From: Prosthecobacter debontii
GTDB lineage: Bacteria; Verrucomicrobiota; Verrucomicrobiia; Verrucomicrobiales; Verrucomicrobiaceae
Assembly: GCA_945869675.1 (NCBI GenBank)
Contig: CAMBPS010000017.1
Coordinates: 1 to 46,367, forward strand
Direction: 5' to 3'
Length of the DNA stretch: 46,367 bases
The notes under the pieces: model-generated
Database searches by the model: none
The model's input: only the letters and a program-made list of their open reading frames with translations
Told to the model about the DNA's origin: nothing
Position numbers and translations under genes: made by a program
Shown: positions 1 to 46,367 of the stretch, one piece after another
How positions within the stretch are numbered: position 1 is the first letter of the stretch
Layout: every line of letters begins with the position of its first letter

Positions 1-852
1 ATGACGACCTTTGCCGACTGGTTGGCCGTTCAGAACGGTGCCGCCGCTCCCACGCTCGCGAGCTTCGATCCTACACCGCGCTACATCGCCAATGGGCGCG
101 ATCTAGCTGAGTATGTGCATGTCGATTTCTCTTACCAAGCTTTCCTGAGCGCCGCGCTCATCCTGCTGGGCTTCGGTGGTGGAGCCCTCGATGACAACAA
201 CCCCTACAAGAGCAGCACCAACCAAGCCGGTTTCATCACCTTCGGCGGCCCGATGATCCTCGACCTCGTCGCCCGTGCGGCCATTGCCGGTCTCAAGGCC
301 GCCTGGTATCAAAAATGGCTGGTTCACCGTCGCCTGCGTCCGGAAGCCTACGGCGGTCTTGTTCACAATCATGTCAGCGGCGCCAAGGCTTATCCGCTTC
401 ATGCCGATGTGCTGAATTCCGCCGTTCTGCCACTCATTCAGAGTGTTTATGGCAGCAGCCTCCTGCCATTGGCTTATCCGGAAGGTTGCCCAACTCATCC
501 CGCTTACCCAGGGGGCCACTCAATCATCGCCGGTGCCTGCGTCACGGTATTGAAAGCCTTCTTCAAAGAGTCCTTTGTCATCGCCTCCCCCGTTCAGGCA
601 GACGCCAACGGGCTCAATCTTGTGCCTTATGCTGGCGTCCTCACCATCGGCGGTGAACTCGACAAACTCGCCTCGAACATTTCCTTCGGTCGCGACACAG
701 CTGGCGTTCACTGGCGCTCCGATGGCGTCGAGGGCATGAAACTCGGTGAAGACGTGGCCATCCAGATGCTGCGTGATCACAAGCTGCTGAACAACGAAAG
801 TTTCTCCGGCTTCAGGTTCACTGGTTTCGACGGAACCACCGTTGTCATCTGA
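1..852 (+). CDS. Vanadium-dependent haloperoxidase / PAP2-like protein, C-terminal part
   Basis: This resembles the C-terminal catalytic half of vanadium haloperoxidases and related PAP2-fold phosphatases, which hold vanadate or phosphate with a Lys, two Arg and two His. Visible pieces in order are KWLVHRRLRP (Lys105, Arg113), YPGGHS (His173) and GRDTAGVHWR (Arg231, His237). The Ser of the usual PSGH motif is Gly here. The frame is already open at base 1, and the first residues look like the interior of the family domain rather than a start, so the true N-terminus probably lies upstream of the window. A strong terminator follows 20 bases after the stop. Family assignment is fairly secure; whether it acts as haloperoxidase or phosphatase cannot be read from sequence. 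Confidence 0.75.
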   Translation: MTTFADWLAVQNGAAAPTLASFDPTPRYIANGRDLAEYVHVDFSYQAFLSAALILLGFGGGALDDNNPYKSSTNQAGFITFGGPMILDLVARAAIAGLKAAWYQKWLVHRRLRPEAYGGLVHNHVSGAKAYPLHADVLNSAVLPLIQSVYGSSLLPLAYPEGCPTHPAYPGGHSIIAGACVTVLKAFFKESFVIASPVQADANGLNLVPYAGVLTIGGELDKLASNISFGRDTAGVHWRSDGVEGMKLGEDVAIQMLRDHKLLNNESFSGFRFTGFDGTTVVI

Positions 853-871
853 TCCTTCAAGCAAAATAGCT

Positions 872-902
872 AGAGCGGCCGATTCGTCGGCCGCTCTTTT
901 TT
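872..902 (+). terminator. Rho-independent terminator of the haloperoxidase gene
   Basis: An 11-bp perfect stem, AGAGCGGCCGA (872-882) with its complement (887-897), closes a TTCG tetraloop (883-886). A run of six T follows at 897-902. It lies 20 bases after the stop codon at 852. The remaining bases 903-1069 hold no gene that I can support. Confidence 0.9.
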
Positions 903-1069
903 GTGCTAGAACCTCGGTGACTCGACGACAGGAAGCAGGCCAATCCAGGGTCTCAGCCTCACTCCCGAGGTGCCAGTGGGGAAAGGCAGTTGCGCTAGCG
1001 CTAAGAGGGCTGTGTCCTCGCCATGAATCCACCGTCGTGGGACGACATCACCGAGGACTGCACATAGAA

Positions 1070-2494
1070 TCAGGCGATCAATTCCGCAATTGGCTTGCCG
1101 TTTTCCACGATGTGAACGGGGCGGCCATTGAGATCGTTGAGGGTGACTTTGGCGGAGTCGATTCCGAGGTGATGATAAATCGTGGCAAGGAAATCGCTGG
1201 CGTTGCAGGGGCGCTCGACCACATCTTCACCGCGCTTGTCACTGGCACCGATGATGCCTCCCGTCTGGATGCCGCCGCCGGCCCAGACATTGGTGAAGGC
1301 GCGGGGCCAGTGATCACGCCCAGGTTGCAGTGTGCCGGTGGGTCCGCTGGCATCGCCCGCGCCAGTGCTCCGGTCAAAACTGATCTTCGGCGTGCGGCCA
1401 AACTCGCCTGTGACGACCACGAGCACGCGTTTGTCGAGACCCCGTGCATAAATGTCCTCAATGAGCGCAGACACGGCTCGGTCATAGGTCGGCATGCGGA
1501 AACGCAGGGCTTCAAACTGATGCTGGTTCACGGCATGGTCGTCCCAGTTGTTCACCCGGCCGCATAGGGGGCCGCCGAGACTGCTGGTCACGATCTCTAC
1601 ACCTGCTTCGACGAGCCGACGTGCCAGCAGAAGCTGTTGCCCCCAGCGATTGCGTCCATAACGATCGCGGATGGCGGCATCTTCTTTGCTGAGGTCAAAG
1701 GCATCACGGGTCTGCGGGTTCGTCAGCAAGGTAGCTGCCTGGGCTTCAAATTCATCCAGGGCACCGAGCTCGCCTTCGCGATCAAAGGCACGCTCCATCT
1801 TGTCTAGGCTCTTGCGCAACACGATGCGATCACTGAGCCGGCGATTTTCGGCTTCGTCGGCCAGGCCGATATTTGGCACCTGAAAGCTTGGGCGGTTCGG
1901 ATCATCGCTCACTGCGAAGGGCGCATACGCATCGCCTAGATAGGCAGGGCTTGAATACTCTGGCGATGCTGCAGGTACGCCGATGTAGTTTGGCAGCGGA
2001 TTTGCCCGGCCGCCTTGCTTGGCCCGCAGGTAATGAGCCACCGACATCCAGTCGGGCAGCCGCGGTTTGGGCTTGTCACGCGTATCGCTGTCTCCGGAAA
2101 ACATCTGCATCGTGCCCGCGGGATGTCCACCTGCCGATTGATTCATTGAGCGGACAATCGTGAACTTGTCGGCGATTTTAGCATTCATCGGCAGCAACTC
2201 AGTGAACTGCATGCCGGGGACCTTGGTGCTGATCGTCTTGAAAGGGCCGCGATATTCGCTGCTGGCATCGGGTTTCGGATCGTAGGTGTCGATGTGCGAC
2301 TGTCCGCCGGGTAGCCAGACCATGATGATGGATTTGCGTTCACCTTTCGGCTTGGCGGCATTCTCAGCGCGCAGCTTGAGCAGTCCTGGCCAGCTCAGCG
2401 TTGCCATTCCGGACAACCCAAATTGCATGAAACCACGGCGCGACAACGGACCGGCGCAACGGACAAGGGAGGGAGGCTGAATGATGGAGGACAT
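1070..2494 (-). CDS. DUF1501 protein, Tat-exported (cluster 1)
   Basis: This 474-residue protein belongs to the DUF1501 family, which is related to the alkaline-phosphatase/sulfatase fold and is abundant in Planctomycetes and Verrucomicrobia beside DUF1549/DUF1553 genes. The N-terminus carries a twin-arginine signal, SRRGFMQFG at residues 18-26, followed by a hydrophobic stretch, so export in folded form is expected. The family-typical VWLPGGQSHIDTYDPKP and GEFGRTPKI segments are present. I chose the ATG at 2494: the frame is open up to a TTG at 2557, but that start would overlap the previous gene and put the Tat motif too far inside. It is the last gene of a four-gene minus-strand run, 37 bases after the cytochrome-WD40 gene. 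The substrate is unknown. Confidence 0.88.
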   Translation of the reverse strand: MSSIIQPPSLVRCAGPLSRRGFMQFGLSGMATLSWPGLLKLRAENAAKPKGERKSIIMVWLPGGQSHIDTYDPKPDASSEYRGPFKTISTKVPGMQFTELLPMNAKIADKFTIVRSMNQSAGGHPAGTMQMFSGDSDTRDKPKPRLPDWMSVAHYLRAKQGGRANPLPNYIGVPAASPEYSSPAYLGDAYAPFAVSDDPNRPSFQVPNIGLADEAENRRLSDRIVLRKSLDKMERAFDREGELGALDEFEAQAATLLTNPQTRDAFDLSKEDAAIRDRYGRNRWGQQLLLARRLVEAGVEIVTSSLGGPLCGRVNNWDDHAVNQHQFEALRFRMPTYDRAVSALIEDIYARGLDKRVLVVVTGEFGRTPKISFDRSTGAGDASGPTGTLQPGRDHWPRAFTNVWAGGGIQTGGIIGASDKRGEDVVERPCNASDFLATIYHHLGIDSAKVTLNDLNGRPVHIVENGKPIAELIA

Positions 2495-2531
2495 GAGGAA
2501 TGTTTTACGGGATGAATGAGGATCCTTTATC

Positions 2532-4829
2532 TCAAGGGTCGGGTGAGTGGGCACCAAAGACGGCTAGTTCCTTGCCTGTCCCGTCCCACACGCGCAATTG
2601 GCTGTCTTCGCCACCGCCGATGACGGTGTTGCCATTGGGCGTGCTGACGGCGGCCTGCATAAAATCGGGCAATTTGGCCATGCTGCGAACTTCGGCACCG
2701 TCATCCGTGACGATGCGGATGCGATTGTCGCCAGCGGATGTGACGATTTGATTCGTGGCCCCAATGAACTGCAATGAAGTGACTTCCTTGGTCCAGCCTT
2801 CGATCTTTTTCTTTCGCTCACCGAGGCTCATGTTCCAGGTCATCACCGTGCCCTCCGCACCTGCGCTCGCCAGCACGCGATTATCACTTCGGAAAGCAAC
2901 GCCCATGACGTGATGCGTATGGCCTTCAAAGAGGTTCAGTGGCTTGCCCGTGGCGATGTCCGTTACCCGCAGCATCTTATCCGCGCCACCTGACGCGAGC
3001 TGTTTGCCGTCGGGCGAGTAATCCAGGCAGAGTACGGTATCACTGTGCTTTTCCTTCCAGGTTCGGGTGGCTTTGCCCGTGGCGACGTCGAAGAAAATGA
3101 TGTCGCCACTGCGTGTCAGCTCACCGCCGCCGGTAGCGAGTGTTTGGCCATCTGGACTGAAACGCACGGCATTCACGCGGTCGGCAAAGAGTCCTTTCTG
3201 GTCGATCTTACGTTCCAAGACCCAGTTTGGAGAACGGCCCACGGACTGAGTGACAGCTTGGGTGGCCAGGAAGGAACCCTCAGGTGCGGAGGTGAGGTTG
3301 GTGATTGGCGGTGCCTGGCCGGTGCTTTCTTCGATTGGCATGCCAGTGGCCGTGCCCCAAACGCGCAGGATTCCATCATCCAAGAGTGCAGCCACACGCT
3401 GGGCATCGGCGGAAAAGGCTACGGCGACGGGCTTGGCCGTTGTCTTGGTGAGTGCTAGTTTGACTGCGGCCAGATCTGCCGTGGCCTTGTCCTGCAAGGT
3501 TTTCGAAGTCGCAATGGCGGCATGGGCAGCAGCCACAAGCTTGGCATCGGCCGCTTTAGAATCGCTGATGCGTTTTACATCAGCCTCGGCATCCTTCACA
3601 TTGCTCTGCGCGGCGGAGAGTGCGGAAAGGGCGGAAACTTCGGCCATGTTGGTGGTGATGAATTTGTCCTGCGCGTCCCTGAACTGCTTCTCAAGAGACG
3701 CATCCGGCTTGCCACCAGGCAGTGCTTTGATTTTGGCCGCTAGATCATCGACAGCCTTCTTCGCGGTCGTTTTGGCCTCGGCGGTCGGCGTCACCGCCTT
3801 CTGTTTTTCAGGCAGCACCTTGTTCATGGCGACGATGGCTTCCTTGGCTTTTCCCAGCAGGATATCCAGCGCCTTGTCCTGCGCTTCGATCCTTGTGATT
3901 TCGTTCTTTTGAAAGGCCTGCTCCAAGGTTTGCGATGCGATGGTCCATTCCAGCTCCGCCATTTTCTTCTTCGTAGCCAGACTGCCACGGAGTTCAATGA
4001 CAGACTTCGCCGTCGCCGCATCCCACACGCGCACCGAACCATCCGCACAGCCTGTGACGACCAGTTTGCCATCGGCAGACAGCGCACTGCTCAGAACGCT
4101 CACTTTACCGCTGGCAGCAATCTTTTTGATCCAATCAGCGCTTGCAGGAACTGGCGATGTTTTCGCGCTGCCTGTCACAGGTTTACCTTCTGCCACTTTC
4201 CAGATTTTCACCTCCCGAAAGCTGCCGCTTGCCAGCCGTGTGCCGTCCGGACTGAAGGCCAGCGACTGGATCAGGGCACGATGGGCTGCGCCCTTTTTCT
4301 CAGCAGGGTCGCTGATCTGCGCCACAAACTGGCGCGTGGCCATGTCATAGAGATCGATGTGGTTTGAACGACCACAGGCGACATAGCGACCGTCTTTCGT
4401 CATCGCCACGCTGTAAATGGGATCAATGCTGGCTGAAAAGGCCTGCATCACCACGGCGCGCTCCGCCATCGCTGAGCCCTTCGCACCTTGGTCAATCCAC
4501 GCTTTTAAAGTGGTAATCTGTTCAGGGGTGAGGTTCACCGCGCCAGACTTATTGTTCGGCGGTGGCATCTCCATGTCTTTGGTGTGCAGTGAGGCCATCA
4601 CGACCAGACTTTCGGCACCGTTTCCCAAGATGATCGACGGTCCGCTTTCGCCGCCTTTGATCATCAGCTCCGGCGTCTCCATGTTCAGATCGGCTTTCGT
4701 CGTCGTTTTATTGTGACAGGAAATGCAGTTCGTTTTTAGAAAGGGATAAACGTCACGATAGTAGTCGAGATCGGCAGCCAAGGCGGCGGTCGAAGTGCAC
4801 AGAAGAGCGATGAGAGGCAGCGGCTTCAT
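2532..4829 (-). CDS. Planctomycete-type cytochrome c (PSCyt1) with WD40 repeats and coiled-coil insert
   Basis: A predicted exported 765-residue protein. Residues 1-19 form a Sec signal peptide. A PSCyt1-type cytochrome follows, with heme site CISCH at residues 35-39 and a likely Met ligand in MEMPPP. WD40-like repeats come next (for example LAFSPDGTRLASGSFREVKIW), interrupted at about residues 281-463 by a long Lys/Ala/Glu-rich helical region predicted to be coiled coil. Further WD40 repeats then run to the C-terminus. Inference: an electron-transfer or docking component working with the neighbouring PSD1 and DUF1501 proteins. The start is ATG 4829, sharing one base with the stop of the upstream gene (TGATG); a GTG one codon earlier (4832) would give a GTGA overlap. 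Either way translational coupling is likely. Confidence 0.88.
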   Translation of the reverse strand: MKPLPLIALLCTSTAALAADLDYYRDVYPFLKTNCISCHNKTTTKADLNMETPELMIKGGESGPSIILGNGAESLVVMASLHTKDMEMPPPNNKSGAVNLTPEQITTLKAWIDQGAKGSAMAERAVVMQAFSASIDPIYSVAMTKDGRYVACGRSNHIDLYDMATRQFVAQISDPAEKKGAAHRALIQSLAFSPDGTRLASGSFREVKIWKVAEGKPVTGSAKTSPVPASADWIKKIAASGKVSVLSSALSADGKLVVTGCADGSVRVWDAATAKSVIELRGSLATKKKMAELEWTIASQTLEQAFQKNEITRIEAQDKALDILLGKAKEAIVAMNKVLPEKQKAVTPTAEAKTTAKKAVDDLAAKIKALPGGKPDASLEKQFRDAQDKFITTNMAEVSALSALSAAQSNVKDAEADVKRISDSKAADAKLVAAAHAAIATSKTLQDKATADLAAVKLALTKTTAKPVAVAFSADAQRVAALLDDGILRVWGTATGMPIEESTGQAPPITNLTSAPEGSFLATQAVTQSVGRSPNWVLERKIDQKGLFADRVNAVRFSPDGQTLATGGGELTRSGDIIFFDVATGKATRTWKEKHSDTVLCLDYSPDGKQLASGGADKMLRVTDIATGKPLNLFEGHTHHVMGVAFRSDNRVLASAGAEGTVMTWNMSLGERKKKIEGWTKEVTSLQFIGATNQIVTSAGDNRIRIVTDDGAEVRSMAKLPDFMQAAVSTPNGNTVIGGGEDSQLRVWDGTGKELAVFGAHSPDP

Positions 4830-7039
4830 CACTTGCTAGCGGTGGTGGCCGCAACGGCTTTCACGGAGACGCGGATCGGTTCTGAAATGAGGATTTCCAC
4901 GGTATCGGTGGGGGAAGCGGCTGTGGTGATGGCTTTCATGCGGCTGGTGGCTGCCGTCATGGCGGCTTCGGCCTGCTTTTGCTTCTCAGCGGCCTTCCTG
5001 GCAGCTTCAGCATCTGTGGCGGCGAGTTTTTTGGCTTCGGCGGCGACCGTGGCAGCAAGTTGCGCGGCCTTTTTCTGCTCGGCTTCAGCCAGTGGCACGG
5101 CCGCAGGATTGTAGCGGTATTTGCAGATGCCCAAACTCTGAAACGCAAAGGTGTAATTTCCCGGCGCGATCTTCAAGGCGGCAAGATCAATCACGGCTTC
5201 ATGAGTGGCCGCCTTGATGGAGATGTCGAACTCCTTGATCGCGCTAAAACCTTCGCCGTAGGCTTTGACCTTGATCGAGCTGCCATTGAACTCGTTGCGC
5301 CAGGTCAGCTTGAGCGGGATTTTTAACGTCTCGCCCACCTTGGCCTCAAAGACCTTGGTTTCAGCGGTGGCAAGGGTCAGGGGTGCCTGCTCGGAATCAC
5401 TCACAGAAACCGGAACATCAGCCATGAGACGCGGCGATGGAATTTCGCCTTTCGCATCTTTCACCGACCATTCCATGCTGGCCACACGCGCCGGCCGCGT
5501 TACCACGGCTCCATTAACCGTTGCTTTGCCGGATATGGTGGCCAGAGAGAATCCACGTTTGGCATCGCTGGATGCGGTGAGAATCAGATGACCGTAGGGC
5601 TTGCCTTTGGCGATCTTCAAACCAGCTGCGCTTACGCCCGGCGGCAGGTTTTCCATGGCGATCTCAATCTCGCCATCAAATCCATCACGACGCTGCACTA
5701 CGACCTCAAAAGCTCGTGTCTCACCGGCACGCAGTGCCATCGGCTTGGAAAGAGAGGCGCGGTCGCCATTGCGAAGTGTCATGTGAACGGCCCAGGCAGC
5801 GAGCGAGAAATCCGGCGTCGCTTGGCGCACGATGAGGCGATAGACGTTGTTGGCATCGCTGCGTGTGCCGCCGAACAGATCCCGCACCTGCAGTCGATAG
5901 GTGCCGTCTTCCTTGATCTCAAACTTGCCGTTCACATCCGGTGATCCGGCATCGTAAGGCGGGCCGTCATACGAGTAGCCGTTGCTGGTGACTTTCATCG
6001 GCGGTGCGATGTCATAAAGCTCGGCCACATCGGTCAGTGTTTCTTTGCCACCTGTCGTTTTCACCTGCTGTACGAGCACAAACGGGTCCGTGTTTAAACC
6101 GAGGCGCTCTGAGGCCACTTCGACCCACCAGGTTTCGCCTTTCTTGGCGCTAAACTCAAAGGTATCCACATCGGCCGCTGGGAAAAAGGAGCCAGCCAGG
6201 TCACAGGGCAGCGTGATTTTTTGGGCTTTGGCAGGTTGGTCGTTTGGCTCTGTTTCATTTGCCTTCGCGCTGGCGGCGAGACCCGCCGGTGGCCAGGACA
6301 TGGCGCTGACGGTTTGCGTTTGTGGTTGGCTTGGCGCAGGTCCGGTGCCTGTCACTTCCTGCAAGGCGAGGCGATAGAACAAACGTTCCCCCCCTTGATA
6401 AGTGAGGTCGCTCACCTTGATCAGGTAGGTGCCATCAGCAGGTGGGGTGAAGTCGATCAAACCGCCGGTGCGATTCACTTTCAAATCGCTGCCTTTGGCG
6501 TCCGCCAGGATCAGCACGGGTGTCAGTCGCGAATCGATGCCCGACGCGGCGCAATCCACAGCCACGCGTTTGCCTTTCACGCCTTGGAAGGCATAAAAAT
6601 CCACCGACCGTTTGGTCATTGTCGCATTGCAAATGGTCCCCACGGGCAGCGTCAGGGCCGTCTCCACAGAGTTGTTGGCCTTGGTTCGCATCACTTCCGG
6701 AAGTTGGTTCACCGAGAAGGCTCGCGCTGCCGAAACGCCGAGCCGTGACATCACTCGCGCATCATAGACCCCGACGGGCGTGTCCGCCGCAATGGTCACG
6801 ATGAACTTGCCCTCGGCACCCGCGACCGGCTTGGCGGTCATCTTGGGTGTCGAGAACAGCAGTTCGCTGATCTCCTCTGTATTCTCGCCAGTGATCTTGA
6901 CTTCCACCGTTGTTCCCGCCTGTCCGCCCATGGGCATGATCGTGAGCAGACGTGGCAACGGAAGCGTGACTTGCTGGGCAAGGGTCGAAGCAGCCATCCA
7001 AGTGAAAACGGCAAGGGTGAGGGCAGATTTGGCGAGCAT
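4829..7039 (-). CDS. Exported PPC-domain protein with C-terminal coiled coil
   Basis: A 736-residue protein with a Sec signal peptide (residues 1-22, ending TLAQ). An Ig/IPT-like N-terminal part (PRLLTIMPMGGQAGTTVEV) is followed by at least two bacterial pre-peptidase C-terminal (PPC) beta-sandwich modules, recognised by stretches such as DFYAFQGVKGKRVAVD and ETEPNDQPAKAQ with DVDTFEFSAKKGE. The tail, about residues 646-703, is Ala/Lys/Glu-rich and probably coiled coil. PPC domains usually mediate secretion or binding; no catalytic site is visible. The gene starts 3 bases after the stop of the PSD1 gene and overlaps the cytochrome-WD40 gene, so the products are probably made together. A related, shorter protein is encoded at 16548-18026. 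Confidence 0.82.
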   Translation of the reverse strand: MLAKSALTLAVFTWMAASTLAQQVTLPLPRLLTIMPMGGQAGTTVEVKITGENTEEISELLFSTPKMTAKPVAGAEGKFIVTIAADTPVGVYDARVMSRLGVSAARAFSVNQLPEVMRTKANNSVETALTLPVGTICNATMTKRSVDFYAFQGVKGKRVAVDCAASGIDSRLTPVLILADAKGSDLKVNRTGGLIDFTPPADGTYLIKVSDLTYQGGERLFYRLALQEVTGTGPAPSQPQTQTVSAMSWPPAGLAASAKANETEPNDQPAKAQKITLPCDLAGSFFPAADVDTFEFSAKKGETWWVEVASERLGLNTDPFVLVQQVKTTGGKETLTDVAELYDIAPPMKVTSNGYSYDGPPYDAGSPDVNGKFEIKEDGTYRLQVRDLFGGTRSDANNVYRLIVRQATPDFSLAAWAVHMTLRNGDRASLSKPMALRAGETRAFEVVVQRRDGFDGEIEIAMENLPPGVSAAGLKIAKGKPYGHLILTASSDAKRGFSLATISGKATVNGAVVTRPARVASMEWSVKDAKGEIPSPRLMADVPVSVSDSEQAPLTLATAETKVFEAKVGETLKIPLKLTWRNEFNGSSIKVKAYGEGFSAIKEFDISIKAATHEAVIDLAALKIAPGNYTFAFQSLGICKYRYNPAAVPLAEAEQKKAAQLAATVAAEAKKLAATDAEAARKAAEKQKQAEAAMTAATSRMKAITTAASPTDTVEILISEPIRVSVKAVAATTASK

Positions 7040-7042
7040 AGA

Positions 7043-9256
7043 TCAATGATTGTAGAGGAATTCCTTGGTATTCAGCAGCGCCCAGACCAGGTCTTCATAG
7101 CCATTGCGTTTGGCGCGTTGGGAATCGAGCGGTTTGCCGGCAGCATCCGTGCGGGGTTTGCTGACATGATTTTCACTGATGCGCACTTCGTCCGCCGTCG
7201 GTTCGCGGGAGAAGGCGGCGAGATAGAGTTCGCGGATACGCTTAGGCTCGGGCATCTCGGCCTTGCTCAGGGCTTCAGCACGTCCGCCGCTGGCGCTGAG
7301 TTTGGCCTTCACGTCGGCGGCATTCATGAGATGCAAGCTTTGCGCCAAGCTGGCGGACTGAACGCGTTCGCACTCACAAACACTGGCGCCTTCAGGACGT
7401 CCAAACACTTTCAGGAAGGGCGAGGCGCGGTTGTAGCTGTTGTCCGGCAATGATATGGCACGCGTGCCCGCTGGAAGATCGGCAAAGTCGGTCTTCGAAC
7501 CTGTGACCATGTCGATGCTGTCGAGCATGACCTCAGCGGTCATGCGCCTTGGATAATAGTGGGAGTAGGCTTGGCGATCGACGGCATTGTAGGGGTTCGG
7601 TGTGGAGCTGAGCTGGTAGGCATGGCTCTGCGTCAGTGTGCGCACGAGGGCCTTCAAATCGTAGCCGCTTTCGGTGAAGCTTTTGGCCAGTGCTTCAAAG
7701 AGATCGGGATTGGTGGGTGGATTTGTATCGCGCAGGTCATCCTCGGGCTCGACCAAGCCACGCTTGAAGAAATGCTTCCAGTAGCGGTTCACGAGCGACT
7801 TAGCAAAGAAGGGATTGTTCTTCTGGCTCATCCAATCGACCAGTGCAAGGCGCGGATCATCATCCGGGGCGATGTCGAGTTCTGGCTCGCCAAGGCCTGC
7901 GGGTTTAAGCATGACGTGGGTTTTGCGGTGCTCCGTCTGCGCGATGCCACGCTTGTGGAAAATGAGGTCTTCACCGGCAATGGCCGTCGGTTTGCGGCCA
8001 ATCTGACTGAAGAAGGCGGCAAGGCGATAATACTCCGCCTGAGTCCAGCGCTCAAAGGGGTGATGATGGCACTGCGCGCACTGCATGCGCACTCCGAGGA
8101 ACAGCTGAGCCACATCTTCGAGCTGCGTGGTTGGCTCCTTTACGCGTTTGTACCATGCGACCGGAGGATTGGAAACGATCGTGCCAGTGGAGGCGAGAAT
8201 CTGGCGCACAATCTGGTCGTACTTGGTGTTCGCCAGCAGGCTGTCGCGCATCCACGCATGAAAGGCAAAATTCGAGGTGATGTCTGCCGCATCCGCGCGG
8301 GTGTTTTTGAGCAACGACGTCCATTTGTTGGCGAAGAAGTCCGCGTAGTCGGGGCTGCTGAGCAGCGCTTCGATGGCTCGGTCGCGCTTGTCTGGTTCAC
8401 GACTCGCTAGAAATGCTTTGGTTTCTTCTGCCGAGGGCAGGCGGCCTCCGATGTCGAGCGAGATGCGGCGCAGAAAAGTCGAGTCATCACAAAGCGGTGA
8501 AGGCGGAACGCCGATCTGCTTTAAATTGGCAAACACATGCTGATCGATGAAGTTCTTCACCGGCGGCAAGGAGTCAACGGGCGCCCCCAGAGGAATTGAG
8601 ACGCTGCACACTGAAACACGGCCACCGAATCGGACCATGATCGCCACGTTACCGGGAAGATCCAAGGTCTTCACGAGCCCTTGCTCACCAGCCGTCGCCA
8701 TGGCGCGGTCATTGGCCTCAAAGAGGGCGAGCTTGGTGACATCCCGACTGCTGCCATCCGAGAACTTCGCGGTGACTTTGAGCTGTTGCTCCGTTTTGAT
8801 CTTCATGGTCACGCGAGCGGGTTCCACAAGAATGCTGCTCAGCTTGGCTTCATTCTTCGACGCATAGTTCATGCCTTCGGCGATCCAGCGCACCAGCGTC
8901 TTGTAGGCTTCGGAGCCTGGCTCCAGATGCCTTCCACCCGTGTGTGGAACGATGGCCGCGCCCTTGGTGATGAGTAGGCTTTCCTCCGGTGCCGCTGGAA
9001 AGACACGCCGACCCTTTCCCTGCTTCACGATGGCTTCGTAATCTTCTTCGGGTTCAAAGCCTAGCACACTCAAACGGAAGCCGCGCTGCCCCGTGATTGC
9101 CTTGGCATGGCAAGCCCCGGCATTGCAGCCCGCCTTGGTGAGAATGGGCTGAATGTCGTTTACAAAGCTCAAAGGATACGGCGCTTCCGCTGCAAAGCTG
9201 GTTCCAGCGAGCAACGCAAACATCCATGCTTTCAGAGTGGCTTCCTTGATGATCAC
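7043..9256 (-). CDS. PSD1-type multi-domain cytochrome (DUF1549/DUF1553)
   Basis: A 737-residue exported protein. Order: signal peptide; a cytochrome-like region with an unusual CNAGACH (CX4CH, residues 44-50); an Ig-like BIG2 region (ILVEPARVTMKI onward); DUF1549; a second heme-type motif CAQCHHHP (Cys393, Cys396, His397); and C-terminal DUF1553 ending with the family-typical LLNTKEFLYNH. Such proteins are common in Planctomycetes and Verrucomicrobia and are always found with DUF1501 partners; their reaction is not established. The start is uncertain: GTG at 9256 gives a good signal peptide and is used here, a GTG at 9280 would add eight residues, and ATG at 9223 would leave the signal very short. 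It is the first gene of cluster 1, read divergently from the redox operon. Confidence 0.85.
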   Translation of the reverse strand: MIIKEATLKAWMFALLAGTSFAAEAPYPLSFVNDIQPILTKAGCNAGACHAKAITGQRGFRLSVLGFEPEEDYEAIVKQGKGRRVFPAAPEESLLITKGAAIVPHTGGRHLEPGSEAYKTLVRWIAEGMNYASKNEAKLSSILVEPARVTMKIKTEQQLKVTAKFSDGSSRDVTKLALFEANDRAMATAGEQGLVKTLDLPGNVAIMVRFGGRVSVCSVSIPLGAPVDSLPPVKNFIDQHVFANLKQIGVPPSPLCDDSTFLRRISLDIGGRLPSAEETKAFLASREPDKRDRAIEALLSSPDYADFFANKWTSLLKNTRADAADITSNFAFHAWMRDSLLANTKYDQIVRQILASTGTIVSNPPVAWYKRVKEPTTQLEDVAQLFLGVRMQCAQCHHHPFERWTQAEYYRLAAFFSQIGRKPTAIAGEDLIFHKRGIAQTEHRKTHVMLKPAGLGEPELDIAPDDDPRLALVDWMSQKNNPFFAKSLVNRYWKHFFKRGLVEPEDDLRDTNPPTNPDLFEALAKSFTESGYDLKALVRTLTQSHAYQLSSTPNPYNAVDRQAYSHYYPRRMTAEVMLDSIDMVTGSKTDFADLPAGTRAISLPDNSYNRASPFLKVFGRPEGASVCECERVQSASLAQSLHLMNAADVKAKLSASGGRAEALSKAEMPEPKRIRELYLAAFSREPTADEVRISENHVSKPRTDAAGKPLDSQRAKRNGYEDLVWALLNTKEFLYNH

Positions 9257-9308
9257 CCCAAACCTACGGTCTGGGACCACTCTTTATCGCAGGGTGTGAG
9301 TTTAGTAC

Positions 9309-9342
9309 TAGCTTCAATCACAACGAGACAGCTTGTGCTTGC
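9309..9342. repeat. 34-bp direct repeat, copy 1
   Basis: A 34-base stretch beginning TAGCTTCAATCACAACGAG is repeated exactly, in the same orientation, at 13239-13272. This copy lies between the divergent PSD1 gene and the redox operon. The flanking bases of the two copies differ, so the repeat unit is sharply bounded. It has no strong internal palindrome. Confidence 0.95.
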
Positions 9343-9419
9343 TGCTGAACACGGATGCGTGAGTCGTTTCGTTTGGTGAATCAGTTGTCACATAGATTTT
9401 GATTGCTACGGGCAGCTAT

Positions 9420-9461
9420 TTGGCTAAATAGCCAACTAATATTTGGCAAAAAAGCCAAATA
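9420..9461. promoter_or_regulatory. Tandem palindromes upstream of the redox operon (putative operator)
   Basis: Two inverted repeats sharing the half-site TTGGC stand side by side: TTGGCT-aaat-AGCCAA (9420-9435) and TATTTGGC-aaaaaa-GCCAAATA (9440-9461). Their centres are about 23 bases apart and the second ends 24 bases before the ATG at 9486. Spacing and symmetry suit a dimeric repressor binding twice over the promoter or leader. The regulator is not identifiable here and no clear -35/-10 pair stands out. Confidence 0.6.
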
Positions 9462-9485
9462 GATTTTGTGCCTAACTAACCTCCT

Positions 9486-10184
9486 ATGAAAACGAGTCTC
9501 CGTCATTTTGCTGTCTTCGCTCTGCTACTTTATACCACGTTATTGTCCGCCAAGGACACGGAACTTCTTCCAAGTCTCAAGCCGTTGATCGAACAGGTCA
9601 CAAAGGAGTTCGACCAGATTCCAGTGGAGCGGCAATTGGCCTTGAAGAAGGTAGCGCTGTTCATTCGTTCCAAGATTCAGGCGAAGGAGACGCCGCAGCT
9701 TACCTTCATCTGCACGCATAACAGCCGCCGCAGCCACATGAGCCAGATTTGGGCGCAGACAGCCGCCAGCTACTATGACGTGGCGGGTGTGAAGACCTTC
9801 TCCGGGGGTGTCGAATCCACGGCATGCAACGAGCGCACCGTGGCCGCATTGACTCGAGCTGGGTTCACCATCACGAACTCAACACCGGGAGACAAGAACC
9901 CCATCTTTTTGGTGAAATACAGCGAACAGGCCGAACCCACCCGCGCATTCTCGAAAATCTATTCGGCGGAGGGCAACCCGAAAGATAACTTCGTTGCTTT
10001 GATGACTTGCGATCATGCGGACAAGAACTGCCCGGTGGTGGCAGGCAGCGTGCTGCGTGTGGCGATCCCGTTTGTGGACCCCAAAGTAGCTGACAACACA
10101 CCGGCTGAGGCGGCAACCTATGACGAGCGCTGCCACCAGATCGCACGAGAGATGTTTTTCCTGATGAAGCAGGTCAATCCCTAA
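9486..10184 (+). CDS. Exported ArsC-like / low-molecular-weight phosphatase family protein
   Basis: A 232-residue protein. Residues 1-22 look like a Sec signal peptide (MKTSLRHF plus a hydrophobic run ending LLSA). The catalytic P-loop is CTHNSRRS (Cys76, CX5RS), as in LMW tyrosine phosphatases and thioredoxin-coupled arsenate reductases. A second pair, Cys175 and Cys182 in CDHADKNC, has the same CX6C spacing as the Cys82/Cys89 pair of pI258-type ArsC, and Asp198 in FVDP matches its catalytic Asp. The redox triad of a thioredoxin-dependent reductase is therefore complete. Unusually, it appears to be exported. The next genes are a DsbD-like conduit and thioredoxin reductase, suggesting delivery of electrons to it across the membrane. 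The substrate (arsenate or another) is inferred only. Confidence 0.8.
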   Translation: MKTSLRHFAVFALLLYTTLLSAKDTELLPSLKPLIEQVTKEFDQIPVERQLALKKVALFIRSKIQAKETPQLTFICTHNSRRSHMSQIWAQTAASYYDVAGVKTFSGGVESTACNERTVAALTRAGFTITNSTPGDKNPIFLVKYSEQAEPTRAFSKIYSAEGNPKDNFVALMTCDHADKNCPVVAGSVLRVAIPFVDPKVADNTPAEAATYDERCHQIAREMFFLMKQVNP

Positions 10185-10193
10185 TACACGCGC

Positions 10194-11549
10194 ATGACCA
10201 AACGGCTCATTCTCACGCTGGCATTTGTCAGCCCATTGCAAGCGCGTGCGGCGGATCCTCTTTCGTCCATGAATGCTTGGGTGGAAGGCCAACTCTCGGC
10301 GCACTCGGGTTCGGCGATGGCTTTTTTATTTCTATTTCTTGGCGGCTGGTTGGCGAGCTTGCTACCATGCGTCTATCCGCTTTATCCAATCACTGCTAGC
10401 ATCGTCAAAGGCCGGGCAAAACCCGGTGGTGCTCGCTGGCCGCATCCGCTCACCTACTTTTTTGGTATGGCAGCGATGTATGCCATCTTCGGCCTCATCG
10501 CTGGCGTGAGCGGTGGGGCGTTCAACGTGATTCTGCGGCTGCCTGCGGTGAATGTCGCCATCGCGGCGATCTTTTTACTGCTTGCACTTGCGACCTGTGG
10601 ATTGCTGCACTTTCACTTCTTTGGGGGTGGCCAGATCGGTGATAAGACGCCGGGTCTGCTGGGAACATTTGTCATGGGGCTCGGTGCTGGATTACTCTCT
10701 TCATCTTGCGTCGGGCCGTTTGTGATCAGCATTCTCATTGGTATCGCAAGCGGTGATGCCGCCGGAGGTTTCGCGTTTGGAGCGGCGCTCATCGCTGCCG
10801 CGAAGATGCTCGCCTTTGGCGTAGGCCTAGGAACGACCTTTCTGGTCGTCGGGTTGTTTGGGGCGCGGTTGCCGAAGTCTGGCACATGGATGAAGTATGT
10901 GCAGTGGGCGCTGGGTGCGCTTATCGCCTGGTTCTCCTATGTGTATTTGGAGAAAGGCTTGTCGGGCTGTGGCTTCGAGCCTTCCGCCATCGGTCTGGTA
11001 TTTGCCGGTGCGTTGCTGCTGCTATTTGCCGTCTTTCGTTTGCAGCCTGATTCATTTGAGCCAAGCCAGCGCATGGAGCGTGCTCTGCTGGCGCTGCTGG
11101 CCGTTATTTCCATCCTGGCACTGGCACGAGGTATCCTGCAGTTCGCAGCAACAGCACAAACTTTCGTCGCAGCATCGCCGGGCGGCCCTGAAGTCGAGCA
11201 AAGCGGAAACTTGAAGTGGTTCCTCAATCGCGATGACGCATTGGCTGAGGCCAAAAAGAGTGGCAAGCCCGTGTTCGTGGATTTCTACGGGAGCTGGTGC
11301 GCGAACTGCAAAGCGTTTGAACAACTCACTCATTCCAACGACGCGCTGGGTAAGGCTTTGGGTGGCGCGGTGCTGCTGAAGATCCGCGACACGACACCGG
11401 ATTTCAAGGTGTGGCAAAGCGATAGCCGCTTTCCCGAACTCAAGGTGGGGCTGCCTTTTTTCGTCATCATGGATGCCGCCGGGAATCTGCTCTACAAGAC
11501 AAGCGACTACACACGCATCGACGAGATGATGCTCTTTCTCGAAGATTAA
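10194..11549 (+). CDS. DsbD-like thiol:disulfide interchange protein with C-terminal thioredoxin domain
   Basis: A 451-residue membrane protein. After a short signal-like N-terminus come about eight membrane segments of the DsbD/CcdA type, with the paired Cys of the conduit at Cys59 (LLPCVYP) and Cys172 (SSSCVGP). A thioredoxin-like domain with WCANC (Cys369, Cys372) ends the protein. DsbD passes electrons from cytosolic thioredoxin to the outside of the membrane. Compared with E. coli DsbD, the N-terminal substrate-contact (alpha) domain is missing. The gene starts 9 bases after the ArsC-like gene, and thioredoxin reductase follows 28 bases later. Inference: it reduces the exported ArsC-like protein directly through its thioredoxin domain. 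Confidence 0.88.
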
Positions 11550-11577
11550 TCGTCACACTTCTTCACATCACACTGTC

Positions 11578-12510
11578 ATGGAAAATCTAATCATCATCGG
11601 CACTGGCTGCGCGGGATTCACCGCCGCCATTTACGCCGCGCGTGCCAATCTGAAGCCTCTGATCCTCTCCGGCAACATGCCGGGCGGTCAGCTCACCACG
11701 ACCACTGAAGTCGAAAACTTCCCAGGCTTCCCGAATGGCATCATGGGGCCGGAGCTGATGATGAACATGCAGGCTCAGGCGGAACGTTTCGGCACCCGCA
11801 TTGAGTATGCGCAGGTCGGCAGTGTGACGAAGACCGCGGACGGACATTTCGACATCACCACCGAAGACGGTACGATTCGTCAGGCGAAGGCTGTCATCAT
11901 TGCTACCGGCGCGTCACCGCGTCATTTGGGATTGCCGAATGAGAAGCATCTCATCGGTCGTGGCCTCACGAGCTGCGCCACCTGCGATGGTGCGTTCTAT
12001 CGCAACGTCCCGGTGGCTGTGATCGGTGGTGGAGATTCGGCCTGTGAGGAGGCGAGCTTTCTCACCAAGTTTGCTTCCACTGTCTATCTCATTCATCGCC
12101 GCGAGAGACTGCGCGCCTCGAAGATCATGGCCGAGCGAGCGCTCGCTAATCCGAAGATTCAGCCGGTCTGGAACAGTACTGTCGCGGAATACCTCACTGA
12201 CGACAAAGGCGAAGTCCGCGCGGTGACACTAGAGAACCTCGTCAGTGGTGAGAAGAGCGAACTCGAATTGAAGTGCGTCTTCGTCGCCATCGGCCATGTG
12301 CCAAATGCGCAATTCCTGGGCGATCTCGTCGATAAAGATGAGAACGGTTACATCGTGCAAATGAAGGGCACACGCACCAAGACCGAAGGACTCTTCGCAG
12401 CGGGCGACGTCGCCGATCACGTCTATCGCCAAGCCATTACCGCAGCAGGCCAGGGCTGTGCCGCAGCGCTAGAGGCAGAGCGCTATCTAGCCTCGATCGG
12501 TGTGCATTAA
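11578..12510 (+). CDS. trxB: Thioredoxin reductase
   Basis: A 310-residue, normal-length low-molecular-weight thioredoxin reductase. It has an FAD-binding motif IGTGCAG at the N-terminus (Cys11 in place of the usual Pro), PGGQL, the redox-active CATC (Cys133, Cys136), the NADPH-binding motif [12 protein letters not shown] and the C-terminal [13 protein letters not shown] site. It reduces cytosolic thioredoxin with NADPH. Placed third in the operon, it would supply electrons, via a thioredoxin not encoded in this window, to the DsbD-like conduit and so to the exported ArsC-like protein. Confidence 0.95.
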
Positions 12511-12520
12511 TTCCCCTCTT

Positions 12521-13198
12521 ATGAAAACACCACTCACCTTTGCCATGGGCATTCTGCTCGCAGGAACCGCCTTCGCCACGCCGACGGGCCTCAACAACAT
12601 CCCCACCGCCGACACCGTGCCGCATCGAACCGTTGCCGTGCAGTATTTCAGCAGTTTCGGCGGTGCGAACCAGTTTGGCACCGGCGAGCCGGGCAAATCC
12701 GGTCACTGGATGGGCTTCAAGACCGGTTGGGACTTTGAGCCGGTGTATGTGGAATGGGGCATGGACAGCCCGCTTGGCACCGGCGTGAGCGGCCCGCTGT
12801 TTTTGCAGACAAAGGCCCGCCTCTCGCCATGGGAGCATGGCATGTTCGCCGTCGGCATCGCAGGCATCGCGTTGACCGACATCGACCGTGCGGGCGATGT
12901 CTTCAGTTATGCGATGTTGGCGCATGACTTTGGCTTCGCACGCTTCCACGCCGGCTACGGCTACCAGACCAATGGCAGCAGCTTCCTCGCCGGGATCGAC
13001 CGCACCTGGACGCTCTTCGGCCGCAACTTCAATCTCAATGCCGACCTCGCGCAGACTCGCGATCAGCGCGGCCTCATCACCGCCGTGGGTGCCAAGTATG
13101 ACCTTACCAAGCACATCGTCTTGGAAACCTGGGCCAACTTTCCTGACCGTGATGCCGTGAGCCTCATCGCCAAGATAAACTTCGTCTTCACTTTCTAA
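12521..13198 (+). CDS. Predicted outer-membrane beta-barrel protein
   Basis: A 225-residue protein with a signal peptide (MKTPLTFAMGILLAGTAFA). The mature part is rich in alternating hydrophobic/polar strands with Gly and aromatic residues (FHAGYGYQTN, FNLNADLAQTRDQRG), and the last residue is Phe within INFVFTF, as in outer-membrane barrels inserted by BamA. No specific family is recognised. I use ATG 12521, ten bases after trxB, because it begins directly with the signal peptide; an upstream in-frame ATG at 12500 would overlap trxB. It is the last gene of the redox operon, and its link to the redox proteins is only by position. Confidence 0.65.
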   Translation: MKTPLTFAMGILLAGTAFATPTGLNNIPTADTVPHRTVAVQYFSSFGGANQFGTGEPGKSGHWMGFKTGWDFEPVYVEWGMDSPLGTGVSGPLFLQTKARLSPWEHGMFAVGIAGIALTDIDRAGDVFSYAMLAHDFGFARFHAGYGYQTNGSSFLAGIDRTWTLFGRNFNLNADLAQTRDQRGLITAVGAKYDLTKHIVLETWANFPDRDAVSLIAKINFVFTF

Positions 13199-13205
13199 CC
13201 GTCAC

Positions 13206-13221
13206 CGGATTAGCGAATCCG
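13206..13221 (+). terminator. Possible weak terminator after the redox operon
   Basis: CGGATT-agcg-AATCCG forms a 6-bp hairpin 8 bases after the stop at 13198. A T-rich stretch follows only about 10 bases later (ATTTTTCTT, from 13231), so this may be a terminator of low strength or a chance hairpin. Confidence 0.35.
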
Positions 13222-13238
13222 TTGCCATTCATTTTTCT

Positions 13239-13272
13239 TAGCTTCAATCACAACGAGACAGCTTGTGCTTGC
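13239..13272. repeat. 34-bp direct repeat, copy 2
   Basis: An exact copy, in the same orientation, of the 34 bases at 9309-9342. Together the two copies bracket the whole redox operon and its putative operator, a unit of about 3.96 kb. This copy lies 41 bases after the last operon gene. Confidence 0.95.
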
Positions 13273-13545
13273 CTCAGATTTTGCATGCAGAACTACATGC
13301 TTGGTCTTCGGTTGGAGCGGAGCTCATTAGGCCATAACGCGTCTTTTATCTTCGGGAATCCGTCGGTTGGAACGATCTGAAGGAAGCCTGCTAGCACGGC
13401 CCATTCTAAAATCAGCTCCAATTTCTTTCAGTTGATTTATTATAAGTTAAAATATTAAGTTTTATTATGGTATAAGGGTTACCTCAAAAAGGTCGGAAAA
13501 TATCTTTGTTATTATTTAGATATCGATTTAGTTTAATCGTTTTTT
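13273..13545. other. AT-rich intergenic region before the metalloprotease gene
   Basis: No gene is visible. The segment from about 13410 to 13545 is strikingly A/T-rich and probably contains the promoter of the gene at 13546, but no convincing -35/-10 pair can be singled out. Two near-identical words, TCGGTTGGAGCG near 13309 and TCGGTTGGAACG near 13363, lie about 54 bases apart; their meaning is unclear. Confidence 0.5.
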
Positions 13546-15543
13546 ATGAAAATAACCAAACTGTGCCACTCCCTTGCTTTTTCGATCTGCTTCCTTGCTG
13601 CATCGCTTCAAGCTCAAACCAATCATCGTAGCGAGTCTTTCCCGGAACAAAACCTGCCTCGTCTCGGACGCTCTCAGCAGATTCCGGTTCTGCTCGGGGA
13701 CAGGCTGGAAGAAGTGGCTTCTTGGTATGATCAGAGCGCTGACGAGCTGAAAAAGATGTGCCAGAAGGACAAATCGTTGTGCTCTGACCGACAAGGTCGT
13801 CTGCATTTCATTTGCGCGGGACTCTTGCCCTTGCAGGCTGCTGCGGCCAATGCGACGACAGCGTCCGGTGGCACCACGGCGGCGGCGATCACGGCCACGG
13901 ATGCCTTTGCTCTGCACAGCCGACCTGGGGCCTCCAAGGTGATTTATCTGGACTTCGACGGTCACACGACCAGCGGTACCTCGTGGAACACCAGCTACAC
14001 TGCCGGAGCAAGCATCGTCACGCCTCCCTACACGAATGACGCCACGGTGAGCACCGCCTTTTCGCAGACGGAGCTCGACAACATTTACTCGATCTGGCAG
14101 CGCGTGGCTGAGGATTACGCGGCCTTCAATGTCGATGTGACCACCCAGGACCCTGGCCTGGAGGCTTTGCGCAAGACAACAACCGCGGACGTCCAATTCG
14201 GAGTGCGCGTGTGCATCGGCGGCAGCAGCTTTGATTGGTTCGCAGCCGGCGCGGGCGGTTTGGCTTACTTGAACTCCTTTTCCTGGAACTCGGATACACC
14301 TTGCTTCGTGTTCACCGCTCAGCTTGGCAATGGCAATGCCAAATACACCGCAGAGGCTGCCAGCCATGAGGCCGGACACACGTTTAACCTGAGCCACGAT
14401 GGACAAGTGGCGAACGGTACGGTGGCCGCGGTGGTATACTACGAAGGGCATGCTAACTGGGCACCCATCATGGGCATGGGCTACTACAAGGACGTCACCC
14501 AGTGGAGTAAAGGCAACTACCCCTTTGCCAACAATCTTCAGGATGATACGGCCATCATTGCAGGCGTGGTGGGCTACGGAGCGGATACTCATGGTGACAG
14601 CATCGTCAATGCCACGGCACTTTCCGGCACGGCACTGAACTCAATCGGTATTATTGAGCGCCGCACGGATGCGGACATGTTCTCCTTCACGACTGGCGCA
14701 GGCCCTGTCAGCTTTACGGCCACACCTGCGGCACCTTCCCCCAATCTGGACATTCAGCTCGCCCTCTATGACGGCCTCGGCAATCTGGTCGTCTCGGCCA
14801 ATCCTGCGACTCTCGATGCATCCTTGAGCACCACGCTTGCACAAGGCACTTATTATTTGGCCGTTGATGGTGTCGGCACTGGTGATCCTCTCACTGCTTA
14901 CGATGACTACAGCAGCCTTGGCCAATTCAGCCTCGCGGGCAGCGTGCTGCCGGTGAATGGAGTGGTGCCGATCGCGGTCGCCGATGCCTCTGCGCCAACT
15001 TCCGGTACGGCGCCTTTCGCCGTGAGCTTCTCCAGTGCAAGTAGTAACGACCCAGACGGCACCATCGTCGCTTATGACTGGGATTTCGGTGATGGCACTT
15101 CTTCTACGCTGGCCAATCCGGTGAAGTCCTACAGCACACCCGGCACCTACACGGCATCGCTGGTGGTGGTGGATGATAGCGGACTCTCCTCGCTTGCCGA
15201 TTCGGTCACGATCATCGTGCAGAGCAACAACGTCATTTATGTGGCTGCCATCACGATGACCCTCAGTAGCAACAATCAGGGGTACTCCGCCATCGCTACC
15301 GTTACGGTGCGCAATCAAAATGGTGCTCTAGTGCCTAATGCGGCTGTTGCTGGGCGCTGGAGCGGCTTGACTACGGCCACGGTATCCAGAACCACGAATC
15401 GCAATGGCACGGCTGCCTTCAGCTCCACGCGCACGAGAAACCGTGGCACCTTCACGTTCACCGTCACCGGTCTCTCCCTGACGGGATACAATTACGCGAC
15501 TGCCCGCAATGTGACCACCAGTGCCAGCATTGCGACGCCTTAA
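13546..15543 (+). CDS. Secreted metzincin-type zinc metalloprotease with PKD domain
   Basis: A 665-residue protein with a Sec signal peptide (residues 1-23, ending LQAQ). A pro-region-like part precedes the catalytic domain, which carries HEAGHTFNLSHD (residues 274-285). This fits HExxHxxxxxHD of metzincins, where three His bind zinc and Glu is the catalytic base; IMGMGYY a little downstream is a plausible Met-turn. A PPC-like beta region follows (DADMFSFTTGAGPVSF), then a PKD domain (YDWDFGDGTSSTLANPVKSY) and a C-terminal Ig-like region. Likely an extracellular protease acting on proteins or glycoproteins. It stands alone after a long AT-rich leader. Family-level assignment is solid; the substrate is unknown. 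Confidence 0.85.
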   Translation: MKITKLCHSLAFSICFLAASLQAQTNHRSESFPEQNLPRLGRSQQIPVLLGDRLEEVASWYDQSADELKKMCQKDKSLCSDRQGRLHFICAGLLPLQAAAANATTASGGTTAAAITATDAFALHSRPGASKVIYLDFDGHTTSGTSWNTSYTAGASIVTPPYTNDATVSTAFSQTELDNIYSIWQRVAEDYAAFNVDVTTQDPGLEALRKTTTADVQFGVRVCIGGSSFDWFAAGAGGLAYLNSFSWNSDTPCFVFTAQLGNGNAKYTAEAASHEAGHTFNLSHDGQVANGTVAAVVYYEGHANWAPIMGMGYYKDVTQWSKGNYPFANNLQDDTAIIAGVVGYGADTHGDSIVNATALSGTALNSIGIIERRTDADMFSFTTGAGPVSFTATPAAPSPNLDIQLALYDGLGNLVVSANPATLDASLSTTLAQGTYYLAVDGVGTGDPLTAYDDYSSLGQFSLAGSVLPVNGVVPIAVADASAPTSGTAPFAVSFSSASSNDPDGTIVAYDWDFGDGTSSTLANPVKSYSTPGTYTASLVVVDDSGLSSLADSVTIIVQSNNVIYVAAITMTLSSNNQGYSAIATVTVRNQNGALVPNAAVAGRWSGLTTATVSRTTNRNGTAAFSSTRTRNRGTFTFTVTGLSLTGYNYATARNVTTSASIATP

Positions 15544-15606
15544 CCGGGCTGAGCGCTGAAGAGGGCAAGGGTCACGCTGCAGATTGTCTTAAGCTCGGCT
15601 TATCGA

Positions 15607-15635
15607 CCCTGCCCTGAATGAACTGCTGGGCAGGG
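15607..15635 (+). terminator. GC-rich hairpin downstream of the metalloprotease gene
   Basis: CCCTGCCC (15607-15614) and GGGCAGGG (15628-15635) form a perfect 8-bp stem with a 13-base loop, 64 bases after the stop at 15543. No T-run follows, so it could be a factor-assisted terminator, an RNA-stabilising element or an extragenic repeat. The rest of 15544-15818 shows no gene. Confidence 0.4.
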
Positions 15636-15818
15636 CGACGCCGCCCAGCTTGGCATCGTGGTGGACTGCGGTTTTCTATCAGGGGCCATTTTCAGGCAGA
15701 TCTTTATTGATGCTGAGGTGTTGAGGTTCCTCAGCCGCATTTGCAGCTGGGAAACCTGAGAGATTCATGCAAGCAGGCGCTTGGCAGTTCATTCGATTGA
15801 TGCTCTCTTCGAGGCCGC

Positions 15819-16520
15819 ATGCCTGATCAAGCCACCGACGAGACCACCCTTTTCCGCCAATCTTGGACCCTCTATGACTCCATCTCGGAGATGAACTACA
15901 TGTTTCATCGTGAGATCTACGCGCAGATCACGACGTTGTTGAGTCAGCGGCGCGCGATTGGTCCGTATTCGCTCCTTGATCTGGGTTGTGGGAACAGCCG
16001 TTTTATTGCCCCCTGTCTCAAAGCGGCCAAGCCTAGCCGCTATGCGGGTGTGGATCTCTCGGAAGCCGCTTTGGCGGAGGCGCGTGAGTATTTGGGCGGT
16101 CTCGAGAATGTGGCGCTGCATCATCAGGACATGCTGCAAGCCCTGCAGACCACAGAAGCATCCTTTGATGTCATTTTCAGTGGCTATGCTGTGCATCACT
16201 TGGATGCAAAAGGGAAACAAGATCTATTTCATGCCTGCGCGGCAAAGCTCGCCCCAGGTGGCCAGTTCATTTTGGTGGATGTGGTGCGTGAGGAGGGCCA
16301 GACGCGTGAGCATTATCTCGAAGGTTACCTGAATTTCATGCGCACCCAGTGGACCGCGGTGCGGCCAGATCATCTTGAAGAAGCTTGCGACCATGTGGCT
16401 GCCTACGATTTCCCTGAAACGTTCTCCGATCTCAAGAGCATGGCGTCAGCCGCGTCGTTGACCAACGTCCGTTTACTGGATCGGTTTGCTCAGCATCACA
16501 TCCTTGTCTTCAGCGTCTGA
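15819..16520 (+). CDS. SAM-dependent class I methyltransferase
   Basis: A 233-residue protein with the class I methyltransferase pattern. Motif I is LLDLGCGNSRF (about residues 52-62), the acidic ribose-binding residue is in YAGVDLSEAAL, motif II/III is FDVIFSGYAVHHL, and LAPGGQFILVDVV is the post-motif strand. No cysteine cluster, membrane segment or export signal is seen, so it should be cytosolic. The acceptor (small molecule, lipid or other) cannot be deduced. It appears to be a single gene, ending 27 bases from the convergent PPC gene of cluster 2. Confidence 0.85.
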   Translation: MPDQATDETTLFRQSWTLYDSISEMNYMFHREIYAQITTLLSQRRAIGPYSLLDLGCGNSRFIAPCLKAAKPSRYAGVDLSEAALAEAREYLGGLENVALHHQDMLQALQTTEASFDVIFSGYAVHHLDAKGKQDLFHACAAKLAPGGQFILVDVVREEGQTREHYLEGYLNFMRTQWTAVRPDHLEEACDHVAAYDFPETFSDLKSMASAASLTNVRLLDRFAQHHILVFSV

Positions 16521-16547
16521 GACAGGTCTGACGCTATGAACGGTCAG

Positions 16548-18026
16548 CTATGGCTTCTGAGTCACCACCGTCAGCCATGGATGGGTGTCGGTCATGATCA
16601 ATAAATCACCACGCGGCTCCGTAAACGGAATCGCATAACTGGCCGTCACCGTGGCCACGGTATCAGGCGCGCTGGTGGTCAGCTCCACCGCAAAAGGAGC
16701 CTGACTCTTCGCCGTCTCCGCCGTTGCTTTGAGCGTTAATTTCACCTCACCTCCCTTGGCTGGCACATCCACGCTTTCTACGGTCACTCCCAAAGGCAGT
16801 TGGGTTGCCTGAGCTTTGATCTTCCCAGCAAACGTTCCGTTAGTTTTGACTGTGATCTTGACTTCAACGGTCTTTCCAGCTTCCAGCCGATAGGCATGCG
16901 ACTCCAGTGAGGCGGTGAGTGAAGGCACGAAGGGTTTTACTGACAGCTCATAAAGATGATCCGAGCTGCCATGATGAAATCGGTCAGCTACGATCAGTTT
17001 GAACTCGCCATCCTTGGGTGCTTTCCAGCGCAGTGAGGGATCCAGAGCTTCCTTTTCACCGTCATCCGCCTGCTGCAGGGATTTGCCGGTCTCATCCTCG
17101 ATTCGCAGGATGGCATCCAGCGGACTGCCCAGGCGTTGCGCGCGCAGACTGATGTGCAGATCGTCGCCTTTTTTGGCGCTAAAGCTGTAGGTATCCTCTT
17201 CAGCTGCCTTGCCGATGCAGCCATGGAGCAACACTGGCAAAGAAAGTTTCCCAGGTTCGGTCAAGACGGTCATCGGTTGTGGCTCATCCGTGACCGTGAG
17301 TCGATACACATGATTGGCGCTGCCTTTAAACGCCACATCCGCCGCAGGTGGGTGCGCAAAGGCGAATAGCTGCACATACAAAGAGCCGTCAGCGGTGGGG
17401 GTGTATTCCATGCGCGGATCGAGATTAGTCGTGTCGTGTCCGGCGGCGATTTCAATGCCACGATCATTGAGCAAGCGCATGGCTGGGTCCATCGGTGATC
17501 CCAAGGCGTAGCCGTGCAGTTCAAACCGGATACGTTTGCCCTTCTGCGCTGAAATGGCGAAGGTGTCGACATCGCCGACTTTTTCGAGCACGCCATTGAC
17601 AGTGACGTTCATCCTTGAGCTGCCAATCTTCGCCTCGGCAAGGTTGTCGTTCGGCTCCTTTTCGAGTCCTTCTTCAAACTTGCCCAGTTCAATGATGCGC
17701 GGTGGTGACGCGCCGTCATCATTGTAGAGACGCACCAAACGAGGGCCGGACACAGCTTCCTTGGCGATGTTCAGGAAAAACTTCTTCGGCTTGTCACCAG
17801 CAAGGACAACCAGATGAGGATCACTGCTCCAAATACGGGGAGCCTCTTTCTCCAAGCCTTTGCCGCTGGCCTGTGTTTCGACTCGGCTACCGATCTGTCC
17901 ACCGGCGGGGAAGAGGTTTTCAAAGGCAGGCGGAGCAGGGGATGCGGAAGGTCTGAAGACAAAAACGAAAACGAAGAACGCCAGAAATATTCTGCGATGC
18001 GTCGTTTGTTTTGACTCGTTCCACAT
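16548..18026 (-). CDS. Exported PPC-domain protein (cluster 2)
   Basis: A 492-residue protein with an N-terminal export signal (hydrophobic FLAFFVFVFVF after basic residues). It then has an IPT-like start (FENLFPAGGQIGSRVE) and two PPC modules, marked by EKEPNDNLAEAK with DVDTFAISAQKGKRIRFE and by EEDTYSFSAKKGDDLHIS. The C-terminal part is an Ig-like domain. It is the shorter counterpart of the protein encoded at 4829-7039 and lacks that protein's coiled-coil tail. It is the last gene of cluster 2, 11 bases after the DUF1501 gene. Probable envelope or extracellular binding protein; no catalytic residues are recognised. Confidence 0.8.
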   Translation of the reverse strand: MWNESKQTTHRRIFLAFFVFVFVFRPSASPAPPAFENLFPAGGQIGSRVETQASGKGLEKEAPRIWSSDPHLVVLAGDKPKKFFLNIAKEAVSGPRLVRLYNDDGASPPRIIELGKFEEGLEKEPNDNLAEAKIGSSRMNVTVNGVLEKVGDVDTFAISAQKGKRIRFELHGYALGSPMDPAMRLLNDRGIEIAAGHDTTNLDPRMEYTPTADGSLYVQLFAFAHPPAADVAFKGSANHVYRLTVTDEPQPMTVLTEPGKLSLPVLLHGCIGKAAEEDTYSFSAKKGDDLHISLRAQRLGSPLDAILRIEDETGKSLQQADDGEKEALDPSLRWKAPKDGEFKLIVADRFHHGSSDHLYELSVKPFVPSLTASLESHAYRLEAGKTVEVKITVKTNGTFAGKIKAQATQLPLGVTVESVDVPAKGGEVKLTLKATAETAKSQAPFAVELTTSAPDTVATVTASYAIPFTEPRGDLLIMTDTHPWLTVVTQKP

Positions 18027-18037
18027 GATCTAGCGCA

Positions 18038-19378
18038 TCACGCAAACAGCTCACGGATAGGTTTGCCGCCGTTGATCAATTGCACCGGACGTCCGCTGCT
18101 GGTGTGGAGCACCTGATGCGGATCAATGCCGAGCTTTTGGTAAAGCGTCACCGCAAAATCCTCCGGAGAGTAGATGTTGTCGCTGGCATAGTAGCCCTTG
18201 GGATCGGTGGCACCGACGATACCGCCACGTGGCACACCCGCACCTGCGAAGAGGATGTTCATCGCGCCTGGCCAGTGGTCGCGACCCGAGTCCTTATTGA
18301 TCTTGGGGGTGCGTCCAAATTCGCCCAGCGCAATGACGAGCGTGCTTTCCAGCAGGCCTCGGCGGTCGAGATCGGTGATCAGTCCAGCCATGCCTTGGTC
18401 AAACTTGTTCATGAACTCGCCTTTACAGGTCTTGAATAAATCACGGTGATGATCCCAGCCGCCGTAGTTCACGGTGACAAAAGGCACGCCGACTTCGACG
18501 AGACGACGCGCCAGCAGCATGCGCTGGCCCACATCGTTACGACCGTAGAGATCACGCGTCTTGTCGTCTTCGAGCGAGATATCAAAGGCTTCTTGCGCAG
18601 GCTTGGAGGCGATCAAATCCACCGCCTGACCATAGAAGGTGTCAAAGCTCACGGCCGGATCCTCTGCCACAGCATCGTTCAGCCGTTTCATGCGGTCCAA
18701 CGAGTGGCGCAGCTCACGGCGCGCCATTCCGCGTGCATCGCTGATTTCAGAAGGCAGAACCACATCGCGCACCTTGAAGCCCTTGGCGTTTGGATCACCG
18801 CCTGCGACGAACGGCGCATGCTCCGCACCGAGGAAATTGGGGCCGCCACTGCGGGTGATGCTGGGCAGCGTCATGTAGGCCGGCAGGCCATTCTTCAAGC
18901 CGCGCTTGTAGCTGACCACACTGCCAAAAGAGGGGTGAAAGGTCACAAAGGCACCGCAGCCTACCGGCACCGGTGTGGGTGAGCCCGTCATCATGTAATG
19001 ATTGCCGCCACCATGATTCGGGTCCTTGTGAGTCACGCTGCGCACCACGGTGAACTTGTCTGCAGCCTTGGCCAGATGAGGCACGCATTCAGAGAAACGC
19101 ACACCAGGAACGCTGGTCGGAATCGTTCCGAATGAGCCGCGAATCTCGCTTGGAGCCTCTGGCTTGGGATCAAACATCTCGTAATGCGATGGACCGCCAT
19201 CGAGCCACACCAGGATGCAATTGACAGGCCTTGAAAGCGAAGGTTGCGGAGCCTGTGCTGCCATGGCTCGTGCACGCAGCAGATCCGTGAAGCCTAGACC
19301 ACCCCCAGCGGCGGTGAGACCGAGCTTCAGAAAATCACGCCGCATGTGGCCGGCGCAGTTGTGAGTGATTCGTGACAT
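18038..19378 (-). CDS. DUF1501 protein, Tat-exported (cluster 2)
   Basis: A 446-residue DUF1501 family protein. A twin-arginine motif RRDFLKLG at residues 13-20 is followed by a Gly/Ala/Leu-rich h-region. Typical segments are CILVWLDGGPSHYEMFDPKP and ALGEFGRTPKINKDSGRDHWP; in the related phosphatase/sulfatase fold such Asp/His segments line the metal site. The ATG at 19378 is used; an internal Met just before the RR motif (19345) is an alternative. It follows the fused cytochrome-PSD1 gene by 75 bases. It is paralogous to the protein at 1070-2494. The function is unknown but is consistently linked to PSD1-type cytochromes. Confidence 0.88.
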   Translation of the reverse strand: MSRITHNCAGHMRRDFLKLGLTAAGGGLGFTDLLRARAMAAQAPQPSLSRPVNCILVWLDGGPSHYEMFDPKPEAPSEIRGSFGTIPTSVPGVRFSECVPHLAKAADKFTVVRSVTHKDPNHGGGNHYMMTGSPTPVPVGCGAFVTFHPSFGSVVSYKRGLKNGLPAYMTLPSITRSGGPNFLGAEHAPFVAGGDPNAKGFKVRDVVLPSEISDARGMARRELRHSLDRMKRLNDAVAEDPAVSFDTFYGQAVDLIASKPAQEAFDISLEDDKTRDLYGRNDVGQRMLLARRLVEVGVPFVTVNYGGWDHHRDLFKTCKGEFMNKFDQGMAGLITDLDRRGLLESTLVIALGEFGRTPKINKDSGRDHWPGAMNILFAGAGVPRGGIVGATDPKGYYASDNIYSPEDFAVTLYQKLGIDPHQVLHTSSGRPVQLINGGKPIRELFA

Positions 19379-19453
19379 TCGTTCAGGTGGAGCGAGAGAT
19401 TGAGATTACGCGGGTTTTTGGAGGTTCTTGCGAAAGCGAAGAAAACATCTCTC

Positions 19454-22400
19454 TCAGTGATTAAACACAAACTCCGCTGAGTTCAGTAAGCTCCATAGCA
19501 CATCCTCGACGGCTGCCTGACGGTTCGTGACTTCTACATCCAGTGCCTTGCCGGCAATGGCCGATTCTTCGGCAGTCGGCAAGCGTGAGTAACAGGCGAG
19601 GTAGAGTTCCTCCATAATCTGCTGCGGCTTGAGGTCGCTCTTGGCCAGTCGCATCACGCGGCCTTTTGTGTTGGTAAGCATTTCCTGCAGCTTGGTGGAG
19701 TTCATCAGGTGCAGCGCCTGCACCACGCTGGGCTTGGCATCGCGTTCGCAGGGGCATTCTGAGCTGGCGTTGGGTCGGCCAAAGGCGTCCATGAATTGGC
19801 TCTCAAGCTTGTGGTTCCACGTCTGTTTCGCCAGCGCATCCAATGGCATTCCAGAGAAGACTTCGCGGGTCTCGGTGACTGCGCAGACAGCATCGAGAAG
19901 CGATTCCGCAGGCAGACGGCGGCGGTAGCTGCGACTGTAATTCTTCAAGTCGGCAACGTTCGTCTCGTTTGGCAGGCTGCTGAGGCGATAGGTTTGCGAA
20001 AGCAGGATGTTCCGCATGAGATGTTTCAAATCATAGCCGTGCTTCACAAAATCCTGCGCCAGCCAGTCGAGCAGTGGCGCATTGCTGGGCGGGTTCGAGG
20101 CGCGGAAGTCATCCACAGGATCGACGATACCACGGCCCATGAAGCTGGACCAAATGCGGTTCACAATGGCAGGCGCAAAGTAGGGATTGTGTGGGTTGGT
20201 CATCCAGTCCGCCAGCACGGCGCGCGGATCCTGGGTGTCTGCAAGAGCGATTTCTTTGTCTGCGGGCGGACGCGGTTTCAGGATGGCCTTGGTGACGGGA
20301 TGTTCAATGCCCGCTGCACCCGAAGCGGACCAGATCTGCTCGGGTTCACCGCTGATCGGCGCGGAAATGCCTTGGCCCTTGTGCTTCATTTGCGTGAAGA
20401 ATGCGGCCATCTGGTAGTAGTCGGTGAGGTCCCATTTCTCGGTCGGATGATGATGGCACTTCGCGCATTCAAGACGCACGCCAAGGAAGATCTGTCCGAT
20501 AAAAGTGGCGGCATCTACGGGTATGCGTTTGTCGCGCCAGATTGCCACTGGGCCGTGCTGATGTGTGTTGCCTTCGGCGGTCAGGAGTTCGCGCACAAAG
20601 CGGTCCCAAGGCTTGTTCTCGCGAAAGCTTTGACGAATCCATTGATCCAGCAAATACACCGGCTTCACTCCGACGCGTGAGGGATTGGGGCGAATCAGGT
20701 CACCCCACTTGATGGCCCAGTGGTCGGCCCACTCTGGGCGCTGCAGCAGAGCATCGACCCATTGCTCATATTTTTTAGGATCCTTGTTTGTGGCAAAGGC
20801 CCGGGCTTCAGCCACGGTGGGTAGCATGCCGATCGCATCCAGCGTGCTGCGACGCAGGAACTCAGCCTCTGTGCAGGTGTCACTCGGTAGATGGCCGAGC
20901 TTGAGTAGGCGTGCATAGACGAGTTTGTCGATCTCATTTCGAACGGTCAGCTTGGCGTAGTTTTCCGGTGGCAGCAGTTTCTCCGCAGGCACGGCCACGC
21001 GTGAGATGGCTACTTGTCCCATGTAACGTGCCACGATGACGGTCTCACCACTTTCGCTGGTCGTCTTCATCCGCCCGGTTTCATCCACTGAGGCGATGGA
21101 TTTTTCAGAGGAAATGTAGTCGGTCAGCCCCGTGACATCACGGGTTGTCCCATTGCTGTAGTGTGCCGTGACCTTAAACGACCCCGATTCATGTTTGCGG
21201 TAAGTCTTCTCGGTCGGCACCACTTCAATGCTCGTCAGTGCGGGCTGGTCAGGGGTTTCATAGGGCATGCCCTGGCGAATCCACTCGGCGATCGTCTTCG
21301 CCGATTCGGAGTCCGGCTCAAAACGCTGCCCACCTTCGTGCTGAACGCGAACCACAGACTTTTGCAGCAGCAGGCTGTCTTCAGGTAAAGATGGGAACAC
21401 CCGGCGACCACGTGAGTCCTTGACCAACTCCATGTAGTCGCCTTTGGGATCGTAGGCAAAGATCGAAAGTTTGAAGCCCGCTTGTCCGGACGCTTTCGCA
21501 TGGCAGCTACCTAGATTGCAGCCAGCCTTACTGAGCACAGGCAGGATGTCCTGCGTGAAGGACAATGCCTTGGGATTTAGCCTGGCTGCTGCAGCCGCAG
21601 GTCCGGTCAGTTTCGTGAGCTTCTGTTTTTCATCGAATTGGAAGACGTCGCCGACATCGGTGGCGGCGAAGATGCTTTTACCATCGGCTGTCATCACGGC
21701 GGCGTTCGGCAAAGATTCGAGAGTGGCGACCTTTTTGTCTGTGCCTGAGGTGAAGGCAAGTCGCACGCCGTCATGCGTTTTTAAATCGGTGACGACATGC
21801 ACATTGCCGTTGTCATTGAAGTAAGTGAGGCTGGTGGAATCTGGTGACCAGAGTAGCGCGTTCACCGGCGAAGATTTGTCTCCTAGAAGCATCAACATCT
21901 CCTTGCTGGCTATGTCCCAGACTTTCAGATCTTTGTCGGCGCTGCCTGTGGCCAGCCATTTGCCATCCGCGCTGAAACCCAGCGTCACAAGGTGTCCCAC
22001 ATGACCTTCGATCTTAGCGGTTTCCTTTAGCGAGGTGGCATCCCAAACCTTGGCCAGATTGTCAGCACCTCCAGTGGCGATCTGTTTGCCATCGCGACTC
22101 ATGGTGAGGCTCAAGACATTGTCCGCATGCGCCTCAACGGTCTGTGCAGGTTTTGGCTCGCCAAGTTTCCAACGATGCAGCACGCCTTTCTGGCTTATGG
22201 CTCCATCCGCAAGAATCAGGGTGGCATTGTCCATGAGAAATACCGCGCCTGTGATGCGGCCCTCCAGCGTCGCGGTCAAGGTATGCGCTAGCGGCCAGGT
22301 TGGTGCTTCAGTCTCTGCTTTGGTCGATACCTTGGTTTCAGGGGTCTTCCAAACTAAGACTGCTCTGTAACCACCTGCGGCGAGCAGGGTGCCTTGCGTA

Positions 22401-22969
22401 TTCCAGGCGAGCGACTGCACCACGTCTTTGTGTCCCTTGAGTGTCGCCACTACTGGCGCATCCTTTGCCGTCACATCACGAATCAACACTTGGTTGCCGT
22501 GTCCGACGGCCAGATGTTTGCCATCAGCACTTAATGCCATTGCCGTTGCGGGTGTGTGGTTAGCAGGCAGTATCGTTAGTTTATCCGCAGGCGTCAGTTC
22601 TCCAAACTTCTTTAGCGCGGCATTATCCCAGGGTGCTCCCGCATTCACCCAGGCTTTTAATAGGTTGATCTGCTTTTCCGGCATCTGCTTCTTTGGCGGC
22701 ATGTGTGCATCCCCGGGATCATTGAGAACTTTGATCAGCGCGCTTTGATCAGCCTCTCCTGGCTGGAATGAAGCTCCGTTTTCACCACCCTTCAGGGCTA
22801 GTTCACGCGTCTCCAGTGACAGTCCACCTTTCTGTTTCTCCGCATTGTGGCAGCTCAGGCACTGCGTCTTCAGCAGACCCATTGCCTGGGAAGGATGCAC
22901 CGTCGCCACCTCCGCAGTGAGCGCGGAGGTGAAAAGAATAAAGACAAGAGCATGGCAACTTTGGATCAT
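19454..22969 (-). CDS. Fused PSCyt1-WD40-PSD1 cytochrome (DUF1549/DUF1553)
   Basis: A 1171-residue exported protein that joins in one chain what cluster 1 encodes in two genes. Order: signal peptide (residues 1-19); PSCyt1 cytochrome with CLSCH (Cys37, Cys40, His41); WD40 repeats at about 130-460 (for example MSRDGKQIATGGADNLAKVW); a second cytochrome region with CNLGSCH (CX4CH, Cys484, Cys489, His490); a BIG2-like segment; DUF1549; CAKCHHHP (Cys835, Cys838, His839); and DUF1553 to the end (LLNSAEFVFNH). It probably handles electrons at the cell envelope with its DUF1501 partner. ATG 22969 gives a clean signal peptide; a TTG at 22981 would add four residues. First gene of cluster 2. Confidence 0.88.
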   Translation of the reverse strand: MIQSCHALVFILFTSALTAEVATVHPSQAMGLLKTQCLSCHNAEKQKGGLSLETRELALKGGENGASFQPGEADQSALIKVLNDPGDAHMPPKKQMPEKQINLLKAWVNAGAPWDNAALKKFGELTPADKLTILPANHTPATAMALSADGKHLAVGHGNQVLIRDVTAKDAPVVATLKGHKDVVQSLAWNTQGTLLAAGGYRAVLVWKTPETKVSTKAETEAPTWPLAHTLTATLEGRITGAVFLMDNATLILADGAISQKGVLHRWKLGEPKPAQTVEAHADNVLSLTMSRDGKQIATGGADNLAKVWDATSLKETAKIEGHVGHLVTLGFSADGKWLATGSADKDLKVWDIASKEMLMLLGDKSSPVNALLWSPDSTSLTYFNDNGNVHVVTDLKTHDGVRLAFTSGTDKKVATLESLPNAAVMTADGKSIFAATDVGDVFQFDEKQKLTKLTGPAAAAARLNPKALSFTQDILPVLSKAGCNLGSCHAKASGQAGFKLSIFAYDPKGDYMELVKDSRGRRVFPSLPEDSLLLQKSVVRVQHEGGQRFEPDSESAKTIAEWIRQGMPYETPDQPALTSIEVVPTEKTYRKHESGSFKVTAHYSNGTTRDVTGLTDYISSEKSIASVDETGRMKTTSESGETVIVARYMGQVAISRVAVPAEKLLPPENYAKLTVRNEIDKLVYARLLKLGHLPSDTCTEAEFLRRSTLDAIGMLPTVAEARAFATNKDPKKYEQWVDALLQRPEWADHWAIKWGDLIRPNPSRVGVKPVYLLDQWIRQSFRENKPWDRFVRELLTAEGNTHQHGPVAIWRDKRIPVDAATFIGQIFLGVRLECAKCHHHPTEKWDLTDYYQMAAFFTQMKHKGQGISAPISGEPEQIWSASGAAGIEHPVTKAILKPRPPADKEIALADTQDPRAVLADWMTNPHNPYFAPAIVNRIWSSFMGRGIVDPVDDFRASNPPSNAPLLDWLAQDFVKHGYDLKHLMRNILLSQTYRLSSLPNETNVADLKNYSRSYRRRLPAESLLDAVCAVTETREVFSGMPLDALAKQTWNHKLESQFMDAFGRPNASSECPCERDAKPSVVQALHLMNSTKLQEMLTNTKGRVMRLAKSDLKPQQIMEELYLACYSRLPTAEESAIAGKALDVEVTNRQAAVEDVLWSLLNSAEFVFNH

Positions 22970-23295
22970 AGTTCGGCTCAAACTACGCCCTCACCTGCAA
23001 AGCTCTTGCCATTGATCCTAAGTGTAATCCGCTAGGACCGCATCTTTCTCCGCTTTTTACAGTCACCCAAGCCGGGGCACTTCGTTTGAAAAACAATGGG
23101 TGGGTTGGATTTCAGACCTTGTTGGGTAAGGTTTGAGATGCCGTTCATGGGTTGCAGATTCGGTTTATCTCGGAGCTTCACAAACTCTTAACAATCTGGC
23201 TGATTACAAGATTGACTTCTCGGGTTTAGAGTAAGAAACGAGTAGTCATCAACTTTTGTTCAAAGGCTCCGAGTGGAGCGTTTTATTCTCATTTT
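22970..23295. other. Divergent intergenic region between cluster 2 and the GTPase operon
   Basis: No gene is visible in these 326 bases. They must hold promoters for both the minus-strand cluster 2 and the plus-strand GTPase operon. A TTGACT near 23212 resembles a -35 box, but no good -10 lies at the right distance. A short hairpin stands just before the GTPase start and is listed separately. Confidence 0.6.
23266..23288 (+). promoter_or_regulatory. Leader hairpin with T-rich tail before the GTPase gene
   Basis: GCTCC-gagt-GGAGC (23266-23279) followed by GTTTTATT lies 16 bases before the ATG at 23296. It has the outline of a small terminator or of a 5'-UTR hairpin that could affect expression of the whole operon. 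The stem is only 5 bp, so chance cannot be excluded. Confidence 0.3.
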
Positions 23296-25104
23296 ATGGT
23301 AACCCCAAAAATTCGTCCTTTTGCACCTCGAGTTTGCCTTCTGAATTGTGCCAATGGTGAGCGGTCGATTGTGGCGGCAACCCCTTTTATTTTTGGGGCG
23401 AGTGCAGCCGTTGATTTTCGTTTAGCTTCCCCGAATTGTCCGCCAGTGCTTGGAACGATCCAACAGCGTAGAGATGAATTTGAAGTCACGATTCATAGCG
23501 ATGGCACTGCTCTCGTCGATGGTGCCCCAGGGTCGCAGTTTACGCTCATCCTGGGCGAGGAGCACACGCTGAGCGCTGGTGGTGAGGTTTTAGCTTTCAA
23601 ATGCTGCGCTGATCCTCAGGAGTGGTTGGCCTTTGGTCATGAGATGTTCTGGCACTTTTTCGATGCGGAGGCGCGTCAGTGGTATGGCCCCTTCAGTCCT
23701 GAGGAATTGCGCGATTATCTGACGAAGCAGACACCTGAACAAGCGGCGGAAAACTTAGTGATGCCAGCGGGACTTCGTGACGTGGGTTTCTTTGTGAAAG
23801 ACATCCTTTCCATTTTACCAGAGCGTGTCGTTGTCACTGAGCGTGATGATCATGCGCAGGCAGTGCATGCTGAGCCGGTTAACACGGAGTACGGTGAATT
23901 TACCTGTCCTGTGTGCTGGTTTAAATTTGATCGTGGAGATGCCATGAATATCTCTGTTCATGCGGCTTTGCGCGGTGATCCGTTGCTTGGAGAAGATGCC
24001 ATGCAACGCTTTCACGCTACCCGTTTCACGGATCGTGGGCAGGCCATTGATGCCATGGGTATTGCCGCGCCTGATCTCGCTTGTCCCCATTGTCGTCGCA
24101 AGTTGCCTCCCGGCTTCATGGAGACCCCGCACCATATCTTTTCGGTCGTCGGGGCGCCATCATCTGGAAAGTCCTATTATCTAAGTGTCCTCACGCGGAC
24201 GTTGCAGACGAGTCTGTATCAGAATTTTGGGGTCACTTTTCGTGATGCTGATCCTTCTGAAAATGTCATTCTCACCCAAATGCGCACGCAGCTGTTTTCA
24301 GCCTCCACGCCTGAAGACGCTTTCTTAGCCAAAACAGAGCTCGAAGGCATGCTCTACGAGACACTTCCGCGCCTTGGTCGGAAGGTGCGTCTGCCCAAGC
24401 CGTTTGTCTTTAAACTCTCGCGCAGGCATGATCACGAGACAGATTTTTCCATTGTCTTCTATGATAACGCGGGTGAGCATTTTGAGCCGACACGCAACAG
24501 TGCCGATTCCCCAGGTGCGCAGCACATTGCCGTAGCTTCTGGTATTTTCTTCCTCTTTGATCCACTGCATAACACGGAGTTTCGTCAGCGCTTAAAAGGT
24601 GTTCGCGATCCGCAAATTCAAAGTCGCCGATTAGATCAGCAGGATGTGATTCTGGCAGAAACAGAAGTTCGTATCAAAAGCGTGCTCGGTTTGGATTCGC
24701 GGGACTGCATCGATACACCTTTTGCGGTGATGGTGGGCAAGAGCGATACGTGGGAGTCTCTGTTAGGTCCTGAGCCGTTGCTTCCAAGTATCGAAAAAGG
24801 AGCCATTTTAACCTCTAACATTCGGATCAATTCTGATCGTATCCGAACGCTCCTTCTGGAGCTTTGTCCAGCCATCGTCTCCAATGCTGAAGCTATATCA
24901 TCCAATGTTTGTTACTTTGCGATTAGTCCGTTAGGTTGTTCTCCGGTTCAGTTCACTGACCTCGAAGGGCATACCCGTATTGGACCAGATCCACAGCTGA
25001 TGAACCCTAGGCATGTGGAATGTCCGACACTTTGGGTTCTCTCGCAGATTGCACCAGAAGTAGTGCCGAAGGTGGTGGTCGATCGTTCAGAAAATATGAT
25101 GTAA
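23296..25104 (+). CDS. P-loop GTPase with FHA-like, GYF_2-like and zinc-ribbon regions (DO-GTPase2-like)
   Basis: A 602-residue cytosolic protein. Residues about 28-105 read as a degenerate FHA-like beta-sandwich (FIFGASAAVDFRL ... TALVDG ... LSAGGEVLAF). About 115-165 contains a GYF_2-like motif (WYGPFSPEEL from residue 129). A split zinc ribbon follows, CPVC at 204-207 and CPHC at 263-266, with an insert between. The P-loop domain has Walker A GAPSSGKS (286-293), a G3-like DNAGE (390-394) after FSIVFY, and a possible G4 variant VGKSD (Lys482, Asp484). This layout recalls the Double-GTPase 2 family described from bacterial conflict systems; that name is from memory and needs a profile search. 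It is the first gene of a seven-gene operon, directly before its presumed GTPase-associated partner. Confidence 0.75.
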   Translation: MVTPKIRPFAPRVCLLNCANGERSIVAATPFIFGASAAVDFRLASPNCPPVLGTIQQRRDEFEVTIHSDGTALVDGAPGSQFTLILGEEHTLSAGGEVLAFKCCADPQEWLAFGHEMFWHFFDAEARQWYGPFSPEELRDYLTKQTPEQAAENLVMPAGLRDVGFFVKDILSILPERVVVTERDDHAQAVHAEPVNTEYGEFTCPVCWFKFDRGDAMNISVHAALRGDPLLGEDAMQRFHATRFTDRGQAIDAMGIAAPDLACPHCRRKLPPGFMETPHHIFSVVGAPSSGKSYYLSVLTRTLQTSLYQNFGVTFRDADPSENVILTQMRTQLFSASTPEDAFLAKTELEGMLYETLPRLGRKVRLPKPFVFKLSRRHDHETDFSIVFYDNAGEHFEPTRNSADSPGAQHIAVASGIFFLFDPLHNTEFRQRLKGVRDPQIQSRRLDQQDVILAETEVRIKSVLGLDSRDCIDTPFAVMVGKSDTWESLLGPEPLLPSIEKGAILTSNIRINSDRIRTLLLELCPAIVSNAEAISSNVCYFAISPLGCSPVQFTDLEGHTRIGPDPQLMNPRHVECPTLWVLSQIAPEVVPKVVVDRSENMM

Positions 25105-25120
25105 GTTATCGTGATTTACC

Positions 25121-27775
25121 ATGGCTTGGCAACTTATCTACACCTCAGCACCTCGCCTGCTTGAAGCCGGTCGAACGGGCTTTGGCACGGTGGCTAGGCA
25201 TCGGGCTGTGGGTGAACTCGTTGCTGGTGCCGTTGAGCGTTTGTCACAGTTTGCACGGCTGGCAGGATTGGGCGCACGCAGAGTCGTTCGCAGTCATCGC
25301 ATCATCACTGCTGGGGCTTCACAGGTTCATGTTTTTAGCTGCATTAGAGATGCGGGATCAGACTACACAGGTCGCACAAATCATCTGGCGCATCATCTGA
25401 TTGCGGAAGCCCGTGAAGTCAGAATGGCGGCAGAGGCAGGTATCACTCCAGCAGATATCCTGATGCAAATGCACTGGCGCACGTCATGGAGTGAGTCGCC
25501 ACGTTTTTTTGAGCCTCTCGAAGAAGTCTCGCTCATGAGTCTTCGGGCTCGTATGCTAGGATCTGCTTGGGAACATCTGATTGGAAGTGCTAACTTCAAT
25601 GCTCTGCCTTTACAGACACCACGCTGTTTCATCATTCTACCTGGTGAAACGGATGCGCTACCATTGATTCAAGAATCACTGAAATCCATGGGTGCAGAGT
25701 CTGCGCAGGTCAGCTTCACCACTCAATTAGAGCCGACGGATGACGTGGCCGGGCTTCGTTGGGTGGCCATGAATGACAGTTCACCACTCCGACAACAGGC
25801 GGACGGCATCGCACGTGCAGTGCTTAATCTGACGCAAGCGCAATCGTTGCCAAAGCTTGTTACTGCATCGAAAGAGCCAGCTATTCGCAGTTCAAGAGAA
25901 TCGCTGCTGCCGATAAATGCGCAGTCTTATCCAGCTATCAAAATGAGTCTGCCATCAATGACTGCCCCGAGCAGTTTCATGGAGGCTTTGCATCCTTTGC
26001 CAAAAGCACGTTCAGGAAGCTTTGCCGCCATCATGCTTACGGCAGTCTTATTGATAGGGGCTGGCATCACGGCGTATTTTTGGTTGGATCAACAAACGAA
26101 ACCGCAGAGCCCCAGAACGGCAGTCGATCTGGCTAAGCGGGTTGATGAACTCTGGCAAAAACATCGTTTGGCGCTGCCTATGACTTCCATTTGGTTAAAA
26201 GGTCAGGCTAATGCAGGACTGATCGAATCCCATGATAAGGCGCTTCGTCTGCTCATGCAGAGTTTGCGAGAGCCGCTTCAGTTGATCGATATTCCACGTC
26301 CTGAATCGACTCAGGATGAATTCATGGATATGCTGCAAAGCTATAGTCAATGGCAGAGGTTCGTCAGTGACTCTGCGCGTGATGCCGTTTGGTCAGGAGA
26401 GGCAGTGACGGAGATCAGGATCCAAGCTCGTGTGCGATTGGATCAAGAGGATCGCTTGTGGAAAAAATTCAGCACAAGCTTTGAGCGAGTACCGCTTCAT
26501 CCTGATGTGCTGAGGCAAGAAATTAGCGCTCAAGTATTGAAGCGAATGAATCAAACTACCGCGCCAAATGGCGTGGTTGAAGACTGGTGTGACATCATCA
26601 CCATGACCCTGATTCCTAGGCCTCCTTGGCCGGATTTATGGGTGCGAATCTCTCGGTTTCCAGCTTTCCCTGCGGCCTTAGCGATTTCGGAGCAAGCCAT
26701 CTTGAGGGAAGCGGCAGAAGATAGCGAAGTCCCCCCATGGTTACAGCAGTTTGCTCAAAAACGACTACAACAGTGCGCCGAGATGAGTCGGACTGATGCG
26801 GAAGTGCGCACTGCCACGCAAGCGGCGCAGAAGACTTCTCAAGCCGAGCTGCAAATCACGGCGGCAGATGGCCCCACTTCAATGCATCCGCGCTACATCA
26901 TTTTCAAATCGGTAGAAGAAGGCTTGAGTCATGCTTTAGAAAAGTTGCCCGATCTGCCAGTGCAAGATGACATGCAAATCATCGCTGGTGCTGCTGGATT
27001 TAGTGAAAGTAATCTCGTGCGCTGGCGCGCCCTTGGTGGCCCAGGCGTGTATCGCAAAAGCTTCATCGATTCTATGACTCTGGAGATCCGCGATCAGCGT
27101 CTGATTAAAGTTCCGACGGAGCAAGATTCCTGGCGCATCCTCGGGCGTTCATCGACCGGCAGTTCTGTTCTTTTTGAGGTCTTATTTTTGGCGCGGAAGG
27201 CCTTGCCAACCGAGGTTTGGCACACACACCCAGCTTTCAGTTTTCAGAGCCAGCATAATGGTCAGCGCACCCTGTTGGATGGGTCAGCAGCGCGTTGGCT
27301 GTCACAGATTTCATTCATCGGAGCTCCGTCAAAATTGCGTTTGCAGAGTATCGAAGATCCGGCGCGGCTCTATTGCCTGCGTCTTGAGGCTGATCAGGCT
27401 GTGGTGGAAAATGAAACGAAGCAGCAGCGTTCAGCTGTCGCGGTTTCAAGGGTGACCGCCATCAGTGCTGAGATTGAAAATTTAAAACAGGGCATTCGCA
27501 TTGATCAGCAGCGCCAAGTCGAGATCGCTGAAGGGAATTTGGCTAAACGGGAAAAAGAAGAAAGTCAGACCCGATCCCAAGAAGCAATCTCAAACAAAGA
27601 ACGACGCATCATGGAAATGGAAGAAGAGGTGCGTGGTCTCACAGCCCTAACGGCAGAGCCTGCGCCGCTTGTTGGCATTCCTTCGGGTAGATATTCCCTG
27701 ATGGCCATCCTTTCTGATCCGGATGGTCATGAAAATGCATCCCGGTTGTGTGAGTTGACCATCACCTCTCAATAA
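25121..27775 (+). CDS. GAP1-N2-like GTPase-associated protein with one membrane segment
   Basis: An 884-residue protein. Residues about 1-250 match the remembered pattern of the GTPase-associated protein 1 N-terminal domain type 2 (LIYTSAPRLLEAGRTGFGTVARH ... SQVHVFSCIRDAGSDYTGR ... NHLAHHLI). One membrane segment follows at about 297-322 (FAAIMLTAVLLIGAGITAYF) with basic residues on its N-side, so the GAP1 part should face the cytosol and the large C-terminal part the periplasm. A coiled-coil stretch lies at about 785-850, before a small C-terminal beta region. It starts 16 bases after the GTPase gene. Inference: it senses or regulates the GTPase and passes the signal through the membrane. 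Confidence 0.7.
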   Translation: MAWQLIYTSAPRLLEAGRTGFGTVARHRAVGELVAGAVERLSQFARLAGLGARRVVRSHRIITAGASQVHVFSCIRDAGSDYTGRTNHLAHHLIAEAREVRMAAEAGITPADILMQMHWRTSWSESPRFFEPLEEVSLMSLRARMLGSAWEHLIGSANFNALPLQTPRCFIILPGETDALPLIQESLKSMGAESAQVSFTTQLEPTDDVAGLRWVAMNDSSPLRQQADGIARAVLNLTQAQSLPKLVTASKEPAIRSSRESLLPINAQSYPAIKMSLPSMTAPSSFMEALHPLPKARSGSFAAIMLTAVLLIGAGITAYFWLDQQTKPQSPRTAVDLAKRVDELWQKHRLALPMTSIWLKGQANAGLIESHDKALRLLMQSLREPLQLIDIPRPESTQDEFMDMLQSYSQWQRFVSDSARDAVWSGEAVTEIRIQARVRLDQEDRLWKKFSTSFERVPLHPDVLRQEISAQVLKRMNQTTAPNGVVEDWCDIITMTLIPRPPWPDLWVRISRFPAFPAALAISEQAILREAAEDSEVPPWLQQFAQKRLQQCAEMSRTDAEVRTATQAAQKTSQAELQITAADGPTSMHPRYIIFKSVEEGLSHALEKLPDLPVQDDMQIIAGAAGFSESNLVRWRALGGPGVYRKSFIDSMTLEIRDQRLIKVPTEQDSWRILGRSSTGSSVLFEVLFLARKALPTEVWHTHPAFSFQSQHNGQRTLLDGSAARWLSQISFIGAPSKLRLQSIEDPARLYCLRLEADQAVVENETKQQRSAVAVSRVTAISAEIENLKQGIRIDQQRQVEIAEGNLAKREKEESQTRSQEAISNKERRIMEMEEEVRGLTALTAEPAPLVGIPSGRYSLMAILSDPDGHENASRLCELTITSQ

Positions 27776-27789
27776 TCCAAGAACGAATT

Positions 27790-30700
27790 GTGAAAGCTGT
27801 TGCCCAGACCCTTGAAATCATCCGTTCCTCATTGCAGACAGGTCTGCTTTCTGGTGCTGTCGAATCTGCTGCTGCTCATTATGCACGGCTTTGCTTAGAA
27901 GCGGAGATCCGTCTTGAAAAGATCTCTGCCATGCTTGTTAAAGGCAGTGATTACCAAGCCCTACAAACAGCTGAAGAAGATCCCCCGTTGCTTGACCTCG
28001 TCGCAGCTTTAAGTTTTGGCGGGGAAAAAGCTTGGATGGATTTTTGTCAAGCGCATCAGCTTCCTATTGCCCAACGGCTGGATGCTAAAACGGTGCTGGC
28101 GCTTGATCGACTTTATGCTCAGGGGGTGACGGCAAATCATCCACTGTATAAGGACTTCCGAGCGGCGGTGCTTTCGCGCGAGGATGAAAAAGCGTTGCGC
28201 ATTGTGCGAACTATTTTAAAGCTCAACCCTAATGATGAAAATGCTCGTTCAGAGCTTCTGCGTCTGGAAAATAAACATCTCCAAGATCTGCTGGAAAAGC
28301 TCCGAAATGTCCTGAAGACCGATGATGAAGAGCGTATTGCTAAGCTGGCTGAATCCTTGCAACGCATCTCATCCGAAGAGAAGCTACTTCTTATGCCAGA
28401 CTATGTGCAGGCCGATTACATCCGCCGAGCCTTACGTCGTCGGCAGGCGGAAGGAAAGATTCCGACACTGCTTGATGAGGCTGCTTCTTTACGTGGGCAG
28501 GCAGATTGGCGCGGAGTCGCTCTGGCTTTGGAAATCGTGTGTGAACTCATTCAATCACATGAGGTCGAGTTATCATCAGGCACTCTGACTCAGCAATTAG
28601 AGTCTCTTACTCAGTATGTGCGGGAAGAGCGTCTGGCCAGCGAACGAAAACGTGGTTTTGAAAATGCACTCGCCACCTTCACTGCCTTTGCTCATGAAGC
28701 CGAAACAAGACTGCTTGTCGGAGCTGGACCTTCGTTTGCTGAATTGTTTCGCCTGGATGAAGACTTTGTCCGTCGCTGGCGTGACGTAGAGAGCTTTGAG
28801 ATGCCAGTCGCAGATGCAACGCTTCAGCGTCTAAGGCAAGTTGGGCAGTCGATTCGGGCACGTCTCGATCAGCAACAGAGTCGGCGTCGAACTCGGTCTT
28901 TGCTTTCGGTTGCTGCCATCATCGTCTTATTGTTAGTCGTCGCCGCTGCAGCCAATCATGGCTGGCGCGCACGCGCTTTTGCCGATGAGTTGGTGAGTTA
29001 CAAAGCGCGTCAACTTTGTGAGCCAGCGGAGAAGCTGATTGCCAGCCTGCGTGCGGAAGACGCTCAGATGTTACGCTGGCCATTCTTGAAAACAAAGGTC
29101 GAGGAGATTGATGCTTGGACACAGCAGTCACGCGAGCTTTCCTTAGAGGCAGATCAAATACTGCACGCCTTGGAATCTGAAGCGGCAAAGGCTTTCGCAG
29201 GCTCAAATCCAGCGGGGATTTTGAAACGCCTGGCTGATGCACGCTCTCAAATTGGTCAACTTCCCATTGATCTGGCACAGTCTGCGAACAATCGACTGGC
29301 CGCCCTGAAATCAAAATCTGAACTCATGCTAAGCAGCGTGAATGAAGAGCGTAGCGGCAGTGGACGGAAAGCGCTGGATGAGATCACGGCTTTGCTGGAC
29401 AAGGATCTAAGTTATGAGAGGTCTGCGACCGAGGTCGCGGTCACCGTTCAAAAAATTGAGACACTGCTGCTCAGCCTCGAAGGATGGATGAAGCCCGAGG
29501 CAGATTCCCTGCAATTACCTGCCGATCTCGAGGCCCGCGTCAAAGCTGCTAGATTGCGGGTGACGGGTTTCAAGACTGAGCTGGATCGTTTCTCTAAAGT
29601 GCGTGAGGCCAGCGCGGGAGCTTTGACGCTGGCCACTTACCAGAAGTCCTTGATCGCCTGGCAGGACATTCGTTTTGCTGAGGCCGCACCGGCTTCCGTC
29701 ATCTTGGGGCAAATTCCAAACGAAGAACAATTCTTGGCAAAGCTTTTGATGGGGGGCGATCTCTCACAATGGAAAGCCGCAGTTGAGGATGTCGGTGGTG
29801 CTCAGATGATGCCTGTAGCGCCTATGGACAATGATTTGAAAATTCTCTTGGCCTTGAGGGATGATACCTATCTCAATGGCGTCTGGGAAAACATCGTGGT
29901 CGATCATGCGCATGGTCAATCCACCCGCAGTGTTTGGTCCAAAGGACCGCTGGAGCAAAGTCGGATTGGGGATACTCTGAGCCGTTGGAGTGGTCTGGCC
30001 TTTGATGCCCATGCAGATGATACCGGTGCAGCCTTTGTAAAAAGTGAGTTCAAGCGTGTCGCCGTGGGCAGTAGCGATCAGGGGCAAAGTGTGAGATCGA
30101 GCAAATCCAGCGCGGCGACGCAGTTTATGGATTCATTGCAGCTCAATCGCATGACAGATATTACGGGCGAACGTTGGCAGCGCAGTCTTCTGGAGATGTT
30201 TGACAAGATCGTTCAAAACAAAGAGGCACCGGCTTTGGTGAAAGCTCATGTCATGGTTGAGTTGGAGCGTATCACGCGGTCACAGCCGTTTGCCTGGGGC
30301 CTACACCTCGCACCGACGCTGCGTGAGGATTTGGCAGAATTGCAGAAGATCATTGGCGGTTATCCGCTTCGCAGTGAAGATTGGCTGCTCCCGAAAGTCC
30401 GCAGCACGCTTGGAGTTTCGTTGGCTCAATTTTTCGATGCTCGTCAAACTCGTCACTATCAAAAAGAAGCCCAAGCTAGGCGCAAGTTGCTGCGGGAGAT
30501 CCAGCTCGCAGGTTTAAAATTCGGCGGTTATGTCGAAAGTGATCTTTCTTTGCATCTCAACAACGCAGCTCGTGTCCGCCCTGAGTTGTGGGCTTTGGGA
30601 AGGACTGGACCAGTGTTATTATCAGCCGAGGCTGAGACAGCTCCTGCAAGTGTTTTTAGGCTAAGTCCCATCTTCTTTATTCCAGCTGATCGCGCCGCAC

Positions 30701-30792
30701 TGATGCAACGCTATCGATTAGCACTAAGCGGCGGTTCTTCAGAAGTAGCAGCCCCTGTTTCGACTGAGACACCCTTTTTAGAAGCACGCTAA
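27790..30792 (+). CDS. Large single-span membrane protein of the GTPase operon, unknown family
   Basis: A 1000-residue protein with no family I recognise. It starts at a GTG, 14 bases after the previous gene. Residues 1-365 are largely helical with a TPR-like stretch (KALRIVRTILKLNPNDENAR). A single membrane segment spans about 371-393 (SLLSVAAIIVLLLVVAAAA), preceded by RRRTR, which predicts the N-terminus inside. The following 600 residues, partly coiled-coil-like, would be periplasmic. The topology repeats that of the GAP1-like protein encoded just upstream, suggesting that the two form a membrane-spanning scaffold. A distant likeness to IcmF/TssM-type proteins was considered but cannot be supported. 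Confidence 0.75.
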   Translation: MKAVAQTLEIIRSSLQTGLLSGAVESAAAHYARLCLEAEIRLEKISAMLVKGSDYQALQTAEEDPPLLDLVAALSFGGEKAWMDFCQAHQLPIAQRLDAKTVLALDRLYAQGVTANHPLYKDFRAAVLSREDEKALRIVRTILKLNPNDENARSELLRLENKHLQDLLEKLRNVLKTDDEERIAKLAESLQRISSEEKLLLMPDYVQADYIRRALRRRQAEGKIPTLLDEAASLRGQADWRGVALALEIVCELIQSHEVELSSGTLTQQLESLTQYVREERLASERKRGFENALATFTAFAHEAETRLLVGAGPSFAELFRLDEDFVRRWRDVESFEMPVADATLQRLRQVGQSIRARLDQQQSRRRTRSLLSVAAIIVLLLVVAAAANHGWRARAFADELVSYKARQLCEPAEKLIASLRAEDAQMLRWPFLKTKVEEIDAWTQQSRELSLEADQILHALESEAAKAFAGSNPAGILKRLADARSQIGQLPIDLAQSANNRLAALKSKSELMLSSVNEERSGSGRKALDEITALLDKDLSYERSATEVAVTVQKIETLLLSLEGWMKPEADSLQLPADLEARVKAARLRVTGFKTELDRFSKVREASAGALTLATYQKSLIAWQDIRFAEAAPASVILGQIPNEEQFLAKLLMGGDLSQWKAAVEDVGGAQMMPVAPMDNDLKILLALRDDTYLNGVWENIVVDHAHGQSTRSVWSKGPLEQSRIGDTLSRWSGLAFDAHADDTGAAFVKSEFKRVAVGSSDQGQSVRSSKSSAATQFMDSLQLNRMTDITGERWQRSLLEMFDKIVQNKEAPALVKAHVMVELERITRSQPFAWGLHLAPTLREDLAELQKIIGGYPLRSEDWLLPKVRSTLGVSLAQFFDARQTRHYQKEAQARRKLLREIQLAGLKFGGYVESDLSLHLNNAARVRPELWALGRTGPVLLSAEAETAPASVFRLSPIFFIPADRAALMQRYRLALSGGSSEVAAPVSTETPFLEAR

Positions 30793-30794
30793 TC

Positions 30795-31433
30795 ATGTCA
30801 GCCGATATCCAGTTCCAATTGCAATGGCGTGGCAAAAGCCATGGCCCGTGGACGTATGCGGAGATACAAGAACGATTGGTTGAAGGAGAGATCCACTCCC
30901 TGTATCAAGTGTGCATTGACGGTGTCTGGATGCCATTGCGGGACTTTATTGAAAAAACCGAAGCAACTGCACTGCAACAGCAAGCCGCCGATAGAGCGGT
31001 TCGCATTCGACAGCAAGAGGCCGAAAAAGTGATGAAGGTTCGTGCTCGTGTAAGAGGGCCTATCGAAGGTCCGATCAAGAAGCCCAATCCTTTCGCCAAT
31101 CCTCCTCCTGTTTTTGTGAAGGGAGCTTCGCCATTGCCTCTGTCATCTGGCGAGTTCAGCCACTCGGAGATCGCCCCGACCTGCTGGCTGGGAGTGGCTG
31201 CCTTTGTTGTGAGTTGTTGCAGTTTTGTGCCTTATTTAAATCTGGTGAGTTGGCTGCCGAGTCTGGTGCTGGGACATTTGGCCTTGGCTCAGATCAAGAG
31301 GGAGCCTAGCATGGAGGGTCGTGGGCTGGCCCTTGGTGCTGTCATCATTGCCTATTTCATGTTAGTCTTTGCCGCTTGGAGCTTCTTATTGATGCCGAAC
31401 CTCTTTTACCGCATCTTTCCTATTGCAGGCTAA
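30795..31433 (+). CDS. GYF_2-DUF4190 membrane protein
   Basis: A 212-residue protein. The N-terminal 60 residues carry a GYF_2-type motif (WRGKSHGPWTYAEIQERL), a module that binds proline-rich or other peptides. A basic, proline-containing linker follows (PIKKPNPFANPPPVFV), then a DUF4190-like pair of membrane helices with the typical LALAQIKREPSMEGRGLALG between them. It starts 2 bases after the previous stop, so coupling is likely. The GYF_2 module is shared with the GTPase at 23296 and ties the two genes to one system. Probable membrane adaptor. Confidence 0.75.
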   Translation: MSADIQFQLQWRGKSHGPWTYAEIQERLVEGEIHSLYQVCIDGVWMPLRDFIEKTEATALQQQAADRAVRIRQQEAEKVMKVRARVRGPIEGPIKKPNPFANPPPVFVKGASPLPLSSGEFSHSEIAPTCWLGVAAFVVSCCSFVPYLNLVSWLPSLVLGHLALAQIKREPSMEGRGLALGAVIIAYFMLVFAAWSFLLMPNLFYRIFPIAG

Positions 31434-31447
31434 CTTTCTTCACTCTC

Positions 31448-32347
31448 ATGTCATCTGATCCATCCATCTCAAGTGAGTCCTTACTCGGCAAAAATCCTTT
31501 TCAAGGTTCCATGTGGATGCTCGACTGGACACGCTCTGATCCAGAGCGCCGACTTGGCTTTAAACCGGGACGCTTCACCTCACCCAACAAGCTGCTTTCA
31601 TTGCTGGCTGGCTTGGCCATGACTGTGGCGTTTTATGCCATTCTACAAATCGGATTGGCTGGCTGGCCGGCTGCACACTGGTTCATCGATATGTTCACGA
31701 AGCGTGGGCCTTGTCCGTATCCGACGATGCTCTTTTTCTTTTGGGCCTTGGCGATGATGTTTTTTAAGTGGCGTAAGTTTCAGGTTCAGAAGCGTGCTCT
31801 AACCTTGCCGGTGATGCCGCAGCAACCGGACTTTGAACTGACACCTTCCACGGCACGCGCTGTTCGTGAGCGCATGAGCGCTATTGTGGATAATCCGCAT
31901 CATTTCATTTTGCTGAACCGCATCGACCTAGCTTTGGCCAATTTGCATAACATTGGCCAAACAGCCGATGTGGCGGCCATCATCAAGATTCAGGCGGAGA
32001 ATGATGAGGCGCAGATCGCTTCCAGTTATGCCCTGGCTCAGGGCTTTCTTTGGGCGATCCCGGTGCTGGGCTTTATCGGGACGGTTCAGGGGCTCAGTCA
32101 GGCGATTGGTGCTTTTGCCGGCACGCTGGCCGCTGGTGGTGATATGACGGCGCTGCGTGGTTCCCTGCAAAACGTCACGGGTGGTCTGGCCACAGCGTTT
32201 GAAACCACTCTCATAGCGCTGGTTTGCGCGCTGATCCTGCAACTGCTGGTAAGCTGGTTGCAGACGATGGAATCCGAGTTTCTGGATGAATGCAACGAGA
32301 TCTGCCACAAGAATGTGGCAGGTAAACTAAGGCTCAATGCCAACTAA
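31448..32347 (+). CDS. MotA/TolQ/ExbB-type channel subunit
   Basis: A 299-residue protein. An N-terminal cytosolic part and two membrane helices come first, then the signature MotA/TolQ/ExbB region: WAIPVLGFIGTVQGLSQAIG, then TGGLATAFETTLIALVCALILQLL. Proteins of this family form pentameric ion channels around two MotB/ExbD/TolR subunits and turn ion flow into movement. I use ATG 31448, 14 bases after the previous gene; the frame is open further upstream but that overlaps the DUF4190 gene. Two ExbD-like genes follow at once, so a complete stator-like unit is encoded. Confidence 0.85.
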   Translation: MSSDPSISSESLLGKNPFQGSMWMLDWTRSDPERRLGFKPGRFTSPNKLLSLLAGLAMTVAFYAILQIGLAGWPAAHWFIDMFTKRGPCPYPTMLFFFWALAMMFFKWRKFQVQKRALTLPVMPQQPDFELTPSTARAVRERMSAIVDNPHHFILLNRIDLALANLHNIGQTADVAAIIKIQAENDEAQIASSYALAQGFLWAIPVLGFIGTVQGLSQAIGAFAGTLAAGGDMTALRGSLQNVTGGLATAFETTLIALVCALILQLLVSWLQTMESEFLDECNEICHKNVAGKLRLNAN

Positions 32348-32350
32348 CTC

Positions 32351-33199
32351 ATGAGAGCGCGCTTCGGCAGGCAGAGCGGAGCTGGCGTCAGCTTCTTCGC
32401 TTTCCAGGACATCATCACTGGCACATCAGGTTTTCTGATCGTGCTGACTTTGTTCCTGGCTCTGAACCTGGACGAAGCCCTCGTCGAAGGCAGCCACACC
32501 AAGCCTTTTGCAAAGAGGGAAGAGGAGTTGCGCTCTATGCAGTCGCGTATTGTCTCGGTGAAAAATCTGGTGGCAGATCTCCAGAATCGACCTGCTGAAG
32601 ATGAGACCACTCTGCGTCGTATGATTGGACAGTGGACAACGACTATAGCGGAGTTGGAATCACCTTTGACACCTGGGCTGGATAAGGCCTTTGATGCTAC
32701 AGCGATGGATCGTGAATTGCGTGAAACGAAGCAAAAGTTGCTCACGAAGATCGAGAAGATGAATGCCAGCATCCATCAAGCCGATCTGCTTTCTTCAGGC
32801 TCGAATAAGGATGCGCCTGATCTGGAAAAGAAGATCAAGGATGCTCAAAGCTCACTGCAGCGTGTGCAATCACGTCGGAACGTCATCAGTCTGGTTCCTG
32901 AACTGAGTGACAACAAAAAAGAACCGATTCTGGTGCTGGTTCAGGGATCGCTGATTCGCTTTCAAAGAGCGAATGGCCAACCGGCTTCTGCGGGGTCGAT
33001 CCCTGATTTTGTCAACTATCTGCGCGCTGCGACTGCGGCGACGCATTATGTTGTCTTTTACTTCAAGCCTTCGGGCTCCAACCACTTTGAATCGTTGACT
33101 CGCATTGCCCGGCAAGAGGGTTTTGAGATCGGTTACGATGTCATTCCTGAGGAATTGGATGTGGAGTTTCATCACAATGTGCCAGCCGCCAAGCCATGA
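32351..33199 (+). CDS. TolR/ExbD-like single-span protein, copy A
   Basis: A 282-residue protein. A short basic N-terminus leads into one membrane helix with an early Asp (FFAFQDIITGTSGFLIV, Asp20), matching the ion-binding Asp of ExbD, TolR and MotB. A long coiled-coil region (about 50-165) and a C-terminal globular domain (EPILVLVQGSLIRF ... HYVVFYFKPSG) follow, predicted outside the inner membrane. No OmpA-like peptidoglycan-binding domain is seen, unlike MotB or ZorB. It starts 3 bases after the ExbB-like gene and overlaps copy B by four bases (ATGA). It is a divergent paralogue of copy B. Confidence 0.75.
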   Translation: MRARFGRQSGAGVSFFAFQDIITGTSGFLIVLTLFLALNLDEALVEGSHTKPFAKREEELRSMQSRIVSVKNLVADLQNRPAEDETTLRRMIGQWTTTIAELESPLTPGLDKAFDATAMDRELRETKQKLLTKIEKMNASIHQADLLSSGSNKDAPDLEKKIKDAQSSLQRVQSRRNVISLVPELSDNKKEPILVLVQGSLIRFQRANGQPASAGSIPDFVNYLRAATAATHYVVFYFKPSGSNHFESLTRIARQEGFEIGYDVIPEELDVEFHHNVPAAKP

Positions 33200-34140
33200 A
33201 ACGCAAGCTACATTCCAATCAGCAGGATAGCCTGGATCTGCTTCTAGATACCCTGTGCAATGTTTTTGGTGGCATCATCATGATAGCTTGTCTGCTTGCA
33301 ATGTTGAGCCGACCGCGAGTATCTAAGGAAGCTACTAATGCGGACAATCCTATCGATCATGAGTCGGGTATTCTGATGGAAAAACGAATCGAGATGGCGC
33401 AGGCCGAACTGGATGGGTTGGAGAAGCTGCGCGCACAGTTACAAAGCGAGGATGATCCATCACTACGACCTCTTATCACTCAGCTTGCTGCTTTGAAAAA
33501 GACTGCTGAAAAACGGCGCCAAGAAAAAGCTAAGCAAGACGAGATCGCTACAATCAAAGCGAAAGAGAAGGTGCGTGATTCAGGCAATGAGATTGCTCGA
33601 CTCAGGGCGCAAGAGCAAGAGATGGAAAAGAAGCTCGGCATCGCGAATCGTAATGCGGAAGCCGCTGCCCAGATGCGGCAAGCGTTAGAAAAGAAGCTGG
33701 CGGATCTTCAATTGGAGTTGGAGGACGTCAGCCAACTTAAGATCGAGAAACTGCGATTCCCGCGTGAACGAAACATCAATAAGACGGCCTCACCGATCAT
33801 CATTCAGTTCGGTCAGGTTTTCCCCCTTAATGACAGTGCTGGAAATCCAAATCCAAGGGTCACTCAGGTGCGTTCGGTAAATGGCACCTTCACCGCCTTT
33901 GCTAAAAAAGGTGAAGGCCTAAGCCCAAAGAATGATGCGGCATCACTGCGGGATATTTTAAAGCAGCTAGGACGCGGCAACCGTTACCTGACACTTTACG
34001 TTTATCCTGACTCCTACGCCACCTTGCGTGAGCTCAAGAAGCTGATTTATGAGGTCGGTGTGGACTACGGAATGAACCTCAGAGAAGAGAACAGCGTTCT
34101 CCTCTTTGATCCGAAGGGAACTAAACCTGCACCACTCTAA
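33196..34140 (+). CDS. TolR/ExbD-like single-span protein, copy B
   Basis: A 314-residue protein. Its membrane helix starts SLDLLLDTLCNVFGGIIMI, with Asp18 as the likely ion-binding residue. A very long coiled coil covers about residues 50-190, followed by a C-terminal globular domain (SPIIIQFGQVF ... NRYLTLYVYPDSYATLRELKKL) whose strand order and wording parallel copy A. The basic N-terminus predicts N-in topology. Its ATG lies in a four-base overlap with copy A. It is the last gene of the operon; its stop lies only 2 bases from the stop of the convergent metallo-hydrolase gene, leaving no room for a terminator. Confidence 0.75.
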   Translation: MKRKLHSNQQDSLDLLLDTLCNVFGGIIMIACLLAMLSRPRVSKEATNADNPIDHESGILMEKRIEMAQAELDGLEKLRAQLQSEDDPSLRPLITQLAALKKTAEKRRQEKAKQDEIATIKAKEKVRDSGNEIARLRAQEQEMEKKLGIANRNAEAAAQMRQALEKKLADLQLELEDVSQLKIEKLRFPRERNINKTASPIIIQFGQVFPLNDSAGNPNPRVTQVRSVNGTFTAFAKKGEGLSPKNDAASLRDILKQLGRGNRYLTLYVYPDSYATLRELKKLIYEVGVDYGMNLREENSVLLFDPKGTKPAPL

Positions 34141-34142
34141 TC

Positions 34143-35507
34143 TTACCACAGGTCCACGGCCACGTGTGGCTCAGGACGCAGAATCTCGGTGCCGATCAAG
34201 GTCTGTGCGAAGCGTGCCATGAACCATTGCTGAGAAGTTTCTTCACCATGCACCATGAGGAGTTTCTTTGGACGCACTTTCTCCACGTATTGGGCAATGC
34301 CCTCACGAGTTGCATGAGCACTGAGGTCAAAGCTTTCGATACGTGCGTGCAGTTCGACAGTGGGTTGATCTGGGGAGAGTTTTAGCTTCTGCCCCTGCTT
34401 CGCTGTGCGCAGTCGGTAACCGGGGGATTCAGGATCGGTGTAACCGACAAAAGCCACTGCATTGCGTGGGTTTTCGATAAAACGTGTGGCGAATCGATTG
34501 GAGGTCGTGCCTTCGGTCATCATGCCGCTGGAGAGGGCATAGATGGCGCGGGGCTGATATTCAAACTGGCGGGGTCCGCGACGGCGGCCTTTTGGCTGCA
34601 CGAGCATGTTGATGTCTTCCAGCAGGCGGAAACCTTGGTAGTTGCGGCGGCTGCGATCGCTGTAGTGATCATAAAGAACGGTTACTTTAGTGCCGAGACC
34701 ACCGATGTGCAGAGGCATCTCAGGGATCAGACCTTCCTGACGCAGTTCATGCAGCATGAGCATGACTTCCTGGGTTTTACCCAGTGCAAAGACGGGGATG
34801 AGCACGGAGCCATTGGCATCATAGGTATCGCGAATGACGGCTGCTAGGCGCTCCTTTTCAGCACGGCGAGTGAAGCCTGGGGCGCGGTCGTAGGTGCCGC
34901 GTGTGGTTTCCATGACTAGAACGTCGATTCCTTCTGTCGGGAAGTCTGCGGCCATGCAAATGGTCTGGGATTCAAAGTTCACGTCACCGCTGTAAAACAG
35001 GGTATTTCCGTTCTCTTTGATCATCACACCAGTGGAGCCTAAGATGTGGCCTGCATCGTGGAAGCTGGCCGTCATCTCCGTGCCAGGAATGGCAAACGGC
35101 TTCACTAAATCACGGTAACTATACTGAGTTCGGTTTTCATCTAGCTCTTTATGCGTAAAAAAAGGATACTCGTTGATGCCTAACTCCTCACGCTGAGAGG
35201 TCATGACATTCACCGAGTTGTGCAGCATTCCACTGGCGATTTCACCCGTCGGCTCGGTCATGATGACGGGCGTATTAGGCTGCTTTCGCATCAGCACTGG
35301 CAGCGAGCCAATGTGGTCATGGTGAGCGTGAGAGATGATGATGGCGTTTGCTTTCTCCTGTGGCAAAGGACCAAAATCAGGCAATGCGTCAAACCCCACC
35401 TCCTTCGGATGCATCCCAGAATCTAGAACGACACGGTGATCACCCGACTCTAAAAGGTAGCTGTTGGCGCCGATCTCGCGGCGGCGGGTAAGATTCAAAA
35501 ATCGCAT
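34143..35507 (-). CDS. Beta-CASP metallo-beta-lactamase-fold protein (RNA-processing exonuclease-like)
   Basis: A 454-residue protein of normal family length. It has the metal-binding HxHxDH motif as SHAHHDHIGS (His60, His62, Asp64, His65), a further His in DAGHILGS, Asp in YSGDVN, the beta-CASP segment with VLIPVFALGKTQEVM and the C-terminal SGMMTEG and HGE (LLMVHGEE) pieces. This is the archaeal/bacterial CPSF-like group, which processes RNA, rather than a beta-lactamase. ATG 35507 begins with the family-typical MRFLNLTRRREIGANSYLL. It reads toward the GTPase operon and is divergent from the secreted protein at 35591, with 83 bases between their starts. Confidence 0.88.
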   Translation of the reverse strand: MRFLNLTRRREIGANSYLLESGDHRVVLDSGMHPKEVGFDALPDFGPLPQEKANAIIISHAHHDHIGSLPVLMRKQPNTPVIMTEPTGEIASGMLHNSVNVMTSQREELGINEYPFFTHKELDENRTQYSYRDLVKPFAIPGTEMTASFHDAGHILGSTGVMIKENGNTLFYSGDVNFESQTICMAADFPTEGIDVLVMETTRGTYDRAPGFTRRAEKERLAAVIRDTYDANGSVLIPVFALGKTQEVMLMLHELRQEGLIPEMPLHIGGLGTKVTVLYDHYSDRSRRNYQGFRLLEDINMLVQPKGRRRGPRQFEYQPRAIYALSSGMMTEGTTSNRFATRFIENPRNAVAFVGYTDPESPGYRLRTAKQGQKLKLSPDQPTVELHARIESFDLSAHATREGIAQYVEKVRPKKLLMVHGEETSQQWFMARFAQTLIGTEILRPEPHVAVDLW

Positions 35508-35590
35508 GGTAGGTAGGTCAGAACGTAAGGGAAAGGTGACACTAAGCCGCGTTTGAGTCGTGGCAAGCACTCAGAAACATTGACATAGAG

Positions 35591-37675
35591 ATGCCTGCAT
35601 GGAGTTTAATCAGCGTGTCACCTTCTCATTGTCGTTTTTCCTCATGCTTGGTCCTCCTGCTTTTGCTAGGGCCGCTGACTGCAGGGCAGGCAGAGATCAC
35701 GACACGCACCGATGCCGTAGGAAAGCTGCTGACGGAATGGGACAAAGCAGGCACGGCAGCTGGACTCTCAGCCATTTTTTATGAAAACCGAGACCATCAG
35801 CACTCACCTCTGAACCTCGCTCTTTATCCGGAGTTACGGCTTTTTCCGCTGAATGCACACTCAGGATCTGATATCGGTCCGTCCAGCATGCTTAGACCGC
35901 TGCCCATGATTGGAAATTGTTCCATGGCGGCCCCCGCCAACAAAGGAGGCAGTCTGCCAAGACTCTATCAAATGACTCCTGATGGTACCAATCTGCTGAT
36001 GATGCAGTATTTGGCCAATAACCTCATGATTTATCCTGAGCATCAAGATCACGATATTGGGGCTAATGGTGTGAATGGTTATGGCGATCTTTTTCCCATT
36101 AACAATGGCTGCGCGCTCATCTCTCAGGGATCATCCGGTAGCGATCAGCCCTTTCTTCAGGCCTTCTTCGCCACGCTTGCTGCTTTTCCGCCAGAGACTC
36201 AGAAGATTTTGATCCGTCAGCGCATTCTGATGCCGACACTTCAGGCCATCTTTCGCCGGTCCAACCAGATGGTGGTCAAAGATCTAGATTACTTTTCTGG
36301 AGTAGCTCATCCTGTCGTGTTTGACTCTACCAAGCTCGATGAACTGAAAATGATCCACCGAGCTCATGACATGACTCCGGACAAGATCCCGCCACTGGTG
36401 CAAATTAGTGCAGTTGAAGAAACCGCCCTCACGGCCGGTAGAGATTACTTTGAGCCCTCAGGCGCCCTCACGCATAAGCTCGCTGATACCCCAGTCTCCA
36501 TTGCACGCATCATGCGTGGTAGTGTGGATGAGTACGGCATGCTCGTTTATTTGGGGAAAATCTCCGACCTTCAAAAAAGGCCACTCAAACTGCTCTTTCA
36601 GGTGCTTCAGGGAGATCCTAAGTTGGTTCAGATTGAGCATTCCGGTGGTGGTCCATACGCACGCATTCGAGTCCGCTGGCATCCACCCATGATTACTGCT
36701 TCTGGAATCCGCAGTCACCGAGTTGATATCGGCATTTTTGCCTCCAATGGCGCTAATGTCAGTGCGCCGGCCATCATCAGCTTTTACATGCTGCCCAATG
36801 AACGCCGTTTTTATGATGCCGACGGTCACCTCACAGAGATCGCTTATCAAGCTTACAATCCCGACCTCGGACTTCCTGTCAGTCCAAAGGATCAGCGCTG
36901 GCTCCGGGCTATGTTGGACGTTGCCATCGCCGGAGATGGCTTGCGTAGTCGTATGATGGAAAAATTGCTTGCATTGGATGAGCGAAAAGCCATCCAAGCA
37001 GCCTGGATGCCTCTGAATGATCGGCAGCAGATCATTCGTGGACTCGAAGCCAAACCTGATCAAAAGGACCATGTAGCCAAACTTAAGGCTGATCTGGAAA
37101 ACGATCTTGCCAGTGCCCTTGATCTCAAGTTACCGGGTAATCGTGGTCTCACCGTCAGAAGTGCTATTTATCGATCGCTAGATACACTAAGCACTTTCAC
37201 CGATTTCTATACCACTTTTCAAAAAGAACTGCTGAGGCTCGCTGGCTCCTCACCAAAGAAAACGGCGGCGGACGACGTCCGCAAAGAAGTTCAGCGCCTC
37301 ATTGATCTGGGCATTCTTATTGAGCAAGCAGGAGGTTTTGTGAGCACGGTCACCGCAACTGAAAGATTGAGTGCTGCCGAGCGCTACCAGCTTCAAGGAT
37401 TGAATCTTACTCTGCTCAGTCAAGTCCTCTTTCCTGAGGCCCTCGAGCGCTCCACTGAGCCCGCCTGGGTTGATCCCCGTCTCACCGCCATTAAACCTTG
37501 GAGGGATATCTTTCGTCTTGATGCTAGCACCGGAACTCGGCTCGGCTGGATTCGCTATCAGGCCGGTCGTACGTTCAACTTTACTGCCGACGGCCATTTC
37601 TTGCCCGAAGCACCCAAGAAAGCCCATGCTGTGATGTATCAAACAAATCCTCTTGGGATTCTAGAATGGAAATGA
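35591..37675 (+). CDS. Large secreted protein of unknown function
   Basis: A 694-residue protein. The N-terminus has a signal-peptide-like hydrophobic run (CLVLLLLLGPLTAGQA). The rest has no membrane segment or catalytic motif that I recognise. It contains a Gly/Asn-rich HDIGANGVNGYGDLFPIN segment, a beta-rich middle part (RVDIGIFASNGANVSAPAII) and a helical C-terminal third. Similar uncharacterised proteins may exist in the PVC group, but I cannot name a family. It appears to be a single gene with its own terminator-like hairpin. Confidence 0.7.
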   Translation: MPAWSLISVSPSHCRFSSCLVLLLLLGPLTAGQAEITTRTDAVGKLLTEWDKAGTAAGLSAIFYENRDHQHSPLNLALYPELRLFPLNAHSGSDIGPSSMLRPLPMIGNCSMAAPANKGGSLPRLYQMTPDGTNLLMMQYLANNLMIYPEHQDHDIGANGVNGYGDLFPINNGCALISQGSSGSDQPFLQAFFATLAAFPPETQKILIRQRILMPTLQAIFRRSNQMVVKDLDYFSGVAHPVVFDSTKLDELKMIHRAHDMTPDKIPPLVQISAVEETALTAGRDYFEPSGALTHKLADTPVSIARIMRGSVDEYGMLVYLGKISDLQKRPLKLLFQVLQGDPKLVQIEHSGGGPYARIRVRWHPPMITASGIRSHRVDIGIFASNGANVSAPAIISFYMLPNERRFYDADGHLTEIAYQAYNPDLGLPVSPKDQRWLRAMLDVAIAGDGLRSRMMEKLLALDERKAIQAAWMPLNDRQQIIRGLEAKPDQKDHVAKLKADLENDLASALDLKLPGNRGLTVRSAIYRSLDTLSTFTDFYTTFQKELLRLAGSSPKKTAADDVRKEVQRLIDLGILIEQAGGFVSTVTATERLSAAERYQLQGLNLTLLSQVLFPEALERSTEPAWVDPRLTAIKPWRDIFRLDASTGTRLGWIRYQAGRTFNFTADGHFLPEAPKKAHAVMYQTNPLGILEWK

Positions 37676-37690
37676 GATGAGTGTGATCAT

Positions 37691-37717
37691 GGGCTCATCG
37701 AAGCCCTGCAATTTTTT
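37691..37717 (+). terminator. Probable terminator after the secreted unknown gene
   Basis: GGGCT (37691-37695) and AGCCC (37702-37706) form a 5-bp stem with a 6-base loop, followed five bases later by six T (37712-37717). It starts 16 bases after the stop at 37675. The short stem and the gap before the T-run make it moderate rather than strong. Confidence 0.5.
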
Positions 37718-37795
37718 CGACTTCAACCAATTGAGATGGATTGATGCTGGAGCCGACTTGAGATTTGAGTCAAGAGCGTCATGATGTAAGTCACG

Positions 37796-40165
37796 ATGCT
37801 CACTCCACTAGATCTGAAATTACTCCGCGATCTTGGTCGTATGAAGGGGCAGGTTGTGGCGGTGGGATTGGTGATGGCTTGTGGTCTGGCAATGATGATC
37901 ATGACGCGGAGTTTGATCCTGACTCTCGAAAGCACAAGGGATGCCTATTATCAGACCTATAGGATGGCGGATATTTTCGGGTCGCTAAAAAGAGCGCCGT
38001 GGTCGCTGAAAGAGCGCATGGCGGAGATACCTGGTGTGGCGGCGGTAGAGACTCGGGTGGTTCTGGATGCGGTACTGGATCTTCCTGGGGTAGAGGCTAC
38101 TTGCACAGGGCATCTGGTCTCTCTGCCTGAAGATGGGGAGATGCCTGTTATCAATCAGATCTTTCTGCGAACAGGCCGTTTACCACGCCCCGGAGCAAGG
38201 AGGGAGGCAATTGTCAGTGAAGCTTTTGCTTTAGCGCATGGGCTGCGTCCTGGGGATGAAGTGACGGCTATCATCAATGGTCGGCGGGATACGCTGGAGA
38301 TCACAGGCATTGGCCTTTCACCGGAGTTTGTGTTCGAAGCGCGACCCGGAGAGACACTGCCTGACAATAAGCGCTTCGGGGTCTTTTGGATGAACTATCG
38401 ATCCCTGGCCGTCGCCTATCATATGGACGGCGCTTTTAATGATCTATGCATTGATCTATCTCCAGGAGCTGAGTCGGGACCAGTGATCCAAGAGTTGGAT
38501 CGGCTCCTGAGTCGCTATGGCGCTGGTGGCGCCTTTACTCGCCGTGATCACGGCAGTGCTGCCCGGCTGGATGATGAACTGAGAGTGCTGAATGCTCTGT
38601 CCATGGTGTATCCGGTTGTGTTCCTCAGTGTGGCAGCCTTCATGGTGAATTCGGTTTTGGCACGTTTGGTTAGGCTGCAAAGAGAGCAGATCGCACAATT
38701 AAAAGCGTTGGGTTATTCATCCTGGCAGGTGGGGCGTCATTATCTAAGTTTTGCGATGGTGATCGTCTTGGTGGGCTCCACGCTGGGTGGCATCGGTGGG
38801 CGCTTTATGGGCGGTGGACTGATCTCCATGTATGAACTTTTTTTCCGCTTCCCCGAGCTAAGCTTCATCATGGACTGGAGTGCGGTTGGTATCGCCCTCG
38901 TGGTGAGTGCGGGTGCCTCGTTTCTGGGTGTGCTGAGTGTCGTTTGGATGGCGGTAAAGCTACCTCCAGCTGAAGCGATGCGGCCGGAGCCACCGACGGA
39001 TTTTAAACCCAGCCTCTTGGAGCGTATAGGATTGACGCGCTGGTTCACGCCGACTTTCCGCATGGCGCTGAGAAACATTGAGCGCAGGCCATGGCAGTCG
39101 GTTTTTACCATGTCGGGCTTGGCTTTGGCAACAGGCTTGATGGTCCTGCCAGGTTCGATGCAGGACAGCATCGATCACTTACTGACGTATCAGTGGAATG
39201 ATGTGCAGAGGCAGGAAGCGATTGCCTTTCTCATTGAGCCAGGCTCTGGCAGAGCACTGCATGATCTGGAGCATCTGCCAGGCGTGACCTATGCTGAGCC
39301 GATCCGCTCTGTGCAGGCAAGGATTCGTTTTGGTCATCATGTGCGGAAACTAGCGATCACGGGACTGCCGAAAAATAGCCGTCTTAATCGCCTGTTAGAT
39401 ATTCAAGGCCATAGGATTGATCTGCCAGAGGAGGGGCTCATCATGTCCGACAAACTGGCTGAGGTATTGGGAGCGAAGTTGGGTGAGGAAGTACAAGTGT
39501 CCGTGCTTGAAGGTCAGCGACCTCAACTTAATGTAGCGATTCGTGGATTAATGCAGGACTTTACCGGTGTGTCTGCCTACATGGATCTGGATGCGCTGCG
39601 GCGCCTGATGCGTGAGGGGCCGTCCATTAACGGGGCCTACCTCAGTATCGATGATGAGCGCTGGCCTGAGTTCATGCAGAAAGTGAAACAGACCCCGCGC
39701 ATTGCTGTGACCATTGTTAAAAAAGATCAGTTAGAGGCCTTCCGCAGCACTACGGGTGAGAGTATCGGCATCATTCGTCGTCTTTACCTGGTGCTTGCCG
39801 TGATTGTGGCCTTTGGAGTTGTTTATAACAGTGCCCGCATCGCTCTCAGTGAGCGCAGTCGTGATTTAGCGACCTTGCGTGTGGTCGGCTTTACGCAGCG
39901 GGAGGTGAGCGGTGTCTTGCTAGGTGAGCTGACGTTGCTGGTGCTTGCTGCATTGCCACTCGGTTTATTATTCGGCCGAGTGCTGGCCACTTTTATCATT
40001 AGCGCCATAAGTACAGAGACCGTGAGGCTGCCTCTCGTCATTAGTGGTCGAACATTCAGTGTAGCAGTCCTAGTTGTTCTACTTGCAGCTGGAGCCTGCT
40101 TCTGGGTTGTCAGTCGGATGCTCAGTAAGCTGGACATGGTCGGTGTTCTGAAGGCTCGGGAATGA
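37796..40165 (+). CDS. FtsX/MacB-type ABC transporter permease
   Basis: A 789-residue membrane protein with the two-half layout of large FtsX-family permeases. There is an N-terminal membrane helix (VVAVGLVMACGLAMMIM), an extracytoplasmic domain, three helices at about 275-390, then a second copy of the same arrangement (FRMALRNIERRPWQSVF onward) ending with three more helices. Such permeases work with an ATP-binding subunit in lipoprotein release, efflux or envelope signalling. No ATPase gene lies beside it, so it must use one encoded elsewhere or function alone. It ends 9 bases from the convergent murI. Confidence 0.85.
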   Translation: MLTPLDLKLLRDLGRMKGQVVAVGLVMACGLAMMIMTRSLILTLESTRDAYYQTYRMADIFGSLKRAPWSLKERMAEIPGVAAVETRVVLDAVLDLPGVEATCTGHLVSLPEDGEMPVINQIFLRTGRLPRPGARREAIVSEAFALAHGLRPGDEVTAIINGRRDTLEITGIGLSPEFVFEARPGETLPDNKRFGVFWMNYRSLAVAYHMDGAFNDLCIDLSPGAESGPVIQELDRLLSRYGAGGAFTRRDHGSAARLDDELRVLNALSMVYPVVFLSVAAFMVNSVLARLVRLQREQIAQLKALGYSSWQVGRHYLSFAMVIVLVGSTLGGIGGRFMGGGLISMYELFFRFPELSFIMDWSAVGIALVVSAGASFLGVLSVVWMAVKLPPAEAMRPEPPTDFKPSLLERIGLTRWFTPTFRMALRNIERRPWQSVFTMSGLALATGLMVLPGSMQDSIDHLLTYQWNDVQRQEAIAFLIEPGSGRALHDLEHLPGVTYAEPIRSVQARIRFGHHVRKLAITGLPKNSRLNRLLDIQGHRIDLPEEGLIMSDKLAEVLGAKLGEEVQVSVLEGQRPQLNVAIRGLMQDFTGVSAYMDLDALRRLMREGPSINGAYLSIDDERWPEFMQKVKQTPRIAVTIVKKDQLEAFRSTTGESIGIIRRLYLVLAVIVAFGVVYNSARIALSERSRDLATLRVVGFTQREVSGVLLGELTLLVLAALPLGLLFGRVLATFIISAISTETVRLPLVISGRTFSVAVLVVLLAAGACFWVVSRMLSKLDMVGVLKARE

Positions 40166-40174
40166 AGGCTGACC

Positions 40175-40987
40175 TTATAGAGTCGCCTTTTTGACCTTGC
40201 CGAAATCGGTGCCGAGGAAGCGTTTGGTCATCGCTTCGGCCTGCTCGGATAGGTCAGTGAGAAAGATATCCAGTGTAGGCTTGCTGCGGGCGGTGCGGAG
40301 CAGGCGCTGGGCTTCTAATACTCGTTTGGTGTGGGCCGCACAGGTGCTAGCGCTGTCCACGAGACGGACTTTTTTGCCGAGCATTTTTTGGAGAACTGGC
40401 ATGAGTAGGGGATAGTGGGTGCAGCCGAGCACAAGGGTGTCCATGCCTTTGGCCAGGAGTGGATTGAGGTATTCTTTAAGGACTAGCTTCAGCGCGCTGT
40501 GATCGGTCCAGCCTTCCTCAACGAAGGGAACAAGCAGTGGTGTGGCAGTGGCGTGAATTTGCAGGCTGGGCTTTCGCATGGCTAAGGCATACTGGTAGGC
40601 GCTGCTGCGTATGGTGCCTGCGGTGCCGATGATACCGACGCGCTCACACTGTGGATCAGCCAGAGTGGCCTCGACTCCAGCCTCTAAAACACCAATGATG
40701 GGAACCCGAAAGGTGGCCTGTAGAAGGGGCAGGGCATGGGCTGTGGCGGTATTGCAGGCAACGATGACGGCTTTAACGCCGTGGCCGACGAGGAACTGTG
40801 TGTCTTCGACGGAAAAGCGTCGGATTGTATCGGGTGACTTAGAGCCATAGGGCACGCGGGCGGTGTCACCGAGATAAATGATGGACTCATTCGGCAGTAA
40901 TTCACGCAGTGCACGGACGACGGTAAGACCTCCGACGCCGGAGTCGAATACACCGAGGGCTGCCTGCTGGGATTCTAGGGAACGCAT
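40175..40987 (-). CDS. murI: Glutamate racemase
   Basis: A 270-residue, typical-length glutamate racemase that makes D-glutamate for peptidoglycan. The substrate motif GVFDSGVGGLTV, GDTARVPYG, the first catalytic Cys in VACNTATA (Cys78) and the second in LGCTHYPLL (Cys189) are all present. ATG 40987 is chosen because it begins directly before the conserved domain; an upstream start at 41062 would add an unneeded 25 residues. It is divergent from the cyclase gene at 41160. Confidence 0.95.
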   Translation of the reverse strand: MRSLESQQAALGVFDSGVGGLTVVRALRELLPNESIIYLGDTARVPYGSKSPDTIRRFSVEDTQFLVGHGVKAVIVACNTATAHALPLLQATFRVPIIGVLEAGVEATLADPQCERVGIIGTAGTIRSSAYQYALAMRKPSLQIHATATPLLVPFVEEGWTDHSALKLVLKEYLNPLLAKGMDTLVLGCTHYPLLMPVLQKMLGKKVRLVDSASTCAAHTKRVLEAQRLLRTARSKPTLDIFLTDLSEQAEAMTKRFLGTDFGKVKKATL

Positions 40988-41159
40988 TCGGTGATAGGAA
41001 ACGCGGGCTGGCGTTTGAGCAAGTGGCCAGTGAGAAGAAAAAGAATCGCCAAAAACTAGCAACGATCTGTAGTGCGCTTTGTTTGAGAGGATTGCCTTCT
41101 GTACAAACTATTTCTTGAGTGTGGGGTTGTAGATTGATCATCCGTCGATTCTTTCCTGC

Positions 41160-43034
41160 ATGAAGTTTTTTTCCACCTTTCGGGCAAAGCTCATCCTTTC
41201 CATTTTTCCCATCGTTGCAGGAGTGGTGGTGGTGGCTCTGATTCTTGCTGAATGGAAGTTCAGCGCGACCTATAGGAGGTTGTTTGAGGAGCAGTTTGAA
41301 AATCAGATCGCGGGTCTGACTCAGGCTAAAAGTAGAAGGCAAGAAGCGCTCTCATTTGTGCTGGAGAAGATGGCTAAGGATCCTGAAATCATCTCTAGCA
41401 TGAAGGCTGCAGACTATCTCAAGACCGTTTTTATCTTGCGACCTTCGCTGGAGAGTCTGGCGCAGGAGCGTTTGCAAAATGAGTTTGGACAGTCCTCAAA
41501 AAAGGCTGGGTTGCGCCCCTTGAATGCGACCTCTGAGTTAAAGAAGGATGAACCTAAAGATTTAGGTCGTTCACTCGTGAATGGAGGAGGTCTAACAACA
41601 CCATTCATCGCGCTAATTGATGCTAAGGGTAATTTTGTCTTGAATCAGCGTTCACGCAGTGGGCCAGATGATCATCTCGGTCGCAAGTCAGCGAAGATGC
41701 CGTGGCTGAGCAATCGTCAGTTTGCGGAAATCCTAACCGAACAGCAGATTGGTTACCTTATCATGGATGCGGGTGAGCGGCGAACCGATCAAGTCCGGGA
41801 AGTTTTTATCACGCCGCTTCGTGATCCTGAGACGAAATCTTTTCTTGGAGCTTTTGCCTTTGGTTTACCTTTGCCAGCTCTGGCCGATCGCGCTCTCTTT
41901 GAACAGACGAAGCGTAGCGAGTTTGGCGAGATCATGGGCGGTATTTTGGTGGAGGGGAAGCTGGTCTCCACCACCGTGCCCGATGATCAAAAAAGCATTG
42001 TTGCCAAAGCCGTGACGCATTCTTTGGAGAAGTCAGATAAGGATAAAAAAGAGATCGTGGTTCCCATCCGAGGTGTGAAGCACCAGTTGATCTATCGGGT
42101 GCTTAACCCAGATAGTCCTTTCCCTCAGGCTACCCAGGTGAATTTCTTTTCGCTGGCACCGTTAGAAGCTGAAATTAGGGATCTTCGACGCAGTGGCATC
42201 GCGCTTGGACTGGTGGCTTTGGGGATTGCTCTTCTGCTGATCACAATCACTTCGCGCAGCTTGTCTGGCCCTGTGAGTCAGTTGGTCACTGCCACGCATG
42301 AGATTGAGCGCGGGAACTACACGGTCCGTGTGCCTGTGTCGCAGGATGAAATGGGACGTGTCTCTCAGTCCTTCAATGAAATGGCCGCTGGCTTGGCACT
42401 TCAAGAGAAGTATCGTAGCGTGCTCAATGCGGTGGCTGACCGCAGTGTGGCAGAGCGGTTGCTCGAGAATCGTGAGGCACTAAGCGGTGAATTGCGAGAT
42501 GTGACCATGCTTTTCTGCGATATCCGAGGATTCACTGCTCTGACCGAGTATATGCAGCCGCATGATGTGATTGAGCTATTGAACGAACACATGACTGCGC
42601 TCACCGAGGTGGCTTATGCTCATGGGGGCATTGTCGATAAATTTGTGGGCGATCTGATCATGGTGCTTTTTGGAGCACCCGTGAGCACAGGAAACGATGC
42701 GCAGCATGCTGTCGAATGCGCTAAGGCGATGATGGTGCGGCGTCGTGAACTCAATCAGACATCGAAGCATCCACTCCAAATTGGCATCGGACTTGCCTCG
42801 GGAAACGTGGTGGCAGGTTGCATGGGTTCCGAGCAGCGCCTGAGCTACACGGTGCTCGGGCATCGCGTTAATTTGGCATCGCGACTTTGTGGAATCGCCC
42901 AAGCGGGTGAAGTCATCGCCGATGCGGAAACCGTAGCTAATTTGGCTAATCATATCATGACCGACCCCCTGCCTGCCATGCAGCTGAAGGGCTTTTCTGA
43001 CTCCATTCAGCCGCATCGAATCTTGATGGCTTAA
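41160..43034 (+). CDS. Class III adenylate/guanylate cyclase with periplasmic sensor and HAMP domain
   Basis: A 624-residue membrane-bound signalling protein. One N-terminal membrane helix (residues about 10-32) is followed by an extracytoplasmic sensor region with a Cache-like look (FIALIDAKGNFVLNQRS), a second helix at about 340-362, a HAMP domain (SRSLSGPVSQLVTATHEIERGNY) and a C-terminal cyclase domain. Catalytic features are the metal Asp in FCDIRGFT (Asp454), DKFVGD (Asp493, Lys494, Asp498) and the transition-state pair in VLGHRVNLASRL. It should convert ATP or GTP to a cyclic nucleotide on sensing an outside signal. Its end overlaps the convergent J-domain gene by four bases. Confidence 0.9.
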   Translation: MKFFSTFRAKLILSIFPIVAGVVVVALILAEWKFSATYRRLFEEQFENQIAGLTQAKSRRQEALSFVLEKMAKDPEIISSMKAADYLKTVFILRPSLESLAQERLQNEFGQSSKKAGLRPLNATSELKKDEPKDLGRSLVNGGGLTTPFIALIDAKGNFVLNQRSRSGPDDHLGRKSAKMPWLSNRQFAEILTEQQIGYLIMDAGERRTDQVREVFITPLRDPETKSFLGAFAFGLPLPALADRALFEQTKRSEFGEIMGGILVEGKLVSTTVPDDQKSIVAKAVTHSLEKSDKDKKEIVVPIRGVKHQLIYRVLNPDSPFPQATQVNFFSLAPLEAEIRDLRRSGIALGLVALGIALLLITITSRSLSGPVSQLVTATHEIERGNYTVRVPVSQDEMGRVSQSFNEMAAGLALQEKYRSVLNAVADRSVAERLLENREALSGELRDVTMLFCDIRGFTALTEYMQPHDVIELLNEHMTALTEVAYAHGGIVDKFVGDLIMVLFGAPVSTGNDAQHAVECAKAMMVRRRELNQTSKHPLQIGIGLASGNVVAGCMGSEQRLSYTVLGHRVNLASRLCGIAQAGEVIADAETVANLANHIMTDPLPAMQLKGFSDSIQPHRILMA

Positions 43035-43597
43035 AGCATCAGGCCGAGCAGTTTTTCACGGATTTGTGAACGCCATTTGGCAAGGTAGGAAAATTTGGCC
43101 TGGAGTGCTTGGAGGTCGGGCCAAACACTTGGGTCGGCTTGTATGATACGCTGGTCACAGGCAGGCAGAGCGGATTCAAGCTGTTGCCAGAGAATTTCGA
43201 TCTCTTCATTCAGGGCTTCCAGGGATTCGCGCAGACGCATTTCTTCACTGGACATTAAGGCTTTGGCCAGGGCGCTGGAGGCAATTTGTTTGCGGGCTAA
43301 AAACTGAGCACTCAACAGCAACAAGGGTCCAAGTTTTTCAAAAAGACTCATGAGAGTTGGCTCAAGAGGCACGGCGCGCCAAGCGGTCTGGGAATGCTGC
43401 TCCACCAGGTGTTTCAATCGAGTGACTGGTGATTTTAAGGCCTCTTGGGCAGCATTCAGATCACAGCTCAGGATTGCATCTCCACCAGTATGATCAGGAT
43501 GTGCTAGGCGAGAGGCGCTGAGGTATGCTTGCTGCAGTTGTTCTTCATTCAATGCTGCGCGAGGGGGCAGTGAAAGTAGAGCAAAGAAGTCCGCCAT
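43031..43597 (-). CDS. HscB-like J-domain co-chaperone
   Basis: A 188-residue protein. The N-terminal 70 residues look like a J-domain with the essential HPD (SRLAHPDHTGG), and the C-terminal part is helical with an HscB-type layout. HscB delivers Fe-S scaffold protein to an Hsp70. The neighbour 5 bases upstream is an A-type Fe-S carrier, which supports an Fe-S role. HscB is suggested by length, J-domain position and context, not proven; a generic DnaJ-domain protein is the alternative. Confidence 0.72.
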   Translation of the reverse strand: MADFFALLSLPPRAALNEEQLQQAYLSASRLAHPDHTGGDAILSCDLNAAQEALKSPVTRLKHLVEQHSQTAWRAVPLEPTLMSLFEKLGPLLLLSAQFLARKQIASSALAKALMSSEEMRLRESLEALNEEIEILWQQLESALPACDQRIIQADPSVWPDLQALQAKFSYLAKWRSQIREKLLGLML

Positions 43598-43602
43598 GAT
43601 TT

Positions 43603-43971
43603 TTAGGCCGCAAAGCTTTCACCGCAGGAGCAGGTGACGACGGCGTTGGGATTTTTGACTTTGAATCCGCCTTGCTGAAGGTCGTCACTGTAGTCTAGCT
43701 CTGAGCCGCTGACAAACAGGGCGCTTTTGGGGTCGATGACGACGCGCACTTCGCTGGAGGTGACCAGGATATCTCGGTTAGCTGGGCCATCCACGAGATC
43801 CATTTTGTATTGCAGGCCTGAGCAGCCGCCACCAACGACGGCGACACGCAGCGCGCCGTTTTCAGCGCGCCCTTGCTTGGTCAGCAGGCTGGTAAGCTTG
43901 TGGGCTGCATTGGGCAGAATTTTGATCAGCTTTTCATTGCCGATTTTAAAGTTGGGGGTAGTCGTTGTCAT
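43603..43971 (-). CDS. A-type iron-sulfur carrier protein (IscA/ErpA/HesB family)
   Basis: A 122-residue protein with the three conserved Cys of A-type carriers: Cys50 in GGGCSGLQY and Cys114/Cys116 in the C-terminal CSCGESF. These bind iron or an Fe-S cluster for delivery to target proteins. Its ATG overlaps the stop of the Hsp33 gene by four bases, and the J-domain gene starts 5 bases after its end, forming a tight three-gene operon. Whether it is IscA, ErpA or SufA cannot be told from sequence alone. Confidence 0.93.
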   Translation of the reverse strand: MTTTTPNFKIGNEKLIKILPNAAHKLTSLLTKQGRAENGALRVAVVGGGCSGLQYKMDLVDGPANRDILVTSSEVRVVIDPKSALFVSGSELDYSDDLQQGGFKVKNPNAVVTCSCGESFAA

Positions 43972-44756
43972 GCTGGTTGGCTTGCCTTCCAGGCATCAAA
44001 GGTTTCACGAGTCGGGTCAAACTTGGCACCACAGCGGGGGCAGGTGATCTTGGCCACGCCGTCAGCAAAAACGTAATCCATGTCTTCTTCGGATAAACGC
44101 ATCAGCATGGGAAAGAGGCGATCAACGGTGCAGCCGCAGTCGAAGACGTAGTGCCGTGTCTCCAAAAGTGAAAGCTGTTCGTCGCGATCTAGAGAGAGGA
44201 TGTTGTCATCCGTGAGGGAATTGAGCCAGTCTTCATCGGCGTCAGGTTCGGCTGAGATTTGAACAAAGTCTTCATCGGCAAGACGAAAGATGCGTGTTAG
44301 GCGCTGTTCGCTTTGAGAGTAAAACTGCTCGATCGCAGCCAGCATGTCGTTGCCATGGAATTCGATCATGCTCTGCTGCGGGTGGAGCCCAAAACGGGTC
44401 GTTTGGGTGATGAAGAGGCATCTGCCTGTATTTTTCACATCTTCGGTGAAGATACGGCCGACCACTCGTCCGGTCTTGGTGCCGCCAGAGACGAATAAAT
44501 TCATCAGCGGGTCATTCAAATTAATGGTCCATGCACAAATTTCATCATGGGGGCGAGAGGCTAAGTGAAGAGCCATGCCGGCGACAGCTTCTTTTAGCAT
44601 CATATCCAAGCGATCCGCATGCTTGATCTCATGCTGCATGAGATGCAGGTAGTAATCCATGTAGAGATCACTGAACTTGCCGCGCACGAGCAGGCAGTTT
44701 CTCTGACGCACAAAGTAACAGCGAATTTCAGCAGGGGCTAGATCGGCGGATGACAT
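43968..44756 (-). CDS. hslO: Hsp33 redox-regulated chaperone
   Basis: A 262-residue protein of the Hsp33 family. The C-terminal redox switch is complete: CGC (Cys207, Cys209) and CPRC (Cys239, Cys242), which bind zinc when reduced and form disulfides on oxidation, turning the chaperone on. The N-terminal domain contains the typical SGGTKTGRVVGRIF and HLMQHEIKHADRL stretches. ATG 44756 is preferred to a TTG three codons earlier. It is the first gene of an operon with an Fe-S carrier and a J-domain co-chaperone, which points to a shared response to oxidative damage. Confidence 0.88.
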   Translation of the reverse strand: MSSADLAPAEIRCYFVRQRNCLLVRGKFSDLYMDYYLHLMQHEIKHADRLDMMLKEAVAGMALHLASRPHDEICAWTINLNDPLMNLFVSGGTKTGRVVGRIFTEDVKNTGRCLFITQTTRFGLHPQQSMIEFHGNDMLAAIEQFYSQSEQRLTRIFRLADEDFVQISAEPDADEDWLNSLTDDNILSLDRDEQLSLLETRHYVFDCGCTVDRLFPMLMRLSEEDMDYVFADGVAKITCPRCGAKFDPTRETFDAWKASQPA

Positions 44757-44773
44757 GGGGTGCAATGCTTGGA

Positions 44774-44792
44774 ACAGGCTTTTCTAGCCTGT
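44774..44792 (-). other. Hairpin in the hslO leader
   Basis: ACAGGCT (44774-44780) and AGCCTGT (44786-44792) form a 7-bp stem with a 5-base loop, 18 bases before the hslO start on the minus strand. It lies between the terminator of the DUF1080 gene and hslO. It could be a leader hairpin or part of a bipartite terminator. Confidence 0.45.
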
Positions 44793-44805
44793 GATCATGA
44801 AACTA

Positions 44806-44828
44806 GGGGCAGAGTCGGTCTCTGCCCC
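44806..44828 (-). terminator. Probable terminator of the DUF1080 lipoprotein gene
   Basis: GGGGCAGAG (44806-44814) and CTCTGCCCC (44820-44828) form a perfect 9-bp GC-rich stem with a 5-base loop, 12 bases after the stop codon of the minus-strand gene ending at 44841. On the minus strand it is followed by TAGTTTCAT, a poor T-run, so termination may be partial. Confidence 0.6.
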
Positions 44829-44840
44829 CCAATGGGTGAG

Positions 44841-45614
44841 TTAGAGAGCTTTAATGAACAGATCTTTATAGTAGCAGATGCTCTTTGGGTCATGACCCTG
44901 AATGGCGATGGTGCCAGAACTGAGTTTACGACCGGGCATGTTTTTCAAGGCCGTTGCTGGGTCCCAACCTGCAGGCTCAGTGAAGTCCACGGTGGTCTCA
45001 CCATTCACCTTGAGGGTGATTTGCTTGCCTTCCACACGGATCACGTAGTCGAACCATTCGTCATCTTTGCTTGGTGCGGCTGGAACGCGAATATGAGTGC
45101 CGCCTTGAGGTTCTTTTTGGTCAGGTTGAAGAGCCAGAATGTTGATGACGCCATAGAGACTGCCGGTCTTTTTCGGGTCGGTATGGCTGCTATTGACCTG
45201 ACATTCGTAACCGAGATCAGGCCAGCCTTTTTCCTGGAATTGAGTATGGAAATAAACGCCACCATTGGAGCCTGCCGTAGTCTTCACCTTGGCTCTGAGT
45301 TCAAAGCTCTTGAAGTTGGCATCGCCATTTGGGCCAGTGTAGAAGATGTGGGCACGACCACCGCTGACTTTCAAGGTCCCGTTTTCAACAGTGAAGCAGC
45401 CTGGGACTTCGTCGTTGGATTTCCAACCCGTGAGGTCTGTTCCATTAAACATCGAAGTAAAGCCTTCAGGCGCTTCGCTGGCTGTTTTGGCGGGGGCAGC
45501 GGAGGGTGCCGGTGCGGCAGTGGGAGCTGTGGCAGCAGTCGTAGTTTCGGCAGCAGGTTTGCAGGCAGTCACCGAGATGGCTGCTAGGAGTGTAGCGAGA
45601 TGGTTGATCTTCAT
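44841..45614 (-). CDS. DUF1080 (3-keto-disaccharide hydrolase-like) lipoprotein
   Basis: A 257-residue protein. A lipoprotein signal (MKINHLATLLAAISVTAC, lipid-bearing Cys18) is followed by an Ala/Pro/Thr-rich linker and a DUF1080 concanavalin-like beta domain (MFNGTDLTGWKSNDEVPG ... GGVYFHTQFQEKGWPDLGYECQVN). Members of this family are abundant in the PVC group and some act on 3-keto-sugars; here a carbohydrate-related envelope role is inferred. The open frame runs on upstream to 45782, but that extension is the translated tRNA gene, so the start is ATG 45614. It lies 74 bases after the tRNA on the same strand. Confidence 0.88.
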   Translation of the reverse strand: MKINHLATLLAAISVTACKPAAETTTAATAPTAAPAPSAAPAKTASEAPEGFTSMFNGTDLTGWKSNDEVPGCFTVENGTLKVSGGRAHIFYTGPNGDANFKSFELRAKVKTTAGSNGGVYFHTQFQEKGWPDLGYECQVNSSHTDPKKTGSLYGVINILALQPDQKEPQGGTHIRVPAAPSKDDEWFDYVIRVEGKQITLKVNGETTVDFTEPAGWDPATALKNMPGRKLSSGTIAIQGHDPKSICYYKDLFIKAL

Positions 45615-45688
45615 GGGAACTCCGCTTTTACAGTCGCCACAGCCCTTTGTCCAGCGCCACGCCTGCATTCTGGCTGCCGCAAATGAAG

Positions 45689-45761
45689 TGCTCCCGCCCG
45701 GATTTGAACCGAGGACCAAGGAATTATGAGTTCCCTGCTCTAACCGCTGAGCTACAGGAGC
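45689..45761 (-). tRNA. tRNA with CAT anticodon, probably tRNA-Ile2 (lysidine-type)
   Basis: On the minus strand a full cloverleaf is visible: acceptor GCTCCTG (5' end at 45761) with CGGGAGC, D-arm GCTCAGCGGTTAGAGC, anticodon stem GGGAA/TTCCT with loop CTCATAA (anticodon CAT at 45726-45728), variable loop, and T-arm with GGTTCAAATCC. CCA is not encoded. The TTGGTC variable region resembles bacterial tRNA-Ile2, in which C34 is changed to lysidine to read AUA, more than elongator tRNA-Met. Confidence 0.93.
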
Positions 45762-45780
45762 GTCTCGTAGCGTGGGATTC

Positions 45781-45808
45781 ATTATGAATGCTGACTGAAT
45801 CTCGGCAA
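45781..45808 (-). promoter_or_regulatory. Putative sigma-70 promoter of the tRNA gene
   Basis: On the minus strand TTGCCG (45808-45803) and CATAAT (45786-45781) stand 16 bases apart. The -10 matches TATAAT at five of six positions and the -35 matches TTGACA at four. It would start transcription about 13 bases before the tRNA, which fits a stable-RNA promoter. Confidence 0.55.
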
Positions 45809-45859
45809 GATGTGATTTGCATTTGGCGTCAGGTTCTTTCCCGCTAAGAATGATGGCCC

Positions 45860-46367
45860 ATGAAAATTCTGGTTACAGGCAAAGGCGGCCGCGAGCACGC
45901 CCTCATCACGGCTCTCAGCGAATCGCCCCAAAAGCACGAACTCTTTGCCTATCCCGGCAGCGATGCCATCGCGGCACTCGCAACGCGTGTGGACGTGCCA
46001 GGACTACCGGAACTCATCACCTGGATGAAGCAAAATGGCATCGACCTCTGTGTGGCGGGCGAGGAGGCCTGGTTGGTCAAAGATCGCGGGCTGGCCAATC
46101 TCTGCGCCGAGGCGGGCATCCCATGCTGGGGGCCGCTGAAGGAGATCGCGCAGTTGGAAGCCTCCAAAACCTTCGCCAAGAAGTTTTTGCAGCGTCACGG
46201 CATCCCCACGGCCGGTTTCACCATCTGCACCAACGCCGCCGAGGCCAAAGCCGCCCTCACCGAGACGCCCATTGTGCTGAAATTCGACGGTTTGGCCGCT
46301 GGTAAGGGCGTGGCCGTTTGCACGAGCCATGAGGAAGCGGAGCAATTCATCCACGACGTCATGGAGA
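45860..46367 (+). CDS. purD: Phosphoribosylamine-glycine ligase, 5' part
   Basis: The frame opens at ATG 45860 and runs without a stop to the window end (169 codons seen of roughly 420-430 in the family). It shows the GARS N-terminal motif ILVTGKGGREHAL, VAGEEAWLVKDRG in place of the usual VGPE-type loop, QLEASKTFAKKFL, the HGIPTA stretch and the ATP-grasp LKFDGLAAGKGVAV. The enzyme joins phosphoribosylamine and glycine with ATP in purine synthesis. The 3' part is cut off by the window edge, not by mutation. It is divergent from the tRNA. Confidence 0.93.
   Translation, partial: MKILVTGKGGREHALITALSESPQKHELFAYPGSDAIAALATRVDVPGLPELITWMKQNGIDLCVAGEEAWLVKDRGLANLCAEAGIPCWGPLKEIAQLEASKTFAKKFLQRHGIPTAGFTICTNAAEAKAALTETPIVLKFDGLAAGKGVAVCTSHEEAEQFIHDVME

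What the first reader, a model, noticed from the sequence alone, without database searches (positions are those of the whole stretch)
23296..34140. Seven-gene GTPase - GAP1 - ExbB/ExbD-like operon: candidate undescribed envelope or defence system
Seven same-strand genes with gaps of at most 16 bases encode a P-loop GTPase with sensor-like regions, a GAP1-N2-like membrane protein, a 1000-residue single-span protein, a GYF_2-DUF4190 protein, an ExbB/MotA-like channel and two ExbD-like proteins. GTPase plus GAP1 pairs are known from computational work on bacterial conflict systems; ion-driven stators are known from Zorya, Tol and Exb. I do not recall a described system joining both. Inference: GTP hydrolysis in the cytosol gates, or is gated by, an ion-driven complex spanning the envelope. 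A non-defence role (transport, motility, envelope upkeep) is equally possible.
Basis: partly seen in the sequence, partly recalled or inferred. Interest (0 to 1): 0.9.

Follow-up and report, generated by a model that had tools for sequence, protein, structure and literature searches.

The report
GTPase-linked ion-motor operon in Verrucomicrobiota
Seven neighbouring genes encode a membrane machine in which a GTP-powered switch inside the cell always travels with its own ion-driven motor and large parts reaching across the cell envelope; the arrangement recurs across a whole bacterial phylum and was not found in the papers searched, although its switch half was predicted in 2020.

Summary
Window 23296-34140 carries seven + strand genes with gaps of 16 bases or less: DO-GTPase2-type GTPase, GAP1-N2 protein, 1000-aa single-span protein, GYF/DUF4190 protein, ExbB/TolQ-type channel and two ExbD-like proteins. 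The genes travel together. In 388 Verrucomicrobiota genomes, this operon's own stator subfamily (37 copies) lies within 10.3 kb of a GAP1-N2 gene in 30 cases; the other 7 sit at contig ends or beside gene 3. No free-standing copy was seen. Conversely, about half of the GTPase/GAP1 systems lack the stator. The GTPase-GAP1-N2 core is a described, computationally predicted 'conflict' system (Kaur et al. 2020), but its main text mentions no stator. I judge this a new, stator-coupled variant. Most likely it is a GTPase-switched, ion-driven envelope machine with a two-subunit axle. Evidence for phage defence is weak: no copies on plasmids, phages or viral contigs; no recurring defence neighbours; and in Opitutae the core sits at a fixed chromosomal place. 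'GAP1' means GTPase-associated, not GTPase-activating. A functional precedent for GTPase-controlled stators exists (Myxococcus MglA with AglRQS), but the protein families differ.

The parts
23296..25104 (+). Gene 1, 602 aa: cytosolic switch. N-terminal FHA-like region (degenerate here), GYF-like stretch, zinc-ribbon pair CxxC...CPxC (Cys204/207/263/266), TRAFAC-type GTPase domain (Walker A Lys292, DNAGE 390-394, GKxD 481-484)
   Evidence: Invariant residues in 44 relatives; DO-GTPase2 in 41/44, FHA in 10/44, GYF_2 in 13/44; no TM found
25121..27775 (+). Gene 2, 884 aa: GAP1-N2 domain (1-128), one TM about 296-322, about 560 aa presumably periplasmic and highly variable
   Evidence: PF20013 E=9.5e-19, 37/37 relatives; identity falls from about 80% to 20-45% after the N-terminus within the genus; TM by hydropathy
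27790..30792 (+). Gene 3, 1000 aa (GTG start): helical cytosolic half, one TM (370-388, positive inside), helical plus beta-rich periplasmic half
   Evidence: Hydropathy; model mean pLDDT 86.7; no Pfam family shared by members; third core gene of the system across the phylum
30795..31433 (+). Gene 4, 212 aa: GYF-like N-terminus and DUF4190 with two TM helices
   Evidence: DUF4190 E=1.9e-10; GYF_2 E=0.12, sub-threshold; TMs
31448..32347 (+). Gene 5, 299 aa: ExbB/TolQ-type stator channel, three TM helices; motifs PVLGFIGTVxGL and VTGGLATAFETT
   Evidence: MotA_ExbB E=9.6e-9; both motifs in 52 of 53 relatives; TMs
32351..33199 (+). Gene 6, 282 aa: ExbD-like axle subunit A, TM starting at Asp20, coiled coil, small C-terminal domain
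   Evidence: Asp conserved except Ser in L022/L023/L132/L136; homologous to gene 7
33196..34140 (+). Gene 7, 314 aa: ExbD-like axle subunit B, TM helix with Asp18, long coiled coil 53-179, TolR/ExbD-like fold 190-304
   Evidence: Model and structure comparison: TolR Z 7.2, ExbD Z 6.2 and 6.0; Asp conserved except Gly in L105/L154

Best explanation
The operon encodes a trans-envelope machine. Shown by sequence: a soluble zinc-ribbon GTPase carrying FHA/GYF-type recognition regions, two single-span proteins with large predicted periplasmic parts (the GAP1-N2 protein and the 1000-aa protein), and a dedicated ExbB/TolQ-type channel with two different ExbD-like subunits. Inferred: the GTPase binds GAP1 and the 1000-aa protein at the inner membrane; its GTP state assembles or releases a 5:2-type motor whose axle is a gene 6/gene 7 heterodimer; ion flow past the axle aspartates moves the periplasmic domains, which act on, or report from, peptidoglycan or the outer membrane. 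The role would be envelope maintenance or surface-related work rather than a mobile defence cassette. The motor is an optional power module on the GTPase-GAP1-gene 3 core.
For: Genes and domains. Motor parts: MotA_ExbB match, conserved Thr motifs equivalent to TolQ T145 and T178 by my motif alignment; TolR/ExbD-like domain. Exclusive linkage of this stator subfamily to the core. Distances of genes 1, 2, 5, 6 and 7 correlate at r 0.90-0.97 over 34 loci, though shared species history contributes. Heteromeric axle: two paralogous ExbD-like genes side by side; in 47 pairs 42 keep both Asp, 5 lose one (either gene), none lose both. Envelope rather than mobile role: no homologue on plasmids, phages or viral contigs; fixed neighbourhood in about 26 Opitutae core loci.
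Against: No biochemistry; GTP binding and ion flow are inferred. No complex could be modelled, so a direct GTPase-motor contact is unshown. The core occurs without the motor in about half of the systems, so the coupling may be loose. No OmpA-like, TonB- or TolA-like partner was found in the operon, so the load is unknown. The system is patchy within its genus, which is unusual for housekeeping.
Confidence: 0.5

Rival explanations
1. It is an anti-phage or conflict system: the variable periplasmic part of GAP1 or gene 3 senses an invader, the GTPase switches, and the ExbB/ExbD module acts as the effector, by collapsing the ion gradient or by signalling mechanically as in Zorya.
For: Kaur et al. 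2020 (PMC7159879) predict GAP1-N2 systems to be conflict systems; the GAP1 periplasmic part evolves fast; patchy within the genus, two versions coexist in some genomes; ZorA is the nearest PADLOC match to gene 5 (E=2.6e-6).
Against: No ZorC/D/E, no nuclease or helicase; no PADLOC family in more than 2 of 114 flanking ORFs (no baseline run); absent from plasmids, phages and viral contigs; fixed locus of the core in Opitutae; motor subfamily co-inherited over the phylum.
Confidence: 0.25
2. It is a surface-motility or force machine like Myxococcus gliding, in which a GTPase positions a MotA-plus-two-MotB-like motor.
For: Same parts list in kind: GTPase, associated regulator, one MotA-like and two MotB-like subunits (PMC9120999 and PMC9389320).
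Against: No Glt-like outer-envelope parts recognised in the operon; unrelated GTPase and regulator families; core occurs without motor.
Confidence: 0.08
3. It is a Ton-like transport or export system, the GTPase regulating uptake or secretion across the outer membrane.
For: ExbB/TolQ-type channel and TolR/ExbD-like domain.
Against: No TonB, TolA or TonB-dependent receptor recognised in the operon or as a recurrent flank; large coiled coils and a GTPase are not expected.
Confidence: 0.1

Closest known systems
[quoted passage not shown] 2020, PMC7159879)
   Same: DO-GTPase with zinc ribbon next to a GAP1-N2 protein, GYF-containing membrane partner, membrane-associated, reported from verrucomicrobiae
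   Different: ExbB, ExbD and MotA are not mentioned in that paper's main text (supplement not readable here); no fibronectin type III component found; an uncharacterised 1000-aa third core protein is present; GAP1-M domain detected in only 17 of 37 relatives and not in the window
TolQR / ExbBD stators
   Same: Channel family, conserved pore Thr motifs, axle Asp, TolR/ExbD-like periplasmic fold
   Different: Two different axle proteins with long coiled coils; no TonB, TolA or Pal recognised; tied to a GTPase
Zorya (ZorAB plus ZorCD or ZorE)
   Same: MotA/ExbB-family ion motor, suggested envelope sensing
   Different: Gene 5 is 299 aa without the long ZorA tail; no recognised peptidoglycan-binding domain; no ZorC/D/E; GTPase core instead
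Myxococcus gliding motor AglRQS with MglA/MglB
   Same: One MotA-like and two MotB-like subunits under control of a GTPase
   Different: MglA is a Ras-like small GTPase and MglB its GAP, not the DO-GTPase2 and GAP1 families; Glt partners are not recognised here

Membership tests
GAP1-N2 GTPase-centric system (Kaur 2020) | GAP1 protein with GAP1-N2 domain | tested here: met
   PF20013 E=9.5e-19, 68.3 bits vs cut-off 24; 37/37 relatives
GAP1-N2 GTPase-centric system (Kaur 2020) | DO-GTPase with N-terminal zinc ribbon(s) | tested here: met
   Family level: DO-GTPase2 in 41/44, invariant Cys pairs and GTPase motifs; window protein alone is below the Pfam cut-off
GAP1-N2 GTPase-centric system (Kaur 2020) | Protein with fibronectin type III repeats | tested here: not met
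   No fn3 match in the seven proteins at E 1 nor in gene 2 and 3 relatives. The paper calls these repeats rapidly evolving and the systems variable, so I file the operon as a variant, not a typical member
GAP1-N2 GTPase-centric system (Kaur 2020) | GAP1-M middle domain | tested here: inconclusive
   17/37 relatives match, window does not
ExbB/TolQ - ExbD/TolR stator | MotA_ExbB family channel with conserved pore motifs | tested here: met
   PF01618 above cut-off; motifs in 52/53
ExbB/TolQ - ExbD/TolR stator | Axle subunit with TM Asp and TolR/ExbD periplasmic fold | tested here: met
   Both Asp in 42/47 pairs, at least one in all; gene 7 model TolR Z 7.2 and ExbD Z 6.2, modest but first in rank; gene 6 fold not predicted
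ExbB/TolQ - ExbD/TolR stator | 5:2 assembly conducting ions | not testable with these tools
   Needs complex structure or flux assay
Zorya | ZorA with long cytoplasmic tail | tested here: not met
   Gene 5 is 299 aa, PADLOC ZorA match partial (24-124 of 505); NCBIfam ZorA far below cut-off
Zorya | ZorB peptidoglycan-binding (OmpA-like) domain | tested here: inconclusive
   No Pfam OmpA match in gene 6 or 7; gene 7 fold is TolR/ExbD-like; binding untested
Zorya | ZorC/D or ZorE effector | tested here: not met
   No such match among the seven genes
MglA/AglRQS gliding | Ras-like MglA and roadblock MglB | tested here: not met
   GTPase and partner match DO-GTPase2 and GAP1-N2 instead

The most novel reading that the evidence does not exclude
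A GTPase-gated ion motor with an obligate heterodimeric axle, in which one protonatable aspartate on either of the two unlike axle chains is enough: a natural asymmetric rotary motor dedicated to a DO-GTPase/GAP1 switch, kept across the phylum Verrucomicrobiota.
Probability: 0.3. Interest if true: 0.85.

Novelty: new variant of a known kind. Interest (0 to 1): 0.7.

Why it matters
It gives a predicted but unstudied class of bacterial GTPase switch (DO-GTPase/GAP1) a concrete candidate output, an ion-driven motor, and shows that the pairing is stable over a phylum. If the axle is a heterodimer with a dispensable aspartate on one side, it would allow a direct test of how many protonation sites a 5:2 motor needs; whether two unlike axle proteins pair up is an open question also for AglRQS. 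It also warns against filing GAP1-N2 systems as phage defence by default.

Tried and rejected
Zorya membership: rejected (no tail, no ZorC/D/E). Defence island: 114 flanking ORFs scanned with PADLOC, scattered hits, no recurrent family; no random-region baseline was run, so this is weak evidence. Mobile carriage: none found on plasmids, phages or viral contigs. Gene 3 fold: the AlphaFold model is good (pLDDT 86.7) but Foldseek and VIA-align gave only common helical arrangements (Z at most 8.7 over 76 residues), so no relative is claimed. PDB sequence hits of gene 7 are coiled-coil noise. Island by base composition: GC is low over the whole right half of the window, not just the operon. Promoter and terminator scans are at chance level. 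Phyla beyond Verrucomicrobiota could not be surveyed: the one genome-wide scan found 537 relatives but kept only the best 80, nearly all titled Verrucomicrobiota; one bin labelled Polynucleobacter and one labelled only 'bacterium' are the exceptions.
Full report
What is there. Window 23296-34140 carries seven + strand genes with gaps of at most 16 bases. The window is contig C17 of a 4.04 Mb, 93% complete genome; its nearest operon relatives are Prosthecobacter and Brevifollis (Verrucomicrobiaceae) records. Pfam supports GAP1-N2 (gene 2), DUF4190 (gene 4) and MotA_ExbB (gene 5) above cut-off, and DO-GTPase2 (gene 1) below cut-off in the window protein but at E 0.01 or better in 41 of 44 relatives. 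Gene 1's GTPase motifs and two Cys pairs are invariant. Ten of the 44 relatives carry an FHA domain and 13 a GYF_2 domain; in the window the FHA-like region lacks the usual phosphopeptide-binding residues, by my reading of the sequence.

Motor parts. Gene 5 has three TM helices and the motifs PVLGFIGTVxGL and VTGGLATAFETT; both occur in 52 of 53 relatives. By motif these place invariant Thr at the positions of TolQ T145 and T178; the HMMER alignment confirms the second register only. Genes 6 and 7 each have one TM helix starting near a conserved Asp and are homologous to each other (coiled coils may inflate the score). Gene 7's model has a TM helix, a long coiled coil and a C-terminal domain for which E. 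coli TolR (Z 7.2) and ExbD (Z 6.2, 6.0) rank first, with the next unrelated fold at 5.1. Over 47 gene 6/gene 7 pairs, 42 keep both Asp, three have Ser in gene 6, two have Gly in gene 7, and none lack both. Some of these rows are the same genome taken from two collections, and the two Ser genomes are close relatives, so the independent losses number about one in gene 6 and two in gene 7.

Do the genes travel together? In the genus, the seven genes are syntenic in genome after genome, down to 29% identity for gene 2; in L034 and L035 the stator trio is turned round but still adjacent. A GAP1-N2 survey of 388 Verrucomicrobiota genomes found 80 copies in 72 genomes, and fetched loci show gene 1 - gene 2 - gene 3 as a core with the trio present in many distant lineages. 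The reverse survey with gene 5 over the same number of phylum genomes gave 37 hits of 365 bits or more and then a gap down to 233 bits. Thirty of the 37 lie 2.1-10.3 kb from a GAP1-N2 gene, against about 0.2 expected; by genome, both 33, stator only 2, GAP1-N2 only 39, neither 314, p=2e-25 (related species inflate this p). Of the remaining seven, five sit beside gene 3 and two are cut by a contig end. The weaker, 140-233-bit stators are not enriched with GAP1-N2 (7 genomes observed, 6.1 expected). So the core can lack the motor, but this motor was never seen without the core.

History. The linked gene 5 sequences are separated from the unlinked stators by a starred branch (only three unlinked rows). 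Stator presence changes at least ten times on the GTPase tree. Pairwise distances of genes 1, 2, 5, 6 and 7 correlate at 0.90-0.97 over 34 loci. This fits an old association, inherited together and lost repeatedly, although gain and loss cannot be told apart by the count and shared species history contributes to the correlation. Genomes with motor-less core loci have no copy of this motor subfamily elsewhere, except genomes such as G128 that carry a second, motor-bearing locus.

Function. Within the genus the GTPase core is about 80-90% identical while its N-terminus is near 50% and GAP1 after its N-terminal domain is 20-45%. Such variability suits either an invader sensor or an envelope adaptor. 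Against a mobile defence role: no relative on 72,556 plasmids, 50,697 phage records or viral contigs; no defence family in more than two of 114 flanking ORFs (no baseline); window neighbours are ordinary Verrucomicrobia genes; and in Opitutae the core sits in one neighbourhood in about 26 loci, with genes that look like an ECF sigma factor and ptsI upstream and nadD, panB and gpsA downstream (names by reading the sequences). For defence: the 2020 prediction, patchiness within the genus, two versions in some genomes.

Known or new. Kaur et al. 2020 (PMC7159879) describe DO-GTPase plus GAP1-N2 neighbourhoods, including in verrucomicrobiae, and a planctomycete subtype with paired GYF domains fused to trypsin or a TM-rich region. 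Their main text holds no mention of ExbB, ExbD, MotA, TolQ or protons. 'GAP1' there is GTPase-associated protein 1. No later experimental paper on these families was found. Zorya is excluded as a family. The AglRQS motor bound by the GTPase MglA is the nearest functional precedent. I therefore call it a new, stator-coupled variant of the GAP1-N2 GTPase systems.

What is shown and what is inferred. Shown: gene content, motifs, exclusive linkage, recurrent co-occurrence, conserved channel residues, single-Asp loss on either side. Inferred: GTP binding, ion flow, 5:2 assembly, heterodimeric axle, the direction of control, and the envelope role.

Noticed in passing
L214 397-4308 (G000:C91), also L215: A second, GTPase-free stator trio (470-aa ExbB-like protein with zinc-ribbon-like start and two ExbD-like proteins of 295 and 515 aa) is present across the genus; in G000 it lies next to genes that look like bamA, ompH/skp and lpxD. 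It may be a general envelope motor of these bacteria.
   Followed up: partly
L078, L171-L207: In Opitutae the GTPase-GAP1-gene 3 core, without motor, sits at a fixed chromosomal place between ECF-sigma/ptsI-like and nadD/panB/gpsA-like genes.
   Followed up: partly
L022, L023, L132, L136 (gene 6) and L105, L154 (gene 7): Loss of the axle Asp in one of the two ExbD-like proteins, never in both; in the gene 6 losers gene 7 has an additional Asp four residues on (LLLDTLCDLLG).
   Followed up: partly
L142 14612-16597, L143 14582-16567: A second GAP1-like protein of 661 aa lies between gene 2 and gene 3.
   Followed up: no
L216 11677-13038: GYF-like start, zinc-ribbon-like region, TM and what looks like a trypsin-like domain next to genes 3, 6 and 7, resembling the GYF-trypsin partner described in 2020.
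   Followed up: no
L025 and L035 (genome G006), L026 and L034 (genome G021): Two versions of the operon in one genome, one of them with the stator trio divergently transcribed.
   Followed up: no
window 34143-35570: Beta-CASP/RMMBL metallo-beta-lactamase-fold RNase-like gene on the - strand, ending 2 bases from the operon's end.
   Followed up: no
window 41160-43034: Adenylate/guanylate cyclase catalytic domain with HAMP domain.
   Followed up: no
window 1070-9280 and 18038-22981: Two clusters of DUF1501 and PSCyt/PSD1 proteins, some with WD40 propellers, typical of Planctomycetes-Verrucomicrobia genomes.
   Followed up: no
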